Source of the DNA: Nitrosomonadales bacterium | GTDB taxonomy: Bacteria; Pseudomonadota; Gammaproteobacteria; Burkholderiales; Gallionellaceae | Length of the DNA stretch: 61,380 nucleotides | Assembly: GCA_016213335.1 (NCBI GenBank) | Contig: JACRAQ010000065.1 | Coordinates: 1-61,380 of the forward strand | Direction: 5' to 3' | Shown: positions 1 to 61,380 of the stretch, piece by piece | How the letters are laid out: every line of letters begins with the position of its first letter | How positions within the stretch are numbered: the stretch's first letter is position 1 | Made by a program: the position numbers and the translations under genes | Notes under the pieces: model-generated | Database searches by the model: none | What the model saw: only the letters and a program-made list of their open reading frames with translations | Told to the model about the DNA's origin: nothing

Positions 1-809
1 AGGTCACCCGCACCGCGCACCTGATTGATACCTGCGGCACCGGCGGCGACGGCGCGCAGACCTTCAACGTCTCCACCGGCGCCGCGCTGGTCGCGGCGGC
101 AGCCGGGGCCAGCGTGGCCAAGCACGGCGGGCGCTCGGTTTCCTCCACCTGCGGCTCCGCCGACGTGCTGGAAAAACTCGGCGTGAACGTCAACCTCACC
201 CCGGAACAGGTCGGCCATTGCGTGGACAGCATCGGCGTCGGCTTCATGTTCGCCCCCAACCACCACAGCGCGATGAAACACGCCGCGCCGGTGCGGCGCG
301 AGCTCGGCGTGCGCACCCTGTTCAACCTGCTGGGCCCGCTCACCAACCCGGCAGGCGCGCAGAACCAGGTGGTCGGCGTATTCAACCGCGCGCTCACGCG
401 CAAGGTCGCCGAGGTGCTGCAAAATCTTGGAAGCTGCCACGTGCTGGCGGTGCATGGCACCGATGGCATGGACGAAATTTCCATCAGCACCACCACCCTC
501 ATCGCCGAGCTGAAGGACGGCAAGATCAGTGAAACCACCGTGCAGCCCGAGCAGTTCGGCCTGACGCCCGCGCCCCTGAACGCCATCCAGGTCAGCAACC
601 CGGACGAGGCGAAAGCCATGCTGCTCGCCGCACTCGACAACCAGCCCGGCGCGGCGCGCGATGTGGTGCAGCTCAATGCCGGTGCGGCGATCTATGTGGC
701 TGGACTTGCTCCCTCGTTGGCGGAAGGCGTGAAGGTTGCCGGGGAGGTTATCGCCAGCGGTGCAGCGAAAAACAAATTGAAGCAACTGGTGGAAGCCAGC
801 AAGTTGTAG
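1..809 (+). CDS. trpD: Anthranilate phosphoribosyltransferase (5' truncated by window edge)
   Basis: TrpD transfers phosphoribose from PRPP to anthranilate in tryptophan synthesis (cytoplasmic). The frame is open from base 3. It contains the family's PRPP loop DTCGTGGDG near bases 27-53, then FNVSTGAA and KHGGRSVSS, which are hallmark anthranilate phosphoribosyltransferase motifs. The start codon lies upstream of the window; about 268 of the usual 340 residues are visible. It ends at a TAG and is followed at once by a long inverted repeat. In betaproteobacteria trpD usually sits between trpG and trpC, but here no trpC follows, so it may end its transcript. Identity is secure from the motifs; only the N-terminus is missing. 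Confidence 0.95.
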   Translation, partial: VTRTAHLIDTCGTGGDGAQTFNVSTGAALVAAAAGASVAKHGGRSVSSTCGSADVLEKLGVNVNLTPEQVGHCVDSIGVGFMFAPNHHSAMKHAAPVRRELGVRTLFNLLGPLTNPAGAQNQVVGVFNRALTRKVAEVLQNLGSCHVLAVHGTDGMDEISISTTTLIAELKDGKISETTVQPEQFGLTPAPLNAIQVSNPDEAKAMLLAALDNQPGAARDVVQLNAGAAIYVAGLAPSLAEGVKVAGEVIASGAAKNKLKQLVEASKL

Positions 810-893
810 GCTGGGGTGAGGAACAAACCCCAGCACTTTTGAGATTTGGCGATGGTGTTCGGTGCTGGGGTTCGCAGGCTCACCCCAGCCTAC
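806..893. repeat. Long inverted repeat behind trpD (REP-like or terminator)
   Basis: Arms 806-835 and 863-893 are nearly perfect reverse complements (outer part GTAGGCTGGGGTGAG against CTCACCCCAGCCTAC), separated by about 27 bases. The left arm begins inside the trpD stop region. No T-run follows, so it may be a dispersed REP-like element acting as an mRNA-end hairpin rather than a classical rho-independent terminator. Similar GGGGTGAG-type repeats are common between genes in beta- and gammaproteobacteria. Confidence 0.7.
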
Positions 894-1006
894 GAGACTA
901 ATTTTAATAGTACAGGCCGGTGAGTTTGGTGAAAAACTGCTGGGCATCTTGATCCGTTTTTCTTAATGGCGGCATAAAGCAATCGAAAATCACTAGTATA
1001 TTTCAC

Positions 1007-1035
1007 TTGACACTAGTGGTTTCTAGTGTCATGAT
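1007..1035 (+). promoter_or_regulatory. Promoter with embedded palindromic operator
   Basis: A perfect inverted repeat, GACACTAG-N6-CTAGTGTC (1009-1030), sits 35 bases before the start of the ribbon-helix-helix-like gene. A -35-like TTGACA (1007-1012) overlaps its left arm, and a weak -10 (CATGAT, 1030-1035) lies 17 bases further on. An additional CACTAGT half-site is at 991-997. This geometry fits autorepression by the protein encoded just downstream; that link is inference. Confidence 0.55.
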
Positions 1036-1064
1036 GGCAACTCATTCTATTTTAGGAGGCTCTC

Positions 1065-1460
1065 ATGCCACAGTTTACTGTCGATGAAGATATTGCCGAA
1101 TTAGTGGAACGGCTTGCTAAACCAAAACCCTTCGAGAATCTTTCATTTAACGCCGCGTTAAGGCGTGTTCTCCAAGAGCACATTAAACCAAAGAAAGTTG
1201 ACGACGAGTTGGAGCAATTGCTGGCGGGATCTTTGGCCGCAGCAAAGAAGGAGCCAAAGAAGGCTCCTTCTCCTAGTCCCCAGCAGTGGGCGGCTAGCGT
1301 ACCTGAACTTAAAAGCAAGAGGGGTTTGAACACATGGAAGGCAGTTTGTGTTCTTCTAAAAATCGATACAGCTGGTGACTCCGCAAGAAGGAAATTAAAG
1401 AACTGGGTCAAGGCAAATCGTCCCAACTGGCCTCCAGTCCCTGAAATCAGCGGCGAGTGA
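1065..1460 (+). CDS. Small basic protein with ribbon-helix-helix-like N-terminus
   Basis: This 131-residue protein has an N-terminal segment (about residues 1-40, beginning MPQFTVDEDIAELVERL) with the beta-strand, helix, helix pattern of ribbon-helix-helix DNA-binding proteins. A Lys/Pro/Ala-rich linker follows (about 60-80), then a Trp-containing C-terminal domain (NTWKAVCVLLKI to NRPNWPPVPE) that I cannot name. A strong AGGAGG (1054-1059) fixes the ATG. The palindromic operator immediately upstream suggests it is a small repressor that regulates itself. The following small gene begins 36 bases after its stop, so the two could form a pair, but there is no clear toxin-antitoxin signature. Lower GC than trpD hints at accessory origin. 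Confidence 0.6.
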   Translation: MPQFTVDEDIAELVERLAKPKPFENLSFNAALRRVLQEHIKPKKVDDELEQLLAGSLAAAKKEPKKAPSPSPQQWAASVPELKSKRGLNTWKAVCVLLKIDTAGDSARRKLKNWVKANRPNWPPVPEISGE

Positions 1461-1495
1461 AAATGCCCAACCTAGCATTCGAGAAAGGAGTCGCA

Positions 1496-1732
1496 ATGGC
1501 GATAACGTATAAAGGTTTCATACTCCAAGCCGCTGTCGAGCAACTGCGCGACTCTGGGCGGTGGACTATCCGTACTCTCATTGCAAGGCACCACGCGAAT
1601 GAAGTAAAGGAGAAGTTCGTTTCCGCTTCCAACACTTTCCCCGACAAAGTGGAGGCCGAGCGACACAGCCTTGAGTTCGCCAAAAAGGTCGTTGATGGCA
1701 AATGTCAGAACGCTACGACCGAAGATCTTTGA
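1496..1732 (+). CDS. Small conserved-type protein of unknown function
   Basis: This is a 78-residue soluble protein (begins MAITYKGFILQAAVEQ, contains SGRWTIRTLIARHH and a FPDKVEAERHSLEFAKKVVDGK segment). The pattern of a short strand pair, a charged middle and a closing helix recalls small proteins with a YKGxxI start seen in betaproteobacteria (I recall the name CV_2116-like, unverified). I chose the ATG at 1496 because AAAGGAG (1484-1490) lies five bases before it; an in-frame GTG/ATG at 1457/1463 would lengthen it by 11-13 residues. It follows the ribbon-helix-helix-like gene on the same strand and is probably co-transcribed. No function is assigned. Confidence 0.55.
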   Translation: MAITYKGFILQAAVEQLRDSGRWTIRTLIARHHANEVKEKFVSASNTFPDKVEAERHSLEFAKKVVDGKCQNATTEDL

Positions 1733-1986
1733 TCTTCCCCCGGTTTTTGTCTTCCAACCAGCAACGTTCTGCTTCGGAGAAACTTGAAGGACGGCAATGT
1801 GTCGATTGCGCTAATTCGCAAACGGCAGTTTCATGGTAATGGGAACATTTTCATGCCATTGACCGCTTTGCGATAAGCAGTTCGATATGGTGAATGCATC
1901 CTTGTGTCATCTGCGGTTGTTTGGCAAAGGCTCCGAAATGACAAACAACTCTGAAGTGGGGTCTGTGTGATTGCTGCTGAGCGAGG

Positions 1987-3084
1987 CTAAAGGGCTTTCT
2001 GTTTTCTGCGACGTGCGACAAGCCCCAGCAGACCAAGCCCAGCAAACATCATCGCGTAGGTTTCGGGCTCGGGGACGGCAGGAGAAAGCAAGTAAGCATG
2101 TCCATTACTACCATTAGCGATGATTTGTCCTCGGTCGTTTATGCCTGTTGCATAAGATAAGTAGTATCCCCCATTGAGGGTTATGAGGGAATTGAGGTCG
2201 ATGATGCTGTAAGCGCTGGTACTGACGAAGGCATGAGTTTCCCCGGCGTTGATGAATGAAAAGCCCACGACTTGGCCGAAGTTGTTGATAGCAGCTGCCC
2301 CGCTTGAGGGCCCTCCCAATGTGCCAAGGTCGGTCATGCCGACACCATTGGGTCCGGTGATAAAGGCATGGGGATCACCGCGTGTGGTGGCGGCCGCACC
2401 CACGACTTGACCGATGTCGTTGATGGCGCTGGCCACACTATTGGGACCACCCAATGTGCCAAGGTCGGTCATGCCGACGCCGTTTGGCCCGGTGATGAAG
2501 GCATGTTTGGGGGAATTGCTGACAATAGTGGAACTGCCCACGACCTGGCCGCTGGCGTTGATGCCATAAGCATTGCTTACGTTGCCACCCAAAGTACCTA
2601 ATGCAGTCATACCGACTCCATTGGGTCCGGTGATGAAAGCATGGTTGGCGTTATTGCCAGTTGTAAGAGAATTGCCCACAACCTGGCCGCTGGCATTGAT
2701 GCCATAAGCGTAGCTTTGGGTGCCACCCAATGTGCCAAGGTCGGTCATGCCGACACCATTGGGTCCTGTGATGTAGGCATGAACAGTATTACCTACAACA
2801 TGGCCGCTGCTATTTATGCCATGGACGCTGCCCAAGAAGGCGCCGAGGTCGGTCATGCCGACGCCGTTGGGGCCGGTTATGAAGGCATTGTAAAATGCAT
2901 CTCCGGCGGAAATTCCCACAACTTGGCCACTGGCGTTGATAGCAATGGCGGCGGTTATGGTGGCATCGCTCAAGCTGCCGAGATCCGTAACTATGTATTG
3001 AGCCTTTGCCAGTGGGATAAAACTGATCCCCAGCAGGCAGAGAGTGGCACAGGCAACTGATCGGAACGATTTAAAGCGTGACAT
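1987..3084 (-). CDS. PEP-CTERM exported protein with HAF repeats
   Basis: This is a 365-residue exported protein. Residues 1-28 form a Sec signal peptide (charged start, hydrophobic core, cleavage near AKA-QY). The body holds about seven tandem units of roughly 40-55 residues, each with a GINASGQVVG-like segment followed by HAFITGPNGVGMTDLGTLGG, the extracellular HAF-repeat pattern, probably a beta-propeller-like fold. The C-terminus has VPEPETYAMMFAGLGLLG then RRRKQK: a PEP-CTERM sorting signal (motif, membrane helix, basic tail) processed by an exosortase in exopolysaccharide-producing bacteria. No exosortase gene is in the window. AGGAGG before the ATG supports the start. The DNA repeats are strongly conserved, suggesting recent duplication or gene conversion. 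Confidence 0.88.
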   Translation of the reverse strand: MSRFKSFRSVACATLCLLGISFIPLAKAQYIVTDLGSLSDATITAAIAINASGQVVGISAGDAFYNAFITGPNGVGMTDLGAFLGSVHGINSSGHVVGNTVHAYITGPNGVGMTDLGTLGGTQSYAYGINASGQVVGNSLTTGNNANHAFITGPNGVGMTALGTLGGNVSNAYGINASGQVVGSSTIVSNSPKHAFITGPNGVGMTDLGTLGGPNSVASAINDIGQVVGAAATTRGDPHAFITGPNGVGMTDLGTLGGPSSGAAAINNFGQVVGFSFINAGETHAFVSTSAYSIIDLNSLITLNGGYYLSYATGINDRGQIIANGSNGHAYLLSPAVPEPETYAMMFAGLGLLGLVARRRKQKAL

Positions 3085-3420
3085 GGAATCCTCCTTTGCT
3101 GCATGTCGCTAGTCAAGATAGCGCATTTACTACATCGGGCAGGCTACGCCTCGCAAGATGTTAGGGCAATAGCCTGTATGGATTAAACGAGCAATCTTTG
3201 ATACTAATCATTGAAGCAAAGCGTGTGCTGCGTGGTCCGCGCCGGTGCCGATGGCAATCAACGAGCAGCAGCTATCGGGAAACATGAAAGGCGGCAACAC
3301 TTCGACAACGCTCTGCTAACAATGTCCCCCAGCAATTTTTGGCATCTCATGGCAACTTCATGCCAAAGCGGGCACACTGTCAGCTTGGTGTAATTTTGTA
3401 TTGCTAATGAATATCACTCC
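3085..3420. other. Gene-free stretch between divergent genes
   Basis: About 336 bases separate the PEP-CTERM gene (leftward) from the pseudouridine synthase (rightward). Short open frames here lack ribosome-binding sites and family features. An inverted repeat, TTTGGCAT (3338-3345) and ATGCCAAA (3360-3367), with TGGCAAC between, could be an operator. I see no RNA gene. Confidence 0.5.
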
Positions 3421-4032
3421 ATGTTTTGCACCCTCTACAGCGACGACTCCCTGCTGGCGGTGAACAAGCCTGCCGGGCTGCTGGCCGTTCCCGGGCGCGG
3501 GGCGGACAAACAGGATTGCCTCGCCTCGCGGGTGCAAAACGAATTTGCCGACGCGCTGGTGGTGCATCGGCTCGACATGGGCACTTCTGGGCTGGTCGTG
3601 TTCGGACGGGGCGCCGGGATGCAGCGGCATCTTTCCCGCTTGTTCCGTGAGCGCAGGGTTGCAAAACGCTATGTGGCGGTGGTGGCAGGAAAGCCGGAAC
3701 ACTCCGGCGAAATCAATCTGCCCCTGGCGGCAGACTGGCCGAATCGCCCGAAGCAGAAAGTGGATGCGGCATCAGGCAAACCTTCGCTCACCCGCTATCG
3801 CTTGCTGGCGCACGATGCCGCCATGAACACTTCCCGCCTGGAACTTGAGCCAGTCACGGGCCGCACTCACCAGTTGCGTGTGCATCTGGCCGCCATCGGG
3901 CATCCAATCCTGGGGGACGCGCTATATGGTGAAAGCACAGCGGAACGGCTGCTGCTGCACGCCTGCCGGTTGAGCTTCGTGCATCCGCTTTCCGGCGAAG
4001 TGCTGGAGCTTTCCTGCGATCCGCCGTTTTGA
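3421..4032 (+). CDS. rluA: RluA-family RNA pseudouridine synthase
   Basis: It isomerises uridine to pseudouridine in rRNA and/or tRNA. The 203-residue protein opens with LYSDDSLLAVNKPAGLLAVPG and carries the catalytic HRLDMGTSGLVV motif (Asp nucleophile, near residues 44-55), KRYVAVV and the late GRTHQLRVHLAAIGHPILGD segment, all family signatures. Its short length and lack of an S4 domain match RluA (23S U746/tRNA U32) rather than RluC or RluD, but substrate choice cannot be read from sequence. No clear Shine-Dalgarno precedes the ATG. It is monocistronic, followed by several GC-rich hairpins. Confidence 0.85.
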   Translation: MFCTLYSDDSLLAVNKPAGLLAVPGRGADKQDCLASRVQNEFADALVVHRLDMGTSGLVVFGRGAGMQRHLSRLFRERRVAKRYVAVVAGKPEHSGEINLPLAADWPNRPKQKVDAASGKPSLTRYRLLAHDAAMNTSRLELEPVTGRTHQLRVHLAAIGHPILGDALYGESTAERLLLHACRLSFVHPLSGEVLELSCDPPF

Positions 4033-4402
4033 ACCCGGTTAATTCAGTAAGGTAAACCCCCGGCTATGCCGGGGGGCTCAGTCAGGTTTGACCGTTCCGG
4101 CGGTCATATAAAGAGCAGCATTAAAATTCAGAAACATCATTCCCTCCCCCATGCAGGGGGAGGGCTAGGGAGGGGGTAGAAGCTAAGCATGGGTGCATCA
4201 ATATTTCCACCCCCATCCCAGCCTTCCCCCTGCAAGGGGGAAGGAGTAAAGCCCTCGCCGCCGGCAGGCGGTCATGGTTTTATCGGCCCCTTTGAGGGGC
4301 TCACCCAATAAGTCCCCGGCTTTGCCGGGGGTAATTTAACTCGTTGGAACCAAACTTCAGGCGCTGGCACGCATTGTCAGCCGCAATCATGCAGGAGAAT
4401 CC
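4033..4402. repeat. Gene-free stretch with GC-rich hairpins and a long inverted repeat
   Basis: No gene is visible. It holds a perfect 8-bp hairpin (CCCCCGGC 4057-4064 with GCCGGGGG 4068-4075), a second (CCCCGGC 4314-4320 with GCCGGGG 4324-4330), GCCCC/GGGGC around 4286-4300, and a long imperfect inverted repeat (4141-4177 against 4209-4245). The last is made of CCCTCCCCC and CAGGGGGAGGG blocks. It resembles the repeat at 9312-9389, so these are probably copies of a dispersed intergenic element. The hairpins lack T-runs. Confidence 0.65.
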
Positions 4403-4717
4403 ATGAAAGTAATTGTTGATGTGAGCATCGTTCCGATCGGGGTTGGGGTGTCCCTGTCGCCCTATGTCGCTGCCTGCGAAAAAATCCTGGCTGATGCGGG
4501 ACTCAATACCCAGCTTCATGCGAATGGCACCAATGTCGAAGGGGAATGGGATGAGGTGTTTGCTGCCATCCGCCGGTGCCATGAAGCGGTTCATGAAATG
4601 GGAGCGCCCCGGATCACGACGGTGATCAAGGCCGGGACGCGGGTTGACCGGGTGCAAACGATGGAAGACAAGGTGCAGAGCGTGCAGCTCAAGCTGGGCG
4701 GAACGCCTCGGCCGTAA
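4403..4717 (+). CDS. MTH1187/YqgV-family thiamine-binding protein
   Basis: This 104-residue cytoplasmic protein starts MKVIVDVSIVPIGVGVSLSPYVAAC, continues with NTQLHANGTNVEGEWDEVF and ends with ITTVIKAGTRVDR. That matches the small ferredoxin-fold MTH1187 family (formerly DUF77), whose members bind thiamine or related pyrimidines as oligomers. CAGGAGA is well placed before the ATG. Length fits the family (about 100 residues). It stands alone between two intergenic stretches, with no thiamine genes adjacent; thiS and thiG lie about 37 kb away. The physiological role of the family is poorly known. Confidence 0.85.
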   Translation: MKVIVDVSIVPIGVGVSLSPYVAACEKILADAGLNTQLHANGTNVEGEWDEVFAAIRRCHEAVHEMGAPRITTVIKAGTRVDRVQTMEDKVQSVQLKLGGTPRP

Positions 4718-4927
4718 CCGGGGCGCGCGAGGCCGGGAGGCAATCGAGCCTACCCCATGGGAAGGTATCCGGGTTTACCGGCACTATTCTATGGACAGGG
4801 GAATTTGAGCGGTTTACGATGAGCCTGGAGATTATCAAATAGATCACATCCTGTTTTTAATCATGAGCAGTTGGGGTACCAATAACAATTCCTGACATGC
4901 ATCCTTGATGCCGGCAAGGGGGATATC

Positions 4928-5380
4928 GTGGGAGATGAGCAAACGGATCAGAAACAGTCGAGGCGCGGAGAAATAGTGATCGCGATCATCGGTCTGGTCG
5001 GGGTTATCGCAACTGCCGTTTTCTCAAACTGGGACAAGCTGTTCGGGCATCAACCGCCGAGCGAACCCGTGTCGCGCGCCGTACCCCAGTCTGCCTTCCC
5101 GATCTTCATCAATGGAAGCGTGATAGACGCCCGGGGCAACAAGCTGAAGGAAGTGCTCATCCAGCTATTCGATGTTGGCACGGGGAAACAGGTGGGGAAC
5201 ACCGTGAAAACCGACCGCAACGGCTCGTTTACCCTGCAGATCCAGTCTTCCGACCTGGAAAACAAGCTGCTCAGGGTTTCCGCACAAAAAGGCAACATGG
5301 AGCCTGCCGAGACCGTACAGCTTGGCCAGAACCAGTTCAGGCTATCCATCGTGCTCAGTGACCAGCAGGAGTCGCAATGA
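4928..5380 (+). CDS. Membrane-anchored protein with carboxypeptidase-regulatory-like domain
   Basis: This 150-residue protein starts at GTG, supported by AAGGGGG six bases upstream; no in-frame ATG fits. A polar N-terminus is followed by one membrane helix (EIVIAIIGLVGVIATAVF, about 16-33). A linker and a single beta-sandwich-like module follow (about 60-145: INGSVIDARGNKLKEVLIQL, then KTDRNGSFTLQI), resembling carboxypeptidase-regulatory-like folds that stabilise or bind partners outside the membrane. Its stop overlaps the next start (ATGA), so it is translationally coupled to the SUMF1-like gene. The pair precedes an ABC exporter. The molecular role is unknown. Confidence 0.7.
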   Translation: MGDEQTDQKQSRRGEIVIAIIGLVGVIATAVFSNWDKLFGHQPPSEPVSRAVPQSAFPIFINGSVIDARGNKLKEVLIQLFDVGTGKQVGNTVKTDRNGSFTLQIQSSDLENKLLRVSAQKGNMEPAETVQLGQNQFRLSIVLSDQQESQ

Positions 5381-6141
5381 AACGAAACCTACCTGACGTC
5401 ATGCCGGTCGCCTTCGTCCTGGCTTTTGGCTTGGCAGCCGCGCCATGCCGCGCCCAGCCCGCCCCTGAGGAGATGGTGCTGATCCCGGCGGGCCCTTTTG
5501 TTTACGGCGAAAACACGGCAACGACCAAGGCCCTGCTGAAGCGGCTCAAGAAGCCTTACCTCGACCTGTACGAGAAGGAAGCAAAGCGCTCGTCCATAAC
5601 CCTGCCGGACTTCTATATCGACCGCACCGAGGTGACAAATGCTGCTTACAACGAGTTTGTCCGGAGCGGCGGCCGTCCCTCGCGCTTTGCCCGCTGGCCG
5701 CAGTTCAATGGGCCCAGGCAGCCGGTGGTTGGCATTGGCTGGCCTGATGCGGTTGCCTATTGCACCTGGCGCGGCAAGCGCCTGCCGAATGAGCAGGAAT
5801 GGGAAAAGGCTGCGCGTTCCAGCGATGGGAGGCCGTGGCCCTGGGGGAAGGAGGCGGATAGCATGCGCTACAACGGCAAGGAGTCGAGGCGCTATGGTCC
5901 GGACAACGTCGGCCGCTATCCGGCTGGCAACAGCCAGTATGGGGTCAGCGACATGGCTGGCAACGTATGGGAAATGACTTCATCCAAATGGTCGCCGAAC
6001 CAGTATGACGGAGGCTATGTCATGCGTGGCGGCTCCTACCTGAACAATCTGGCAGAAGTCCGGACTACGGTACGCTGGGCTGCGGGCGATGAGGAGCATG
6101 GTGCCGAGTGGCTGGGGTTTCGTTGCGCCAGGGACCGTTGA
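5377..6141 (+). CDS. Exported SUMF1/FGE-like domain protein without the catalytic cysteines
   Basis: This 254-residue protein has a signal peptide (to about residue 27, PCRAQ). A formylglycine-generating-enzyme-like (SUMF1) fold follows: MVLIPAGPFVYG, FYIDRTEVTNAAYNEFV, PVVGIGWPDAVAYCTWRGKRLPNEQEWE and RGGSYLNN to LGFRCARDR. Established FGE enzymes carry catalytic cysteines just after the RGGS motif; here that stretch reads YLNNLAEVRTT with no cysteine. Sulfatase activation is therefore unlikely, and a binding or structural role is more probable. It overlaps the upstream gene by four bases and is followed after 18 bases by the ABC ATPase, suggesting one operon. Substrate and partner are unknown. 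Confidence 0.78.
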   Translation: MKRNLPDVMPVAFVLAFGLAAAPCRAQPAPEEMVLIPAGPFVYGENTATTKALLKRLKKPYLDLYEKEAKRSSITLPDFYIDRTEVTNAAYNEFVRSGGRPSRFARWPQFNGPRQPVVGIGWPDAVAYCTWRGKRLPNEQEWEKAARSSDGRPWPWGKEADSMRYNGKESRRYGPDNVGRYPAGNSQYGVSDMAGNVWEMTSSKWSPNQYDGGYVMRGGSYLNNLAEVRTTVRWAAGDEEHGAEWLGFRCARDR

Positions 6142-6159
6142 GGAAGCCGGGTGCCTGCC

Positions 6160-6894
6160 ATGAACCAGGCAGAGCCTCTCACACCGCAGCCGCGCCCGAT
6201 CTTTGAAGCGCACGGACTCACCAAGGATTACCAGATGGGCGAGGTGCTGGTCAAAGCCCTGCGCGGGGTGGACCTGGAGCTGTATCCCGGCGAGTTCGTG
6301 GTGCTGCTCGGCCCTTCCGGCAGCGGCAAGTCCACCCTGCTCAACATCCTCGGCGGGCTGGACACCCCCACCACCGGCTCGGTGCGCTACCGCGACCACG
6401 ACCTGAGCGTGTACGACGATGCGGCGCTGACCCACTACCGCCGCGAGCACGTGGGCTTCGTATTCCAGTTTTACAACCTCATCCCCAGCCTCACGGCGCG
6501 TGAGAACGTGGCCCTGGTCACGGAAATCTCGGACAACCCCATGACGCCGGAAGAGGCGCTGAAGCTGGTCGGGCTGGGAGAGCGCATGGATCACTTCCCC
6601 ACGCAGATGTCGGGCGGCGAGCAGCAGCGGGTCGCCATCGCCCGCGCGGTGGCGAAGCGCCCGCAGGTGCTGCTGTGCGACGAGCCCACCGGCGCGCTCG
6701 ACGCGCAGACCGGCGTGCTGGTGCTGGATGTGATCGCGCGCGTCAACCAGGAGCTGGGCACCACCACTGCCGTAATCACCCACAATGAAGTGATCGCGGG
6801 AATGGCGGATCGCATCGTGCACCTGAGAGACGGCCTGGTCGCGCGCGTCGAGCGCAATGCCAGCAAGATTGCGGCATCCGCGCTGCGCTGGTAA
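6160..6894 (+). CDS. ABC transporter ATP-binding protein (LolD/MacB type)
   Basis: This is the ATPase of a MacB/LolCDE-like exporter, on the inner face of the membrane. It has Walker [11 protein letters not shown]-loop [16 protein letters not shown], signature [14 protein letters not shown], Walker [12 protein letters not shown] and the H-loop VITHNE. These are the features of the lipoprotein/macrolide exporter class. The ATG at 6160 gives 244 residues; an in-frame GTG at 6151 is also possible, and AGGAAG (6141-6146) is not ideally spaced for either. Two bases separate it from the permease, and a HlyD-type adaptor follows, completing a tripartite-style export system. The exported substrate cannot be deduced. 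Confidence 0.9.
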
Positions 6895-6896
6895 CC

Positions 6897-9260
6897 ATGA
6901 AGGCACTGGACAAAAAATTGTGGCGCGACCTGTGGCACATGCGAGGCCAGGCGCTGGCCATTGCGCTGGTGGTGATGTGCGGTGTCGGCACCTACATCAT
7001 GTTCCTGTCCACCCTGGGGGCGCTGCGCGCAACGCAGGCAAGCTATTACCGCGAATACCGTTTCGCCGAGGCATTCGTCAGCCTCAAGCGCGCGCCGGAA
7101 TCGCTGCGCCAGCGGCTGCAGGACATTACCGGCATAGACCGGGTGGAGACGCGGGTGGTGGCGCCCATCCGCCTGGAGATGCCCGATTTTCCCGAGCCGG
7201 TGACGGCGCTCATGGTGTCATTGCCCGACGACGGCCAGCAGGCGCTCAACGCGCTTTACCTGCGCGAGGGACGCCTGCCCGCGCCGGGCCGTGGCGACGA
7301 GGTGGTGGTGAGCACGCCGTTCGCGCAGGCGCACAAGCTCAAGCCGGGAGATCGCTTCACCGCCACGCTCAATGGCCGCCGCCAGCCGCTGACCCTGGTG
7401 GGCACGGCGCTGTCGCCGGAATTCGTGCAGCAACTGCGGCCCGGCGCGGCCTTTCCCGATTACAAACGCTACGGGGTGATGTGGATGGGGCGCCAGGCAT
7501 TGGGCCGGGCCTATGATCTGGAGGGCGCCTTCAACGATGCCGCTTTCAGCCTGCTGCGCGGCGCCGATGCGCAATCGGCCATAGACCGGATAGACGACCT
7601 GCTCAAGCCGTATGGCGGGCTTGGCGCCTATGCGCGCAAGGACCAGCGCTCGCACCGTTTCCTTTCCGAGGAATTCCAGCAGCTCGGCACGCTGGCCAGC
7701 CTGTTTCCCGGCATGTTCATGGGCATTGCCGCATTCCTGCTGAACGTGGTGATCAGCCGCCAGGTGGCGATGCAGCGCGAACAGATCGCCACGCTCAAGG
7801 CCTTCGGCTACAGCAATGGCGATGTGATCTTCCACTACCTGAAGCTGGTGGCGATGATCGCCGTGCTGGGCATTGCGGGCGGCACGGCGCTGGGGCTGTG
7901 GCTGGGCAAGCTGCTTTCCGCGCTGTACATGGAGTTTTACCATTTTCCCTACCTGATATTCGCGCTGCATCCCGCCACGTTTGCGGAGGCCGCTGCCGCG
8001 ACCCTGCTGGCTGCGGTGGCGGGGACGCTGTTTGCGGTATGGCGCGCGGCAGCGCTGCGCCCGGCGCAGGCGATGCGTCCCGAGCCGCCGGCGCGCTACC
8101 GCGAATCGGTGGTGGAACAGCTCGGGCTCAAGCGCTGGCTGTCGCAGCCGACGCGCATGATCATCCGTCACCTGCAGCGCCGCGCGCTGAAATCGCTGCT
8201 GACGCTGCTGGGCATTGCCCTCGCGTGCGGCATCATCCTCACTGGCCTGTTCCAGCGCGACACCGTTGGTTACATGCTGCATGTCCAGTACGGCATGTCG
8301 CAGCGCGAGGATATTTCGGTGACCTTTACCGACCCCGCCAGCCGCCGCGCGCTCTTCGACTTGCAGGGGCTGCCGGGTGTAGAGCATGTCGAGGTGTTCC
8401 GCGCCGTCCCGGTGCGGCTGCGCAACGGGCAGAACAGTTACCGCACCGCCGTGCGCGGCGTGGAATCGGGCGGCGAAATCCAGCGTCTGCTGGACGCGGA
8501 TCTCCGCACCGTTGCCCTGCCACAGGACGGCATCCTGCTGACCGACCACCTCGGCAGGATATTGAACGTGAAACCCGGCGACACCCTTGAAGTGGAGGTT
8601 CTGGAAGGCAGCAGGCCGGTGCGCGAAACTACCGTCGTCGGCCTGGTCAAGGAATACATGGGGGTTTCCGGCTACATGGAGCTCGCCGCGCTGAACCGGC
8701 TGATGCGCGAAGGGCCGGTGATCTCGGGTGCGTATCTGAGCGTGGACAGCGCCTATCTCAACGAGTTGTTCCAGCGCTTCAAGGAAATGCCGCGCGTCGC
8801 CGGTGTGGCGGAAAGGGTGCAGGAGATCCGCAACTTCAACCGCGTCATGGACGAGACCATGCTGTTCTTTACCTATGTGGCTTCGATCTTCGCTGCCATC
8901 ATCGCCTTCGGCGTCATCTACAACAGCGCCCGCATCGCGCTCACCGAACGCAGCCGCGAGCTGGCGAGCCTGCGCGTGCTGGGCTTTACCCGGGGCGAAA
9001 TTTCCTACATCCTGCTGGGCGAGCTGGGTATCCTGACCATCCTCGCCATTCCGCTCGGGCTGTGGATGGGTAACTGGATGTGCTACTACATTGCGCACAG
9101 CATGCAGAATGACCTGTTTCGCGTGCCGGTGATACTGGTGCCCGCCACCTATGCCTTTGCCGCAACGGTGGTGCTGGTCTCGGCCATATTTTCCGGCATG
9201 GTTGTGCGGCGCAGGCTGGACCGGCTGGACCTGATTGCTGTATTGAAAACTGCGGAGTAA
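6897..9260 (+). CDS. FtsX-like ABC transporter permease
   Basis: This 787-residue inner-membrane permease partners the ATPase just upstream. It has an N-terminal membrane helix (about residues 17-38), then a large periplasmic region. Two FtsX/MacB-type four-helix modules follow, at about residues 270-390 (GIAAFLLNVVISRQVAMQREQ then KAFGYSNGDV) and about 655-780 (AAIIAFGVIYNSARIALTERS then LRVLGFTRGEI). The repeated S/RELA-x-LRVLG-type coupling motif contacts the ATPase in this family. The fused double module resembles predicted lipoprotein or peptide exporters rather than single-module MacB. It is co-oriented with the preceding genes and probably co-transcribed with them. Confidence 0.88.
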   Translation: MKALDKKLWRDLWHMRGQALAIALVVMCGVGTYIMFLSTLGALRATQASYYREYRFAEAFVSLKRAPESLRQRLQDITGIDRVETRVVAPIRLEMPDFPEPVTALMVSLPDDGQQALNALYLREGRLPAPGRGDEVVVSTPFAQAHKLKPGDRFTATLNGRRQPLTLVGTALSPEFVQQLRPGAAFPDYKRYGVMWMGRQALGRAYDLEGAFNDAAFSLLRGADAQSAIDRIDDLLKPYGGLGAYARKDQRSHRFLSEEFQQLGTLASLFPGMFMGIAAFLLNVVISRQVAMQREQIATLKAFGYSNGDVIFHYLKLVAMIAVLGIAGGTALGLWLGKLLSALYMEFYHFPYLIFALHPATFAEAAAATLLAAVAGTLFAVWRAAALRPAQAMRPEPPARYRESVVEQLGLKRWLSQPTRMIIRHLQRRALKSLLTLLGIALACGIILTGLFQRDTVGYMLHVQYGMSQREDISVTFTDPASRRALFDLQGLPGVEHVEVFRAVPVRLRNGQNSYRTAVRGVESGGEIQRLLDADLRTVALPQDGILLTDHLGRILNVKPGDTLEVEVLEGSRPVRETTVVGLVKEYMGVSGYMELAALNRLMREGPVISGAYLSVDSAYLNELFQRFKEMPRVAGVAERVQEIRNFNRVMDETMLFFTYVASIFAAIIAFGVIYNSARIALTERSRELASLRVLGFTRGEISYILLGELGILTILAIPLGLWMGNWMCYYIAHSMQNDLFRVPVILVPATYAFAATVVLVSAIFSGMVVRRRLDRLDLIAVLKTAE

Positions 9261-9311
9261 GTTTATTGAGCTTTCCAAAATACATGACAGTGTTGCCGCA
9301 ATTGAAAACCG

Positions 9312-9389
9312 CCCCCACCCTCAATCCCTCCCCCGAAAGGAGAGGGAAGACAAGCCCTTCTCCCTCCGGGGGAAGGGTTGGGAAGGGGG
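9312..9389. repeat. GC-rich inverted repeat between permease and adaptor genes
   Basis: C-rich arm 9312-9347 (CCCCCACCCTCAATCCCTCC and following bases) is complementary to G-rich arm 9361-9389 (GGGGGAAGGGTTGGGAAGGG). Composition and layout resemble the repeat at 4141-4245, so it is probably another copy of the same dispersed element. It may attenuate or stabilise the exporter transcript between permease and adaptor. Confidence 0.6.
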
Positions 9390-9453
9390 AAAAAGCTGTC
9401 ACGAGTTATGGAAAATTCAATAGCTGCGTTCCCATTTTGAATTGGAGCGAGTC

Positions 9454-10650
9454 ATGGCAACCAGAGTGCAATGGCGTAGACGCATCGCCTTCTTCGTAAT
9501 CGTGGCAGCGGTTGCCGCAGGACTGTTTTTCGGCTTCCGCACGCAGCCGGTGGCCGTTGATTCGGGCGTGGCCACGCGCGGCCCGTTGCGCGTCACCATC
9601 CAGCAGGAAGGCCGAACCCGCGTAGTTGACCGCTACGTGGTATCCGCGCCGGTCAGCGCCTATGCGCGGCGCGTCGAACTGGATGTGGGCGACGCCGTGA
9701 AACGCGGTGACGCGCTGGCCTATCTGGAGCCGCCGCGCGCCGAAGTGCTGGATGTGCGGCGCAACGCCGAGGCAGCAGCCCGCGTCGAAGCGGCGCAGGA
9801 CAACCTCAACGCTGCCGAGCAGAATGCCCAGGCTGCACGCTCCAATGCCGAGCTGGCGCAAAAGGAGCTGGCGCGGATCAAAGCCTTGCGCTCCGGCAAG
9901 TTTGTCGCTGCCGAAGCCGAAGACCGCGCCGCCACCCAGGCCGAACGCACGGCCTCGGCGTTGCGCTCGGCCGAGTTTGCCGTGGCTACCGCACAGCACG
10001 TATTGGAGGCGGAGCGCACGGCACTGCGCTACGCGGGGAGGGCAGGCGCGAGGGCGCCCATCGTGGTGCGCTCGCCGGTAAACGGGCGCGTGCTGAAAAT
10101 CCCCCGCATCAGCGAAGGCGTGGTGGCAGCGGGGCAGGCGCTGCTCGAAATCGGCGATCCGGGCGCGCTGGAGGTTGAGGTGGATGTGCTGACGGCGGAT
10201 GCGGTGCGCCTCAAACCCGGAACCAGGGTGGTATTCGAACGCTGGGGTGGCGAAGGCGAGCTGGAGGGCGCGGTGCGCGTGGTGGAGCCGGCTGGTTTCA
10301 CCAAGGTGTCGGCGCTGGGGGTGGAGGAGCAGCGGGTGTGGGTCATCGTCAGCTTCGCTTCACCAGCAACAATGTGGCGGCAGCTTGGCGACGGCTACCG
10401 CGTGGAAGCCAGGTTCATCCTGTGGGAAGACAGTAATGTCCTGCAAATCCCGGCCAGCGCGCTGTTCCGCGAGGGCGATGGCTGGTCGCTGTTTGCGGTG
10501 CAGCAAGGCAGGGCGGTGAAGCGCGGCGTTCAGGTAGGCCAGCGCAACGGGCTGAGCGCCCAGATCCTGTCCGGCATCAGCGAAGGGGAGCGGGTCATCA
10601 CCCACCCCGACGACCGGGTGCGCGATGGCGTGAGGGTGGCGCTGCGATAA
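9454..10650 (+). CDS. HlyD/RND-type membrane fusion protein
   Basis: This 398-residue periplasmic adaptor links an inner-membrane exporter to an outer-membrane channel. It has an N-terminal membrane anchor (about 9-28), a lipoyl-like hairpin half (VSAPVSAYARRVELDVGDAV), and a long Ala/Glu-rich alpha-helical hairpin (about 85-175). The second lipoyl half (APIVVRSPVNGRVLKI) and a beta-barrel region (IPASALFREGDGWSLFAV to GLSAQILSGISEGERVI) follow. The ATG at 9454 is chosen over an upstream TTG because GGAGCGA precedes it. It follows the ABC ATPase and permease after a repeat-containing gap, so it is probably their adaptor. No outer-membrane factor gene is nearby, so a TolC-like protein from elsewhere is implied. 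Confidence 0.87.
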   Translation: MATRVQWRRRIAFFVIVAAVAAGLFFGFRTQPVAVDSGVATRGPLRVTIQQEGRTRVVDRYVVSAPVSAYARRVELDVGDAVKRGDALAYLEPPRAEVLDVRRNAEAAARVEAAQDNLNAAEQNAQAARSNAELAQKELARIKALRSGKFVAAEAEDRAATQAERTASALRSAEFAVATAQHVLEAERTALRYAGRAGARAPIVVRSPVNGRVLKIPRISEGVVAAGQALLEIGDPGALEVEVDVLTADAVRLKPGTRVVFERWGGEGELEGAVRVVEPAGFTKVSALGVEEQRVWVIVSFASPATMWRQLGDGYRVEARFILWEDSNVLQIPASALFREGDGWSLFAVQQGRAVKRGVQVGQRNGLSAQILSGISEGERVITHPDDRVRDGVRVALR

Positions 10651-10678
10651 GCCATTTGGCCATAACTGGGGAAACAAC

Positions 10679-12373
10679 ATGTTAGACGAATTCGCGCATG
10701 AGCCGCGTGTTGCTTATTTCACGATGGAGATTGCCCTGCGTAACGAGATACCCACCTACGCGGGCGGCCTGGGCATACTCGCCGGCGATACCATGCGCTC
10801 GGCCACCGATCTCGACATGCCGATGGTCGCTGTCAGCCTTGTCAGCCGGGCCGGTTACTTCCGCCAGGAAATTGATGCGCAGGGCAGGCAACTCGAGCAT
10901 CCGGCAATTTGGGATCCCCGTCAGTGGGCCAAGCCGCTCGATGCAAAGATTGCCGTGCCGATTGATGGCCGCATGGTCTGGATTGGCGCCTGGCTGTATG
11001 TTCTGGAAGGCAGCATGGGCGGCCGCCAGCCGGTGCTGCTGCTCGACACCGACCTGAACGAGAATAGCAGCGAAGACCGTGAAATCACCCACTATCTCTA
11101 TGGCGGTGACATCACCTACCGCCTCAAGCAGGAGATCGTGCTGGGTATCGGCGGCGTGCGTTTGCTGCAGGCGGCAGGCTTCAATATCCGCCATTACCAT
11201 ATGAACGAAGGGCATTCTGCATTGCTCGGCCTGGAGCTGATGCGGCGCTACACCTACTCCGCCGAGGAAGTGCGTCCGGGAGAAACCCCGTATGACATTC
11301 CCCGCGTGCGCGACCTGTGCAGCTTCACCACGCATACGCCGGTCGAAGCCGGCCATGACCGCTTTCCCTACGACATGGTTCAGCGCATTCTCGACAATGG
11401 GTTCGACATCAGGGTAATCAGGAGCCTGGCTGGTGATGACAGCCTGAACATGACGCGGCTGGCGTTGAACCTGAGCGAGTTCGTCAATGGTGTCGCAAAA
11501 AGGCATGCCGAGATATCGAATGCGATGTTTCCCGGTTACAAGGTACATGCGATTACCAATGGCGTGCATCCTTTCACCTGGGCCTCGGAAAATTTCCGCC
11601 AGCTCTACGACCATTACCTGCCGGGCTGGTGCCATGAGCCGCAACTGCTGATGCGCGCCGATTGTTGCATGCCGGAAGCGGCAATCTGGGAAGCGCATGT
11701 GCAGGCTAAGCGGCATCTGATCGAAAAAGTGCAGCTGCTGACCGGCACGGTGTTGAAGCCGGATATCCCGATTCTCGGTTTTGCGCGGCGCATGACGGCT
11801 TACAAGCGCCCTGATCTGTTGTTTAGCGACTTGAACCGGCTGCAGGAAATTGCGCGCAGCCATCCGTTCCAGATTGTGCTTGCCGGCAAGGCGCATCCCA
11901 AAGATGAAAGCGGCAAACAGATGATAGAGCAATTGCACGCGCACGCCCGGGCGCTATCGGGCTCGATCCCTGTTGCCTACCTTCCGGAGTACGACATGGC
12001 GCTGGCGCAGACGCTGACAGCCGGTGTGGATGTGTGGGTCAACACGCCGTTACCGCCTCTCGAGGCTTCCGGCACCAGCGGCATGAAGGCTGCGTTCAAC
12101 GGTGTGCCCAACCTGTCGGTGCTGGACGGCTGGTGGGTCGAGGGTTGCATCGAAGGCGTATCCGGGTGGGCGATTGGTGACGCCGCTGGAATCCCGGGCG
12201 ACAATGCGCGCACGCTCTACGACAAGCTCGAGCAGGTGGTGCTGCCGCTCTATTTCAATGCCGATCGCAGCGGCTGGATCCGGGTGATGAAGAATGCGAT
12301 CAGCAAGAATGCCTCCTATTTCAACAGCCACCGCATGATGCGGCGCTACGCGACCGAGGCTTATGCGAGATGA
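10679..12373 (+). CDS. glgP: Alpha-glucan (glycogen) phosphorylase, short form
   Basis: It releases glucose 1-phosphate from glycogen or maltodextrin by phosphorolysis with a pyridoxal-phosphate cofactor. The 564-residue protein belongs to the short GT35 type (YFTMEIALRNEIPTYAGGLG; HYHMNEGHSALLG; ITNGVHPFTWAS; FARRMTAYKRPDLL). The segment PLEASGTSGMKAAFNGV contains the lysine that holds PLP in this family. Glycogen phosphorylases of the E. coli type are about 800 residues; this compact version is typical of many other bacteria and archaea. GGGGAAAC precedes the ATG. No other glycogen gene is adjacent. It was probably transcribed apart from the exporter genes, though only 28 bases separate it from the adaptor. 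Confidence 0.9.
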   Translation: MLDEFAHEPRVAYFTMEIALRNEIPTYAGGLGILAGDTMRSATDLDMPMVAVSLVSRAGYFRQEIDAQGRQLEHPAIWDPRQWAKPLDAKIAVPIDGRMVWIGAWLYVLEGSMGGRQPVLLLDTDLNENSSEDREITHYLYGGDITYRLKQEIVLGIGGVRLLQAAGFNIRHYHMNEGHSALLGLELMRRYTYSAEEVRPGETPYDIPRVRDLCSFTTHTPVEAGHDRFPYDMVQRILDNGFDIRVIRSLAGDDSLNMTRLALNLSEFVNGVAKRHAEISNAMFPGYKVHAITNGVHPFTWASENFRQLYDHYLPGWCHEPQLLMRADCCMPEAAIWEAHVQAKRHLIEKVQLLTGTVLKPDIPILGFARRMTAYKRPDLLFSDLNRLQEIARSHPFQIVLAGKAHPKDESGKQMIEQLHAHARALSGSIPVAYLPEYDMALAQTLTAGVDVWVNTPLPPLEASGTSGMKAAFNGVPNLSVLDGWWVEGCIEGVSGWAIGDAAGIPGDNARTLYDKLEQVVLPLYFNADRSGWIRVMKNAISKNASYFNSHRMMRRYATEAYAR

Positions 12374-12414
12374 TTGCTGCGAACAAGCCTGTGCCGCGCA
12401 TTCGCAACTGCTTT

Positions 12415-13275
12415 TCATTTCTGCCTGAGGGTGTCTTTCACTGCCGGATAGCGCAACGCCACCCTCAATTCCCGCTTCATTCTTTCGTTCGTTAACCGCC
12501 GCGATTCGTTCATGAATGACCAAAGCGCCGGAGAGACCGTGCGCTCGGCTTCCGCACGCGGCAGGCGGAGAGGGCGCGGCAGGCCGAATGCATCGGCTAC
12601 GACATCGAAATACTCGCCCATCTTCATCTGGCTGTCATCGCTGGCGTGGTAGACGCGGTTCGGCTTCGCGTAGCGCAGCGCCGCTACCACGATGCGCGCC
12701 AGATCGTCTGCATGGATGTGGTTGGTGTAGCTGTCTTCTTCGTGCGCGATGGCGGCCACGCCCGTGCGCAGCCTGTCCAGTGGCAGGCGGTCGGCGGCGT
12801 AGATGCCCGGCACGCGCAGGATGCTGGCGTTTACGCCATTGAGTTTTGCCCAGCGGCGTATCTGCCTTTCCGCATCGGCACGGAGTTTCGCGCGGGTTGT
12901 TTGCGGCTTGAGCGGGCGCGTTTCTTCCACTGCCGCGCCGCCGCAATCGCCATAGACGCCGCTGGTGCTGATATAGAGGAGCTGTCCGGGGAGCGCGCCG
13001 CGCGACAGGGCGGCAAGGAGGTTGCGGGTGCGGCTGTCGTGGTTGCCGCTGCCGGGAGGCGGCGCAAAGTGCAGCACGATGTGCGCCAGCCCGGCCAGCC
13101 GGTGCAGACTGCGCGCATTATCCAGGTCGCCCGGCACTGGGATGATGCCCGCTTGCCGCAACGTGCCAAAGCGCGCGGCATTGCGCGCCAGACCGAACAG
13201 GCGGTAGCGCTTATTCAAGAGCAGAGCCGCACGCAACGCGATGTCCCCGCAGCCGGCGATCAGGATTCGAGTCAC
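12415..13275 (-). CDS. NAD(P)-dependent SDR/epimerase family protein (YeeZ-like)
   Basis: This 286-residue Rossmann-fold protein begins MTRILIAGCGDIALRAALLL, with a GxGxxA nucleotide-binding loop. It has the extended-SDR motif LLYISTSGVYGDCGG (the S/Y region of the active site), then RVPGIYAADRLPLDRLR and YTNHIHADDLARI. This is the pattern of YeeZ-like NAD-dependent epimerase/dehydratases whose substrate is unknown. A canonical YxxxK is not obvious, so catalysis is uncertain. It is the last gene of the leftward hem block, 24 bases after hemY, and probably co-transcribed with it. Confidence 0.82.
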   Translation of the reverse strand: MTRILIAGCGDIALRAALLLNKRYRLFGLARNAARFGTLRQAGIIPVPGDLDNARSLHRLAGLAHIVLHFAPPPGSGNHDSRTRNLLAALSRGALPGQLLYISTSGVYGDCGGAAVEETRPLKPQTTRAKLRADAERQIRRWAKLNGVNASILRVPGIYAADRLPLDRLRTGVAAIAHEEDSYTNHIHADDLARIVVAALRYAKPNRVYHASDDSQMKMGEYFDVVADAFGLPRPLRLPRAEAERTVSPALWSFMNESRRLTNERMKRELRVALRYPAVKDTLRQK

Positions 13276-13299
13276 GGCAGAATCCCCGGCATTCGGAAC

Positions 13300-14481
13300 T
13301 CAGCCATCGTTCTTTATCAGCTCCATCGCCTTCTGGAAATACCGGAACGCTTCGTCGGGCTTCTGCAGCTTCTCGGCCAGTTGCCCCAGCGCAGTATAGG
13401 CGGCGCGCGTCGGCCTCACGCTGATGCTGGCATCCAGATAGTTCTGCGCCTTGCCCCACAGTTTCTGGTGCAGGCACAGTTTGCCCAGTGCCAGCAGCAA
13501 CCCGGCATCCTGCGGGTGCTGCGCCAGCCAGCGCTCGGCCCGCTCGATCTGCCGCACCGCATCGCCCGCCAGGCAATCGCCATACAGCGCCACCAGATCG
13601 CCATCCCACTGTTCCTCCAGGCTGCCGGTCAGGATCTGCTGGGCGCTTTCGCAGTCGCCCACCCCGATGAAGGCGCGTGCGGCCGCAGCGGCAATTTTGC
13701 TGCGGCGCCTGAATCCGCCGGGAATGCTTTTCCATACCGCATGCAGCGCCTGGACGTCCTGCGCCTGCGCGCCGATTTTTTCCAGCCAGGCCTGCTGGCG
13801 CATTTGCGCGGCAGTGGCGGCATCAATCGCGTCACGCTTTTCCAGGCGAGTTACGGTATCCAGCACCGCATCCCAGTTACTCCCCTGCTGTTGCGCCTTG
13901 AGTTCCAGGTGCAGCGCGCCGGCATGGTTTTTGACTCCCGCATCGCGCAGCGCTTTCAGCGAGTCCAGCGCCGCCTGCGGCTGGTGCTGGTCAAGGCTGA
14001 ATTTGGTGGCAGCCATCAGGCGCATGGTGGCTTCGCCCACCGTCTTGCCTTCGGCTGCCGCGAGGTAGGCGTCGCGCTCGCCGAATTTGCGCAGCTCGTG
14101 CGCGGCGCGAGCCGCGATGATGGGGTTGATGCCGGAGGACTCACCCAGCTCCATGGCTTGCGCCGCCGCCTTTTCCGCCGCTGCGTAACGGCCTTCGAAA
14201 AAAGCGGTCAGCGCTTCCATCATGGCCGAGCGTCCTTTGGCCTGGGTGCGCTCGGCGCGGAAACGGCGCACATGGGCGGGCAGGCGCACGGCGGCCAGAG
14301 CGAGTTGCAGGGAGAAATAGGCGAGCGCGAACAGCCCCAGCAGCATCAGCAGGAACAGGGCGAGCGACATCTCAATGCGGTAGGGCGGGTAAACGAGCTG
14401 CAGGTAGCCAGAATTATGCGAGGCCAGCGCCACCGCCACGGCCAGCGCAAATAGCAGCAGCAGCCAGAACAGGAACTTCAT
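13300..14481 (-). CDS. hemY: HemY, membrane-anchored TPR protein of the hem operon
   Basis: This proteobacterial HemY is not the Bacillus protoporphyrinogen oxidase of the same name. The 393-residue inner-membrane protein has two N-terminal membrane helices (about 3-22 and 40-62: MKFLFWLLLLFALAVAVALA, then SLALFLLMLLGLFALAYF) and a cytoplasmic or periplasmic TPR-like helical domain (about 105-390). Its biochemical role is unproven; it is associated with late haem synthesis. It overlaps hemX by four bases and lies in the order hemC-hemD-hemX-hemY, which is the usual proteobacterial arrangement and confirms the name. Confidence 0.9.
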   Translation of the reverse strand: MKFLFWLLLLFALAVAVALASHNSGYLQLVYPPYRIEMSLALFLLMLLGLFALAYFSLQLALAAVRLPAHVRRFRAERTQAKGRSAMMEALTAFFEGRYAAAEKAAAQAMELGESSGINPIIAARAAHELRKFGERDAYLAAAEGKTVGEATMRLMAATKFSLDQHQPQAALDSLKALRDAGVKNHAGALHLELKAQQQGSNWDAVLDTVTRLEKRDAIDAATAAQMRQQAWLEKIGAQAQDVQALHAVWKSIPGGFRRRSKIAAAAARAFIGVGDCESAQQILTGSLEEQWDGDLVALYGDCLAGDAVRQIERAERWLAQHPQDAGLLLALGKLCLHQKLWGKAQNYLDASISVRPTRAAYTALGQLAEKLQKPDEAFRYFQKAMELIKNDG

Positions 14482-15545
14482 TGCGCCGCCTTTTCCCGCG
14501 AAGTGCGGAAATTGCGCACCGCCTCCAGGCTGGTGCCGATGTCCGGCACTTCGATATTGATGCTGGACTGGCGCAATTTCTGCAGGGTGACAACGGCCTG
14601 CGCCCCCTGGGCGGACTTTGCGTCAAAGTAGCGCGCCACCCATTCCTGCGCTGTTTGCAGGTCGCGCCTGAAGCCTGCCTCGTCGCGTGCCAGAAGCGCG
14701 AGGCGTGCGGACAGCAGGCGCAGCTTCAGGTTCTCGCGCAGGAAAAATGCCTGTGTGGGCGACAGCAGGGGCAGCTCGCGCTGTTCCATGTTTTCGATGC
14801 GTACCAGTTGCCTCGCCTCGGCCCAGATTTCGTGCAGCAGTTTCTGCCAGCCGGTGTACGCGAGCGGGGTGGCGGGGGCAGGCGATGCCTGACTATGTGC
14901 AACGCGGCTATCCTGCGCCAGCGGCAGCGCGTCCACTGCGGCAATCACGTTGTCGAGGCGGAGGTTGATGCCCGGTACATCCGCGTCCGGCAACGCGCGC
15001 AGCTTGTCCATGTCGCGGCCGATGATCTTGCGCAAGCCGTTCAGTGCGGCGCGATCCATGCGCTTCAGGCGCTCGTCTGCCTGCTGCATGGCGATCAGCG
15101 CGGCTTTTATGTTGGCGGAGAGCTGCAATTGTTGCGCGGCGATCAGCAGCATCTGCTCTACCTCGGCCAGCGCCGTCTCGTCGCGGCTGCCGGACAGTTC
15201 CCGGTACAGCGCGTCCAGCGCCGCACGCTGGCTCTGCGTTTCGGCAAAACGCGCTTCGAGCAGGCTCGTCCGGGCGGACAGCTCGCGCGCGGCTTCCTGC
15301 GCCTGTGCCACCAGCACCTGGCCAGCCTTGCTGTTGCCTTCCATTTCGGCCAGGCGGCGCGCCAGCTCCTGCTGCATGTTGCCGATCTGGCGGTGCGCAT
15401 CAAACCATTGCCACAGGAATATCGCCAGCACGGCAGCCAGCACGATCTGCGCGATGCCCATGCGCGAGAAACCCGCCGCGACGGGATTGCGTTGCGGTGC
15501 AGCGGGCGGCGGGCCCTGCTCCGGCGAAGAATCCTGTTCGCTCAC
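14478..15545 (-). CDS. hemX: HemX, membrane-anchored uroporphyrinogen-operon protein
   Basis: This 355-residue protein has a Pro/Gln-rich cytoplasmic start, one membrane helix (about 30-50: GIAQIVLAAVLAIFLWQWF) and a long coiled-coil stretch (about 52-120). The HemX domain follows, with ALIAMQQADERLKRMDR, then the conserved late segment LLSPTQAFFLRENLKLRLLS and ARYFDAKSAQ. HemX proteins are often annotated as uroporphyrinogen-III C-methyltransferases, but this domain lacks a methyltransferase fold. The role is probably scaffolding of haem enzymes. It sits between hemD and hemY in the standard order and is co-transcribed with hemY (four-base overlap). Confidence 0.9.
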   Translation of the reverse strand: MSEQDSSPEQGPPPAAPQRNPVAAGFSRMGIAQIVLAAVLAIFLWQWFDAHRQIGNMQQELARRLAEMEGNSKAGQVLVAQAQEAARELSARTSLLEARFAETQSQRAALDALYRELSGSRDETALAEVEQMLLIAAQQLQLSANIKAALIAMQQADERLKRMDRAALNGLRKIIGRDMDKLRALPDADVPGINLRLDNVIAAVDALPLAQDSRVAHSQASPAPATPLAYTGWQKLLHEIWAEARQLVRIENMEQRELPLLSPTQAFFLRENLKLRLLSARLALLARDEAGFRRDLQTAQEWVARYFDAKSAQGAQAVVTLQKLRQSSINIEVPDIGTSLEAVRNFRTSREKAAQ

Positions 15546-15585
15546 GCTGTTTTCTGTCCTTTTATCCTGAATACCTCAGTTCAAG

Positions 15586-15712
15586 CCACAGAGAACACAG
15601 AGTTCGCAGAGTATAAACAAACGGTATTGAGAGTTGCACATTCACCTATTGGGTGAGGCTACTAAAGGCGTGTAAACCCTGGCATTCTCTGTGTTCTCTG
15701 TGAACTCTGTGG
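15586..15712. repeat. Inverted CACAGAG-type repeat between hemD and hemX
   Basis: Left arm 15586-15611 (CCACAGAGAACACAGAGTTC and following) faces right arm 15687-15712, which reads CTCTGTGTTCTCTGTGAACT and on to GG. The arms are built from an ACAGAG unit and can form a long hairpin with a loop of about 75 bases. The right arm ends at the hemD stop codon. CACAGAG repeats of this kind are dispersed in many environmental proteobacteria; the hairpin could shape expression between hemD and hemX. Confidence 0.65.
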
Positions 15713-16489
15713 CTAATTGTTTTTTTCAGGTTTGCTTGCCCATGCTATCAAACCTGCGAGCAGCCCGTCATCCCCACCGGCAGTCGGCACCACCTCGCGC
15801 CATCCCAGGCGCTGCGCGGCCTCGGCGATGCGGGGATGCGGCACGAACAGCGGCACGGATGCTATCCGCTGCTTTGCCGCGCCGTCCAGCATGTCCCACA
15901 AATACCCCAGCGCTTCGCTGCTGGTCACGGTAATCGCCTGGAGGTCGGCGGCAAGCAATGCGCCTGCGTCCTGCTGCGGTTTTGCGCGCTGGTAGCAGGC
16001 GGCATATTCCAGCGAGGCGCCGCGCGCCTTGAGGGTGTCACCCAGCAGCTCGCGGCCGCCATCTCCGCGAAAAATCACCACGCGCCAGCCATTCACGTTT
16101 TGCAGTTCCGGCAAAGCCAGGAGCGCTTCACTGTCGGAGCGGCCTTGCGGCGCGATGATGCTGCTCACGCCCAGATCGCGTAGCGCCTTGGCGCTGCCCT
16201 GGCCGACCGTGGCTATTTTCAGGGAGGGCGGCAGGCCGCCTGCGGCATGGATGGCTGCCATGCCGTAGCGCACCGCGTTGGGGCTGATGAAGATGGCGAG
16301 ATCGAATTTGCCCAGGCGCGCGAGGAGCGCGCGCAAGGGCTGCGGGTCGGCTATCGGGCTGATTTCCAGCAAGGGGAACAGGGTAATCCTGCCCCCTGCC
16401 TGTTCTATGCTCTGCGCGAGTTGCTCCGCCTGTTCGCGCGGGCGGGTCACCACGATGTTCAGGCCGGCAAGAGGCAGGGTTGGAGTCAT
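15713..16489 (-). CDS. hemD: Uroporphyrinogen-III synthase
   Basis: HemD cyclises hydroxymethylbilane to uroporphyrinogen III, inverting ring D. The 258-residue protein shows the weakly conserved family pattern: LNIVVTRPREQAEQLAQSIE at the start, LFPLLEISP, IFISPNAVRYG, ATVGQGSAKAL, then ITVTSSEALGYLWDML and PLFVPHPRIAEAAQRLG. Two Rossmann-like lobes are implied. It lies after hemC and before hemX, which strongly supports the assignment because the sequence family itself is divergent. The upstream gap to hemC is 96 bases. Confidence 0.92.
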   Translation of the reverse strand: MTPTLPLAGLNIVVTRPREQAEQLAQSIEQAGGRITLFPLLEISPIADPQPLRALLARLGKFDLAIFISPNAVRYGMAAIHAAGGLPPSLKIATVGQGSAKALRDLGVSSIIAPQGRSDSEALLALPELQNVNGWRVVIFRGDGGRELLGDTLKARGASLEYAACYQRAKPQQDAGALLAADLQAITVTSSEALGYLWDMLDGAAKQRIASVPLFVPHPRIAEAAQRLGWREVVPTAGGDDGLLAGLIAWASKPEKNN

Positions 16490-16585
16490 CCTGAAGTAAA
16501 ATTCACCCTTAACGAAAGCGGGTCAGCCACTGATTGGCACGGTTATGAAAAGCTGCGGCTGTTCGCGCAAATCCGTGTCAGAAAT

Positions 16586-17536
16586 TCACAAAGCCAGCGC
16601 TGCGAGAATTTCACCCGCTCCCTGCGCCAGCAAGTCCTGCGCCACGGCGTTGCCCAGCGCTTCCGGATCGCCCGCGCTGCCGTTGCGCTCGGCGCGCAGC
16701 AGGCGCGCGCCGTCGGGGGTGGCGACGAAACCGCGCATCCGCAGTTTGCCGTCCGCTGCTTCGGCGAAGCCGCCCAGCGGCACCTGGCAGCTGCCCTGCA
16801 GCGCGCGGCTCATGGCGCGCTCTGCCAACACGCAGGCGGCGGTGTCGGCATGGTGTAAGGGCGCGAGCACCCCGACCAGTTCGGCGCGGTCGCTCCGGCA
16901 TTCGATGCCCAGCGCGCCCTGGCCTACGGCGGGCAGGCTGTCTTCGCTGGAAATGATGTTGCGGATGCGGTCGCCCAGACCCAGGCGTTTCAAGCCTGCA
17001 GCCGCCAGGATGATGGCGTCGTATTTTCCTTCATCCAGCTTGCGCAGGCGGGTCTGCACGTTGCCGCGCAACGGTTCGATTTTCAAATGGGGAAAGCGTG
17101 CGCGCAGCTGGCTTTCGCGGCGCAGGCTGGAAGTTCCCACCACGCTGCCGACAGGCAGGGCGGCGAGATTGTCGAATTTATTGGAGACGAATGCGTCGCG
17201 CGGGTCTTCGCGCTCGCCGATGCATGCCAGCATGAAGCCTTCCGGCAGGTGCATCGGCACGTCTTTCAGCGAGTGCACGGCAATATCGGCACTGCCATTT
17301 TCCAGCGCGGTTTCCAGCTCCTTCACGAACAGGCCCTTGCCGCCGATCTTGGAGAGCGTGACATCCAGGATCTGGTCGCCCTGCGTGGTCATGCCCAATA
17401 TGCTGACGGCGGTTTGCGGATATAATGCACGCAACCGGTCGCGGATGTATTCTGCCTGCCACATGGCCAAGGCGCTTTCGCGCGATGCAATTACCAGCTT
17501 TGCCGGGGCGGCCTTCGCCTGAGGTATCTGATTCAT
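16586..17536 (-). CDS. hemC: Porphobilinogen deaminase (hydroxymethylbilane synthase)
   Basis: It polymerises four porphobilinogens into hydroxymethylbilane using a dipyrromethane cofactor attached to a cysteine. The 316-residue protein has [22 protein letters not shown], the substrate-binding [23 protein letters not shown], and [21 protein letters not shown]. The cofactor cysteine lies in the late segment [15 protein letters not shown]. Length is normal. It is the first gene of the leftward hem block and diverges from ppc across about 83 bases that must hold both promoters. Confidence 0.97.
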
Positions 17537-17619
17537 TGTTTATCCCGAATGTTAGTAAATTTTGCGCGGCGTATTCTAGCATGAGCCTGTTGCGCGCGCG
17601 CCATTGCAGGTGTTGACCG

Positions 17620-20394
<2,775 letters not shown>

Positions 20395-20849
20395 GAGAAT
20401 GGCAGGGAGTTCCGGAGCGGTTCGAGAAAATACAAAACGAATCCGGGCTGGAACTTTCAGATTGCCAACGCGGTCGCACACAGCCTTTGGTATGTTCCGC
20501 CCGATTGCCGGGTTACAGGCGGGAAAGCGGAGCCTGCGTATATGCTCGCGCGCGTTGGATGGGAAAAATGACATTCTGATATAATTGTTTTGCAAGCTTT
20601 GCCTATCCAGGCAATCCCGCGCAAGCTGCTTCCCTCGCATTTGGGGTGTGTTGATCGCGCCATCCGGCACGATGGCGAGAGAGGGATGTTACTGGCATTT
20701 CGGCTCCGCCAAGCGGGAAAATGGGGGGCATCGCATAACTCAGGACATTGGGAGGCAGGATTGAAGTCAATGTTTAGCCGTGCGGCCCGGATCAGAACCG
20801 GAAGCAACTTGTTGCCAAAGAGCACCGCCTGCAATAAAGGGGAAACCAG
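20395..20849. other. Long gene-free leader upstream of ccmF
   Basis: In these 455 bases I see no convincing gene. A TATAAT (20580-20585) follows a TTGGAT (20555-20560) with a wide 19-base spacer, a possible promoter for the ccm genes. It would give a leader of about 255 bases. The leader includes a 7-bp hairpin (CGCCATC-N6-GATGGCG, near 20657-20676) and another GC-rich stem; I recognise no riboswitch class. An 87-codon frame across it has unconvincing composition and no ribosome-binding site. Confidence 0.4.
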
Positions 20850-22829
20850 ATGATTCCTGAGATCGGGCATTTTTCACTCACCCTGGCGCTGCTGCTGGCG
20901 CTGCTGCAGGGCATTCTGCCAATCTATGGCGCGGCGCGCGGCAACGCCACGCTGATAGGGTTCGCGCGTTCAGCGGCGATGGGCCAGTTCATATTTGTGG
21001 CGATCGCATTCGGCTGTCTGACCCAGGCTTTTTTGGGAAATGATTTTTCCGTTCTCTATGTGGCGCAGCACTCCAATTCGCAGTTGCCGCTGCAATACCG
21101 CTTCGCCGCCGTGTGGGGCGGGCATGAGGGCTCGCTGCTGCTGTGGGCGTTTTTGCTCACGCTCTGGACGGTGGCGGTAGCCAGGTTCAGCAAGCGTCTG
21201 CCGGATGAAATGGTGGCGCGCGTGATCGGCACGATGGGGCTGGTTTCCGTCGGCTTCCTGCTGTTCATGCTGTTTACCTCCAACCCGTTCGAGCGGCTGC
21301 TGCCCCCGGCAATGGATGGACGCGACCTGAACCCGCTGCTGCAGGATCCTGGCCTGGTTTTCCACCCGCCTTTGCTGTACATGGGGTACGTGGGCTTCTC
21401 GGTGGCTTTTGCTTTCGCCATTGCCGCTCTGCTTGGCGGCAGGCTTGACGCCGCGTGGGCGCGCTGGTCGCGCCCGTGGACCACGGTGGCGTGGATATTC
21501 CTCACCCTCGGCATCGCGATGGGAAGCTGGTGGGCATATTACGAGCTGGGCTGGGGCGGCTGGTGGTTCTGGGATCCGGTGGAAAACGCCTCCTTCATGC
21601 CCTGGCTGGTTGGTACCGCGCTGATCCATTCGCTGGCCGTGACGGAAAAGCGCGGCGCATTCAAGAACTGGACAGTGCTGCTCGCCATCCTCGCTTTTTC
21701 CCTGAGTTTGCTCGGAACGTTTCTGGTGCGTTCCGGCGTGCTGACCTCAGTGCATGCTTTTGCCACCGACCCGCGCCGCGGCATCTTCATCCTGGCCTTT
21801 CTGGTGGCGGTAATCGGCGGCTCGCTGTTCCTGTTTGCCTGGCGCGCGCCGAAAGTGGGGCTGGGTGGCGGTTTTGATCTGATCTCGCGCGAATCGCTGT
21901 TGCTGGTGAACAATGTGCTGCTGACTGTCGCTTCGGCTGCGGTGTTTCTCGGCACGCTCTACCCCTTGTTCATGGATGCGCTGGGATTCGGCAAGCTTTC
22001 TGTCGGACCGCCCTATTTCGACACGGTGTTTGCGCCCATCATGGCGATAGCGGCTTTTCTGATGGGGATGGGGCCGTTTGCGCGATGGCGGCAGGCCAGC
22101 GGGTCAGAAATCGTCAAGCAATTAGCGGGCTGGTTCGCTGCCAGCGTGGTACATGCCGTGGAGGTGGTGGCCGCGTTTGACCGCTGGTCGGTACCCATCA
22201 TCGGCGGGGTTACGCTCGGTTGCTGGTCCATTCTTTCGACCGTTGCGTACCTTGTCTCGCGGGTGCGCAAGGCGGGTTCTGCCGGCATGCTGTCCCGCCT
22301 GTCATCAGTGTCCCGCTCCAGCTACGGCATGATGATCGCCCATATCGGCATCGGCGTATTCATCCTCGGCGTGACCATGGTCAAAGGCTACGAAGCCACC
22401 AGCGAAGTGCGCATGCGCGAGGGCGACACGACGACAGTGGCGGGCTATGTGTTCCGTTTTGCCGGGGTAAAGGAGGTGACCGGGCCGAACTACCGGGCAG
22501 CGCGCGCCACCATCGAGGTAACCCATAACGGCGCCAAGGTGACCACGCTCTACCCCGAGAAACGCATCTATAACGTGCAGACCATGAACATGACCGAATC
22601 GGCCATTGACTCCGGCTTGTTCCGGGATCTTTACGTCGCGCTCGGCGAGGCGATCAGCATGAGCGAATGGATCGTGCGCATCCAGCACAAACCGCTGGTG
22701 GACTGGATCTGGTTCGGTTGCCTGTTCATGGCGCTGGGCGGGGTGCTGGCGGTAAGCGACCGCCGCTATTATCTGCTGCAATCGCGCGGGCAGGCATCCG
22801 GCGCAGCCGCCGCGCAGGCGGCAAATTAA
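20850..22829 (+). CDS. ccmF: Cytochrome c-type biogenesis protein CcmF
   Basis: CcmF, with CcmH, forms the haem ligase that attaches haem to apocytochromes at the periplasmic face of the inner membrane. The 659-residue protein is multi-spanning, with the signature WGGHEGSLLLWAF and the haem-handling WWAYYELGWGGWWFWDPVEN (the WWD domain). ALIHSLAVTEKRGAFKNWTVLLA and FLVRSGVLTSVHAFATDP follow, all highly conserved. Length is typical. AAAGGGGAAACC precedes the ATG. It heads a block with ccmG, ccmH and ccmI; ccmA-E are not in the window. Demand is visible locally: two cytochromes c are encoded further on. Confidence 0.97.
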   Translation: MIPEIGHFSLTLALLLALLQGILPIYGAARGNATLIGFARSAAMGQFIFVAIAFGCLTQAFLGNDFSVLYVAQHSNSQLPLQYRFAAVWGGHEGSLLLWAFLLTLWTVAVARFSKRLPDEMVARVIGTMGLVSVGFLLFMLFTSNPFERLLPPAMDGRDLNPLLQDPGLVFHPPLLYMGYVGFSVAFAFAIAALLGGRLDAAWARWSRPWTTVAWIFLTLGIAMGSWWAYYELGWGGWWFWDPVENASFMPWLVGTALIHSLAVTEKRGAFKNWTVLLAILAFSLSLLGTFLVRSGVLTSVHAFATDPRRGIFILAFLVAVIGGSLFLFAWRAPKVGLGGGFDLISRESLLLVNNVLLTVASAAVFLGTLYPLFMDALGFGKLSVGPPYFDTVFAPIMAIAAFLMGMGPFARWRQASGSEIVKQLAGWFAASVVHAVEVVAAFDRWSVPIIGGVTLGCWSILSTVAYLVSRVRKAGSAGMLSRLSSVSRSSYGMMIAHIGIGVFILGVTMVKGYEATSEVRMREGDTTTVAGYVFRFAGVKEVTGPNYRAARATIEVTHNGAKVTTLYPEKRIYNVQTMNMTESAIDSGLFRDLYVALGEAISMSEWIVRIQHKPLVDWIWFGCLFMALGGVLAVSDRRYYLLQSRGQASGAAAAQAAN

Positions 22830-22844
22830 ATATAAGGGGCCGCC

Positions 22845-23435
22845 GTGAACCGTTTTCTGCTGCCGCTCGGAATATTTCTTGTCCTGGCCGTTTTTCTGGG
22901 GATCGGGCTTACGCTCAAGCCCCGGGAGGTGCCCTCGCCGTTTATCGGCAAGCCGGCGCCGAACTTCACGCTGGCGCAGCTGGCCGAGCCGGACAAGACC
23001 TTGTCGCCCAAGGATATGCTGGGTAAGGTCTGGTTGTTCAATGTCTGGGCATCGTGGTGCGTTTCCTGCCGCCAGGAACACCCGATACTGGTCGAGTTCT
23101 CCAAAAATGGCAACGTGCCGCTGATCGGCCTGAGTTACAAGGAAGTGCGCGGCGACGGCGGCTTCGACGTGAGCAAGATGACGGCCGAAGAGGAGAAACA
23201 GCTCGCCTGGCAGCGCGCCAACCAATGGCTGGAGGAGCATGGCAACCCCTATAAGCTGACGGTGATGGATCTCGACGGTCGCGTTGGCATAGATTATGGC
23301 GTCTATGGCGTGCCGGAAACCTTTGTCGTAGACAAGCAGGGCATCGTCCGTCACAAGCACATTGGCCCGGTCACGCCGGAAGCCCTGCGGGACAAGATCA
23401 TTCCACTCGTGAAGGAACTGAACGGTGCTAACTAG
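22845..23435 (+). CDS. ccmG: Thiol:disulfide interchange protein CcmG/DsbE
   Basis: This 196-residue periplasmic thioredoxin is anchored by an N-terminal membrane helix (about 3-22). It reduces apocytochrome CxxCH thiols before haem attachment. The active site is NVWASWCVSCRQEHPIL (WCxxC), and the later GVYGVPETFVVDKQGIVRHKH has the cis-proline and family-specific surface. The start is GTG with a purine-rich upstream region, 15 bases after ccmF. It overlaps ccmH by 11 bases, so the genes are coupled. Confidence 0.95.
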   Translation: MNRFLLPLGIFLVLAVFLGIGLTLKPREVPSPFIGKPAPNFTLAQLAEPDKTLSPKDMLGKVWLFNVWASWCVSCRQEHPILVEFSKNGNVPLIGLSYKEVRGDGGFDVSKMTAEEEKQLAWQRANQWLEEHGNPYKLTVMDLDGRVGIDYGVYGVPETFVVDKQGIVRHKHIGPVTPEALRDKIIPLVKELNGAN

Positions 23436-23904
23436 AGTTTTATTTCTTATTTTTTTTGCCTTGGCGCTGCCCCAGGCTTACGCTGGCGAGGCGGAGCCCA
23501 CCGTTGCCGACATCGCCCTGGAAAAGCGCGTCATGGCCATATCCGAGGAACTGCGCTGCCTGGTCTGCCAGAACCAGACCATAGCCGATTCCCATGCCGA
23601 GCTGGCGGTTGACCTCAAGAACCAGGTGCGGGAAAAACTGAAACAGGGGATGTCGGAGAAGGAAATCGTGGATTACATGGTCGAGCGCTACGGGGATTTC
23701 GTGTTATACCGTCCGCAGATGAAAACCGGCACGGTGCTGCTGTGGTTCGGGCCGCTCGTGCTGCTGTTGCTGGCATTGGGCGTGCTGATCGCCAAGCTGC
23801 GCCAGCGCCGCAAGGCGATGCAGGAAGCGCCGAAGCTGAGCGCCGACGAGCACGCGCGCGCGGAATCGCTGTTGTCCGGCACTGATAACGGAGCGAAATC
23901 GTGA
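23425..23904 (+). CDS. ccmH: Cytochrome c-type biogenesis protein CcmH
   Basis: This 159-residue protein has a signal peptide (to about residue 21) and a helical periplasmic domain with the redox motif LRCLVCQNQTIADS. The conserved GMSEKEIVDYMVERYGDFVLYRP is followed by a C-terminal membrane helix (about 108-127). CcmH presents apocytochrome thiols to the ligase with CcmF and CcmG. The GTG start overlaps the ccmG stop. The gene is the short CcmH form, with the TPR part supplied by the separate ccmI just downstream. Confidence 0.95.
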   Translation: MLTRVLFLIFFALALPQAYAGEAEPTVADIALEKRVMAISEELRCLVCQNQTIADSHAELAVDLKNQVREKLKQGMSEKEIVDYMVERYGDFVLYRPQMKTGTVLLWFGPLVLLLLALGVLIAKLRQRRKAMQEAPKLSADEHARAESLLSGTDNGAKS

Positions 23905-24794
23905 CCCTGTTCCTGATAGTAGTGGTTCTCATGATCGCCGGAGCGTTGCTGTTTATCGTGCCGCCGCTGCTGGGGCGCAAAAAGGAGCAGATATCGACTA
24001 CCGTCCGCTCCGAACTGAACGTAACGGTTTACCGCGACCAGTTGCGTGAGCTGGATGCGGAGCTGGCTGCCGGCGCGTTGAGCAAGGAAGAGTATCAAAG
24101 TGCGCGCAGCGAGCTGGAAGGGCGCGTGCTGGAAGATTCCGCCACCGAAGAGATGGCTGCAACTCCTCCGGTCAGCAACCGCAAGCTGGCTATTGCGGCC
24201 GCGGTCGCGGTGCCGGTATTGACGGTTTCGCTCTATCTCATGCTGGGGAAACCGGCGGGGCTGGATCCGCAGAACGTGCCCGCAGAAACCGAGCAGCAGG
24301 TGACGCAGGAGCAAATCGTCGCGATGGTGGAAAAACTGGCACAACGGCTCAAGGAAAAACCGGACGATGCGGAAGGATGGATGATGCTTGCCCGCTCGTA
24401 TCTCGCCCTGCGCCGTTTTAACGAAGCTGCTGATGCTTACTCGCGCGCGGCTGCCCTGATGCCGAACAACGCCCAGTTGCTGGCCGATTACGCCGACATT
24501 CTGGCCGTGAACAACGGCCGCAACATGCTGGGCGAGCCGGAGAAAATCATCCGTCAGGCGTTGCAGGCCGATCCGAACAACGTCAAGGCATTGGCGCTGA
24601 TGGGTACGGCATCTTTCCAGCACAAGGACTATCGAGCAGCCATCGAATGGTGGCGGAAACTCCTCCAGCTGGTTCCTGCCGATTCCCAGATAGCCGCTTC
24701 GATCAACGCCAACATTAGCCAGGCGGAGGGGCTGTCCGGGCAGCCCATAGTCCAGCCGCAGGCAGCGCCAACGCAAAGCTCCGGTAGCCGGTGA
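23901..24794 (+). CDS. ccmI: CcmI-like TPR protein of cytochrome c biogenesis
   Basis: This 297-residue protein has two membrane helices (about 3-22 and 95-113). Between them is a cytoplasmic loop with the CcmI pattern VYRDQLRELDAELAAGALSKEEY. The C-terminal periplasmic TPR domain (WMMLARSYLALRRFNEAADAYSRAA, then LADYADILAVNNGRN and QHKDYRAAIEWWRKLL) chaperones apocytochromes. The GTG start overlaps the ccmH stop by four bases. It is the last canonical ccm gene of the block. Confidence 0.93.
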   Translation: MTLFLIVVVLMIAGALLFIVPPLLGRKKEQISTTVRSELNVTVYRDQLRELDAELAAGALSKEEYQSARSELEGRVLEDSATEEMAATPPVSNRKLAIAAAVAVPVLTVSLYLMLGKPAGLDPQNVPAETEQQVTQEQIVAMVEKLAQRLKEKPDDAEGWMMLARSYLALRRFNEAADAYSRAAALMPNNAQLLADYADILAVNNGRNMLGEPEKIIRQALQADPNNVKALALMGTASFQHKDYRAAIEWWRKLLQLVPADSQIAASINANISQAEGLSGQPIVQPQAAPTQSSGSR

Positions 24795-24819
24795 ATCAGG
24801 TAACACCAAGAGGGATGCT

Positions 24820-25392
24820 GTGCGGAAGCGCTTCTCCGGCGGAAGCGAGTTGCTGAAAGCCCGGAGGCGGCTGTTGTGCTGGGTGGCAGCCGGTGCCGCC
24901 TCCGCATTGCTTCCCGCTTGCCGGGACGGTGAGCGCAATAGTTTTGCGCCGGGTGACCGCTTTCCGGAGATCGCGTTGCCGGACCTGGATGGCGGGGCGG
25001 CAGCGCTTGCCGCCTATCCCGATGCAGCCAGGGTCGTTAATTTCTGGGCGACTTGGTGCGAACCCTGCAGGCACGAAATGCCCAGCCTGGAAAAACTGAG
25101 CCAGCTTTTCCACCCGAAGGATTTGCTGGTCGTCGGCATCGCGGTGGATAGCGACCGCAACCTGCCGCGCGAATTCCGGCTCCGGCACCAACTCACCTTT
25201 CCCATGCTGTCCGATTTCGACCAGAAACTGTCGAGCGGGGCGTTGCGCGCGTCCGCATTCCCGATAACCTATTTGTTGAAATGGGATCGCACCATTGCCC
25301 GGATCATTGTCGGCGCCCGCGACTGGGCCGATCCGGAAATGGTCGAGGAAATTGAAAAATTGCTGGTGGTGCGGCGTATCCCTGTGGGCTGA
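24820..25392 (+). CDS. TlpA/ResA-like thioredoxin-fold protein, probable lipoprotein
   Basis: This 190-residue protein has an N-terminal charged and hydrophobic region ending ASALLPACRD, a plausible lipobox (LPAC) for anchoring after export. A thioredoxin-like domain follows, with VVNFWATWCEPCRHEMPSLEKL (WCEPC active site) and the cis-proline segment SAFPITYLL. It probably reduces or isomerises thiols in the periplasm. It follows ccmI by 25 bases on the same strand, so a role in cytochrome maturation or in delivering electrons to CcmG is reasonable but inferred. The start (GTG) is uncertain by a few codons. Confidence 0.85.
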   Translation: MRKRFSGGSELLKARRRLLCWVAAGAASALLPACRDGERNSFAPGDRFPEIALPDLDGGAAALAAYPDAARVVNFWATWCEPCRHEMPSLEKLSQLFHPKDLLVVGIAVDSDRNLPREFRLRHQLTFPMLSDFDQKLSSGALRASAFPITYLLKWDRTIARIIVGARDWADPEMVEEIEKLLVVRRIPVG

Positions 25393-25420
25393 GTGCGGCC
25401 TGGCTTTTCCGGACCCCTAC

Positions 25421-26890
25421 ATGAACAGGCTAGTCAAACATGCGCTGCCAGTCTTGGTTCTGGCTGTTTTTTTCGGCTATTACTGTACCCCGATCTGGGA
25501 TATGGATTTCTGGTGGCACATCGCCAACGGCCGCCATATCGCGGAAACGCACGCCATTCCCGGGCGCGACCCGTTTGGCATGTACGAAACCGGCGGGCTG
25601 AAAAGCGACACGCTGCTGAAAGGCTACTGGCTGGCGCAAGTCCTCCTGTATTTTGCCTATGATTTTTTTGGTGCCAACGGCGTCATATTCCTGAAAGCAG
25701 GGGTGCTGGCGCTGTGCCTGGCTGTAACCCATGCCAGAAGCAAACTGGCTGGCGCGGGCGAAATCAGTGCCGTACTGGTGCTTTCTATTGCCGGCATGGC
25801 CTTGCTCGATTTTACCGGTGAGCGTCCGCAGCTGTTTTCTTTCCTGTATTTTTCGTTGGCTGTTTTCCTGCTCGATCTTTATCGCGAGAAGCAAGGCAGG
25901 TGGTCTTTGTACCTGTTGCCGCCGCTCATGCTGCTGTGGGCGAACAGCCATATCGGGGTGACGCTGGGGGGGGCAGTACTGTGCCTGGTGGCGATTGCCT
26001 GTTTCGCCGAGGCACGCCTGTTTGCGGGTGGCCGTCACGCAGGAAGGCTGTTCTTTGCCGCTATCCTGGCTGCCGTGCTTTGCACCTTTTTGTCCCCCAA
26101 CGGGGTGAGCTCGTATGGATATCTGCTTGCCAGACAGTTTGGCGAAGAGGAGGTATTAACGGGCAGGGTTTCGGAATACGCGAGCCCCGTCGCATTGTGG
26201 CGCGACATGGGGAAAATGCTGCCTTTCTATTGGGGGTTCGTGCTGCTGGCTGCGGTCGCTTTGCCCAAGACAATGAGAAAGCCAGGCCTTGCCCCACTGC
26301 TGGTTGCGCTCGTGCTGGGCGGCCTGAGCTTGAGCACATTTCGCTATATCCCGTTTTTTATTTTATATGCCGCACCTTACGTTGCGCTGGGCCTGTCGCG
26401 GCTTGCTGCCCCGGTAAAATTGCCGGCCGCCCTGCTGCGCGCCGCGCTGATCGTTGGCGCAATGGCGGTTCTGGCTCATGGATTCCAGCACGGCACAGTT
26501 TTCCGTGGCGGCATTCAGGGCGGCCGCTTCCCGCAAGGCGCGATGGAATTCATGCGGGACAACCGGCTGGGCGGCAAGGTGTTTAACGCCTTTGCATGGG
26601 GGGGCTACCTGACCTGGCATCTGCCCCCGGAAGCCCGGATATTCATAGATGGCCGGGCCTTGGAAATGAAACGCTTTCAGGATTACACGCATATTCTTTG
26701 GGCGACGCCTTACGGCATACAGCAGTTCGAACTCAACCGCTTCGATTTCGTGCTGATCCCCTACGCCAACAATTTTACCGGCGAGCGATACGGGCTGAAC
26801 AACTATTTGCTTCAGAGTCCCGGCTGGCAAGTGGCATACCGCGACCAATCGGGTTATCTGTTTGCCCGGAAGAGCGGTGCGCTCCAGTGA
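25421..26890 (+). CDS. Multi-pass membrane protein, glycosyltransferase-C-like topology
   Basis: This 489-residue protein has about ten hydrophobic helices. The first loop reads DMDFWWHIANGRHIAETHAIPGRDPFGMY, and SHIGVTLGGAVL and FTGERPQLFSFLYF follow. This loop pattern recurs in uncharacterised membrane proteins that resemble GT-C/PMT-type glycosyltransferases, where acidic residues in loop 1 bind a lipid-phosphate sugar. The C-terminal portion (GKVFNAFAWGGYLTWHLPPEARIFIDGR) is soluble and typical of the group. The ATG at 25421 follows the thioredoxin gene closely. No partner glycan genes are adjacent, so the function is open. Confidence 0.65.
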   Translation: MNRLVKHALPVLVLAVFFGYYCTPIWDMDFWWHIANGRHIAETHAIPGRDPFGMYETGGLKSDTLLKGYWLAQVLLYFAYDFFGANGVIFLKAGVLALCLAVTHARSKLAGAGEISAVLVLSIAGMALLDFTGERPQLFSFLYFSLAVFLLDLYREKQGRWSLYLLPPLMLLWANSHIGVTLGGAVLCLVAIACFAEARLFAGGRHAGRLFFAAILAAVLCTFLSPNGVSSYGYLLARQFGEEEVLTGRVSEYASPVALWRDMGKMLPFYWGFVLLAAVALPKTMRKPGLAPLLVALVLGGLSLSTFRYIPFFILYAAPYVALGLSRLAAPVKLPAALLRAALIVGAMAVLAHGFQHGTVFRGGIQGGRFPQGAMEFMRDNRLGGKVFNAFAWGGYLTWHLPPEARIFIDGRALEMKRFQDYTHILWATPYGIQQFELNRFDFVLIPYANNFTGERYGLNNYLLQSPGWQVAYRDQSGYLFARKSGALQ

Positions 26891-26973
26891 TAAAGCGCCT
26901 TGTATCTGTATAATAAAACCCGGTTGACGGACTCGTTGCGGAGAGAATTCTGCGGATTGGCAGGCTGGCGCGC

Positions 26974-28536
26974 ATGGATCAGACAAATGGCAATATAAGC
27001 GAAAAACCCCTTCCGGGCATCTCCCCTGCCGGCAAACGGTCTGCCCTGCTCGGCGGCATGTCGTTGCGGAAAAAGGGGAGCTGGGTGATGGTCATTTTCG
27101 TGGCCTATACACTTTCGGCCGGTTTTATCATGAGCCGGGAGCGCAACGCGCTCCACAGCGACCTCCAGAAACTGGAGGCGGTACACGTGGACGAGGAGCG
27201 CCAGCTGGGGCTCAACATGCTGGTGACGCGCGCGATTCTCATCGTGAACGAAAATTACTATTCCTCCGGCATGGAAACGCCGGCGGGGCTGGATGCCGCC
27301 ATGCGCAGCGTTTCCGTGCAGGTTGAGGCGGTATTGTCGAGGCTGAGCAAAGTGGCGCAGTCCTACCCGCTGCTGCACGATGACGTGGCCGCGCTGCGCG
27401 CGAATCTTTCGGATATGACCAACAAGCCACCGACTCCGGCGGCGATAGCCGAAGTCCGCGGCAACCTGCACAAGCTGGTCATCGGCCTGGACCAGGTTAC
27501 CGCCATGATGCGGAACAACAAGCAGACGCTGCTGGAGCGCTACCGCAAGACCTTTGACCGGCTTTCCCTGGTGTGGTCGTTCACCGCCGCGATCGGTGTC
27601 GTGTTTCTCGGCGGGCTGGTGATGGTTTTCGTCACCCGGCTGGCGTGGGACATCCAGCGTGTCCACGACCGCGCGCTGGCGATCATCGAGGGGTATCGCG
27701 GCAAACCGCTGGCGGTGACCCGTTACGATGAGCTGGGTTCGCTTATGGAGGCGGTCAACAAGATGCAGCTCGAGCTGCGCCAGCACGAAATGCAGATGGA
27801 ACTGATCCGCCAGCAGCGGTTTCACAAGGAAAAAATGGCGGCGGTCGGCTCGCTTGCCGCCGTGGTGGCGCACGAGATCAATAACCCCTTGTCGGCCATC
27901 GTGGGGGCGGCGCGGATGATGTCGGAACTGCGCCCCAATCAGGCGGGCGATGCCGACCAATACGCCCAGCAGGCGGAAGTCATCCTGGCACAGGCCAAGC
28001 GAGTGATGAATATCACGCGCCAGATTTCGGAATTTTCCATGCCGCAGGCTGCCGAGCCCGCGCGGGAGCTGCTGGACTTGAACAACCTGATCCGCAGTAC
28101 TGTCAGATTTATCAGCTTTGACCGCCGCTTCAGTGCGGTTGATATGGTGCTGGATCTCGATCCGCAGCTTCCCGCCGTGTTCGGTGTCGGCGACCATATC
28201 ACGCAGGTGTTCATGAACCTGTTTATCAACGCGGCGGATGCCTCGGAAGGCAGAACCGATCCCAAGCCGCGCATTCTTGTTTCAACTGCCAGCCAAGGCA
28301 AAAACATCATAGTGAAAGTCACCGATAACGGCACCGGCATGAGCAAAGCTACGCTGGACCGCATTTTTGAGGAATATTTCACCACCAAGCCCATGGGCAA
28401 GGGCAGCGGCATTGGCATGGCGGTTTCAAAGTCGCTGATCGAGTCCGGCGGTGGTACCATCAGCGTGGAATCGGAGCTGGGCATCGGAACAACGGTGACG
28501 GTGCAGCTTCCGACCGAGGCAAGCAACCAAGGTTAA
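26974..28536 (+). CDS. Membrane sensor histidine kinase
   Basis: This 520-residue two-component kinase has two membrane helices (about 34-52 and 199-221) that flank a helical periplasmic sensor. A HAMP-like linker (about 225-275) leads to the phosphoacceptor helix AAVGSLAAVVAHEINNPLSAI (His in HEINNP). The HATPase domain has N, G1 and G2 boxes (NLFINAADAS, KVTDNGTGMS, GKGSGIGMAVSKSLIESGGG). The HEINNP form is typical of NtrB-like kinases that pair with sigma-54 activators, and such an activator follows after 19 bases. The signal is unknown. A TATAAT (26909-26914) precedes it but I see no good -35. Confidence 0.92.
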   Translation: MDQTNGNISEKPLPGISPAGKRSALLGGMSLRKKGSWVMVIFVAYTLSAGFIMSRERNALHSDLQKLEAVHVDEERQLGLNMLVTRAILIVNENYYSSGMETPAGLDAAMRSVSVQVEAVLSRLSKVAQSYPLLHDDVAALRANLSDMTNKPPTPAAIAEVRGNLHKLVIGLDQVTAMMRNNKQTLLERYRKTFDRLSLVWSFTAAIGVVFLGGLVMVFVTRLAWDIQRVHDRALAIIEGYRGKPLAVTRYDELGSLMEAVNKMQLELRQHEMQMELIRQQRFHKEKMAAVGSLAAVVAHEINNPLSAIVGAARMMSELRPNQAGDADQYAQQAEVILAQAKRVMNITRQISEFSMPQAAEPARELLDLNNLIRSTVRFISFDRRFSAVDMVLDLDPQLPAVFGVGDHITQVFMNLFINAADASEGRTDPKPRILVSTASQGKNIIVKVTDNGTGMSKATLDRIFEEYFTTKPMGKGSGIGMAVSKSLIESGGGTISVESELGIGTTVTVQLPTEASNQG

Positions 28537-28555
28537 ACCTTAATAGGAGCAGGGC

Positions 28556-29947
28556 ATGCATGTGCTGGTGATTGACGATGAAGCCGCACTCCGGCAGATA
28601 CTGGTCGGTCTGGTCAGCCGTGCAGGCTACTCGGTAGATACGGCATCGAACGTGGCCGAAGCCACTTCCAAGCTGGTGCGCGGGGATGTTGATGTCGCAC
28701 TGTGCGATGTCCGCCTGCCGGACGGCGACGGCATTGAGCTGGTGCGCGGCTTCAAGGCGCAAAGCGGCGGGATTGACACCCAGTTCATCATGGTGACGGC
28801 ATTTGCCTCCATGGAAACGGCGGTGGAAGCGTTGCGGGCTGGTGCCACGGACTACATCGTCAAGCCGGTGCACAATGAGGAGCTGCTGCACCGGCTGGCC
28901 CAAATTGCGGCGATGAGCGGCCTGCGGGCGGAGAACAAGGCGCTGCGCAGCCTGGTCGCGGGCGGCGGCAGGGGGCTGTACAAGTTCAGCTCGCCCGCCA
29001 TGCAGCAGGTTGACCGGCTGGTGAGCAAGGTGGCCGGCACCAGCAGCACGGTGCTCATCACCGGCGAGAGCGGCACAGGCAAGGGGGTGGTGGCACGCTC
29101 CATTCACGAGCAGAGCCAGCGCTCCGAATTTCCTTTCATCCCGGTAAACTGCAGCGCCATCCCGGAAAATCTGATCGAGAGCGAATTCTTTGGCCACGCC
29201 AAGGGTGCTTTTACCGGGGCGGATAAGGCGCACAGGGGGTTGTTTACCCAAGCTGACCGGGGCACCATTTTCCTCGACGAAATCGGGGAACTCCCGCTGC
29301 ACTTGCAAACCAAATTGCTGCATGTGATCGAGGACAAACAGATCCGCCCGCTGGGCAGCGAGCAGACGCGCGGGGTGGACGTGCGCATCATCGCCGCCAC
29401 AAACCGCAATTTGGAGATCATGGCAAAAGAAGGCAAGTTCCGCGAAGACCTCTATTTCCGCCTCAGCATGTTTCACATCCACATGCCGCCATTGCGCGAG
29501 CGCCGCAGTGACATCAGCGGGTTGGCGCGGCACCTTATCCGAAATGCCGGCGTGTCTTCCGCTTCCGGGAAGGTTCTGGAGATTGATGCCGAGGTTGACG
29601 AAATTTTGCAGTCTTACGATTGGCCTGGCAACGTCAGGCAACTGGAGAACGTTATCAACCGCGCTTATATTCTGGCCGATGGCGGGCGCATCACGTTGAT
29701 GGATCTGCCACCCGAAATCTCGCGCCAGACTGCGGGCGCATCCCAGCAAGACTCCGGCAAGATCGTCGTGTCAGGAGGGGATCTGCGCGAGCAAATGCGG
29801 AAATTTGAAGCCAGCCTTATTGCCAAAGCGCTGGAGGAGGCAGGCGGAGACCGCAAGATGGCGGCCCAGAAGCTCGGGATCGGTCTGTCCAGCCTTTACC
29901 GCAAGATGGAGGAACTGGCGGATACGGGAATTGCGGGCAACGTGTAG
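28556..29947 (+). CDS. Sigma-54-dependent response regulator (NtrC family)
   Basis: This 463-residue regulator has a receiver domain at about 1-120 (phosphoacceptor in VALCDVRLPDGDG, conserved Lys in DYIVKPVHNEE). The AAA+ sigma-54 activation domain at about 140-380 has Walker A GESGTGKG, the sigma-54 contact loop GAFTGAD, and Walker B GTIFLDEIGE. A Fis-type helix-turn-helix at the end reads KMAAQKLGIGLSSLYRKMEEL. It is the partner of the kinase directly upstream. Targets probably include nearby genes, but I found no convincing GG-N10-GC sigma-54 promoter in the visible upstream regions. Confidence 0.95.
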   Translation: MHVLVIDDEAALRQILVGLVSRAGYSVDTASNVAEATSKLVRGDVDVALCDVRLPDGDGIELVRGFKAQSGGIDTQFIMVTAFASMETAVEALRAGATDYIVKPVHNEELLHRLAQIAAMSGLRAENKALRSLVAGGGRGLYKFSSPAMQQVDRLVSKVAGTSSTVLITGESGTGKGVVARSIHEQSQRSEFPFIPVNCSAIPENLIESEFFGHAKGAFTGADKAHRGLFTQADRGTIFLDEIGELPLHLQTKLLHVIEDKQIRPLGSEQTRGVDVRIIAATNRNLEIMAKEGKFREDLYFRLSMFHIHMPPLRERRSDISGLARHLIRNAGVSSASGKVLEIDAEVDEILQSYDWPGNVRQLENVINRAYILADGGRITLMDLPPEISRQTAGASQQDSGKIVVSGGDLREQMRKFEASLIAKALEEAGGDRKMAAQKLGIGLSSLYRKMEELADTGIAGNV

Positions 29948-29987
29948 CCAGCGCGTGCGGCGGTTGCCTGGACGAGCCGGGCAAAGG

Positions 29988-30016
29988 TTGCAGGCTGTGC
30001 GGCAAATTTGTATAAA
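29988..30016 (+). promoter_or_regulatory. Sigma-70 promoter for the Sel1 gene
   Basis: TTGCAG (29988-29993) and TATAAA (30011-30016) are separated by exactly 17 bases, upstream of the Sel1-repeat gene and just past the regulator's stop. Good match for a housekeeping promoter; transcription would begin near 30023. Confidence 0.6.
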
Positions 30017-30086
30017 ATAAAACTTGCGTGCCGGTAGTAACGGGTCAGACTTTTGTGAATGACGTCAGAACATGAGGAGAAAAGCA

Positions 30087-30821
30087 ATGCGTGGATGGAT
30101 GAATGGATGGTTGTTGGTTGCGCTGTCATGCTGTGTGCCGCTGGCCTTTGCGCAATCTGCCGCGAGCGGGGTTGTAGCAGCGAGCGGGGTTGCTGCGACC
30201 ACACCGGAGGAGGATTTTGCGGCTGCCGATAAAGCCGATAAAGACGATGACATGATCACCTCGACCAAGCTGTACAAGCGTGCGGCCGACGGCGGCCACG
30301 TCGAAGCGCAGGTGCGGTTTGGGCACATCCTTTTCAGCGTAGGGGATAGCAAGTCAGCTCTGCATTATTTTCGCATGGCCGCTGACCAGGGTAATGCCGG
30401 CGGGCAGCACGGGATAGGCATAGTGTATGAGGGCGGTCGAGAAGGAGTGGAGCAGGATATTGTCGAGGCGCGCAAGTGGTACGTTTTGTCGGCGCAGCAG
30501 GGATTCAAGCTGGCCATCAACAGGTTGTCCGATGCCTGCGTCGGCCTCGACGAAGCTGCACTTGTGAAAATTTACAGCAGGTCGCAAGTTGAAAAGATGT
30601 TGGCAGACACGGCCGTGTTGTGCGGCTCTGACCCGTTTGCCACGATCAAGCGCGCTGCTGATCTCGACTATGCCAAGGCGGTTGTGGCGCTGGCCGAAGC
30701 CTATCGTTCCGGCAAATACGGGGTCACGCCAGACCCGAAGCAGGCTGCCGAGTTGACTGCCAGGGCAAACAAGCTGCTCGGGATCGTAGAGAAGAAAGAG
30801 AAGAAAAAAAGGCGCTTATAA
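30087..30821 (+). CDS. Exported Sel1-repeat protein
   Basis: This 244-residue protein has a signal peptide (MRGWMNGWLLVALSCCVPLA, cleavage after FAQ). Sel1-like (TPR-related) repeats follow: HVEAQVRFGHILFSVGDSKS, YFRMAADQGNAGGQHGIGIV, RKWYVLSAQQGFKLAINRLS, and a last DYAKAVVALAEAYRSGKYG. Such proteins act as scaffolds for protein contacts in the periplasm. The ATG at 30087 is preferred to that at 30072 because GAGGAG lies within the longer version at correct spacing. A Lys-rich tail ends the protein. Position after the two-component genes suggests a link, but this is inference. Confidence 0.8.
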   Translation: MRGWMNGWLLVALSCCVPLAFAQSAASGVVAASGVAATTPEEDFAAADKADKDDDMITSTKLYKRAADGGHVEAQVRFGHILFSVGDSKSALHYFRMAADQGNAGGQHGIGIVYEGGREGVEQDIVEARKWYVLSAQQGFKLAINRLSDACVGLDEAALVKIYSRSQVEKMLADTAVLCGSDPFATIKRAADLDYAKAVVALAEAYRSGKYGVTPDPKQAAELTARANKLLGIVEKKEKKKRRL

Positions 30822-30848
30822 ATTCCGGACTGGGACCGGGCAGTAACT

Positions 30849-30976
30849 TTGTGTGTTGGCGGGACGTTACTATAGTAAAATGACGCCCGAGCGGGCTGAG
30901 CGCCGCATGGTTCAGTGAGCGCCTGTCAGAAACCCGCCCCTTCTTCCTGCGGGAAAGGGGCGTTTTGCAGTTTTTT
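30849..30976 (+). ncRNA. Candidate small RNA or transcription attenuator
   Basis: A promoter-like pair, TTGTGT (30849-30854) and TATAGT (30871-30876) with a 16-base spacer, is followed by about 95 bases rich in stems (GCCCG/CGGGC near 30886-30897, repeated GAGCGCC). It ends in a rho-independent terminator: CGCCCCTT (30935-30942) with AAGGGGCG (30955-30962) and a T-rich tail to 30976. The next start codon is only 33 bases on. This could be a free sRNA or a terminator-controlled leader for the cytochrome c gene. I match it to no known RNA family. Confidence 0.35.
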
Positions 30977-31008
30977 GTTGATTGACACGCAGCGAGAGGA
31001 GAGCAAAA

Positions 31009-31356
31009 GTGAAGCCGACCCATTGTGAGCGCACTGCCCCGATTGCACGCATGCCCTTGATTTCGGCAGCTATTGCCGCGCTGCTGAGCGTGCTGCCGGT
31101 TTCTGCGCCTGCCGCAGGATTGAATGACAACGGGCAGCAGCTTTACATGCTGCATTGCGCGGGCTGTCACGGCATGAACGGGATCAGCGTTGTGCCGGAT
31201 GCGAAGAGTTTTTCCCGCGTCGAGCTTATGGCGCAGCCGGACCAGAGTCTGCTCAACGTGATCCGATCCGGCCGCAACATGATGCCGTCATACCTCGGAA
31301 TTTTGAGTGATCAGGAAATCATCAGCGTAATAAATTACATAAGGACATTGAACTAA
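31009..31356 (+). CDS. Small monohaem c-type cytochrome
   Basis: This 115-residue protein starts at GTG 31009 (AGAGGAGAG just upstream). It has a signal peptide (to about residue 36, SAPAAG), the haem-binding motif CAGCHGMNG and a Met ligand in GRNMMPSYLG, followed by LSDQEIISVINYIRTL: a class I cytochrome c resembling electron carriers of the cytochrome c551/c553 type. It acts in the periplasm. Its stop abuts the start of the first beta-propeller gene, so the two are co-translated, suggesting that it donates or accepts electrons in a process involving the propeller proteins. Confidence 0.88.
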   Translation: MKPTHCERTAPIARMPLISAAIAALLSVLPVSAPAAGLNDNGQQLYMLHCAGCHGMNGISVVPDAKSFSRVELMAQPDQSLLNVIRSGRNMMPSYLGILSDQEIISVINYIRTLN

Positions 31357-32433
31357 ATGCTGGCCGCCATCAAAACTGCCGCGATGATCGCGGGGACTGC
31401 TTTTACGCTTTCTGCTGCAGCAGCGAGCGCTCCTGCGCGCGAAGCGACCGAGCGTGTCCTGGAAACTTTCGAGGTGGGCTCCAACGTGTACGTGCGTGCG
31501 CTGAAAACCGATAAGGCGACCAACACCATGTGGGTGGGCACTTCCACCGGCGTGCATGAAATTGATCTCAAGACCAACCAGCCACGCAACACTTTCAACC
31601 GCGATAGCGGCTTGGCCAACGAATATGTCTTCGGCATCGGCATAGACAGCAAGGGCTATAAATGGTTTGGAACCAACGCGGGCGGGGTTTCGCGCTACAA
31701 GGATGGGAAGTGGAAAACTTATTTCCCCATGCACGGGCTTGCCGATTACTGGATATATTGCTTCGCCAACGACCACAAGGGCGATCTGTGGATCGGCACA
31801 TGGGCGGGCGCCAACCACTACGACATTAAAACCGGCAAGTTCACGACCTACGTCAAGGAGCTGGTGAACGAATGGGTTTACGGGCTCGACGTAGATAGCC
31901 AGGGGCGTGTGTGGTTCGGCACCGAAGGCGGCGTGACCATGTATGACGGCAAAACCTGGAAATCCTGGACGCACAAGGAAGGCATCGGGGCGCCGAACGC
32001 CGACGGCCTGCAGGCCAGCCCGAACACCGGCTTGGGAACGCGCATGCGCCATGATTTGAGCGCCTTGGTCAGCGGCGCGTTGAGCTACAACCCGAACTAT
32101 GTATTCTCCATACTGGCCGCACCGGATGGGACGGTTTGGGCGGGCACGTGGGGCGGCGGCGTGGCACGGTTTGACGGTAAAGCCTGGAGCAATTTCACCG
32201 ACAAAGATGGGCTTTCGGGGAACATGGTTTTTTCGATCGTGCGTGACCCCAAAGGAGTGTTCTGGTTTGGCACCGACAGGGGTTTGACACGGTATGACGG
32301 CAAGACGTGGCGCAGGTACGGGCGTGCGGAAGGCTTGCTGGATAACATCGTCTATGCGGTGGCCATCGATCCGTCCGGCAACATCTGGGCGGGCACCCGC
32401 CGGGGCGTGACCAAGATAGGTTTTGGCAAGTAA
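31357..32433 (+). CDS. Secreted beta-propeller protein (Reg_prop type), first copy
   Basis: This 358-residue exported protein (signal peptide to about residue 26) has about seven blades. Each repeat has a W-[VF/I]-GT-[x]-GG/GV pattern: TMWVGTSTGVHEIDL, KWFGTNAGGVSRYKDGKWKT, LWIGTWAGANHYD, VWFGTEGGVTMYDGKTWKSW, VWAGTWGGGVARFDGKAWSN, FWFGTDRGLTRYDGKTW. These match the Reg_prop blades of periplasmic ligand-sensing propellers, but here no kinase is attached. It begins one base after the cytochrome c stop. A closely related propeller is encoded next, so the pair arose by tandem duplication. Ligand and role are unknown. Confidence 0.8.
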   Translation: MLAAIKTAAMIAGTAFTLSAAAASAPAREATERVLETFEVGSNVYVRALKTDKATNTMWVGTSTGVHEIDLKTNQPRNTFNRDSGLANEYVFGIGIDSKGYKWFGTNAGGVSRYKDGKWKTYFPMHGLADYWIYCFANDHKGDLWIGTWAGANHYDIKTGKFTTYVKELVNEWVYGLDVDSQGRVWFGTEGGVTMYDGKTWKSWTHKEGIGAPNADGLQASPNTGLGTRMRHDLSALVSGALSYNPNYVFSILAAPDGTVWAGTWGGGVARFDGKAWSNFTDKDGLSGNMVFSIVRDPKGVFWFGTDRGLTRYDGKTWRRYGRAEGLLDNIVYAVAIDPSGNIWAGTRRGVTKIGFGK

Positions 32434-32496
32434 CCCCATGGTAGGCGCGGGCCGCCTGGCAGGCGGCCCGGCAATATCTGAACAACAGGAAAAATC

Positions 32497-33822
32497 ATGC
32501 ATATTGACAAGAAATCGCTGGCGGTTGCCGCCGTAATTGCGCTTGGAGCAATGGGTGCGGGCTGCGGCAACAAGGACAGTTCGAGCAGCAAACCTGCGGC
32601 AGCACCCGCCTCCGCTGTGTCGGCCGCGCCTTCCGGGCAATTGCCGCCACAGCATCCGGCATTGACGCCGGAGCTGGCGAAAAACCTGTCGCAGCAGCAG
32701 GCCGCCCAAGCCCAGGCGCGCGGCGGGCAGGACCAGGCTCAAGGCGCGGCGCCGCCGCCCAGGCAGGCGCGCGAGGGCAAGCTGCAAGTGGATCCGGCGC
32801 AGAAATTCACCCAGTTTCTGGTCGGCGAGAAAAATGTCAAAGCCATTTATGTTGATGGCAAAGTGGTATGGATCGGCACTTCGGGCGGCACCATACGCTA
32901 CGATAGCAGCGATGACAGCTACAAGATTTTTGACGCGAGCAACGGCCTGCTTTCCAACGGTGCTTTCTTTGTCGGCAAGATCAGGGGACGAATTACCATC
33001 GGCACCTACGGCGGTGGCTTGTCCATGCTGAACGACGATGGCAGGACCTGGAAAAATTACAACATCCCGGACGGGGTGGGCGATTCATTCATTTACAAAG
33101 TCATGGAAGCGAAGAACGGCGACATCTGGATCGCTACGTGGTCAGGCGTTAACCGGGTGCGCGGCGGCGCGCTGGACGAAACCGACAAGTGGGAGTTGTT
33201 CACCGTGGAGAACACCAGGGGCGGCTTGCCGAACGACTGGGTTTACAGCCTGGAAGAAGGCAAGGATGGTGTGATCTGGCTGGCTACTGAAGGTGGCGTG
33301 GCGCGTTTCGCTAACGGCAAATGGGAAAACTGGAACCACGGCAAGGGCATCGGTGCGCCATACGAAAAGGTCAAGGAGGCCACCGCCTTCAAGTCTGACC
33401 CCGGCAAGGCTTCGGAGCACCATGCGCGGCAAAAGAGGGAAATGGGCCTGCAGGATGTGGATGTGGCGTACAACCCCAACTATATCGTTTCGCTGGCGGT
33501 TGACCGGGACGGCTTGCCATGGGCGGGAACTTGGGGTGGCGGCTTGTCGCACTTCGATGGGAAGCGCTGGAAGACCTATACTACCGCCGAGGGATTGCCG
33601 GGCAACCACATTTTCTCGCTGCATATGGATCGCAACGGGCAGCTCTGGGTCGGCACCAATAAAGGGGTGGTCCAGTGGCAGGACGGCAAGTTCGGGAGTG
33701 CCGTGCTGACAACCGCAGATGGGCTGGTAGCCGATAACGTGTTCTCCATGGCGACCACGCCGGAAGGCGGCAAATGGGTAGGCAGCTACGGCGGCGTGAC
33801 TTATTTGCGCCCAGCCAAGTAG
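32497..33822 (+). CDS. Beta-propeller lipoprotein (Reg_prop type), second copy
   Basis: This 441-residue protein has a lipoprotein signal (LGAMGAGCGNKD, lipobox GAGC, Cys about 23) and a low-complexity Ala/Gln/Pro-rich linker to about residue 95. A propeller with the same blade motifs as its upstream paralogue follows (VVWIGTSGGTIRYD, ITIGTYGGGLSMLND, IWIATWSGVNRV, IWLATEGGVARFANGKWEN, PWAGTWGGGLSHFDGKRWKT, LWVGTNKGVVQWQDGKFG, KWVGSYGGVTYL). It is expected to be anchored to a membrane facing the periplasm or cell surface. It completes a cytochrome c/propeller/propeller lipoprotein set downstream of a two-component system. Confidence 0.82.
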   Translation: MHIDKKSLAVAAVIALGAMGAGCGNKDSSSSKPAAAPASAVSAAPSGQLPPQHPALTPELAKNLSQQQAAQAQARGGQDQAQGAAPPPRQAREGKLQVDPAQKFTQFLVGEKNVKAIYVDGKVVWIGTSGGTIRYDSSDDSYKIFDASNGLLSNGAFFVGKIRGRITIGTYGGGLSMLNDDGRTWKNYNIPDGVGDSFIYKVMEAKNGDIWIATWSGVNRVRGGALDETDKWELFTVENTRGGLPNDWVYSLEEGKDGVIWLATEGGVARFANGKWENWNHGKGIGAPYEKVKEATAFKSDPGKASEHHARQKREMGLQDVDVAYNPNYIVSLAVDRDGLPWAGTWGGGLSHFDGKRWKTYTTAEGLPGNHIFSLHMDRNGQLWVGTNKGVVQWQDGKFGSAVLTTADGLVADNVFSMATTPEGGKWVGSYGGVTYLRPAK

Positions 33823-33856
33823 GAGGCGCCCGCTTTTCCGCAAAATCCCGGGTGGA

Positions 33857-34639
33857 TCATTCCGGCCGCAACGCGTAATCGTAATCAACTGTCAGCGGGG
33901 CGTGGTCGCTGAATCGCCGATCTTTGTAAATGGCTGCTGAACGCGCAGCCTGCGCGATGCCAGGCGTGGCGATTTGGTAATCAATGCGCCAGCCGACGTC
34001 CATCTCCCGGGCGCGCCCCCGGTTTGACCACCAGGTATAGGCTTCAAGCTCGGGGTGCAGCTTGCGGAACACATCCGCGAAACCCGCTTCGCTGAACAGC
34101 TCGGTGAGCCAGGCGCGCTCTTCCGGAAGGAAGCCGGAATTCTTTTTGTTGCCGCGCCAGTTCTTCAGGTCTTTTTCGGTGTGGGCGATGTTCCAGTCGC
34201 CGCACAAAAGGGCTTCCCGTCCGCTGGCGCGCAATTGGCGCAAATGCGGCATGAACGCGGCCATGAATTTGAATTTCACCGCTTGGCGCTCTTCGCTGCT
34301 GGAGCCGGAAGGCAGGTACAGGGACACGATACTGAGGTTGCCGAAGCGCGCTTCCAGGTAACGCCCCTCGGCATCGAATTCGGCGATACCCAAGCCTTCC
34401 ACCACCGCATCGGGCTTGTTCCGGCAATAGATGCCCACGCCGCTGTAGCCTTTCTTTTCAGCATAATGAAAATAGCCGAGGTAGCCGGGCGGGGCCAGCA
34501 TGCCGGGCGTCATATCGGCGGCTTGCGCCTTGAGCTCCTGCACGCAGATGATGTCGGCCTGCTGCGCCAGCATCCAGGGGAAAAACCCCTTGCTTGCGGC
34601 GGAGCGGATGCCGTTCAAGTTGGCGGTAATGATTTTCAT
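33857..34639 (-). CDS. xth: Exodeoxyribonuclease III
   Basis: This AP endonuclease/3'-5' exonuclease of base-excision repair has 260 residues. It has MKIITANLNGIRSAASKG at the start, catalytic ICVQELKAQ, GYSGVGIY, LLCGDWNIAHTEKDL and the closing YQIATPG then FSDHAPLTVDYD (Asp-His pair). The start at 34639 is the only one giving the conserved KIITANLNGIR N-terminus; an upstream in-frame extension of 70 codons has no family similarity. It diverges from pyrE. Confidence 0.94.
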   Translation of the reverse strand: MKIITANLNGIRSAASKGFFPWMLAQQADIICVQELKAQAADMTPGMLAPPGYLGYFHYAEKKGYSGVGIYCRNKPDAVVEGLGIAEFDAEGRYLEARFGNLSIVSLYLPSGSSSEERQAVKFKFMAAFMPHLRQLRASGREALLCGDWNIAHTEKDLKNWRGNKKNSGFLPEERAWLTELFSEAGFADVFRKLHPELEAYTWWSNRGRAREMDVGWRIDYQIATPGIAQAARSAAIYKDRRFSDHAPLTVDYDYALRPE

Positions 34640-34668
34640 CGGCGCTTCGGGATAGCCTGAGATGCCAT

Positions 34669-34674
34669 TATAAT
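34669..34674 (+). promoter_or_regulatory. Probable -10 element of the pyrE promoter
   Basis: A perfect TATAAT lies in the 66-base gap between divergent xth and pyrE, 32 bases before the pyrE start. The matching -35 (TTCGGG, 34646-34651, 17-base spacer) is weak. Assignment is tentative. Confidence 0.4.
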
Positions 34675-34705
34675 GGCTGCATCTTAATCCTTGCCCCGAT
34701 CCCGC

Positions 34706-35353
34706 ATGTTTGCATACCGCCAGGATTTCATACGCTTTGCCGTCGAAAGGAAGGTGTTGTGCTTCGGCGAATTCCAGACCAAGGCCGGGCGCACTTCGCC
34801 CTATTTTTTCAATGCCGGCCTGTTCAACGACGGGGCTTCGCTGAAACATCTCACGCAGTTTTACGCGCAGGCCATTCTTGCCTCAGGCATCCCGTTCGAC
34901 ATGCTGTACGGGCCGGCGTACAAGGGTATTCCGCTCGTTGCCGGAACCTCCATCGCGCTGGTGGAGCAGGGGTGCAACGTGCCGTACTGCTTCAACCGCA
35001 AGGAGCCCAAGGATCATGGCGAGGGTGGCAGCATGGTGGGTGCCAGGCTGCAAGGGCGCGTGATGATCGTTGACGACGTGATCTCCGCCGGAACTTCGGT
35101 GCGCGAATCCATCGAGCTGATCAGCGCCACCGGGGCAGCGCCGTGCGCGGTGATTATCGCGCTGGATCGGATGGAACGCGGGCTGGGCGAACTTTCTGCG
35201 GTGCAGGAAGTGCAGCGTAACTATGGCATTCCGGTAGTGTCTATCGCCACGCTGGATGATCTGCTTGGCTATTTGCGCGACCGTTCCGGAATGGCGCAGA
35301 ATCTTCAAGCTGTGCAATCCTACCGTGACCGTTATGGGGTAACAAATGAATAA
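34706..35353 (+). CDS. pyrE: Orotate phosphoribosyltransferase
   Basis: It converts orotate and PRPP to orotidine monophosphate in pyrimidine synthesis. The 215-residue protein contains [58 protein letters not shown] and the PRPP-binding [16 protein letters not shown]. Length is normal for the family. The ATG at 34706 gives the conserved N-terminus; an upstream TTG would add five residues. It overlaps the following DUF4124-type gene by eight bases, so they are co-transcribed. Confidence 0.96.
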
Positions 35354-35954
35354 CGCGAAAATATCTGCTGCAATTCTGGTCCTGTACTGCACTTTCTGCG
35401 CGACGGCGGAAGCCAAGCTTTACAAGTGGGTGGACGACAAGGGCGAAACTCATTACGGCGAAGTCGTTCCTCCGGAATACGCCAACAAGGACAGGGTGCA
35501 GTTCAACGACAAGGGGCGCGAGGTCAAGAAAAAAGACGTAGCGGACGAGGCCGCCCAGAGCAAGAGAAGTGTCGAAGACGAGCAGGCCGCAATTGACAGG
35601 CGCCGCAAAGACAAGGCGCTGATCAACACTTACAGCAGCGAAAAGGAAATAGACTTGGCGCGCGACCGCAACCTGCAACAGATCGTGGCGCGCATCAACA
35701 GCATTCAGACGCTGATCAAGACCGCGCAGGAGAATCTGGATAACTATCGCAAGGAAGCCGAGAGTGCAAGCAAATCCGGCAGGAAAATCCACGAATCGCT
35801 GCATGCCGACATCGCCGAAGCCGAAAGCAAGCTGGCGAAACTCAAGCAGGATCTGGCCAGTGCCCAGGAAAGAGAAGCCGCCGTCAAGGCGAGCTATGAA
35901 GCCGATAAGGCACGCTACCGCGAGCTGACCGAGGTGCCAAAAAGCAAACGCTAA
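35346..35954 (+). CDS. DUF4124-domain exported protein with coiled coil
   Basis: This 202-residue protein has a signal peptide (to about AEA, residue 22) and then the DUF4124 motif [21 protein letters not shown] (partially shown), a short beta-rich module frequent in proteobacterial envelope proteins. The rest, about 60-200, is a highly charged alpha-helical coiled coil with Lys/Glu/Ala repeats. Its role is unknown; DUF4124 proteins are presumed periplasmic. It overlaps pyrE at its start and overlaps the convergent carbonic anhydrase gene by four bases at its end. Confidence 0.8.
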
Positions 35955-36583
35955 AGAGCCCTGAATGAGCAGGCGGCGGCATCATATTGAAGCAACTGGC
36001 CGTGTTCAATATCGAAATACCAGCCATGCAGTGCGAGCGTGCCGCTTTCTACACGCTCGCTCACCCACGGGAAGGTCATCAGGTTGCGCAGCGAGATCAG
36101 GATGGCGCGCTGCTCGCAGGCCTGCAAGCGCTCGCCCGGCGGCGCGCCGGGCATGTCGCGCTCTACTGAAGCGCGCGCGCCCTCGGCCAAGTGCACCCAG
36201 GCGTCAATGTAGGAATCGGGGTTGCTACGGCCCCCGGATTCAATCAGCGTGCGGATGCCGCCGCAGCGCGCGTGCCCCAGCACGATGATGTGTTGCACAC
36301 CGAGGTTGCATACCCCGAATTCCAGGGCGGCGCTGGTGCCGTGGTGTCCGGCGCGGCTTTCCGACGGCGGCACCAGGTTGGCGACATTGCGGATGACGAA
36401 CAGGTCGCCCGGCGCGCAATCCAGCACGATGGCCGGGTCCACGCGCGAGTCGCAACAGGCCACTACCAGTATCCTGGGAGTCTGTCCCTGCGCGACCAGT
36501 TGCCGATACAGCGCGTCGTCGCGGGTGAAATGCTGTTCGCGGAAACGTCGGAAGCCCCGTATTAATTGTTCCGGAGAAGTCAT
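35951..36583 (-). CDS. Beta-class carbonic anhydrase
   Basis: It interconverts CO2 and bicarbonate. The 210-residue protein has the zinc and active-site motifs VACCDSRVDPAIV (Cys and Asp-Arg pair), DLFVIRNVANLVPP, and GHARCGGIRTL (His and Cys zinc ligands). These are diagnostic of beta-carbonic anhydrases. It supplies bicarbonate for PEP carboxylase and purine or fatty-acid carboxylations; an autotrophic role is possible. It lies 22 bases after purC's end on the same strand, so the block purE/purC/carbonic anhydrase may be one transcript. Confidence 0.93.
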   Translation of the reverse strand: MTSPEQLIRGFRRFREQHFTRDDALYRQLVAQGQTPRILVVACCDSRVDPAIVLDCAPGDLFVIRNVANLVPPSESRAGHHGTSAALEFGVCNLGVQHIIVLGHARCGGIRTLIESGGRSNPDSYIDAWVHLAEGARASVERDMPGAPPGERLQACEQRAILISLRNLMTFPWVSERVESGTLALHGWYFDIEHGQLLQYDAAACSFRAL

Positions 36584-36605
36584 GGGGTCAACTGCTGCGG
36601 CGAGG

Positions 36606-37493
36606 TCATGCGCCGGTCAGCCGCCGCAAGGCTTCGTGATATTTGTCGGAAGTTTTTTGCAGCACCTCGGGCGGCACGCGGGGGGCGGGCGGCTGTTTGC
36701 CCCAGCCGGCGGCCTCCAGCCAGTCGCGCACGAACTGCTTGTCGAAGCTGGGCGGGTTGCTGCCGGTGCGGTATTGGTCAGCGGGCCAGAAGCGCGAGGA
36801 ATCCGGCGTTAGCGCCTCATCAATCAGGTACATTTTTCCCGCACCATCCACGCCGAACTCGAACTTGGTATCGGCGATGATGACGCCCTTGCCCGCCGCG
36901 TATTCGGCGGCCTGAGTGTACAGGGCCAGCGAGGCGTCGCGCACTTCGCAGGCGCGCGCTTCGCCCAATATTTGCCTGGCTTGCTCGAAGGAAATGTTCT
37001 CGTCGTGCTCACCCGCCGCAGCTTTGGTGGAGGGGGTGAACAAGGGGTGCGGCAGTTTTTGCGCTTCCTGCAAACCGGCGGGCAGGGGGATGCCGCACAC
37101 GGTGCCGGTTTTTTTGTAATCCTTCCAGCCCGATCCGGCCAGATAGCCGCGCACGATGGCCTCTATCGGCAGCGGTTTCAGGCGTTTTACCACGAAGGCG
37201 CGGCCCCTCACCTGGGCGCGATCCGCATCGGTTTTCACCACATCCTCCGGCCTGATGCCGGTGAGGTGGTTGGGAATGACGTGGCCTAGCTTTGCAAACC
37301 AGAAGTTGGACAATGTAGTAAGCACTCGCCCCTTGTCCGGCACCGGGTCGGGCAGGATTACATCAAAGGCGGACAGGCGATCCGTTTGCACGATCAGTAA
37401 ATGCTGTTCGTTCACGCCGTAGATGTCGCGCACCTTGCCGCGATGGAGCAGCGGCAGGCTCTCGATACTGGATTGCAGCATGGGAATGCTCAT
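36606..37493 (-). CDS. purC: SAICAR synthase (phosphoribosylaminoimidazole-succinocarboxamide synthase)
   Basis: It ligates aspartate to CAIR in purine synthesis, using ATP. The 295-residue protein shows [73 protein letters not shown] and TPDSSRFWP, all family motifs. The length suits the longer betaproteobacterial form, with [20 protein letters not shown] near the end. It follows purE by about 30 bases on the same strand. Confidence 0.96.
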
Positions 37494-37523
37494 GGTTATG
37501 CGTATAGCGGAAGGAAGCGTGAA

Positions 37524-38015
37524 TTAGAGTGCAGGCAAGGTTGTCGCGGCGATCGCCTCGGACTGCTTCTTGCGATAGATAGCGAGTTTCTGCGCCAGCA
37601 ACTCATCATTCAAGGCCAGCATGGAAACCGCGAACAAGGCGGCGTTTGCCGCGCCCGCTTCCCCTATCGCAAACGTGGCGACCGGTATGCCTTTCGGCAT
37701 CTGTACGATGGACAGCAAGGAGTCCATGCCCTTGAGATACTTGGATGGGATGGGCACGCCCAGCACCGGCAGCGTGGTTTTCCCCGCGATCACGCCAGCC
37801 AGGTGGGCTGCGCCTCCTGCGCCGGCGATAAAACACCGCACCCCCTGCGCCGTCATTTCCTTGATGTAGTCGAACAGCAGATCGGGCGAGCGGTGCGCCG
37901 AAATCACGCGGGCGTCGTAGGCCACGCCGAAATCCTGCAACTGGCGCGCAGCCTGCTGCATGATTTCCCAGTCGCTCGAACTGCCCATGACGATGGAAAC
38001 GAGAGGGGCACCCAT
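37524..38015 (-). CDS. purE: N5-carboxyaminoimidazole ribonucleotide mutase
   Basis: It rearranges N5-CAIR to CAIR in purine synthesis. The 163-residue protein carries VSIVMGSSSDWEIMQQA, the AHRSPD motif (VISAHRSPDLLFDY) and GAGGAAHLAGVIAGKTTLPV, diagnostic of class I PurE. Length is normal. Co-oriented with purC, which catalyses the next step, and only three bases from the upstream fbp stop. No purK is visible in the window. Confidence 0.96.
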   Translation of the reverse strand: MGAPLVSIVMGSSSDWEIMQQAARQLQDFGVAYDARVISAHRSPDLLFDYIKEMTAQGVRCFIAGAGGAAHLAGVIAGKTTLPVLGVPIPSKYLKGMDSLLSIVQMPKGIPVATFAIGEAGAANAALFAVSMLALNDELLAQKLAIYRKKQSEAIAATTLPAL

Positions 38016-38018
38016 GCT

Positions 38019-39023
38019 CTATAGCCCTTTGTGGTAGCCGGTCACGCGCTCGACTTCATTCTTCGAGCCCAGAATCACCGGCACGCGCTGGTGCAATCCG
38101 GTCGGTTTCAGGTCCATGATCCGCTCGCGTCCCGTGGTAGACATGCCGCCCGCCTGCTCCACGATGAAAGACATCGGGTTGGCCTCATACAGCAGGCGCA
38201 GCTTGCCGCCCTTGCCAGGTTCCTTGGTGTCGAGCGGGTACATGAAGATGCCGCCGCGCGTCAGGATGCGGTGTACTTCCGCGACCATGGAGGCCACCCA
38301 GCGCATGTTGAAATTCTTCTCGCGGCCGCCCGGGGTCTTGCCTTTCAGGCACTCATCCACATAACGCTGCACCGGCGCTTCCCAGAAACGCTGGTTGGAC
38401 ACGTTGATGGCAAATTCGGCAGTGTCCTCCGGAATGACCATGTTCGGGTGAGTCAGGAAGAAATCGCCAACGTCACGGTCCAGCGTGAAGCCGTTTACAC
38501 CGTGGCCGGTGGTCAGCACCATCATGGTGGCGGGGCCGTACAGCGCATAGCCGGCGCAGACCTGTTTGGTTCCCGGCTGCAGAAAATCCTCGGCGGTCGG
38601 GTTGGTCACGCCATCCTTGCAGCGCAGGATGGAAAAAATAGTACCCACGGAAATGTTGACATCAATGTTGGACGAGCCGTCCAGCGGGTCGAATGTCAGC
38701 AGGTATTTGCCTTTCGGGTAGCGGGCGGGAATATGGTAAATGTCGTCCATTTCCTCCGACGCCATCGCCGCAAGGTGGCCGCCCCATTCGTTGGCCTTGA
38801 GGAACACTTCATTGGTGATGACGTCCAGTTTTTTCTGTGTCTCGCCCTGCACGTTCTCGCTTCCGGCGCTGCCCAGCACCCCGATCAGCGCGCCCTTGTT
38901 CACGTCGTGCGCAATCTGCTTGCAGGCGGAGACAATGTCGCTCAGCAGGCCGGTGAAGTCGCCGCTGGCGCTCGGAATGGCGCGCTGCTCTTCGATGATG
39001 AACTGGATCAGGTTCTTGCTCAC
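38019..39023 (-). CDS. fbp: Class I fructose-1,6-bisphosphatase
   Basis: It removes the 1-phosphate of fructose 1,6-bisphosphate in gluconeogenesis or the Calvin cycle. The 334-residue protein has [34 protein letters not shown] (metal-binding DPLDGSSN), and [30 protein letters not shown], all hallmarks of class I FBPases. Together with PEPC and the carbonic anhydrase it is compatible with autotrophic carbon metabolism, but no RuBisCO gene is in view. It is the first gene of a leftward block with purE and purC. Confidence 0.96.
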
Positions 39024-39146
39024 GATTTATCCTTCAGGTTTGGGATGCTGATTTTACCTGCTTTTGCGCGCCCGCTCCACACGCATGGAACCGGGAGAAG
39101 CAGAGTTGATGGCTGTCAATCTTCTGGCAGTTGATACAATTAACAA

Positions 39147-40346
39147 ATGGTTGCTCACCCTTTACACCCCATCGGCCTCAAGGCTCAGGCAGTCAAATTC
39201 CGGGCGCTGCCGCCGCTGTCGCTTTATATCCATGTGCCGTGGTGCGTGCGCAAGTGCCCCTATTGCGACTTCAATTCGCACGAGGCGAGGAGCGGGCTGC
39301 TGGAGCAGGAATATGTGGCGGCGCTGATCCGTGATCTTGAACTGGCGCTGCCGCAAATCTGGGGGCGCAAGGTGTATACCGTGTTCATCGGCGGTGGCAC
39401 GCCCAGCCTGCTTTCGGCGCAGGCCATCGAGGGGGTATTGGCTGCTGTGCGCATGCTGCTGCCGCTGGACGTGAACGCGGAGATCACGCTGGAAGCCAAC
39501 CCCGGCACAGTTGAGGCAGAGCGCTTCGCGGGCTATCGCAACGCCGGGGTGAACCGCCTGTCGCTGGGCATCCAGAGCTTCAGCGACGCGCACCTCAAGG
39601 CGCTGGGGCGCATCCATGATGCCGCCGAGGCGCGGCGCGCAGTGGAGATCGCACAGCAACATTTTGACAACATCAATCTGGATCTGATGTACGGACTGCC
39701 GCAGCAGACAGTGGAAGATGCCGCGCGGGATGTTGTTACTGCGCTCGGATATGCGCCGCAGCATTTATCCTGCTATCACCTGACGCTGGAGCCCAATACG
39801 TTGTTTCACCGCCATCCGCCTGCCCTGCCGGATGAGGATGCAAGCGGCGAGATGCAGCAGCGCATCGAACAATTACTTGCCGCCCACGGCTACCGGCATT
39901 ATGAAACCTCGGCTTTTGCCAAGCCGGAAAAACAGTCGCGCCACAACCTGAATTACTGGCAGTTCGGCGATTATCTGGGCATCGGCGCGGGAGCGCACAG
40001 CAAGCTGAGCTTTCCGGATAAAGTGGTGCGTCAGGCGCGCCACAAGCAGCCGCAGGCCTACCTCGATGCAGTGGCCCAGGGTTTGCCGGTACAGGCGGAG
40101 CATGAGATCGGGGGTGATGATCTGGCGTTCGAGTTCATGATGAATGCGCTGCGCTTAACTGAAGGATTCGATGAGGCGCTGTTCGCCGAGCGCACCAGCC
40201 TGTCGCTGCTGGTGTTGCGCCGCGAGCTGGATGAAGCCGGGCGGCGCGGGCTGTTGCTGCGCGACCGGAGCCGCATCGCCCCGACCGAACTGGGGAAGAG
40301 CTTTCTGAATGATCTGCTACAGGTCTTTCTTCCGCCGGAACACTAG
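39147..40346 (+). CDS. hemW: HemW-like radical SAM haem chaperone
   Basis: This 399-residue protein contains the radical-SAM cluster motif [13 protein letters not shown] and continues with [44 protein letters not shown] and [18 protein letters not shown]. These match HemW (formerly annotated HemN-like), which binds haem and delivers it to enzymes but lacks coproporphyrinogen dehydrogenase activity. HemN-type enzymes are longer and carry an extra CxxxCxxC environment. The gene overlaps trmB tail to tail. Confidence 0.93.
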
Positions 40347-41000
40347 ATCCCATACTTCGTGTCCAAGGCGCAAGCCGCGCTGTTCGAACTTGGTGAGCGG
40401 GCGGTAAGCGGGGCGTGGAGCATAACCGGCGGCGGTATTTTCCAGCAGCGGTTCAGCGCTTAACACGGCGAGCATTTGCGCGGCATAGTCCCGCCAGTCG
40501 GTGGCGGCGTGGAGGTAGCCGCCGGGCCTGAGTTTTCTTGCCAGAAGCGCCGCGAATGGCGGCTGGATCAGGCGGCGCTTGTTATGGCGGGTTTTGTGCC
40601 AGGGGTCGGGAAAAAAAATGTGCGCGCCGTCCAGCATGTTGTCGGCCAGCATGTCATGCAGCACCTCCACGGCATCGTGCTGGATGATGCGCACGTTGCC
40701 GAGATGCTTTTCTTCGATCAGCTTGAGCAGGCTGCCCACGCCCGGCGTATGCACTTCCAGGGCCAGATAGTCGTTGCCGGGATTGGCTTCCGCAATCTGG
40801 GCGGTGGTCTCGCCCATGCCGAAACCGATCTAGAGTATTTTGGGAGCAATCCTGCCGAAAGCGTCATCCAGGTTCAGCGGTTGTGCTGAGAAAGGGATGC
40901 CGAAGCGCGGCATCAGGGAATCGTAACATCGCTGCTGGGCATTCGAGACGCGCCCCTGGCGCAACACGTAGCTGCGAATATGCGTGTTGCGCTGCTGCAT
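40317..41000 (-). pseudogene. trmB: trmB, tRNA (guanine-N7) methyltransferase interrupted by an in-frame TAG
   Basis: Read leftward from an ATG at 41000, the frame gives a full Trm[39 protein letters not shown], then IAPKIL[14 protein letters not shown]. It continues with [41 protein letters not shown] and [17 protein letters not shown]. TrmB makes m7G46 in tRNA. The stop is TAG at 40832-40830 (codon 57), exactly where homologues carry Glu in LEIGFGMG, so GAG to TAG is a one-base change. All other family motifs downstream are intact. The start overlaps the thiG stop (TGATG), implying translational coupling. A 166-residue remnant could start at an internal ATG, but it lacks part of the SAM-binding strand. 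Either recent loss or a sequencing error. Confidence 0.85.
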
Positions 41001-41788
41001 CAGGGTTTGCCAATCAGCCCGGCGGTTGGTGAGCTGGGTGAAGCGCTATAAAACTTCTTGGGCATGCGACCGGCGAGATAGGCTTCGCGCCCTGCTTCCA
41101 CCGCCTTTTTCATTGCGCCAGCCATCAGCACCGGGTTTTGCGCGGCGGCGATGGCCGTGTTCATTAGCACGCCGTCGCAACCCAGCTCCATCGCAATGGC
41201 GGCGTCCGATGCGGTGCCCACGCCCGCATCCACGATCACGGGAACTTGCACGCGCTCCATGATGAGTTGCAGATTCCATGGGTTGAGGATGCCCATGCCG
41301 GAGCCGATCAGAGAGGCCAGCGGCATGATCGCTACGCAGCCGATGTCTTCCAGTTGTTTGGCGATGATGGGATCGTCAGAGGTGTAGACCATTACCTGGA
41401 AGCCTTCAGCCACTAGTGTCTTCGCAGCTGCGAGCGTTTCCACCACATTGGGATAAAGCGATTGCGGATCGCCCAGCACTTCCAGCTTGACGAGGTTGTG
41501 GCCATCCAGTAATTCGCGTGCCAGGCGCAAGGTGCGCACCGCATCCTCTGCGGTGTAGCAACCCGCAGTATTGGGCAGATAGTTGAACTGCGAAGGCGGC
41601 ACTGCGTCGAGCAGGTTGGGTTCGTTGGTGTTCTGCCCGAGATTGGTGCGGCGGATCGCCACCGTGACAATCTTCGCGCCGCTCGCATCCAGTGCCGCGC
41701 GCGTCTCGGCAAAGTCCTTGTATTTGCCCGTGCCGACCAGCAGACGGGATGCATAGCTTTTGCCTGCAATGATGAGGTTGTCGTTCAT
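41000..41788 (-). CDS. thiG: Thiazole synthase
   Basis: ThiG assembles the thiazole-phosphate ring of thiamine from DXP, dehydroglycine and ThiS thiocarboxylate. The 262-residue protein shows the family motifs [63 protein letters not shown] and [20 protein letters not shown], which includes the catalytic lysine region and phosphate-binding GVGTASDA. Length is typical. It follows thiS on the same strand, after a 211-base gap, and is coupled to the broken trmB. Confidence 0.96.
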
Positions 41789-41999
41789 TTCCGTATTCCT
41801 GCTCGATATTGACGGTTAGTTAATTTGCGGCACACACGCCGCCATTCCAGCGCGGCGGAAATCCATCGGGATTGAACAGGGAGCCACGGTGTCTTGCTGG
41901 GTTCACGGCCAGCGCGGGAATAATGCAATTGCGAAGGTGCCGTTCAGCTCCGCATAACCCTTCGGCTAGTCTGCCAAATTATGCAAGTGAGGTCGCCGG

Positions 42000-42203
42000 T
42001 TAGCCGCCGCCGACCGCGACGACGATCTCCATCCGGTCGCCATCCGCCAATTGCTGCGTGGCGAACTGGCTGCGCGGCACGATCTCGCCGTTGCGCTCCA
42101 GAGCGATGCGCTTGCCAGCCAAACCCATCTCCTCAATGAGTGCGGCTACGCTGACGGCTTGCGGGATTTGGCGCAGCTCGCCGTTGACGTTGATCGTTAT
42201 CAC
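42000..42203 (-). CDS. thiS: Sulfur carrier protein ThiS
   Basis: This 67-residue ubiquitin-like protein donates sulfur for thiazole synthesis. It reads MITINVNGELRQIPQAVSVA, LALERNGEIVPRSQ and ends VVAVGGG with the C-terminal Gly-Gly needed for adenylation and thiocarboxylation. Length and ending are typical of ThiS (about 66 residues). It is upstream of thiG on the same strand; a 211-base gap between them holds no gene that I can see. Confidence 0.92.
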   Translation of the reverse strand: MITINVNGELRQIPQAVSVAALIEEMGLAGKRIALERNGEIVPRSQFATQQLADGDRMEIVVAVGGG

Positions 42204-42224
42204 TCTGCTCGTCCGTGTTAAAAT
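42197..42224 (+). promoter_or_regulatory. Promoter of the tRNA-Gly gene
   Basis: TTATCA (42197-42202) and TAAAAT (42219-42224), spaced by 16 bases, lie 22 bases before the tRNA. A GC-rich run (GCGCTCCGC) follows the -10, typical of stringently controlled stable-RNA promoters. It overlaps the thiS start region on the other strand. Confidence 0.5.
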
Positions 42225-42245
42225 GCGCTCCGCATTCTACCTTAT

Positions 42246-42319
42246 GCGGGTGTAGCTCAATGGTAGAGCAGAAGCTTCCCAAGCTTACGACGACGGTTCG
42301 ATCCCGTTCACCCGCTCCA
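42246..42319 (+). tRNA. tRNA-Gly (anticodon CCC)
   Basis: The 74-base cloverleaf has acceptor GCGGGTG with CACCCGC, D-arm GCTC-AATGGTA-GAGC, anticodon loop TTCCCAA (CCC, reads GGG glycine codons), T-arm GACGG-TTCGATC-CCGTT, and an encoded CCA at 42317-42319. The first anticodon-stem pair (G-A) is a mismatch, and the variable loop is short (CGAC). It resembles proteobacterial glyCCC genes. No integrase or duplicated 3' end is nearby. Confidence 0.9.
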
Positions 42320-42331
42320 CACCTTGCCTTT

Positions 42332-43684
42332 TCAGCGTTTGCCCGATAGCAGTGCAGCGACTTGCTTGCTGGATTTGTCCTTGGGTGCTGGTGGCGGCTC
42401 TTCGGCTTTTGCGCTGGCCGGGGAAGGTTCGTATGGCTTCAGGAACCAGTCGTCCACCGGCGCAGGTTTTTTCCCGTAGGCTGCCGAAACTGTCCGGTGG
42501 CGGGAGGGCGCGTGCGAAGCAGATGGAGGGGCGGCCGTTTCACGAGGTAATTCGCGTTTGAGCAGCTTTTCAATTTCCTTCAGCAGCCGGTCTTCTTTGC
42601 CGTCTACCAGTGAAACAGCTTCACCGCTGGCGCCCGCGCGCCCAGTACGGCCGATGCGGTGGACGTAATCTTCAGCAGTAGGGGGCAGCTCGTAATTGAC
42701 CACCAGCGGCAACTGGTCTATGTCCAGCCCGCGAGCCGCAACGTCGGTTGCCACCAGCACGGTGATCTTGCCTTCCTTGAAAGCGTCCAGCGCCTTGATG
42801 CGCTCGGGCTGGGTCTTGTCGCCGTGAATGGCATCGGAAGGGATGCCGCAGCGATCCAGCGCGCGCGCCAACCGGGCTGCCGACAGCTTGGTTCGGGTAA
42901 ATACCAGCACCTGATTGACGCCGCGTGCGCGGATCAGGTCGGCCAAAACGCCCAATTTATCATCTTGCGCAACCAGAATTACGGATTGCTTGACGCTTTC
43001 AGCCGCCGTGTTGCGGCGCGCCGCTTCCACCGTGATGGGGTTGACCAGGAAATCGTGCGCAAGCTTCTTGATATCGTCGGAGAAGGTGGCCGAGAATAGC
43101 AATGTCTGGCGCTGTTTTGGCAGCAGTGCGAGGATGCGTTTGAGATCGGGCATGAACCCCATGTCCAGCATGCGGTCCGCTTCGTCGAGGATAAGCACCT
43201 GCACCTGGTTGAGCATCAGGTTGCGGCTTTCGACGTGATCCAGCAGTCGGCCGGGGGTGGCCACCAGGATCTCTACTCCCTTCATCAGCGCGGGTTTTTG
43301 CAATTTAATGTCAACCCCGCCGAAGACAACAGTGGAACGCAACAGCACATGCCTGGAATAGGTTTCTACGGCTTTTTCGACCTGGATCGCCAGTTCGCGT
43401 GTTGGCACCAGGATCAGCGCCCTGATCGGGTGGCGTGCTGGCGAGGCGCTGGTGCTGGCGTGCGGCAGCAAGCGTTGCAGCAGGGGCAGGGTAAAAGCCG
43501 CCGTTTTTCCGGTACCGGTTTGCGCCATCGCCATCAGGTCGCGGCCAGCCAGAACGTGCGGGATAGCCAGCGCCTGTACCGGCGTGGGTTCGGTATAACC
43601 TTCTTCCTCGACAGCCCGCAGAATTTGCGGGTCGAGGTTGAGGGACGAGAACTTGATTTTGGATGCTGCAGGTTCTTCCATCAT
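42332..43684 (-). CDS. rhlE: DEAD-box RNA helicase, RhlE type
   Basis: This 450-residue helicase remodels rRNA and mRNA structures. It has the Q motif [13 protein letters not shown], Walker [10 protein letters not shown], motif Ia [10 protein letters not shown], motif [14 protein letters not shown], motif III FSATFSD, and late motifs [11 protein letters not shown] and [12 protein letters not shown] then HRIGRTGR. A basic, proline-rich C-terminal tail (about 365-450) is typical of the RhlE group and may bind RNA or partners. Start alternatives (two adjacent ATGs) differ by one residue. Convergent with tRNA-Gly. Confidence 0.94.
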
Positions 43685-43777
43685 AATGTCCGGGTATTAT
43701 ACTGAATTGCCGCGCCGTCAGGCCGGTATTGGCCCGGTTGTAAGAATAACTTTGTTTTTTCAGCAGCTTAACCTGGA

Positions 43778-44254
43778 TTATTTCCCCAGGAGCAATTGCT
43801 GCGGTATGGTGGGATTCTTTTTGAGGGTGGGCACTTGGGCGTTATCGGGAAAGCTGACATTGCCATAACTGATCTCGGTATTGCATCTGAAACTGAGCGA
43901 GCGGGCAATCAAACTTCCTGATTGAGATTCTTCAATTTTTAAGATGGCGGAGACAAAGCGTTTTTCCTGCTCGCAAATTTCATCGGCCTGTTCGTAACAA
44001 GATCTCAAAGTGCGGTCGGCCCCATTGCATCTGACTATATACCCCGGATTGGCGCTGGGTGGGGCGGCAAGCACTACCGCCCCACCTGCTGAAACTATAG
44101 ATGCAGGAGTAGAACTCACCGGAGCCGCAGGCATAGGAATCGGAATCGGCTTTTCCCCCGGTGTGAGCATCGAGTCGGATGATTTTATGAGCGGGGTGTC
44201 CGAGCATCCGGCGACCAAAATCAATGCGAAAATTAAAAAGAACGGGAATTTCAT
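43778..44254 (-). CDS. Small lipoprotein of unknown function
   Basis: This 158-residue protein begins MKFPFFLIFALILVAGCSDTP, a classical lipoprotein signal with Cys about 17 (VAGC lipobox), followed by a proline-rich linker (GEKPIPIPMPAAPVSST). A cysteine-containing domain with YIVRCNGADRTLRSCYEQ and ADEICEQEKR follows; three or four cysteines could form disulfides. I cannot name a family. The start at 44254 is chosen for the signal peptide; the upstream in-frame extension is non-hydrophobic. Not obviously linked with its neighbours. Confidence 0.6.
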   Translation of the reverse strand: MKFPFFLIFALILVAGCSDTPLIKSSDSMLTPGEKPIPIPMPAAPVSSTPASIVSAGGAVVLAAPPSANPGYIVRCNGADRTLRSCYEQADEICEQEKRFVSAILKIEESQSGSLIARSLSFRCNTEISYGNVSFPDNAQVPTLKKNPTIPQQLLLGK

Positions 44255-44954
44255 TTTTCCGGGTTCATTGACGGGGCGCCCAAGCATAGCTGGATGCGGG
44301 TGTGCGAGCCCGGGAAAGAGTGTGTGACTGCCTGGTTGAACCAGCTTGTGGTAATAGCGTTCATGTGGTGTTTGTACCGGGCCATGGTTGCACAGTTTGC
44401 ATAACCTGAACCAAGCGGCGGTTGAGAGCATTTTGCGGGAAGTAAGGCAAACAATCAATCAAGGTATAAAGAGCAAAACCAGCCAGGATCAAACCGATAC
44501 TACGTGCGCCGCGCTCGATGGTGATTTCGAGAATCCAACCTTCGAGCTGCCACATAGAATCTCGGCTTAACTCGCTGTCTGGAAACGGTATCCGCTATAA
44601 AATTTGTCCCCTCTTTTTGATCTATGTCAACCATGCGTTGCTTGAGTAGTGTAATTATCCAACCGAAGGTGCGTCAAACTGTCGCACGGGGTAAGGCGAC
44701 GAGTTGGCCGGAGCGCCTGCCAGGTTCCGGATTTCCTGATTGGTTCACAAGGGCTGTATTGGGTTAGGAGCCGGGTCGCGGCATCAGAAAAACATTTTTA
44801 AGGCCGCGCGTACTCGAGCTGGGAGAAGGTTGTTTTGTACAGGGCATTGAAGCGTAAGGCAACAGCAGTACCTGAGTAAATTCTGGGTTGAAGGGCGGCG
44901 TAATTATTGTGCTACCCTTAAAATTTTTAGTGGCAGCGTACAGGGGAGGTAATA
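44255..44954. other. 700-base gene-free stretch upstream of the NosZ-like gene
   Basis: This long gap lies between the leftward lipoprotein and the rightward NosZ-like gene. It contains the FNR-like site and -10 described separately (44617-44655), a short stem (GTCGC/GCGAC near 44690), and a leader of about 290 bases before the NosZ-like start, ending in GGGGAGG. A leftward 64-codon frame (44361-44555) with one hydrophobic segment exists but lacks a good ribosome-binding site. No RNA gene is recognised. Confidence 0.5.
44617..44655 (+). promoter_or_regulatory. FNR/Anr-type site with class II promoter geometry
   Basis: TTGAT-CTAT-GTCAA (44617-44630) matches the FNR consensus TTGAT-N4-ATCAA with one mismatch. 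A -10-like TGTAAT (44650-44655) lies at the distance that would put the FNR site centred near -40, as in class II FNR-activated promoters. It faces the NosZ-like gene about 300 bases downstream. Oxygen-responsive control of the NosZ-like/cytochrome genes is therefore likely, but the long leader is unusual. Confidence 0.55.
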
Positions 44955-46709
44955 ATGCAAGACAAATACAAGTTTCTCATGATAGGCGCTCTTTCGGCGA
45001 GCTGTTTGGTAATTGGAGCTGCCAACGCCGCAGACAAAGAGGTAATTCCGGGGTGGCAGAACGCGGATCACTCACCGAAGGATGCGCCGCTCCATGACCC
45101 GATGATTCTATACTCGTCCGGCGGGGTGGATGGCAAGCTGGCGGTCATTGGTATTCCCAGCTTCAAGACCTATCGTCATATAGACTGCGGCGTTGATACG
45201 CACGAAGTTGTACTTGGCGGTTTACCGGCCGGTAACAAGAACGGGACGCCGGATGGCAAGTATGCCTATCTTAACGACAAGGGCGCCAACACCATCTGCG
45301 AAATCAATTTGCAGACCGGTTTTCTGGAAAGGATTATCGCGCTGCCGTTCCCGTTCGGGGTACACCATATCGCGTTGAGCAAAGACGGCAAGACACTGTT
45401 TGGAACAGGCGAGTACACTGGCAAGATGTCCAAGACCGACATCGCTACTGGTAAAACAGAAGTGATTGATTGGGGCCCCTCTCCCAGTGCTCCGGACTAC
45501 ATAGATGCCGGTAAAGATGGGAAGTACGTTTTCTCGAACAACTATTACCACTCCACAGTGGGCGTGTTTTCCACCAGCCCCTTCAAGCTGGTCAAGGAAA
45601 TTCCGGTAGGCAAGAACCCACACGGCACGGACGTTATTCCGGAGGGTACCATGGTGCTGGTGAGCGACAAACTGTCGGCGACCATGACTGTCATTGACGC
45701 CGAAAAACTGGCGGTAAAGAAGGTCATTCCGACTTGCGCGGGCCCGCTCCACTCGGTAATGGACGTGTACAACAAGGATGGCGGTTCCTACCGGGCCGGA
45801 ATAGACAAGCCGGAGGGGTTGACTTCCAAGTACGCTTACGAGAGCTGCTTCGTGGCGGATGCCAACGTGAAGATAGACCTCAAAAAGCTTGAGGTGGTGG
45901 ACGAGATTCCTACCCACTATCGCACAGGTCATATCTCCATCAGCGCGGACAACTCCTACGTGATGGCGTTGAACAAGTTTTCGACCGGACTGTTCAGCCC
46001 GACCGGCATCATCTATCCGGTTAACTTCGAGATGTGGGATGCGCGCGAAAAGAGCCCGACTTATGGCAAGACCTTGAAAATCATGCCGGTGGACGGTGAG
46101 CCGCATAATGCCAAGAGCCTGATGTCCTACCTGATCAAGGACTGGACCAAGGGTGAAGCGGAAAGAGGCGGGCTGTTAAAAGCTGGTATGACGCAGTTGC
46201 TCGACCCTGCACACAGGGCCAAAGCAAAAAGGTATTTTATTCCCAAGGAAACCACATCACCTGGCATCAAAGTGGTTGATGGCGTCAAGGAAATCCACGT
46301 CAAGGCCTTCAGTTATGGTTACATTCCCCGTCAGATGAGGGTGAACAAGGGCGATAAGGTAAGAATATTTGCCACCAACATTGACAAGGCGGCAGGTATT
46401 ACCAAGAACCCGGATGTCACCATGGGCTTGACCATCTACGGGCCTTACGGCTTGAGAACCAATATGGATCTTCCGCGCGGAGTGACCGCTGTGCATGAGT
46501 TTACCGCTGATATTGCAGGCGAATATGAAATCTTCTGCACCCACTTCTGCGGGCCGCTCCACTTGGAAATGAGAGCGACATTCTTTGTTGACGATCCCAA
46601 GAAGGGGAATTCCAACCTTCTCACCGGCGAATACGCTGAGGCGCAAAAGCTTCCTGGCTTGGTAGAAGAGGGTCAGGTCACGATTGCGGAACAGGTGAAG
46701 GGTCTGTAA
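44955..46709 (+). CDS. Nitrous-oxide-reductase-like periplasmic cuproprotein, divergent
   Basis: This 584-residue protein has a Sec-type signal peptide (cleavage after ANA, about residue 25), a seven-bladed propeller and a C-terminal cupredoxin domain: the NosZ architecture. From memory of NosZ, CuZ-type histidines appear at H83 (DTHEV), H137/138 (GVHHIA), H223 (NPHG), H266 (GPLHS), H326 (TGHIS) and H384 (GEPHN). However, the first ligand pair, HH in NosZ, is H-E here. The CuA motif C528-x3-C532-x3-H536-x2-M539 is intact, but the upstream CuA histidine position (DVTHGF in NosZ) reads DVTMGL (M490). It may not reduce N2O. GGGGAGG precedes the ATG; a cytochrome c follows. Standard nos accessory genes are absent. 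Confidence 0.75.
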   Translation: MQDKYKFLMIGALSASCLVIGAANAADKEVIPGWQNADHSPKDAPLHDPMILYSSGGVDGKLAVIGIPSFKTYRHIDCGVDTHEVVLGGLPAGNKNGTPDGKYAYLNDKGANTICEINLQTGFLERIIALPFPFGVHHIALSKDGKTLFGTGEYTGKMSKTDIATGKTEVIDWGPSPSAPDYIDAGKDGKYVFSNNYYHSTVGVFSTSPFKLVKEIPVGKNPHGTDVIPEGTMVLVSDKLSATMTVIDAEKLAVKKVIPTCAGPLHSVMDVYNKDGGSYRAGIDKPEGLTSKYAYESCFVADANVKIDLKKLEVVDEIPTHYRTGHISISADNSYVMALNKFSTGLFSPTGIIYPVNFEMWDAREKSPTYGKTLKIMPVDGEPHNAKSLMSYLIKDWTKGEAERGGLLKAGMTQLLDPAHRAKAKRYFIPKETTSPGIKVVDGVKEIHVKAFSYGYIPRQMRVNKGDKVRIFATNIDKAAGITKNPDVTMGLTIYGPYGLRTNMDLPRGVTAVHEFTADIAGEYEIFCTHFCGPLHLEMRATFFVDDPKKGNSNLLTGEYAEAQKLPGLVEEGQVTIAEQVKGL

Positions 46710-46747
46710 TTTAAATTTACCCTTACGCACAGTGCGAAAATAAACCA

Positions 46748-46768
46748 GCTCCCCCTGCGGGGGGGAGC
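46748..46768 (+). terminator. GC-rich hairpin between NosZ-like and cytochrome c genes
   Basis: A perfect 8-bp stem, GCTCCCCC (46748-46755) with GGGGGAGC (46761-46768), loop TGCGG, has no T-run. It sits 20 bases before the cytochrome c start. It may protect the upstream mRNA 3' end or attenuate, rather than terminate fully. Confidence 0.45.
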
Positions 46769-46788
46769 GACCAACAGGGAGGTTCAAA

Positions 46789-47739
46789 ATGAAGAATGGC
46801 AAATTGAAGGCGTGCCTGATTGCGATTACGGGTCTGGGCATTATGTGGGCGAGCTCGTCGGCGGTGGCCGCAGTGGAAAAACGCTGCACAGCCGGTGGCG
46901 TGAAAGTGGAGTGCCCTACCCAGAGTGATGCAGACGTAAAAAAGGCGGCGGAAGCGTACGGTAAGGAAGCAGAAGATTTCTCGGAAGGCAAAGGAGGCAG
47001 CACCTACGGCATCGCCCCATTTGACTACCTGACGGGGGTAGGCAAGCGCGCCAACTCCGACACCAAGACCTATAAGACCGATAGCGGTTACGGTGAGGCG
47101 AAAGGTTCCTACAAGACAGAACTGTGGGATCGCGTAAAGAAGCCGGGTGTCACCAACGAGGAAACATACAATCAATGGACGAACAACTGGTCCCCCAAGT
47201 TTGATACGACACTGGTTGCGGGCGCTGACCCAACACAAGGGAAGCAATGGTATTACTCTTACTGCATCGCCTGCCACGGGTGGTTGTTGCATGGCGATGG
47301 CCCCAGCGCTGCCGAGTTGAACCCGCGCCCCAGAACCTTGACGAGGGGCGACTACATGCAGAAGAAAACCAACCTTGAGCTGTTTACGATAATCAAGGGC
47401 GGCGGTGAGGCAGTTTCGCTTTCTTCATCCATGCCGGGCTGGGGAAATCTGCTGCAGGATCAGGACATCTGGAACGTGGTCGCTTTTATTCGGGCGATGC
47501 AGGATGTGCCGCCACCGAAGAGCGTAGCCGAATATCTTAATCCCAAGTCCACCTTCAAGCCTAACAAGGGTGACGTGGATGCGCTCAATGCCGCGACCAA
47601 TAAAGATTTCAAGGAAGCGAACGAGCTGATGGAATCGGATATGGCTGGACGCGGTGGCCCGGAACTCGTGGGTGGAGGTTACGTTGAAGGCGGCAGCAGG
47701 AAGAAGCCGAACGAGATTACCCTGAAGGTCGGCAAATAA
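46789..47739 (+). CDS. Exported monohaem cytochrome c paired with the NosZ-like protein
   Basis: This 316-residue protein has a signal peptide (to about residue 27, AVAA) and a long N-terminal region (about 30-150) I cannot assign. A cytochrome c domain follows, with YCIACHGWLLHGDGPSA (haem motif), a Met ligand in SSSMPGWGNLL, and QDIWNVVAFIRAMQD. A charged C-terminal tail follows. Its position 79 bases after the NosZ-like gene, on the same strand, suggests it is the electron donor or partner of that enzyme. The domain resembles cytochrome c of cbb3/nitrite- or nitric-oxide-type chains. AGGGAGG precedes the ATG. Confidence 0.85.
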   Translation: MKNGKLKACLIAITGLGIMWASSSAVAAVEKRCTAGGVKVECPTQSDADVKKAAEAYGKEAEDFSEGKGGSTYGIAPFDYLTGVGKRANSDTKTYKTDSGYGEAKGSYKTELWDRVKKPGVTNEETYNQWTNNWSPKFDTTLVAGADPTQGKQWYYSYCIACHGWLLHGDGPSAAELNPRPRTLTRGDYMQKKTNLELFTIIKGGGEAVSLSSSMPGWGNLLQDQDIWNVVAFIRAMQDVPPPKSVAEYLNPKSTFKPNKGDVDALNAATNKDFKEANELMESDMAGRGGPELVGGGYVEGGSRKKPNEITLKVGK

Positions 47740-47798
47740 AAAAAGCCTAGCGCAGGCAAGTTGGCCTCATCAGGCCAGCGGTAACAGGCAGTTCGAGC

Positions 47799-47836
47799 GA
47801 GGTATGTCCAAGGGATGAAATCCATGGATATACCTC
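47799..47836. terminator. Inverted repeat downstream of the cytochrome c gene
   Basis: GAGGTATGTCCA (47799-47810) and TGGATATACCTC (47825-47836) form a 12-bp stem with one G-T pair and a 14-base loop. TCTCGTTTTA follows, a weak T-tract. A terminator is likely; an operator for the stress-protein gene 120 bases downstream is the alternative. Confidence 0.45.
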
Positions 47837-47956
47837 TCTCGTTTTACGGGTGCAGAAAATTTCCCCTCTGTGCTAAGCTCTACCAGACGTATTTGCCGAA
47901 TGGCTGGCACCAGCCCATTCCGGCGCCCACAAGATTAAAGCTATAGAGATCGCGCC

Positions 47957-49729
47957 ATGACATCCTACGCTACTCAGGCAATTGCCAGAGAGATGCCCAC
48001 GCAAAAACTTGATACCCACCTGCACCAGCGCATTTTGCTTGCGCTGGATTCTTCCGATCACGCCAATACCGCCATGGAAATTGCGGCGGATCTTGCCGGG
48101 TTGACAGATGGCGCGGCGATTACCGGCTCCCACGTTTATGCCGCCAAGCTGCACGACATGCGCTTCCGCCAGATGGAGGGCGGGCTGCCGGAACAGTTCA
48201 GGGAGGAGCAGGAACTGGAGCGCCAGCGGGATGTGCACGATGACCTGATCACCCGAGGTTTGTCCATCATTACCGACTCGTATCTTGACCAAGCCGAAGC
48301 CACGTGCGACCGGCTCGGCATCACCTTCAATCGCTGCTCTCTGGAAGGGAAAAATTACCGGGAACTGGCGCGGGAAGCAAACTCGGGCGGCCATGATCTG
48401 CTCGTTATGGGCGCCCTGGGTTTGGGCGCCATACAAGGGAGCAGGCTGGGTACGGTATGCAAGCGGGTTGCCCGGCGTTCGGCGATTGACACCCTTGTCA
48501 TCAAGGAACCCGGACGCCTGCTCAAGGATGGCCCGATTGTCGTGGCAGTGGACGGGTCGGCCAAGTCCTACGGAGGGCTGGTTACCGCACTGGCGCTGGC
48601 CAAGCATTGGCAAGTGCAGGTCAAGGTGGTAGCCGCCTATGATCCTTACTACCACTATGTTGCCTTTAATCGCATAGCCGGCGTCCTGTCGGAGGAAGCC
48701 GGCAAGGTATTCAAGTTCAAGGAGCAGGAAAAGCTGCACGAAGAAATTATTGATTCCGGACTGGCCAGGATATATGACGGCCACCTGGCTGTTGCCCGCT
48801 CCATCGCCAGCGACTTCGGTATTGAAATAGAAACAACGTTGCTGGACGGCAAGCCGCACGATGCCATCGAAAAATTTGTCAAGAAGGTTCAGCCTTCATT
48901 GCTGATCATCGGCAAGCTGGGCATCCATGCAGATGACGAGCTCGATATCGGCGGCAACAGCGAACATTTGCTGCAAAACGTGGATTGCGCCATCTTTCTA
49001 AGCATGCGCGAATACCAGCCGGAAATTGATGTCGTTTCCGAAGTCACCACGTCCTGGACCCGCGAAGCCGAAGCGAAGATGGAGAGAGTGCCGTCTTTTG
49101 TCCGTAACATGGCGCGCATGGCCATCCTGCGCTATGCGCAGGAGCACGGCCACACCGTCATCACCCAGCGCATCGTGGAAGAGGCCACCGCCCTCCTCAT
49201 GCCGCGCCACGCAGAACAAGCCATGGGTGAAATCGTTGCCGCCTACGATGCCGGCGAGCTGAAGCACAAACCGACAGAGGAAGATGCCATGCGCTGGGCG
49301 AGTGAAGCAAGCGCGCTGCTGCGCACCGTCGGCGACCTGTCGGTGCGCGGCAACCTCAGTATGCGCGCCGAGAAAAAAGCCCGCCAGGAAAAAAGCCCCA
49401 CCGTGGAGGCGAGGCATGTCAAGGCATTCCTCGATTCCGGAGAAGCGGAAGCCGAGCCGCAGTCTGCGGACAAAACGCCCGAGCCGCACTGGCACGCTGC
49501 CGCACTGGCACGCTTGATGCGGGTGCCGGAAGGGTTCATGCGCGACAACTGCAAGAGGATGATCGAGGATTACGCGCAGCAGAACGGCCACGCCGAAGTC
49601 ACGCTGGAAGTGGCTGAAGGTGGACTCAAACTGGCCCGCGCAGAAATGGAGGCAAAAATGAAAGACTCCTCCGCTGCACCCAAGCCTGCTTCAGGCGGCT
49701 GCCCGCTTGGCTTCGGAAAAAAACATTAA
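47957..49729 (+). CDS. Tandem universal-stress protein fused to PCP_red-like domains
   Basis: This 590-residue cytoplasmic protein has two USP domains at about 24-185 (ILLALDSSDHANTAMEIA, LLVMGALGLGAIQGSRLGTV) and 192-352 (IVVAVDGSAKSYGG, LLIIGKLGIHADDELDIGGN). Then come two modules resembling the PCP_red domain that ends light-independent protochlorophyllide reductase subunit B: WTREAEAKMERVPSFVRNMA (367-) and WHAAALARLMRVPEGFMRDN (512-). Both are followed by a helix and a HGHT/NGHA turn. The C-terminus is GGCPLGFGKKH; the Cys-Pro pair resembles a haem-regulatory motif (inferred). The next gene carries four more PCP_red-like modules, which implies a shared tetrapyrrole-related task. The combination is rare in my experience. 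Confidence 0.78.
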   Translation: MTSYATQAIAREMPTQKLDTHLHQRILLALDSSDHANTAMEIAADLAGLTDGAAITGSHVYAAKLHDMRFRQMEGGLPEQFREEQELERQRDVHDDLITRGLSIITDSYLDQAEATCDRLGITFNRCSLEGKNYRELAREANSGGHDLLVMGALGLGAIQGSRLGTVCKRVARRSAIDTLVIKEPGRLLKDGPIVVAVDGSAKSYGGLVTALALAKHWQVQVKVVAAYDPYYHYVAFNRIAGVLSEEAGKVFKFKEQEKLHEEIIDSGLARIYDGHLAVARSIASDFGIEIETTLLDGKPHDAIEKFVKKVQPSLLIIGKLGIHADDELDIGGNSEHLLQNVDCAIFLSMREYQPEIDVVSEVTTSWTREAEAKMERVPSFVRNMARMAILRYAQEHGHTVITQRIVEEATALLMPRHAEQAMGEIVAAYDAGELKHKPTEEDAMRWASEASALLRTVGDLSVRGNLSMRAEKKARQEKSPTVEARHVKAFLDSGEAEAEPQSADKTPEPHWHAAALARLMRVPEGFMRDNCKRMIEDYAQQNGHAEVTLEVAEGGLKLARAEMEAKMKDSSAAPKPASGGCPLGFGKKH

Positions 49730-49753
49730 GCGGCGCAGAGCCTGCAATAAAAT

Positions 49754-51847
49754 ATGAGCGCGCCCCGCACGGAAAATCCAGTCGCCAACGACTTGTTTTT
49801 GCTTGCCGTCAACCTGACCAAGCGCTGCAACCTCGCTTGTGCCCATTGCTACATGGATGCGGAAACGCTAAAGCATGGCGGCAAAGACGAACTGGGCACG
49901 GAAGAAGTGCGCGGTTTGCTGGATGAGATTGCGAGCCGCAGTACGGAGACCATGGTCGTGCTGACCGGCGGCGAGCCGCTGATGCGCCCCGATCTGGAAG
50001 AACTGCTGGCCCACGGCACCACTCTTGGACTTTCCATGGTGGTGGGGACCAACGGTGTCGCGCTCAGCGACAAGCGCGTGCGCTCGCTCAAGGCCGCAGG
50101 AGCAATGGGGGCGGGCATCAGTGTTGATTCGCTGGATCCCCAAAAGCACGATGCCTTTCGCGGACTGGAAGGCGCCTGGGAAAAAACCCTGGGGGGTATC
50201 GAGGCGTGCAAGCGCCACGGCCTGCCTTTCCAGATACACTTTTCCGTCACCGAATCCAATGCCGACGAAGTGCCCGCCATGATAGATTTTGCCCGTGCCG
50301 CCGGGGCGCGGGTGCTGAACGTGTTCTTCCTGATCTGTACCGGGCGCGGCGAATCCATGTCGGATATCAGCCCCGTCACCTATGAACGGGTGCTGAACCA
50401 GCTGGTGGAAGCCCAGGAGCGCAGCCAGGATATGCTCATCCGCGCACGCTGCGCGCCCCATTACAAGCGTATCGCCTATCAACGCAACCCGGCTTCCACG
50501 CTCACCCGTGCCGCCGGTTACGAAGGGGGGGGATGCCTGGCCGGCATCCACTATTGCCGCATCACCCCGCAAGGCGGCGTCACGGCCTGCCCCTACATCC
50601 CGGACGAAGGAGGCAATATACGTGCGGATAAATTCTGGGACATCTGGGATCAATCCCCCGCCTTTCAGTCGTTGCGCAATCCGGAGTTGCAGGGAAAGTG
50701 TGGCAATTGCGAGTTCCAGAAACTGTGCGGCGGCTGCCGGGCGCGGCCGCTTGCCATGGGCGGCAGCCTGATGGACACCGATCCCTGGTGCATTCACATG
50801 CCCGATGGGTCAGCCGTCATACAACCGATGGCCGAGCAGCCCAAAAAACTCATCTGGAACAAGGAAGCGGAAAAGCGCTTGTCGCGCGTACCTTCATTCC
50901 TGCGCAAAATGGTCAAGAGCCGTGCGGAAAGTTATGTGCAGGAACTGGGCATGCACGTGGTTACGGAAGAACACCTGGCCACCCTGGCTGCAAAGCGATT
51001 CGGAAGCGGCGGCCCGCCCCGCCCGGAGGGACTACCCGAGAGTGCGGCTCAACGCACCGGACAGGCAGCTGCCGAGGGGCTGCCGTGGAGCGAAGAAGCC
51101 CGCGCACGCCTGGCATCCATGCCATCCTTTTTGCAGGAAGGCGTGCGCGCCGTCGCGGAAGACGTTGCCCGCTCGGAAGGCCGTCTGGAAGTGAACATCA
51201 AGCTGCTGGACCGGCTGGAAGCGGAAAATCAGCCGGGCCGCAGCATGCAGTGGAATGAGGAAGCGGATCGCCTGCTGGCGGAGTTCCTTGCAGACAAATC
51301 CCCCCAGGCGCTGATGTTCATAGCGCCGGCGCTGGATAGCGCCGCTGAACAATTTGCCAAAGCCCGGCGCGCTGCAACGGTGGAACGGGCCGACGCCGAA
51401 GAGGCCGTCGCGCGGCTGACCGGCGGGGTGGAATGGGACGAAGATGCGCTGGCGCGCGTGCTGTCGGCGCCCGATTTCAACCGGGCGGGCATCAAGAAGG
51501 CTGCCGAATTCAATGCGCGCAGGGAAGGCCTGAAGCGCATCACCTCCGCAGATTTGACGCGCTTCCGCAACAAAGCCATGATGCGCGCGGTGCAGCGCAT
51601 GAAGGGTTTCGGCATGACGGAATTGAGCTTTGACGCCTACGAGATCGCCCGCGAGCGCGTCCCGCGCCTGAAGGATAACCCCGAAGCCGACAAGCGCTTC
51701 GACACTATCCGCAATTTTGTTGCGGCGCGGGAAAACCCGGGCGACCTGTTGGGGCGCGATTTGCTCGATCAAATGAAGGCACAGCTCGAGGCCAACAAGC
51801 CGGGCGGTACGACCGCTCACCAGACAAAAGAAAAACCGGCGGTGTAG
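49754..51847 (+). CDS. AhbD/NirJ-like radical SAM protein with four PCP_red-like modules
   Basis: This 697-residue enzyme has the radical-SAM cluster KRCNLACAHCYMDAE (Cys 25, 29, 32), TGGEPLMRPDLEELL, and a SPASM-type C-terminal cluster region with Cys 261, 268, 279, 316, 319, 325, 328 and 346. The closing CGGCRARPLAMGGS then DTDPWC is diagnostic of the haem-modifying NirJ/AhbC/AhbD group (haem d1 or alternative haem synthesis). After about residue 360 come four modules starting W-[NSD]-E-[ED]-A at W368, W445, W500 and W561, resembling PCP_red; NirJ and AhbD normally stop near 400 residues. Upstream and downstream neighbours also point to tetrapyrrole chemistry. The substrate is unknown; a haem-like macrocycle is likely. 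Confidence 0.82.
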   Translation: MSAPRTENPVANDLFLLAVNLTKRCNLACAHCYMDAETLKHGGKDELGTEEVRGLLDEIASRSTETMVVLTGGEPLMRPDLEELLAHGTTLGLSMVVGTNGVALSDKRVRSLKAAGAMGAGISVDSLDPQKHDAFRGLEGAWEKTLGGIEACKRHGLPFQIHFSVTESNADEVPAMIDFARAAGARVLNVFFLICTGRGESMSDISPVTYERVLNQLVEAQERSQDMLIRARCAPHYKRIAYQRNPASTLTRAAGYEGGGCLAGIHYCRITPQGGVTACPYIPDEGGNIRADKFWDIWDQSPAFQSLRNPELQGKCGNCEFQKLCGGCRARPLAMGGSLMDTDPWCIHMPDGSAVIQPMAEQPKKLIWNKEAEKRLSRVPSFLRKMVKSRAESYVQELGMHVVTEEHLATLAAKRFGSGGPPRPEGLPESAAQRTGQAAAEGLPWSEEARARLASMPSFLQEGVRAVAEDVARSEGRLEVNIKLLDRLEAENQPGRSMQWNEEADRLLAEFLADKSPQALMFIAPALDSAAEQFAKARRAATVERADAEEAVARLTGGVEWDEDALARVLSAPDFNRAGIKKAAEFNARREGLKRITSADLTRFRNKAMMRAVQRMKGFGMTELSFDAYEIARERVPRLKDNPEADKRFDTIRNFVAARENPGDLLGRDLLDQMKAQLEANKPGGTTAHQTKEKPAV

Positions 51848-51851
51848 AGAA

Positions 51852-53297
51852 ATGGAACAGCGGGACGTACTGATCATCGGTGGCGGAATCACGGGGCTCG
51901 CATCTGCCTGGTGGCTGGCGCGCGGCGGGCTGTCGGTCGAGGTCTGGGAAGCAAACGAGCGAGCAGGCGGCAAGATCATGAGCACCCGGCAGGATGGCTA
52001 TCTCACGGAGCGTGCCGCGTCCATGGTGCTGAACTTCCGCCCCGAAGTTGCGGAGCTGGTGCGCGAAGCCGGGCTGGAACCGGCAAAGACCAGCCGCCTG
52101 CCTGCCGCCGAAGCGCGCCGTTACCTGCTGCACCAAAGCAGCCTGAAGGCGTTGCCCATGCGCATGGGCGCGATGATGGCCTCGCCGCTATGGAGCTTGC
52201 GCGGAAAGATGCGCCTGCTGGCGGAACCCTTCATTTTTTCCAGCGGGCGGCCCGACGAAACAGTCAGCGAATTTATCACCCGCCGCCTCGGCCGCGAGGT
52301 TCTGGAAAAGGCCATCGAGCCGTTTATTGCCGGCACGCTGGCGGCAGACCCGGACAGGACTTCCGCCGCCGCCGCGTTACCGCGCCTCACCGCGCTGGAG
52401 CAGCGCTACGGCAGCTTGGCTGCCGGGGTAATGGTGAACCGCATCCTGCGCCGCCGCACGGCCTGCACCACCGATACCTTTTCTTTCCGTTGCGGTATGG
52501 GTACGCTGGTGGAGAGCCTTGCGAGAACGCCCGGCATTACCGTGCGCACCGGCTATTCTGCCGACGAACTGGCCCGCGAGCCTGATGGCGGCTGGCGGGC
52601 CGCGGCAACGACGCCGCAAGGGCGGCAAGTTCTGTCCGCGCGCCACGTGATCGTGGCGACTCCCGCGCCTGCTGCTGCCGCACTGGTGGCGCATGTGGAT
52701 GGCGAGCTGGCGGAGCTATTGCGCGGGATCAGTTACGCTGCCGTAACCGTGGTACATGCGGGCTTGGCCCGCGATGCAGTGGGGCACCCGCTGGACGGTA
52801 CCGGATTCCTGGCGCCACGGGGAGAAAGTGCGATATTGACAGGCAACCTGTGGATGAGCACCTTGTTTCCGGATCGCGCGCCCCCGAGGAAAGTCCTGCT
52901 TACTTCGTACCTTGGCGGGGTGCGTGCCCCTCAAGTAGCGGATTGGAGCGACGAGCGCCTCGCGGACGAAACCATCGGGGCATTGCGCCCGTTGCTGGAT
53001 ATAACAGCCGATCCGGAGATGATACGCATAGACCGGCACAGCGAAGCCTTGCCGGTTTACCACGGCGCCTATCAGGCGCGCATGCAGGCCATTACCGCCC
53101 GCTTGAAACAGGCTTCCGGGCTACATCTTGAGGCGAACTACCGGGGCGGGGTGTCGGTGCGGGACCGCCTCGCCCGCAGCCATGCCGTGGCGAACCAGAT
53201 TCTGGCGGCGCAGCAATGGCCATCCGTCGAGCGGAAGCGGTGCGTAGTTTCCGGGAATTCAGACGGGGTAGTTGCGCAACCCGGTGTTATCTATTGA
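51852..53297 (+). CDS. Protoporphyrinogen/coproporphyrinogen oxidase-like flavoprotein
   Basis: This 481-residue FAD enzyme has the dinucleotide loop IIGGGITGLASAWWLARGG, the conserved VEVWEANERAGGKIMSTRQD, then ITRRLGREVLEKAIEPFIAGT and AALPRLTALEQRYGSLAAGV. This pattern matches the oxygen-dependent HemG/Bacillus HemY-type oxidase that aromatises (copro/proto)porphyrinogen. AMINE-oxidase-like C-terminal motif LEANYRGGVSVRDRLARS is present. The start is four bases after the radical SAM stop, so they are co-translated. Placed with the PCP_red-fused proteins, it suggests a dedicated tetrapyrrole module rather than general haem synthesis, whose genes are elsewhere (hemC-D). Confidence 0.85.
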   Translation: MEQRDVLIIGGGITGLASAWWLARGGLSVEVWEANERAGGKIMSTRQDGYLTERAASMVLNFRPEVAELVREAGLEPAKTSRLPAAEARRYLLHQSSLKALPMRMGAMMASPLWSLRGKMRLLAEPFIFSSGRPDETVSEFITRRLGREVLEKAIEPFIAGTLAADPDRTSAAAALPRLTALEQRYGSLAAGVMVNRILRRRTACTTDTFSFRCGMGTLVESLARTPGITVRTGYSADELAREPDGGWRAAATTPQGRQVLSARHVIVATPAPAAAALVAHVDGELAELLRGISYAAVTVVHAGLARDAVGHPLDGTGFLAPRGESAILTGNLWMSTLFPDRAPPRKVLLTSYLGGVRAPQVADWSDERLADETIGALRPLLDITADPEMIRIDRHSEALPVYHGAYQARMQAITARLKQASGLHLEANYRGGVSVRDRLARSHAVANQILAAQQWPSVERKRCVVSGNSDGVVAQPGVIY

Positions 53298-53812
53298 CTT
53301 GCTTTCCATCAATGCGATGGAGTGTTGCGCATGAACTTGGTTGATTCCGGCTTGCTTTTTTCCAAGCGCGCCATCAAGCGCAAAAACTTTTCCCGGTACT
53401 GTCAATTAACAGCGTAGTTATCGGATAGAACTTGCCGCCAAGCTTCGCGCCCGGCACCCATTTTGCACTCGTGCTCCCGATTCTCCTTTTGGGCAGGTTA
53501 ATTCTGCACCAGCATTTATACGCCAAAGTGTTAGAAAAACTGCTTCCCTGAATGCTCGCTCCAATTTCATTTGGCCTGGAGCGGGGCTGCTTTTCGGCTT
53601 GGACCTTCTAGGGCATTCACATAACGTCCGCTTCTGTTGGGTAGCGGCTATTTCTTATGCGTTATGGGTGCTGTCCGTAATATTGACCTTGTAGATGTGA
53701 GTCATCTTGGGTAATCTTCGCCACATCAGCTGGTTATTCGTCTAGCTTGAGCGCTAAATATTTTCACCAATTCTCCGCCCTCATATAATAAGAGGAAAGT
53801 TCCCACCACGTT
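53298..53812. other. Gene-free junction before the AT-richer island
   Basis: These 515 bases mark a composition shift from GC-rich to noticeably lower GC. I see no gene and no RNA gene. A promoter-like pair, TTTTCA (53761-53766) and TATAAT (53784-53789, 17-base spacer), precedes the island's first gene, followed by AGAGGAAAG (53790-53798) and the ATG at 53813. No recombinase remnant, tRNA or clear direct repeat could be spotted by eye. Confidence 0.5.
53761..53789 (+). promoter_or_regulatory. Promoter of the five-gene island
   Basis: TTTTCA (53761-53766) and a perfect TATAAT (53784-53789) with a 17-base spacer. Transcription would begin near 53796, leaving a very short leader before the ATG at 53813. 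It is the only good promoter I see for the overlapping gene set. Confidence 0.5.
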
Positions 53813-55750
53813 ATGGGTCGCCGTTTCAAAGAAGAAATTCAATATCTTCCGCAAGCAATCCATTGGGCAGCGGCTCAAGAAGTTAAATTGCTGCAGCGTG
53901 CTTTATTGAATGCATCATCACGGCCTCTTTTTGCGATTGGATCCGGAGGCTCTTTCACAGCTGCGACTTTTGCTGCCTCGTGCAACGAGAAGCGGTTTGG
54001 CCAGTTATCCCGAGCCGTTACCCCCCTAGAATACAAAGAAACTGGCGGCGTGGTTCGAGATGCAGCCGTACTAATGCTTTCTGCTGAAGGCAAAAACAAA
54101 GACATCCTCTCGGCAGCCTGGAGCACACTTGTTTATGAACAAGTCGCACTCGCGCTAACTCTGAAGCAATACACGCCACTAGCCTCATTTGCAGCCTCCT
54201 CCGGGTCTATGAGTGTTTTAGCATATGACATGCCGTGGAACAAAGATGGCTACCTCGCTACGAACAGCCTCGTTGCCATGATTATTCTTCTGGCAAAAGC
54301 ATATTGCCGAGACCCGGATAAAGATTTCGTATCGCTGCTAAGCCATATATCCTTGGACTGGTTAGCCCATCGACGTAAAGTAATCTCCGAAACCGTCCGT
54401 GAGTACGAGGTCGGAACACAAGTCTTGGTGTTATTCGGCGGCACCAGCCGCCCGACAGCGATAGACGTAGAATCAAAATTTGCCGAAGCTGCGCTAGGAA
54501 CGTGCCAACTCGCTGACTATCGACAGTTTGCTCACGGCAGGCATTTGCAGCTTAGCTACGCGAAAAAGGCCATCGTTATCGCGTTCGTCAGCAGTGCAGA
54601 CCAAGCGCTTGCAGAAGCTACGCTTGCGTTAATACCCGATCATATTCGCAAGCTTACCTTGGATGTCCCCACGAATGATGCCGTTGCGGTGGTGCAGGGG
54701 GTTATTGACGCCATACTCATAATCGACGTAGTGGCTGACATCCTGGGTATCGATCCTGGCCAGCCTGAAGTGCCGGACTACTGTAGGCTCATTCACCAAC
54801 TCGACCCCAATGCCTTCCTGAAGGAGCCGCAGTCATCTGTGCCGGTGCCTGTCAGACGTAAGTTGAAGCGGGCGGCGGCCGATGAGGCAGCAATAACTCG
54901 GTTTTCCACTGCATATGGGGAGTTTTCAAAAAAGCTGACTTGCGCCCACATTAAGGCCTTGGTGTGCGACTTTGACGGAACATTCTGCGAAACCGACAGG
55001 CGATGGGACGGACTGGACGACTTACTTTCAGATGAAATCGAACGCATTGCTAGCTATGGGGTTCCCATTGTTTTTGCAACTGGCCGAGGCGACTCCTTGA
55101 TGGAGGACCTCCGGAAAAAACTTTCGCCAGAAAATTGGCAACAAGTCTACATTGGATACTATAGCGGCTCGTTAATGGCGAGGCTAGACGAAGACCCAGC
55201 GTTTCCTGACGCAGATCCACGGTTCCAGGAGCTATTGTCATGGCTCGAAACAATGGGTGTAAACGCGCTGGTAGAAGCAAAGCCTAAGCTTGATTGTGGA
55301 CAGCTTGGACTTCGCTGTGGGAACCAAGCGTCTCGCCATGAGGCGGTTACCGCCATCAAGTATTGGATTCGGCATAAACAACTTTGGGGCTGGCGAGTCT
55401 ATTGCTCTGGCCACTCCATCGATGTTCTCTCAGATTGGGCTGGAAAGCGTAAGGTTCTGGATTTTGTGGTGAATAAATTCAAGCTCGATGCCGACTCAGA
55501 GATCCTCCGCCTGGGAGACTCTGGGGACTTTGACGGAAATGACTTCGAGCTACTGCGTGATGGGCTTGGGCTCAGTGTTAACTTCGTTTCATCCGACCCG
55601 GCAAGTTGCTGGAACCTTCTCCCGCTCGACCGTCGTGGTGTTGTTGGTACGAAGTATTATCTGTCTCATTTGAGGCAGGCTAATAACAGCGGATGGTTGT
55701 CCATGGCGACGCTTGGCGCTAACAACCAAGGAATTGGAGCCTGCGCGTGA
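53813..55750 (+). CDS. Double-SIS isomerase-like / HAD phosphatase fusion
   Basis: This 645-residue protein has two sugar-isomerase (SIS) modules: LFAIGSGGSFTAATFAAS (about 38-56) and a second with VLFGGTSRPTAIDVESKFAE then HGRHLQL (about 205-247). The second resembles the isomerase half of GlmS (glucosamine-6-phosphate synthase) without the glutaminase. A HAD domain follows (about 375-620), with catalytic VCDFDGTFCE (386-), FATGRGDS (421-) and GDSGDFDGND (568-577), close to Cof/sucrose-phosphatase-type HADs. Fusion suggests isomerisation and dephosphorylation of one sugar phosphate. It overlaps the next gene by four bases. The substrate is unknown. The ATG's ribosome-binding site (AGGAAAG) is about 14 bases away, further than usual. 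Confidence 0.75.
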   Translation: MGRRFKEEIQYLPQAIHWAAAQEVKLLQRALLNASSRPLFAIGSGGSFTAATFAASCNEKRFGQLSRAVTPLEYKETGGVVRDAAVLMLSAEGKNKDILSAAWSTLVYEQVALALTLKQYTPLASFAASSGSMSVLAYDMPWNKDGYLATNSLVAMIILLAKAYCRDPDKDFVSLLSHISLDWLAHRRKVISETVREYEVGTQVLVLFGGTSRPTAIDVESKFAEAALGTCQLADYRQFAHGRHLQLSYAKKAIVIAFVSSADQALAEATLALIPDHIRKLTLDVPTNDAVAVVQGVIDAILIIDVVADILGIDPGQPEVPDYCRLIHQLDPNAFLKEPQSSVPVPVRRKLKRAAADEAAITRFSTAYGEFSKKLTCAHIKALVCDFDGTFCETDRRWDGLDDLLSDEIERIASYGVPIVFATGRGDSLMEDLRKKLSPENWQQVYIGYYSGSLMARLDEDPAFPDADPRFQELLSWLETMGVNALVEAKPKLDCGQLGLRCGNQASRHEAVTAIKYWIRHKQLWGWRVYCSGHSIDVLSDWAGKRKVLDFVVNKFKLDADSEILRLGDSGDFDGNDFELLRDGLGLSVNFVSSDPASCWNLLPLDRRGVVGTKYYLSHLRQANNSGWLSMATLGANNQGIGACA

Positions 55751-56889
55751 GGCGAGAACTAGCGATCAGTCTCATTTCAGATCTCATGGAATGGGACGAC
55801 AGCGAGGCGACTACAGAATACGCCTGGCTCAAGCTTATGGTTGATTACAAATTTGACCGCTACCAAGGATATGGCCCTGGGATTCACTTCTACGTTCGCT
55901 TGATCAGCTGGCTTGCTCAATTCAAAGACGTTGCTGCGCGGCGTACAGCTTACCGCTACTTGCGCAAACACTTGGTGTTTATTGGCCAGCCGGAGTTGTA
56001 CCAACTGATCAAGCTCGCAATGCCGGAAATGGAGAAAGATGCTAGGCGAATCGTCGCAAATCGTCACGGCATTGCTTATTACGAGACGTGGGCAAATAAA
56101 AAAGCTCAGAAAGACCTCAGGCTCATGTCATTGCGTACTTTGTACGTGGGCCTTAGCGACGGTGCTCGGATTGATGTTTTCAGGCGGTACAACGAAGGCT
56201 TGCTCACAAACGAACAGGTAATAGCTTCAAGTGAAATATCTGATGACAAGTGGCAAAGCTTGGGTAATAAGCTTGCCGCTCGGCTCGAGCAGAGCGGATT
56301 TCCGGACGCGGAGCAGAAGTTCGAGCGAGTTTGCTTGGTCGATGACTTCACCGGCTCGGGGACCACTTTGATCCGCTACGATGATGCCAAAACTACTTGG
56401 GACGGCAAAATCTTCAAATTCTGCAGCCAAGCCGAAAATCACGGAAAAATGAGGCCGGAACTTGCTGACCAATGCCACATTCAAGTTCACCACTACTTGG
56501 CATCAACTAAGGCAAGGGACGCGGTCGAGGATGCTCTGCCAAAGCTTCAAGAGACGATGCCTCGATTTAGCTGCAAAGCATCTTATTCTTGGGTATTCAG
56601 CGCCGAACCCGATGTTGTCATGGGGCCTGCCTCGGATGCAGAGTTATTGGCCTGGATCAATGGCCACTACGACCCAAGCATCCAGACTTCGCATAACTGT
56701 GTAGACGGCAAGTCTATTGCTTTGGGATACAAGCAATGTGGCTTGCCTATCGTGCTCGAGCACAATACCCCAAATAACTCGATCGCTCTGATATGGGCGG
56801 AGTCTAGGCCAGATAGCAAGAGCCCGCATATCATGCGTCCCTTATTTCCTCGAACTGATCGACATATCGACAATGGACAATCCGTTTAA
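55747..56889 (+). CDS. Phosphoribosyltransferase-like protein (PRTase-CE type)
   Basis: This 380-residue protein contains a type I phosphoribosyltransferase PRPP loop, VCLVDDFTGSGTTLIRYD (195-211). It has an unusually long helical N-terminus (about 1-130) and a C-terminal part with LPIVLEHNTPNNSIALIWAE and MRPLFPRTDR. This matches my recollection of the conflict-associated PRTase-CE family described by Aravind and colleagues, not the standard purine or pyrimidine salvage enzymes, which are about 200 residues. It probably transfers ribose-phosphate to or from a base or a nucleic acid. GTG start overlaps the SIS-HAD stop. The next gene, a P-loop ATPase, overlaps it by 17 bases. Confidence 0.7.
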   Translation: MRRELAISLISDLMEWDDSEATTEYAWLKLMVDYKFDRYQGYGPGIHFYVRLISWLAQFKDVAARRTAYRYLRKHLVFIGQPELYQLIKLAMPEMEKDARRIVANRHGIAYYETWANKKAQKDLRLMSLRTLYVGLSDGARIDVFRRYNEGLLTNEQVIASSEISDDKWQSLGNKLAARLEQSGFPDAEQKFERVCLVDDFTGSGTTLIRYDDAKTTWDGKIFKFCSQAENHGKMRPELADQCHIQVHHYLASTKARDAVEDALPKLQETMPRFSCKASYSWVFSAEPDVVMGPASDAELLAWINGHYDPSIQTSHNCVDGKSIALGYKQCGLPIVLEHNTPNNSIALIWAESRPDSKSPHIMRPLFPRTDRHIDNGQSV

Positions 56890-58810
56890 AAAGCGTGCAA
56901 CAGAGTTCATTGAAGAACCGCTCGCACTTCTCTCCCTGCTGAGTGCGGAGCCAATTCGGGCATTTTTCGACAAGGGAGCTGCGACGTGCTTTGACCGCCT
57001 TACATTGGTTATTGGCACACCAGGAAGTGGGAAAACAACGATTGCTAGACTGCTGGAGCTTGACACGTTGGTCGAGGTTATACGATTAGCCAACAACAAG
57101 GATAAAGATGGCCGGCAGCTTGCGATGTCGCTTTCCGAATACAATATTTTAGTAAATAACCTGCCGGCTTATCTGGCACACCGAGTTCCGTGCGTCTCGA
57201 ATTTACGCAGCATCTGGGAGCTTCCGTATTCAGAGCGCACAAAGAGTGGCTTGCTGCGTACGTTAATCCAAGTCAAAGCCTGCTTGGGGTGGTTGCGCAA
57301 GCTTGAACGACTAAAAGTCGATTTGCGGGCTGTGAAGATGAACTTTAAGCCGGGCTCCGAGGCAAATGAAACATTACTTAAGGCAGCTGACACTTTGGTG
57401 CTTAGAGAACATGCACGGCAGGCCGAAGAAGACGTTCTGCGAATTATTACCTCGTTGGTCCCTCCAAAGGAGAGTGGCCTGGAAAATTCCGCTGCAAACT
57501 TGCCATATATGCTCTTCGATTCTATCGAATCAATCACCGTTCCATCAATTCCTAATGTTGCGGATGAGTCTTTCACGCTTCGCCCCATGGTTATTCTTGA
57601 TGACGCACATGAACTTCACAGTAGACAGTTTGAAGATGTTCAGAACTGGCTATTAAACAGGGAGTGGTCCACGTCTCGGTGGATTATTACCCGTGTTGAT
57701 GCCATAGGTACAACCGACCTCCGTAAAGCAATTAGCGATATAGAGGACGAAGTAATTGCCCCAGGAAGCACGACCGGGCGGGACCGAACAATTAAATTGC
57801 TGCAGGGCGAGAGGCGGGATCGTGCCCAGTTCAGGAGGGTCGCACGAGACTTAAGTCGTCGATACTTTAGCCAGATGCCCACCTTCCAAAGGCGCGGCAT
57901 TGATAAATTAGAAGACCGCCTATCCGGCAATAACATAGGTATTTCCAAGGCAGATATCCAGATTTTGGAGGAGGAGAACGTTGCGCTAGTTCAAGAGTGT
58001 CGCTTTTCCAAAGAAGCGGTAGAAGTACTAGCTAGGTTGGTGCCGGAGAATATTTCAAAGGAAGAAAAGCTGGTGGTTCTCCATATTCTGCTCCAGCGGG
58101 AGAGGCGAAAGACACCACAAGTTGATCTTTTCGGCGATGAGGGGCAGGCTGAAGGCACTGGCAACGAAGAAGAGGAAAGTCAGGAGGCTATCGACGAGGG
58201 GGCCCGGAAGACCGTTAAGCCGGCAGTAATAGTTGGGGCTGAATTGCAGCTTACGCACCGGTTCAAGCGACCATTTTACTTTTCGTTTGATAGGCTTGCT
58301 GACGCGAGTGGGGACAACATTGAAATTTTTATCAGTTTGGCTGGTGCTTTAGTGGATGAATTGGAGACTCAAGTCCTTCGGAATAAAAAGCCAGAACTTG
58401 ATGCGCGGCAACAGCATACTATTTTAACGCGCAGAGCCGAAGAAATCATGGGCCAATGGGATTTCCCTCATTGTGAGTCCGTGAAAAAGCTGGTGTCCTT
58501 CATCGGTAACCGGTGTATTGCTCGAACCATGGAACGTAACGCACCACTCTCGGATGGTGCCAACGCGTTTGGCATTCCTCAAACTGAGATGGACCAGCTA
58601 GAAGCTTCTGCTCCAGAGCTCGCACAGGTTATTCACTACGCGATTGCCTACAATGCAATTACGTTGAGAGAAAATTATCTTTGCAAAAAACGAAGTTGGT
58701 GCCTGTTTTTGCTTGGTGGAATTCCCATTGTTGCCAACCGGCTAACGCTAGGGCGGGGTGGCTTCTGTGAAGGACACCTTAGGGACTTGAAGGGGAGCAT
58801 TGCCCTGTGA
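56873..58810 (+). CDS. P-loop ATPase, ORC/CDC6- or STAND-like
   Basis: This 645-residue protein has Walker A VIGTPGSGKTTIARLLEL (46-63) and Walker B MVILDDAHELHS (239-250). A sensor-1-like SRWIITRVDA (268-277) follows. Long helical segments occupy the rest (about 300-640), including a Glu-rich stretch (about 410-440). It resembles AAA+ ATPases of the ORC/CDC6 type linked with PRTase-CE proteins in conflict systems (recollection). It probably senses a trigger and controls the neighbouring enzymes. It overlaps the PRTase and the following gene (GTGA), so all are translated together. Confidence 0.72.
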   Translation: MDNPFKKRATEFIEEPLALLSLLSAEPIRAFFDKGAATCFDRLTLVIGTPGSGKTTIARLLELDTLVEVIRLANNKDKDGRQLAMSLSEYNILVNNLPAYLAHRVPCVSNLRSIWELPYSERTKSGLLRTLIQVKACLGWLRKLERLKVDLRAVKMNFKPGSEANETLLKAADTLVLREHARQAEEDVLRIITSLVPPKESGLENSAANLPYMLFDSIESITVPSIPNVADESFTLRPMVILDDAHELHSRQFEDVQNWLLNREWSTSRWIITRVDAIGTTDLRKAISDIEDEVIAPGSTTGRDRTIKLLQGERRDRAQFRRVARDLSRRYFSQMPTFQRRGIDKLEDRLSGNNIGISKADIQILEEENVALVQECRFSKEAVEVLARLVPENISKEEKLVVLHILLQRERRKTPQVDLFGDEGQAEGTGNEEEESQEAIDEGARKTVKPAVIVGAELQLTHRFKRPFYFSFDRLADASGDNIEIFISLAGALVDELETQVLRNKKPELDARQQHTILTRRAEEIMGQWDFPHCESVKKLVSFIGNRCIARTMERNAPLSDGANAFGIPQTEMDQLEASAPELAQVIHYAIAYNAITLRENYLCKKRSWCLFLLGGIPIVANRLTLGRGGFCEGHLRDLKGSIAL

Positions 58811-59889
58811 GTCAGTTTTCCGTCGATACATGTATTGCGCACAGTGGTGCTGACGCATTCGAATTTATTGGGTATCTGAGTGCATCCAAAGCAGTACTGT
58901 TCATTGGTGCAGTTGGGTTAGAACAGGCGTCAATGTATTGCACAACTAGATTTGCTAGCGGGAAAAACGTTTCCTTCAAGTTCTTGGTGGAAAACCGCCC
59001 CTCCGTACCTGCTGTGCTGATTCAGCTTGGGCGGGAGCACGAAACCTATTTGAGAAGCAAAACGTCGAATACAGCTGAATTCATCTCTTTTGAGGTCATT
59101 TCCACGGACGGCGCAACGACGGGTGGCCGCAACGTGATAAACAAAGCTCAGCCGTGGTTCATCGAGAAGAACTATGTCGATGTTGTGATCGACGTTACTG
59201 GGATGTCGAGGGGCGTATTCTTTCCCTTGGTGAAGCTTGCTTGCGAGATGGGGCAAAAATATGGATTCAACGTGCACGTCCTAGCTGCGGCAAACGATAA
59301 TCCGTCTATCAAAATCTGCTCCGAAGCCAGCGACCGCGCCGAATGGATGCATGGTTTCCAAGGGGACATTGAATTCGACCGGAATAGTGATGACCTTAAG
59401 CTATGGGTTCCGCAACTCACACAGAATGCACTTAATCAGGCCGACCTCATGCAAAGGCATATCCAGCCTACACCTGCTGAGGTATGCCCCATTATTCCCT
59501 TTCCGTCTCGCGCTCCCCGTCAGGGGGACGATCTGATGAGCGAGTACGCGGACTTGCTCTTCAACCGGTGGGAGGGCAACCTGCTCAACGTCATGTACGC
59601 TCATGAGTCGGACCCTATCGACGTCTATCGGTCAATCTACCGTATGCATGCGAACCGTGAATTGGTGTTCAACGGCGCAGCTGGTGGGAAAAAGGCCACT
59701 ACTGTCCTTTCCCCAGCCGGATGGCGCCTAGGTAGCGTTGGCATGCTACTTGCCGCAATTGATCTGTCTCTGCCAGTTTTGTACGTTGAGACTGTCGGGT
59801 ATAATCTTGATAGTCCGGTACCGCCATCAGTGACGGTGGCGGATCCTACTTGTCTTTGGCACATCTGGATGGTTGGGCATGTTTATTAG
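58807..59889 (+). CDS. Unrecognised two-domain alpha/beta protein of the island
   Basis: This 360-residue protein is not one I can name. It has two Rossmann-like halves. The first (about 25-165) has strand ASKAVLFIGAVGLE, FKFLVENRPS, and VDVVIDVTGMSRGVFFPLVKL. The second (about 235-345) has LVFNGAAGGKKATTVLSPAG, then LGSVGMLLAAIDLSLPVLYVET. The Gly-rich loop followed by a helix and a strand recalls the T-G-G-T-K loop of CARF nucleotide-sensing domains, but the resemblance is loose. It could bind or make a nucleotide. It overlaps both neighbours, so it is an obligate part of the gene set. Confidence 0.5.
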   Translation: MSQFSVDTCIAHSGADAFEFIGYLSASKAVLFIGAVGLEQASMYCTTRFASGKNVSFKFLVENRPSVPAVLIQLGREHETYLRSKTSNTAEFISFEVISTDGATTGGRNVINKAQPWFIEKNYVDVVIDVTGMSRGVFFPLVKLACEMGQKYGFNVHVLAAANDNPSIKICSEASDRAEWMHGFQGDIEFDRNSDDLKLWVPQLTQNALNQADLMQRHIQPTPAEVCPIIPFPSRAPRQGDDLMSEYADLLFNRWEGNLLNVMYAHESDPIDVYRSIYRMHANRELVFNGAAGGKKATTVLSPAGWRLGSVGMLLAAIDLSLPVLYVETVGYNLDSPVPPSVTVADPTCLWHIWMVGHVY

Positions 59890-60934
59890 AATGAAGCCCG
59901 CACCGCGGAATAGCACTCGTTCATTTGGGCCTCGAGCTGTCGGGTCGGGGCTTATCGCGCTCGATGTAATCCTCGATGACTCGTCGTCTCTTCTCTCCTC
60001 AGCAGTCGGTGGTTCCGCTGGGAACGTGTTGGCTGCGCTGGCCTATCTTGGTTGGCGCAGCGTGCCAGTGTGTGAGCTTGGTAAGGATTCCGCAGGGCAT
60101 CGGGTTCGAGAAGAGTTTCAAAAGCTCAAAGCTGATCTTCGCTTCGTGGTTGAGAGTGATCACGTTTGTACTCCGGTCGTTTATCAGATGCCTGTGAATG
60201 CTCCTGAAACACACAAGTTCAGTTTTCGCTGCCCGCATTGCGGGGAACGTCGTGGATACTTGGCGCCGTCTGACGCTCAATTAGGTGAGCAAGTTTACAA
60301 GGGTGTTCCTACGCCCAGTGTCTATTACTTCGACCGAGTAACTAAAGTCTCACTGGCTTTGGCGGAAAAATACCGTGCTAGAGGAGTCCTGGTGGTGTTT
60401 GAACCTTCTGACGTTCCGACCAACAAAGAAGACTTTCAGCGTGCGATATCTGCTACACACGTTCTCAAATATGCCGATAACCGCTTCGCAGACTTTCCGT
60501 ACGATGTAAGCAACATTTCCCTAGAAATAAAGACAATGGGATCGAAAGGTCTACGGTTCCGCATACCCTCATTGCTGGAGGATTGGGCCTCATTACCCGC
60601 TATCCGCGTTCCTGTTGTGGTTGACACGGCTGGCGCTGGCGATTGGTGCACGGCCGGTCTGTTAGCGTCGCTTTTTGGTGCTGGAACACGCTGGCAATTG
60701 TCCTATAGTGCGGCATATCAGGGGCTACGGTATGGGCAGTCTCTTGCTGCTCTAAACTGCATGTTTGCTGGCGCTAGAGGCATAACGGAGAGCTGGTCAG
60801 CTCGCAAAGTCAAGCGACTAGCGGCTGAGTTGATGGAAAAGTCGGCCACGACGCAACAACCGACTCTCCAGCGACGTAGGAAAGTCAAGACTAAAGTTAA
60901 GCCACTGCTATGCTGCGACCCGCTCGAGGTCTAG
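59879..60934 (+). CDS. PfkB-family (ribokinase-like) sugar or nucleoside kinase
   Basis: This 351-residue protein has GLIALDVILDD, the N-terminal PfkB signature VGGSAGNVLAALAYLGW, and the C-terminal signature VVDTAGAGDWCTAGLLASLF, which holds the catalytic Asp. A short insertion, KFSFRCPHCGERRGYLAPSD, has a CxxC pair that could bind zinc if partnered, unusual for ribokinases. The ATG at 59879 overlaps the previous stop; a second ATG at 59891 is possible. It would phosphorylate a sugar or nucleoside, fitting the SIS-HAD isomerase/phosphatase and the PRTase. The basic C-terminal tail (RRRKVKTKVK) is odd. The last 27 bases overlap the convergent NADAR gene. Confidence 0.78.
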   Translation: MFIRMKPAPRNSTRSFGPRAVGSGLIALDVILDDSSSLLSSAVGGSAGNVLAALAYLGWRSVPVCELGKDSAGHRVREEFQKLKADLRFVVESDHVCTPVVYQMPVNAPETHKFSFRCPHCGERRGYLAPSDAQLGEQVYKGVPTPSVYYFDRVTKVSLALAEKYRARGVLVVFEPSDVPTNKEDFQRAISATHVLKYADNRFADFPYDVSNISLEIKTMGSKGLRFRIPSLLEDWASLPAIRVPVVVDTAGAGDWCTAGLLASLFGAGTRWQLSYSAAYQGLRYGQSLAALNCMFAGARGITESWSARKVKRLAAELMEKSATTQQPTLQRRRKVKTKVKPLLCCDPLEV

Positions 60935-61380
60935 CTTTTTCCGGGAGGTTTTCCTTTTAGCTTGAGACGTCTTTGTTTTGTTTTGTGCAGGGCGTAGTTC
61001 CTCGAGCAATTCTTCGCGCAATTCCATTAACAGCTGCCCTAGCATGTTTTTGCCAATGCCGTTCACTTCGCCCCAAAGGCGATTAACTGAGTTATCTACG
61101 GTGGCTTTCTCGACCAGCCTTGCATTACCGGTTGATAGCAACAGTTCCTTCAAGTCTTCGTGTTGAGTAAATTTTGCGTGGAGCACTCGCTTCATGCGGT
61201 CAAATTTATCTTTTGACCAGTTAGGTGCCACATCCCATACATAGAGGCCGTGAGCTGCCATCGCCAGTAGCGAAGGCGATGGGGCCGCCATCAACCATTC
61301 GCGGACACTTTCCTTGCGAGCCTTGCCGGCCTGGTAGGCGTGTTCAGAAGTCGGGTATTCAATTCCTTCAAAAAGGATCG
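60908..61380 (-). CDS. NADAR-domain protein, 5' truncated by window edge
   Basis: Read leftward, the open frame continues past the right edge of the window, giving at least 157 residues. It shows the NADAR signatures FEGIEYPTSEHAYQAGKARK, LHAKFTQHEDLKELLLST and GNARLVEKATVDN, then RLWGEVNGIGKNMLGQLLME. NADAR proteins (YbiA type) are N-glycosidases on riboflavin intermediates or ADP-ribose-like linkages. The C-terminus is a basic Lys/Arg tail. It is convergent with the PfkB gene, overlapping by 27 bases. The start codon is outside the window, so the N-terminal domain is unknown. It may be an antagonist of, or a substrate handler for, the operon opposite. Confidence 0.85.
   Translation of the reverse strand, partial: ILFEGIEYPTSEHAYQAGKARKESVREWLMAAPSPSLLAMAAHGLYVWDVAPNWSKDKFDRMKRVLHAKFTQHEDLKELLLSTGNARLVEKATVDNSVNRLWGEVNGIGKNMLGQLLMELREELLEELRPAQNKTKTSQAKRKTSRKKLDLERVAA

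Follow-up and report, generated by a model that had tools for sequence, protein, structure and literature searches.

A predicted clade III lactonase-type nitrous-oxide reductase with family-wide changes at both copper sites in a Gallionella-like betaproteobacterium

We analysed a window of 61,380 nucleotides, a contig (C36) that belongs to a 2.54-Mb, 144-contig Nitrosomonadales genome, 92.7% complete. It contains an intact reading frame of 584 codons at 44955–46709 on the plus strand, whose product we call L-NosZ. Downstream lie genes for a c-type cytochrome, for a Usp and a radical SAM protein that each carry PCP_red domains, and for a protoporphyrinogen oxidase (Table 1). Of 30 loci, 28 had a homologue of the cytochrome c close to L-NosZ, and the two loci without one stop within 0.1 kb downstream of L-NosZ (locus L052 repeats L029). 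This cytochrome is likely the electron carrier for L-NosZ. The PCP_red domain originates from the B subunit of the light-independent protochlorophyllide reductase. Here it occurs in tandem in both the Usp and the radical SAM proteins (47957–51847), beside the protoporphyrinogen oxidase. This arrangement may serve a dedicated haem modification, possibly that of CydA-like or c-type cytochromes. The operon is adjoined by an island (53813–61378) encoding a HAD-like protein, a PRTase-CE, an ORC-CDC6-like ATPase, a CARF6 protein (PADLOC, 400 bits) and a PfkB kinase, together with a NADAR protein on the other strand that is cut by the contig end. From its gene content, the island may be a conflict or defence system with a CARF protein as its sensor.

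Table 1. Features of the L-NosZ locus, in positions of the window; residue numbers are those of L-NosZ.
Feature	Position	Strand	Basis or remark
L-NosZ ORF	44955..46709	+	584 aa; signal peptide, seven-bladed beta-propeller (CuZ domain), cupredoxin (CuA-like domain)
Apparent Sec-type signal peptide, residues 1-25	44955..45029	+	Cleavage between AANA and ADKE, read by eye
D81-T82-H83-E84, equivalent to NosZ DxHH (P. stutzeri H129-H130)	45195..45206	+	MAFFT localpair, hhalign; H83/E84 invariant
H137-H138	45363..45368	+	H137 equivalent to CuZ His of blade III (P. stutzeri H178); H138 candidate replacement ligand
M490, at NosZ CuA His position (P. stutzeri H583)	46422..46424	+	MAFFT localpair, hhalign
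C528-T-H-F-C532-G-P-L-H536-L-E-M539, remaining CuA ligands	46536..46571	+	MAFFT localpair, hhalign
Mono-haem c-type cytochrome, 316 aa, one CxxCH at 159	46789..47739	+	Pfam Cytochrome_CBB3
Usp and two PCP_red domains, 590 aa	47957..49729	+	Pfam; homologue in 17/30 loci
Radical SAM/SPASM protein resembling AhbD/NirJ2, three PCP_red domains	49754..51847	+	15/30 loci
Protoporphyrinogen oxidase (HemG/HemY type)	51852..53297	+	TIGR00562 243.9 bits, cut-off 97.85; 16/30 loci

The L-NosZ protein matched NF052460, the curated NCBIfam model "clade III lactonase-type nitrous-oxide reductase", over the whole profile (residues 48–547) with 763.8 bits for a cut-off of 700, and this cut-off was also exceeded in the whole-genome search. 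Its scores against the clade II model (TIGR04246, 151.9 bits) and the clade I model (TIGR04244, 107.3 bits) were both below the threshold of 625. Pfam gave YNCE/Lactonase-type propeller repeats and a nos_propeller repeat, plus a cupredoxin match slightly under its cut-off. In a phmmer search of PDB sequences, an N2O reductase was matched with an E value of 1.7e-19, and N2O reductases were the best solved relatives. This third family of enzymes converting the greenhouse gas N2O to nitrogen was first described in 2025 (He et al. 2025, Nature 646:152–160, as cited in PMC13033781) and is cited as catalysing N2O reduction. The names clade III and L-NosZ are those used in PMC13122619, and PMC13274427 cites earlier work in which acetylene inhibited clade III NosZ. 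Residues 1–30 of L-NosZ, inspected by eye, lack a twin arginine, and an AxA site is present. Hence the export signal looks to be of the Sec type, in line with the first-pass annotation, which had read a Sec rather than a Tat signal.

We then placed the protein in a phylogeny of NosZ-like proteins (IQ-TREE, LG+C20). The 35 clade III rows formed a single clade of their own, separate from the other two; each of the three groups fell on one side of a branch, with supports of 100/100 (L-NosZ), 99/97 (clade I) and 100/99 (clade II). By L-NosZ, the nearest relatives were Gallionella/Gallionellales and Nitrosomonadales MAGs. Two contigs grouped inside this Gallionella-like branch though filed elsewhere, L013 under Candidatus Moraniibacteriota and L014 under Thiothrix, and these are probably binning errors. 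Few genomes carried the family: of 398 sampled Pseudomonadota genomes, 3 exceeded the cut-off, the contig's own genome included, and in the phylum of locus L026 a match was found in 7 of 395 sampled genomes, 5 of them over the cut-off.

The copper-site residues were compared in an alignment of 35 L-NosZ rows (33 distinct) and 13 other NosZ, 5 of them from clade II and 8 from clade I or haloarchaea. The L-NosZ rows span Pseudomonadota and the phylum of L026 (Myxococcota according to the tree tool) and share 60–91% identity with the contig protein, a value that varies by method. Alignment with clades I and II did not restore the canonical ligands. Both MAFFT localpair and a profile–profile comparison by hhalign (100% probability, E 2e-45, residues 48–546) placed the DTHE motif of L-NosZ, D-x-H83-E84, on the DxHHP (DLHH) of NosZ, and DVTM490GL on DLTHGF. 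Instead of the seven-histidine CuZ set with its His-His pair, L-NosZ thus has H83-E84 and keeps six histidines (H83, H137, H223, H266, H326 and H384); instead of the canonical CuA site with two His, two Cys and one Met, it has M490 for the first His and retains C528, C532, H536 and M539. The H83-E84 pair, the count of six histidines, M490 and the four remaining CuA residues had been given in the first-pass annotation and were borne out by the alignment. In the localpair alignment, H83-E84 and M490 were found in every one of the 35 L-NosZ rows, and the His-His pair and the CuA His in 13/13 other NosZ.

Invariant across the L-NosZ rows were also H137, H223, H266, H326, H384, C528, C532, H536 and M539, as well as K341, E382 and F531. 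The latter three are the equivalents of P. stutzeri K454, E492 and F621, through which a connection between CuA and CuZ was proposed (PMC11573801), and all three are kept. At the position that provides a backbone carbonyl to CuA, L-NosZ has His (Thr in two rows), and Trp, Tyr or Glu occurs in the remaining NosZ. In solved NosZ structures, this residue supplies only its main chain. Judged from these residues, the copper centres of L-NosZ differ from those of canonical NosZ in a manner fixed across clade III. The altered copper centre suggested earlier is therefore supported at the level of sequence, and a NosZ-like protein with changed ligands it is, but the oddity is not private to this contig, the same ligands being present throughout the clade III rows. 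L-NosZ is a member of the described clade III family, and its unusual ligands are a family trait rather than the mark of a divergent or decaying NosZ.

Clade III L-NosZ (NF052460) has the same propeller and cupredoxin layout, and nothing sets the contig protein apart from the members examined. With the Sec-dependent clade II enzymes, L-NosZ shares the fold, Sec export, the six CuZ histidines, the four CuA ligands and the K/E/F conduit; it differs from them by DxHE in place of DxHH, by Met in place of His in CuA, and by a genome without NosD and NosL. With the TAT-dependent clade I enzymes of P. stutzeri and P. denitrificans, it shares the fold and most ligands, but its signal is Sec rather than Tat and it carries His or Thr at the CuA carbonyl position where clade I has Trp.

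Two AlphaFold2 models were built, the first with a pLDDT of 60.6 and the second, which included more distant rows, with a better 71.4. The second model matched solved N2O reductases with Z scores of 39–41.5 over model range 46–548, the large rmsd in many rows reflecting domain placement; the first, weaker model gave Z 27–28.5. Lactonases matched at Z near 35, and an archaeal YVTN propeller (1l0q) tied with the N2O reductases at Z 39.6, over the propeller only. The model shows the NosZ-type arrangement of propeller and cupredoxin, with a cupredoxin of mixed, partly low confidence.

The model was also used to look for a seventh CuZ ligand. In solved NosZ, every blade except IV gives one His, with two consecutive ones in blade II, and in P. 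stutzeri single replacement of six of the seven CuZ histidines abolished metalation (PMC11573801). The His-to-Glu change in L-NosZ must therefore be compensated, a point that speaks against the reading as an N2O reductase. In the second model, the inner strand of blade II begins with H83-E84 and that of blade III with H137-H138. All clade III rows have H138, where the other NosZ aligned have Gly. From this invariance and this place on the inner strand, a topological argument can be made that either E84 coordinates through its carboxylate, or the second His of the pair has been relocated from blade II to blade III as H138. Two other histidines were considered as replacements. H75 is invariant, but its strand in the model, 72–77, is an outer one of blade I. 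H199 is located in blade IV, between strands, and this blade has no CuZ ligand in solved NosZ. Both are unlikely. As for a nearby substitute for the missing CuA His, the nearest was H448, but it is Gln or Arg in some members.

Across loci, the genes around L-NosZ fell into recurrent sets. The beta- and zetaproteobacterial loci are organised as here, with the cytochrome c followed by the Usp-PCP_red, the radical SAM protein with PCP_red and the protoporphyrinogen oxidase. In several gammaproteobacterial loci, and also in L031 and L026, L-NosZ is followed by a cytochrome b6, a 230-aa protein, two Vgb-like propellers and the same cytochrome c, and further by a small CxxCH protein and an ABC transporter (GldA, GldF, an ABC_transp_aux protein and a DUF4340 protein). 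A third set, upstream of L-NosZ in many loci, comprises cytochromes c, a CydA-like protein and a cytochrome c-EB_dh protein. The genome studied here carries these modules on other contigs: the cytochrome b6, a 229-aa protein, two Vgb-like propellers and a small cytochrome on C47, the GldA/GldF-type ABC set on C26, and the CydA-like set on C86. No match to NosD or NosL was found in the whole 92.7%-complete genome, so that this part of the first-pass claim of absent nosRDFYL genes holds, nor was a second or canonical NosZ found there. We infer that the ABC set and the Vgb-like propellers replace NosDFY in its role for L-NosZ, and the cytochrome b6 and cytochromes would carry electrons to it.

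The CydA-like set with its c-type cytochromes, present on C86 (locus L064, 6678–13316) and in L026 (1991–8569), is conserved and recurs near L-NosZ in distant lineages. In these two sets the CydA-like protein has 620 aa, and no CydB was noticed next to it; one cytochrome c carries a fused EB_dh domain (DMSO reductase type II haem b). Contig C3 of the genome studied here (locus L050, 2951–12707) holds an unusual haem-copper oxidase cluster. It encodes proteins of 565 and 468 aa with weak COX1 matches, a CoxB-like subunit and two cytochrome b proteins, and it is unassigned among the known oxidase and NOR families.

Could the altered residues mean that the protein is something else than an N2O reductase? 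The first-pass annotation had raised a different substrate, and a NosZ-fold copper enzyme acting on another N-oxide, or catalysing a reaction like that of thiocyanate dehydrogenase, would fit the invariant changes at both copper sites, the genome without NosD and NosL, and the linked CydA-like, EB_dh and haem-handling genes, which are atypical of nos operons; the family name would then extend beyond its tested members. Thiocyanate dehydrogenase (8q9x) does have the copper-binding beta-propeller fold in common with L-NosZ (Z 30.6). However, it aligned over the propeller only, with a Z well under that of NosZ, and it was absent among the PDB phmmer matches at E 0.001. Moreover, L-NosZ exceeds the curated N2O reductase cut-off and keeps the cupredoxin and K341, E382 and F531. 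The idea of another substrate is consequently not supported, and we regard it as unlikely.

The other readings question the ligands themselves. An initial, plainer MAFFT alignment had a gap at DxHH, as expected if canonical ligands were present but shifted, and the match of H83-E84 rests on localpair and hhalign. These two methods agree, however, and no other His lies near M490, which makes an alignment artefact very improbable. Hardly any weight, and slightly less still, goes to a degenerate or copper-poor paralogue that does not reduce N2O and acts as a copper store or structural protein. It would account for two metal ligands lost relative to clades I and II, but the ligand columns are strictly invariant down to 60–70% identity in a second phylum, the frame is open in all rows and the operon is conserved.

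The favoured substrate is N2O because L-NosZ belongs to a curated family of N2O reductases and keeps the residues of the CuA-CuZ conduit. The gene product is thus quite probably a periplasmic, Sec-exported clade III L-NosZ that reduces N2O in a Gallionella-like betaproteobacterium. Family membership, fold, invariant residues and the conserved gene neighbourhood have direct support in the data; from these we infer the substrate, metal loading, electron path and maturation. In the mechanism that we propose, the seven-bladed propeller would hold a CuZ-type Cu-S cluster through the six canonical His and E84 or H138, and the C-terminal cupredoxin a CuA-type site made of C528, C532, H536, M539 and M490. 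Electrons would probably come from the downstream c-type cytochrome, fed by a quinol-oxidising cytochrome b6/c module on another contig, and would reduce N2O to N2 in the periplasm. The first CuA His acts as a gate in P. stutzeri NosZ. A tentative wider proposal, to which we give somewhat less than an even chance, is that all clade III enzymes have Met for this gating His, a Glu or a relocated His as the seventh CuZ ligand, and, instead of NosRDFYL, a conserved set of their own with cytochrome b6/c, Vgb-like propellers, a GldA/F-type ABC transporter and radical-SAM/PCP_red haem genes.

A 2023 pangenome survey of 103 Gallionellaceae genomes found no nosZ and concluded that they are unable to denitrify to N2 (PMC10734462). 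A clade III gene with an apparently complete accessory set in Gallionella MAGs reopens the question of N2O reduction in this family, as L-NosZ is carried by iron-oxidising bacteria earlier reported without this function. In addition, the family-wide loss of the gating CuA His makes the proposed His-gating mechanism testable by comparison.

Follow-up and report, generated by a model that had tools for sequence, protein, structure and literature searches.

A candidate haem-macrocycle module with tandem PCP_red repeats beside a clade III nitrous-oxide reductase gene in a Gallionellaceae bacterium

We analyzed a 61,380-nt stretch of contig JACRAQ010000065.1 (hereafter the window) from the 92.7% complete genome of a Nitrosomonadales bacterium (Gallionellaceae; GCA_016213335.1). 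Five genes in one orientation occupied positions 44955–53297; these encode, in order, L-NosZ, a cytochrome c, a double-Usp protein (USP-PCP), a radical SAM/SPASM enzyme (rSAM-PCP) and a PPO-like flavoprotein (Table 1). The last three open reading frames were present and co-oriented as a first-pass annotation had placed them, with gaps of 24 bases between the USP and radical SAM genes and 4 bases between the radical SAM and PPO genes. Scans of the region for promoters and terminators gave no more matches than shuffled sequence.

Table 1. Features of the five-gene region, in window coordinates.
Feature	Position	Strand	Profile or basis
L-NosZ, clade III lactonase-type nitrous-oxide reductase, 584 aa	44955..46709	+	NF052460
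Monohaem cytochrome c with signal-like N-terminal stretch, next gene after L-NosZ	46789..47739	+	PF13442
USP-PCP, two universal-stress-protein domains then PCP_red repeats, 590 aa	47957..49729	+	PF00582, PF08369
PCP_red repeat W367, USP protein	49055..49186	+	BchB-tail HMM
Degenerate PCP_red-like segment W447, USP protein, marginal	49295..49429	+	18/1000 shuffles
PCP_red repeat W512, USP protein	49490..49612	+	BchB-tail HMM
rSAM-PCP, AhbD-like radical SAM/SPASM enzyme with C-terminal PCP_red tail, 697 aa	49754..51847	+	PF04055, PF13186, PF08369
CX3CX2C radical SAM cluster motif, aa 25–32	49826..49849	+	invariant in 25 orthologues
Eight-cysteine SPASM motif, aa 233–346	50450..50791	+	spacing of the AhbD full motif
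PCP_red repeat W368, rSAM protein, kept in all orthologues	50855..50977	+	
PCP_red repeat W445, rSAM protein	51086..51214	+	BchB-tail HMM
Degenerate PCP_red-like repeat W500, rSAM protein	51251..51433	+	structure pattern only
PCP_red repeat W561, rSAM protein, weak alone	51434..51562	+	
PPO, protoporphyrinogen (or coproporphyrinogen) oxidase-like FAD protein, HemY family, 481 aa	51852..53297	+	TIGR00562, PF01593

The first gene, earlier labeled only 'NosZ-like', could be named more precisely. Its product scored 764 bits against NF052460 (cut-off 700) over positions 1–480 of the 480-position profile, showed a CuA motif (C-x3-C-G-x2-H-x2-M) towards its C-terminal end, and aligned at 70–80% with two orthologues. 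By this curated model, we regard the cuproprotein as a genuine N2O reductase of clade III and a member of the L-NosZ group (He et al. 2025, Nature 646:152, as cited in PMC13274427). The adjoining cytochrome c (PF13442, 43 bits; haem motif CIACH) was conserved at 60–78% across L-NosZ loci.

PCP_red (Pfam PF08369, cut-off 32.5) is a domain familiar from chlorophyll synthesis. The USP protein scored 100.6 bits and the radical SAM protein 103 bits against this profile, and two repeats of the former and three of the latter exceeded the cut-off singly. The first-pass annotation had counted six repeats; the repeats proved real, but we found seven (four clear, one weak, two degenerate). All four tryptophans it had listed for the radical SAM protein (W368, W445, W500, W561) were present, and the stress protein held three modules (W367, W447, W512) rather than two. 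We scored each segment with an HMM built from 30 BchB tails only, against 1000 shuffles per segment. Segments W367, W512, W368 and W445 were each beaten by 0/1000 shuffles, W561 by 1/1000, W447 by 18/1000 and W500 by 43/1000; the last two are therefore marginal by sequence. In the AlphaFold model, the W500 segment had the same helix-helix-helix pattern as the other repeats. Foldseek ranked 2kru, an NMR structure of PCP_red, first among its matches to the tail (E 0.086, with 40% identity across 53 columns); matches to RuvBL and histone H2A-H2B chains (E > 0.2) were set aside.

By Pfam, BchB-only HMM and fold, the repeat unit is the same as that of DPOR subunit B (BchB/ChlB; PDB 2kru, 2l09), so the mismatch that could have overturned the earlier reading did not arise. 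Unlike in BchB/ChlB, several copies follow one another in each of two proteins, a Usp and a radical SAM protein, and the genome lacks BchB. No further PCP_red domain turned up elsewhere in this genome (92.7% complete), and none lay at the C-terminal end of a BchB, as it would in DPOR (BchNBL). Because BchB was absent, we rejected PCP_red as a marker of photosynthesis.

The radical SAM protein resembled the haem synthase AhbD (TIGR04545; PMC10452713). Residues C25, C29 and C32 of its CX3CX2C motif, the radical SAM motif of AhbD, were invariant. The SPASM cysteines followed the spacing C-x27-C-x17-C-x36-C-x2-C-x5-C-x2-C-x17-C, which agrees with the full motif of a subset of AhbDs (CX20-33CX17CX36-37CX2CX5CX2CX17-35C; PMC10452713). 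This full motif was found in 24 of the 25 rSAM-PCP family members and in true AhbD, and was absent from every NirJ-like and TIGR04053 row tested. NirJ/NirJ1/AhbC, the haem d1 and sirohaem branch, share a superfamily and a denitrification context with rSAM-PCP, but lack its four AuxI cysteines. Because the unrelated sequence L180_Paenib_b also carried the eight-cysteine motif, the motif alone is no proof of substrate.

Model scores set the protein apart from its named relatives: 311–314 bits against AhbD (TIGR04545, cut-off 500), 311–312 against NirJ2 (cut-off 500), and 157 against NirJ (TIGR04051, cut-off 515). In the tree, where true AhbD was represented by one full sequence and one fragment, rSAM-PCP formed its own clade (support 100/94), with AhbD, together with TIGR04053, as the nearest named family; its exact sister is unsure because of long branches. 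It further differed from AhbD in its PCP_red tail, in an extra invariant Cys195 that has no counterpart in AhbD, and in belonging to a genome that also has the classical-pathway HemJ. We concluded that rSAM-PCP is, by motif and tree, an AhbD paralogue in a distinct clade. A role as NirJ for haem d1 was rejected, as the genome's own NirJ (650 bits) lies on another contig (C63). In plasmid collections, the rSAM and L-NosZ queries matched distant homologues only.

The PPO-like protein, like HemY/CgoX protoporphyrinogen or coproporphyrinogen oxidases, passed TIGR00562 (244 bits, cut-off 97.85). Because the housekeeping HemJ sits elsewhere in the genome (contig C93), PPO is an extra copy, and a mere housekeeping role is unlikely; it differs from HemY/CgoX in adjoining L-NosZ as this additional copy, and is a putative protoporphyrinogen or coproporphyrinogen oxidase. 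In three marine gammaproteobacterial loci, HemJ (108–118 bits, cut-off 34.2) followed gene m4 and a small membrane protein, and one of these three genomes had a second HemJ. At locus L117, PPO occupied the slot that HemJ fills in those loci. No PPO was found beside the module in the Nitrospirota loci examined.

We compared 31 L-NosZ loci from public genomes, 32 L-NosZ genomes and 398 Pseudomonadota genomes. The order L-NosZ, cytochrome c, Usp, rSAM recurred in 13 of the 31 loci, Zetaproteobacteria included, with PPO next in 11 of the 13. Linkage to the NosZ-like gene, whose loss in relatives would have spoken against the earlier proposal, recurred in them. The Usp-PCP/rSAM-PCP pair occurred in 4/398 Pseudomonadota genomes, and m7, a cytochrome-bd-like subunit, in exactly the same four; three of them had L-NosZ. 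Two further genomes (G664 and G679, counted regardless of completeness) had the pair and L-NosZ with no m7 match. Given this exact match between pair and m7 in the 398 genomes, the module has as close a tie to a bd-like/multi-haem-c complex as it has to L-NosZ. The first-pass annotation had tentatively assigned the module to the adjacent cytochrome/NosZ pair; the linkage agrees, but the tightest genomic partner is this complex, and not that pair alone.

In the window genome the complex is encoded on another contig, with m7 on C86. Elsewhere, m4 lay directly before USP (L068, L119, L135) or directly before PPO (L097). The m7 orthologue at L066, 77% identical to the window genome's copy, scored 60.8 bits against PF01654 (cut-off 26.2), and the equivalent of the E. 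coli haem ligand His19 was invariant in 14 sequences. By profile match, the m7 partner is a member of the cytochrome bd superfamily. A gene cluster of this kind (bd-like oxidase/alternative NxrC) is known in Nitrospira, Nitrospina and anammox bacteria (PMC6606698); likened by described gene content rather than by sequence, it shares the bd-like subunit, two membrane cytochromes c and an EB_dh-type cytochrome subunit. Here, in contrast, inheritance of the bd-like genes goes together with that of L-NosZ and of the PCP_red module.

Because the three genes nearly always accompany L-NosZ and the cytochrome complex, their probable role is to produce or complete an unusual haem that this respiration requires. 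Our preferred reading, held at somewhat less than even confidence, is that Usp-PCP, rSAM-PCP and PPO, as a single module, build or complete a macrocycle of the haem type, to serve an electron-transport system with L-NosZ as its terminal reductase here. The earlier suggestion of haem-like macrocycle modification is thus supported in part, by the AhbD eight-cysteine motif, the exchange of PPO and HemJ, and the presence of HemJ elsewhere. A HemY-type flavoprotein (HemJ in some lineages) would oxidize the porphyrinogen feeding rSAM-PCP, possibly coproporphyrinogen. The deoxyadenosyl radical of the AhbD-like enzyme would then take hydrogen from a (copro)haem propionate side chain, and its auxiliary clusters would accept the left-over electron. 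Residues 152–166 (GALGLGAIQGSRLGT) of the Usp protein form a nucleotide-binding-type motif, and this protein probably acts as a regulator or as a partner that binds nucleotides. The PCP_red repeats that it shares with rSAM-PCP probably tether the two to each other or serve to present the macrocycle. The haem is likely used by the bd-like/multi-haem c complex (m4–m7), which would pass electrons via cytochrome c to L-NosZ.

We counted several observations against this haem-module reading: the sub-threshold AhbD score, the fact that SPASM enzymes as a class act mostly on peptides, the best solved-structure matches of rSAM-PCP (PqqE and SuiB), the motif in L180_Paenib_b, the lack of m7 in G664 and G679, two genomes (G669 and G674, counted regardless of completeness) with L-NosZ but no PCP_red, and Nitrospirota loci without an adjacent PPO. 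Tetrapyrrole binding by PCP_red, that of BchB included, was not demonstrated in the literature examined, which also counts against it.

An unlikely alternative is that the module merely boosts ordinary haem supply: under co-regulation, an AhbD-type bypass working anaerobically and an additional porphyrinogen oxidase would yield plain haem b and no new macrocycle. The AhbD-type motif and HemY/HemJ do belong to haem b enzymes, and c-type haems are numerous in the products of the linked operons; yet relatives such as G676 retain rSAM-PCP although they encode a true AhbD (524 bits), and many haem-rich bacteria lack the module, given the rarity of the pair among the sampled genomes.

We considered it rather improbable that the SPASM enzyme alters an amino-acid side chain in L-NosZ, the cytochrome or the bd-like subunit while Usp-PCP serves it in a carrier or chaperone role. 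Among solved structures, maturases of peptides or of PQQ come closest in fold, and the invariant Cys195 could bind substrate. However, the sequence and cysteine pattern lie nearest AhbD, the eighth cysteine is absent in PqqE, anSME and MftC, and such maturation leaves no place for the PPO/HemJ exchange.

That L-NosZ itself is the target (for example, in copper-sulfur center assembly), with the bd-like complex a co-inherited neighbor, appeared very unlikely. PCP_red proteins occurred in 30/32 L-NosZ genomes and direct adjacency in many loci, but in G291 the pair occurs together with m7 and PPO although the only NosZ there is of the canonical type, and NosF/Gld-type ABC genes suited to NosZ assembly are also present. 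A NosF/Gld-type ATPase match was found in 32/32 L-NosZ genomes, some at only 34–50% identity (at G000:C26, a 60% match with permease, GldG-like and DUF4340 genes), and we therefore rejected the idea that the module replaces NosDFY-type ABC machinery. We gave equally little credence to a reading in which Usp-PCP is a regulator responding to ATP and to haem or redox state, with rSAM and PPO degrading or repairing damaged haem under nitrosative stress, for which the tandem Usp domains with their nucleotide-binding-type motif and the denitrification context with NirJ speak, but against which stand profile searches that matched no haem-degradation family and an operon place conserved among structural electron-transport genes, not stress genes.

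Returning to the haem-module reading, a more specific form of it is doubtful: that a PCP_red-held complex of rSAM, Usp and porphyrinogen oxidase yields a novel modified haem (e.g., with altered propionate or vinyl groups) as cofactor of the bd-like complex driving clade III N2O reduction. The literature searched, which did not include the original L-NosZ and bd-superfamily gene-cluster descriptions, held no description of the PCP_red module, and searches combining PCP_red with radical SAM or Usp returned nothing relevant. Clade III N2O reductase has only lately been recognized, and the module is a concrete candidate for a missing accessory step in its electron supply or maturation. PCP_red gains a second setting, outside photosynthesis, and what an orphan AhbD-like enzyme acts on becomes a testable question. 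L-NosZ respiration consumes N2O, a greenhouse gas. The module could also serve as a genetic mark of working L-NosZ respiration.

The five genes in the window that start with L-NosZ, the clade III lactonase-type nitrous-oxide reductase, ran in one direction, as the first-pass annotation had read for the Usp, radical SAM and porphyrinogen oxidase genes. The last three were almost gapless, with 24 bases between the Usp and radical SAM genes and 4 bases before the HemY-type gene (PPO). The neighbour previously called NosZ-like passed the NCBI model for this reductase family (764 bits against a cut-off of 700), which PMC13274427 credits to a 2025 paper by He et al. (Nature 646:152).

A scan for L-NosZ in one genome per species gave 31 loci, hosted by Gallionellales, other Nitrosomonadales, Burkholderiales, Casimicrobiaceae, Mariprofundus, Sedimenticola, marine Gammaproteobacteria, a deltaproteobacterium and Nitrospirota. 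Reading the neighbouring genes showed the order L-NosZ, cytochrome c, Usp-PCP, rSAM-PCP (the Usp and radical SAM proteins with C-terminal PCP_red repeats) at 13 of the 31, so the conserved linkage that the annotation had proposed checking was found; these counts are of loci and not of independent events, because the labels of some bins, such as 'Moraniibacteriota' for L107 and 'Thiothrix' for L108, are doubtful. PPO came next in 11 of the 13, and in the other two the contig ended before its position. A fourteenth locus of this order, L107, stopped within Usp. The ordered loci included a zetaproteobacterial one (L123/L066; 62–78% identity), distant from the betaproteobacterial majority. At L119, Usp-PCP lay immediately upstream of L-NosZ. 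PCP_red proteins were present in 30/32 L-NosZ genomes and, where the loci were read, were mostly the Usp-PCP/rSAM-PCP pair, even away from L-NosZ. The L-NosZ contigs of L107 and L108 were 82–83% identical to the betaproteobacterial window, and both bins are probably contaminated.

Locations of the gene set and of neighbouring or associated blocks
Feature	Location	Content or context
Five same-direction genes	window 44955-53297	L-NosZ, monohaem cytochrome c, two-Usp-domain protein, radical SAM/SPASM protein, HemY-type flavoprotein
HemN-family radical SAM protein	window 39147-40346	Radical_SAM + HemN_C; ~5 kb upstream of L-NosZ, same contig
Downstream cassette	window 53813-60934	515-base gap after module; HAD-like, PRTase-CE, ORC-CDC6-like AAA, triple-CARF, PfkB-like kinase proteins
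Second conserved block	L066:16817-19998, L113:6202-9369, L112:96-3333, L119:1-1828, L069	lipoprotein-like, CcmH-like, thioredoxin-like proteins; runs divergently from L-NosZ in Mariprofundus and in several further lineages
Genes at other L-NosZ loci	L119:12304-21636, L126:11683-21618, L178:184-5208	split cytochrome b6/subunit-IV-like proteins, two virginiamycin-B-lyase-type propellers, NosF/Gld/DUF4340 ABC system (ABC part on contig C26 in window's genome)
m7 operon	contig C86 of window's genome	
Genes beside module at marine loci without adjoining L-NosZ	L139:67-3846, L142:11935-12669	periplasmic-looking proteins

The triple-CARF protein of the downstream cassette matched PADLOC CARF6 (400 bits), and the cassette resembles a CARF/PRTase system for conflict or defence, not a part of the module. 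The make-up of the second conserved block suggests that L-NosZ loci have their own branch of cytochrome c maturation.

Among 398 evenly sampled Pseudomonadota genomes, G000 (the window's genome), G303, G523 and G291 had PCP_red pairs not belonging to BchB; further traces were a fragment in G487, an isolated PCP_red frame of 62 residues in G340 and, in G281, a very weak match. L-NosZ was present in G000, G303 and G523, and the cytochrome-bd-like subunit m7 in exactly G000, G291, G303 and G523, each from a different family. With G000 set aside because it had been selected for this feature, m7 and the pair marked the same three genomes. The m7 operon also encodes two membrane cytochromes c (m5, m6) and m4, a cytochrome with an ethylbenzene-dehydrogenase-type domain; by description, this make-up fits the bd-like oxidase/alternative NxrC cluster that PMC6606698 reports in Nitrospira, Nitrospina and anammox bacteria. 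Exceptions to the partnership exist on each side (G291 lacked L-NosZ, G664 and G679 lacked m7, and several genomes are incomplete), so either L-NosZ or the bd-like complex may be the module's true target.

The repeats in both proteins scored well over the Pfam cut-off for PCP_red, confirming their proposed identity. The four repeats described in the radical SAM protein stood (W368, W445, W500, W561), but the stress protein held three rather than two (W367, W447, W512), giving seven W-x-x-[EDA]-A units rather than six. Against an HMM built from 30 BchB tails only, with 1000 shuffles per segment, W367, W512, W368 and W445 were strong, W561 moderate, and W447 and W500 merely marginal. In the predicted structure of the rSAM tail, whose best structural match was the PCP_red NMR structure 2kru, the W500 segment formed a three-helix unit like the other repeats. 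A search across the window's genome found neither a further PCP_red domain nor a BchB. The rSAM-PCP tail ranged from a single repeat in Mariprofundus, Nitrospirota and marine lineages to four in the window and relatives; thus, the core is a single repeat. The putative role of PCP_red is more probably docking of the two proteins than catalysis.

Curated scores ruled out rSAM-PCP as NirJ (157 bits, cut-off 515) or AhbD (311–314 bits, cut-off 500); a true NirJ is encoded elsewhere in the genome. A tree of 44 sequences placed the PCP-fused enzymes in a single clade (100/94) inside the AhbD/TIGR04053 side. Cysteines 233, 261, 279, 316, 319, 325, 328 and 346 fit the full SPASM motif published for AhbDs from methanogens and sulfate reducers (PMC10452713). 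This motif occurred in 24/25 rSAM-PCP members and one other distant row, and was absent from the NirJ, NirJ1-like and TIGR04053 rows. AhbD and rSAM-PCP thus share the motif, whereas Cys195, invariant in the rSAM-PCP family, was missing from the AhbD row. A search of literature other than the original L-NosZ description found no account of a PCP_red-fused AhbD-like clade, of the constant rSAM-PCP/Usp-PCP pairing, or of the clade being inherited together with L-NosZ and the bd-like complex; the module's component families are all already known.

Directly after m4 lay Usp-PCP in L068, L119 and L135, and PPO in L097. In L117 a small membrane protein and then PPO followed m4, and in L136–L138 a small membrane protein and then HemJ. 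PPO and HemJ, two unrelated porphyrinogen oxidase families, thus occupy one operon slot, and this sharing is our best evidence for a tetrapyrrole step in the system. AhbD carries out oxidative decarboxylation of coprohaem propionates, and HemY and HemJ oxidise porphyrinogens; given these reactions, the likeliest role of the module is to process a haem-type macrocycle. That it does so for this electron-transport system is a tentative reading, to which we give somewhat less than even weight. In a hybrid route, the HemY-type protein would oxidise coproporphyrinogen, iron would be inserted, and the AhbD-like enzyme would process the side chains without oxygen. Either plain haem b or a modified haem may be the product.
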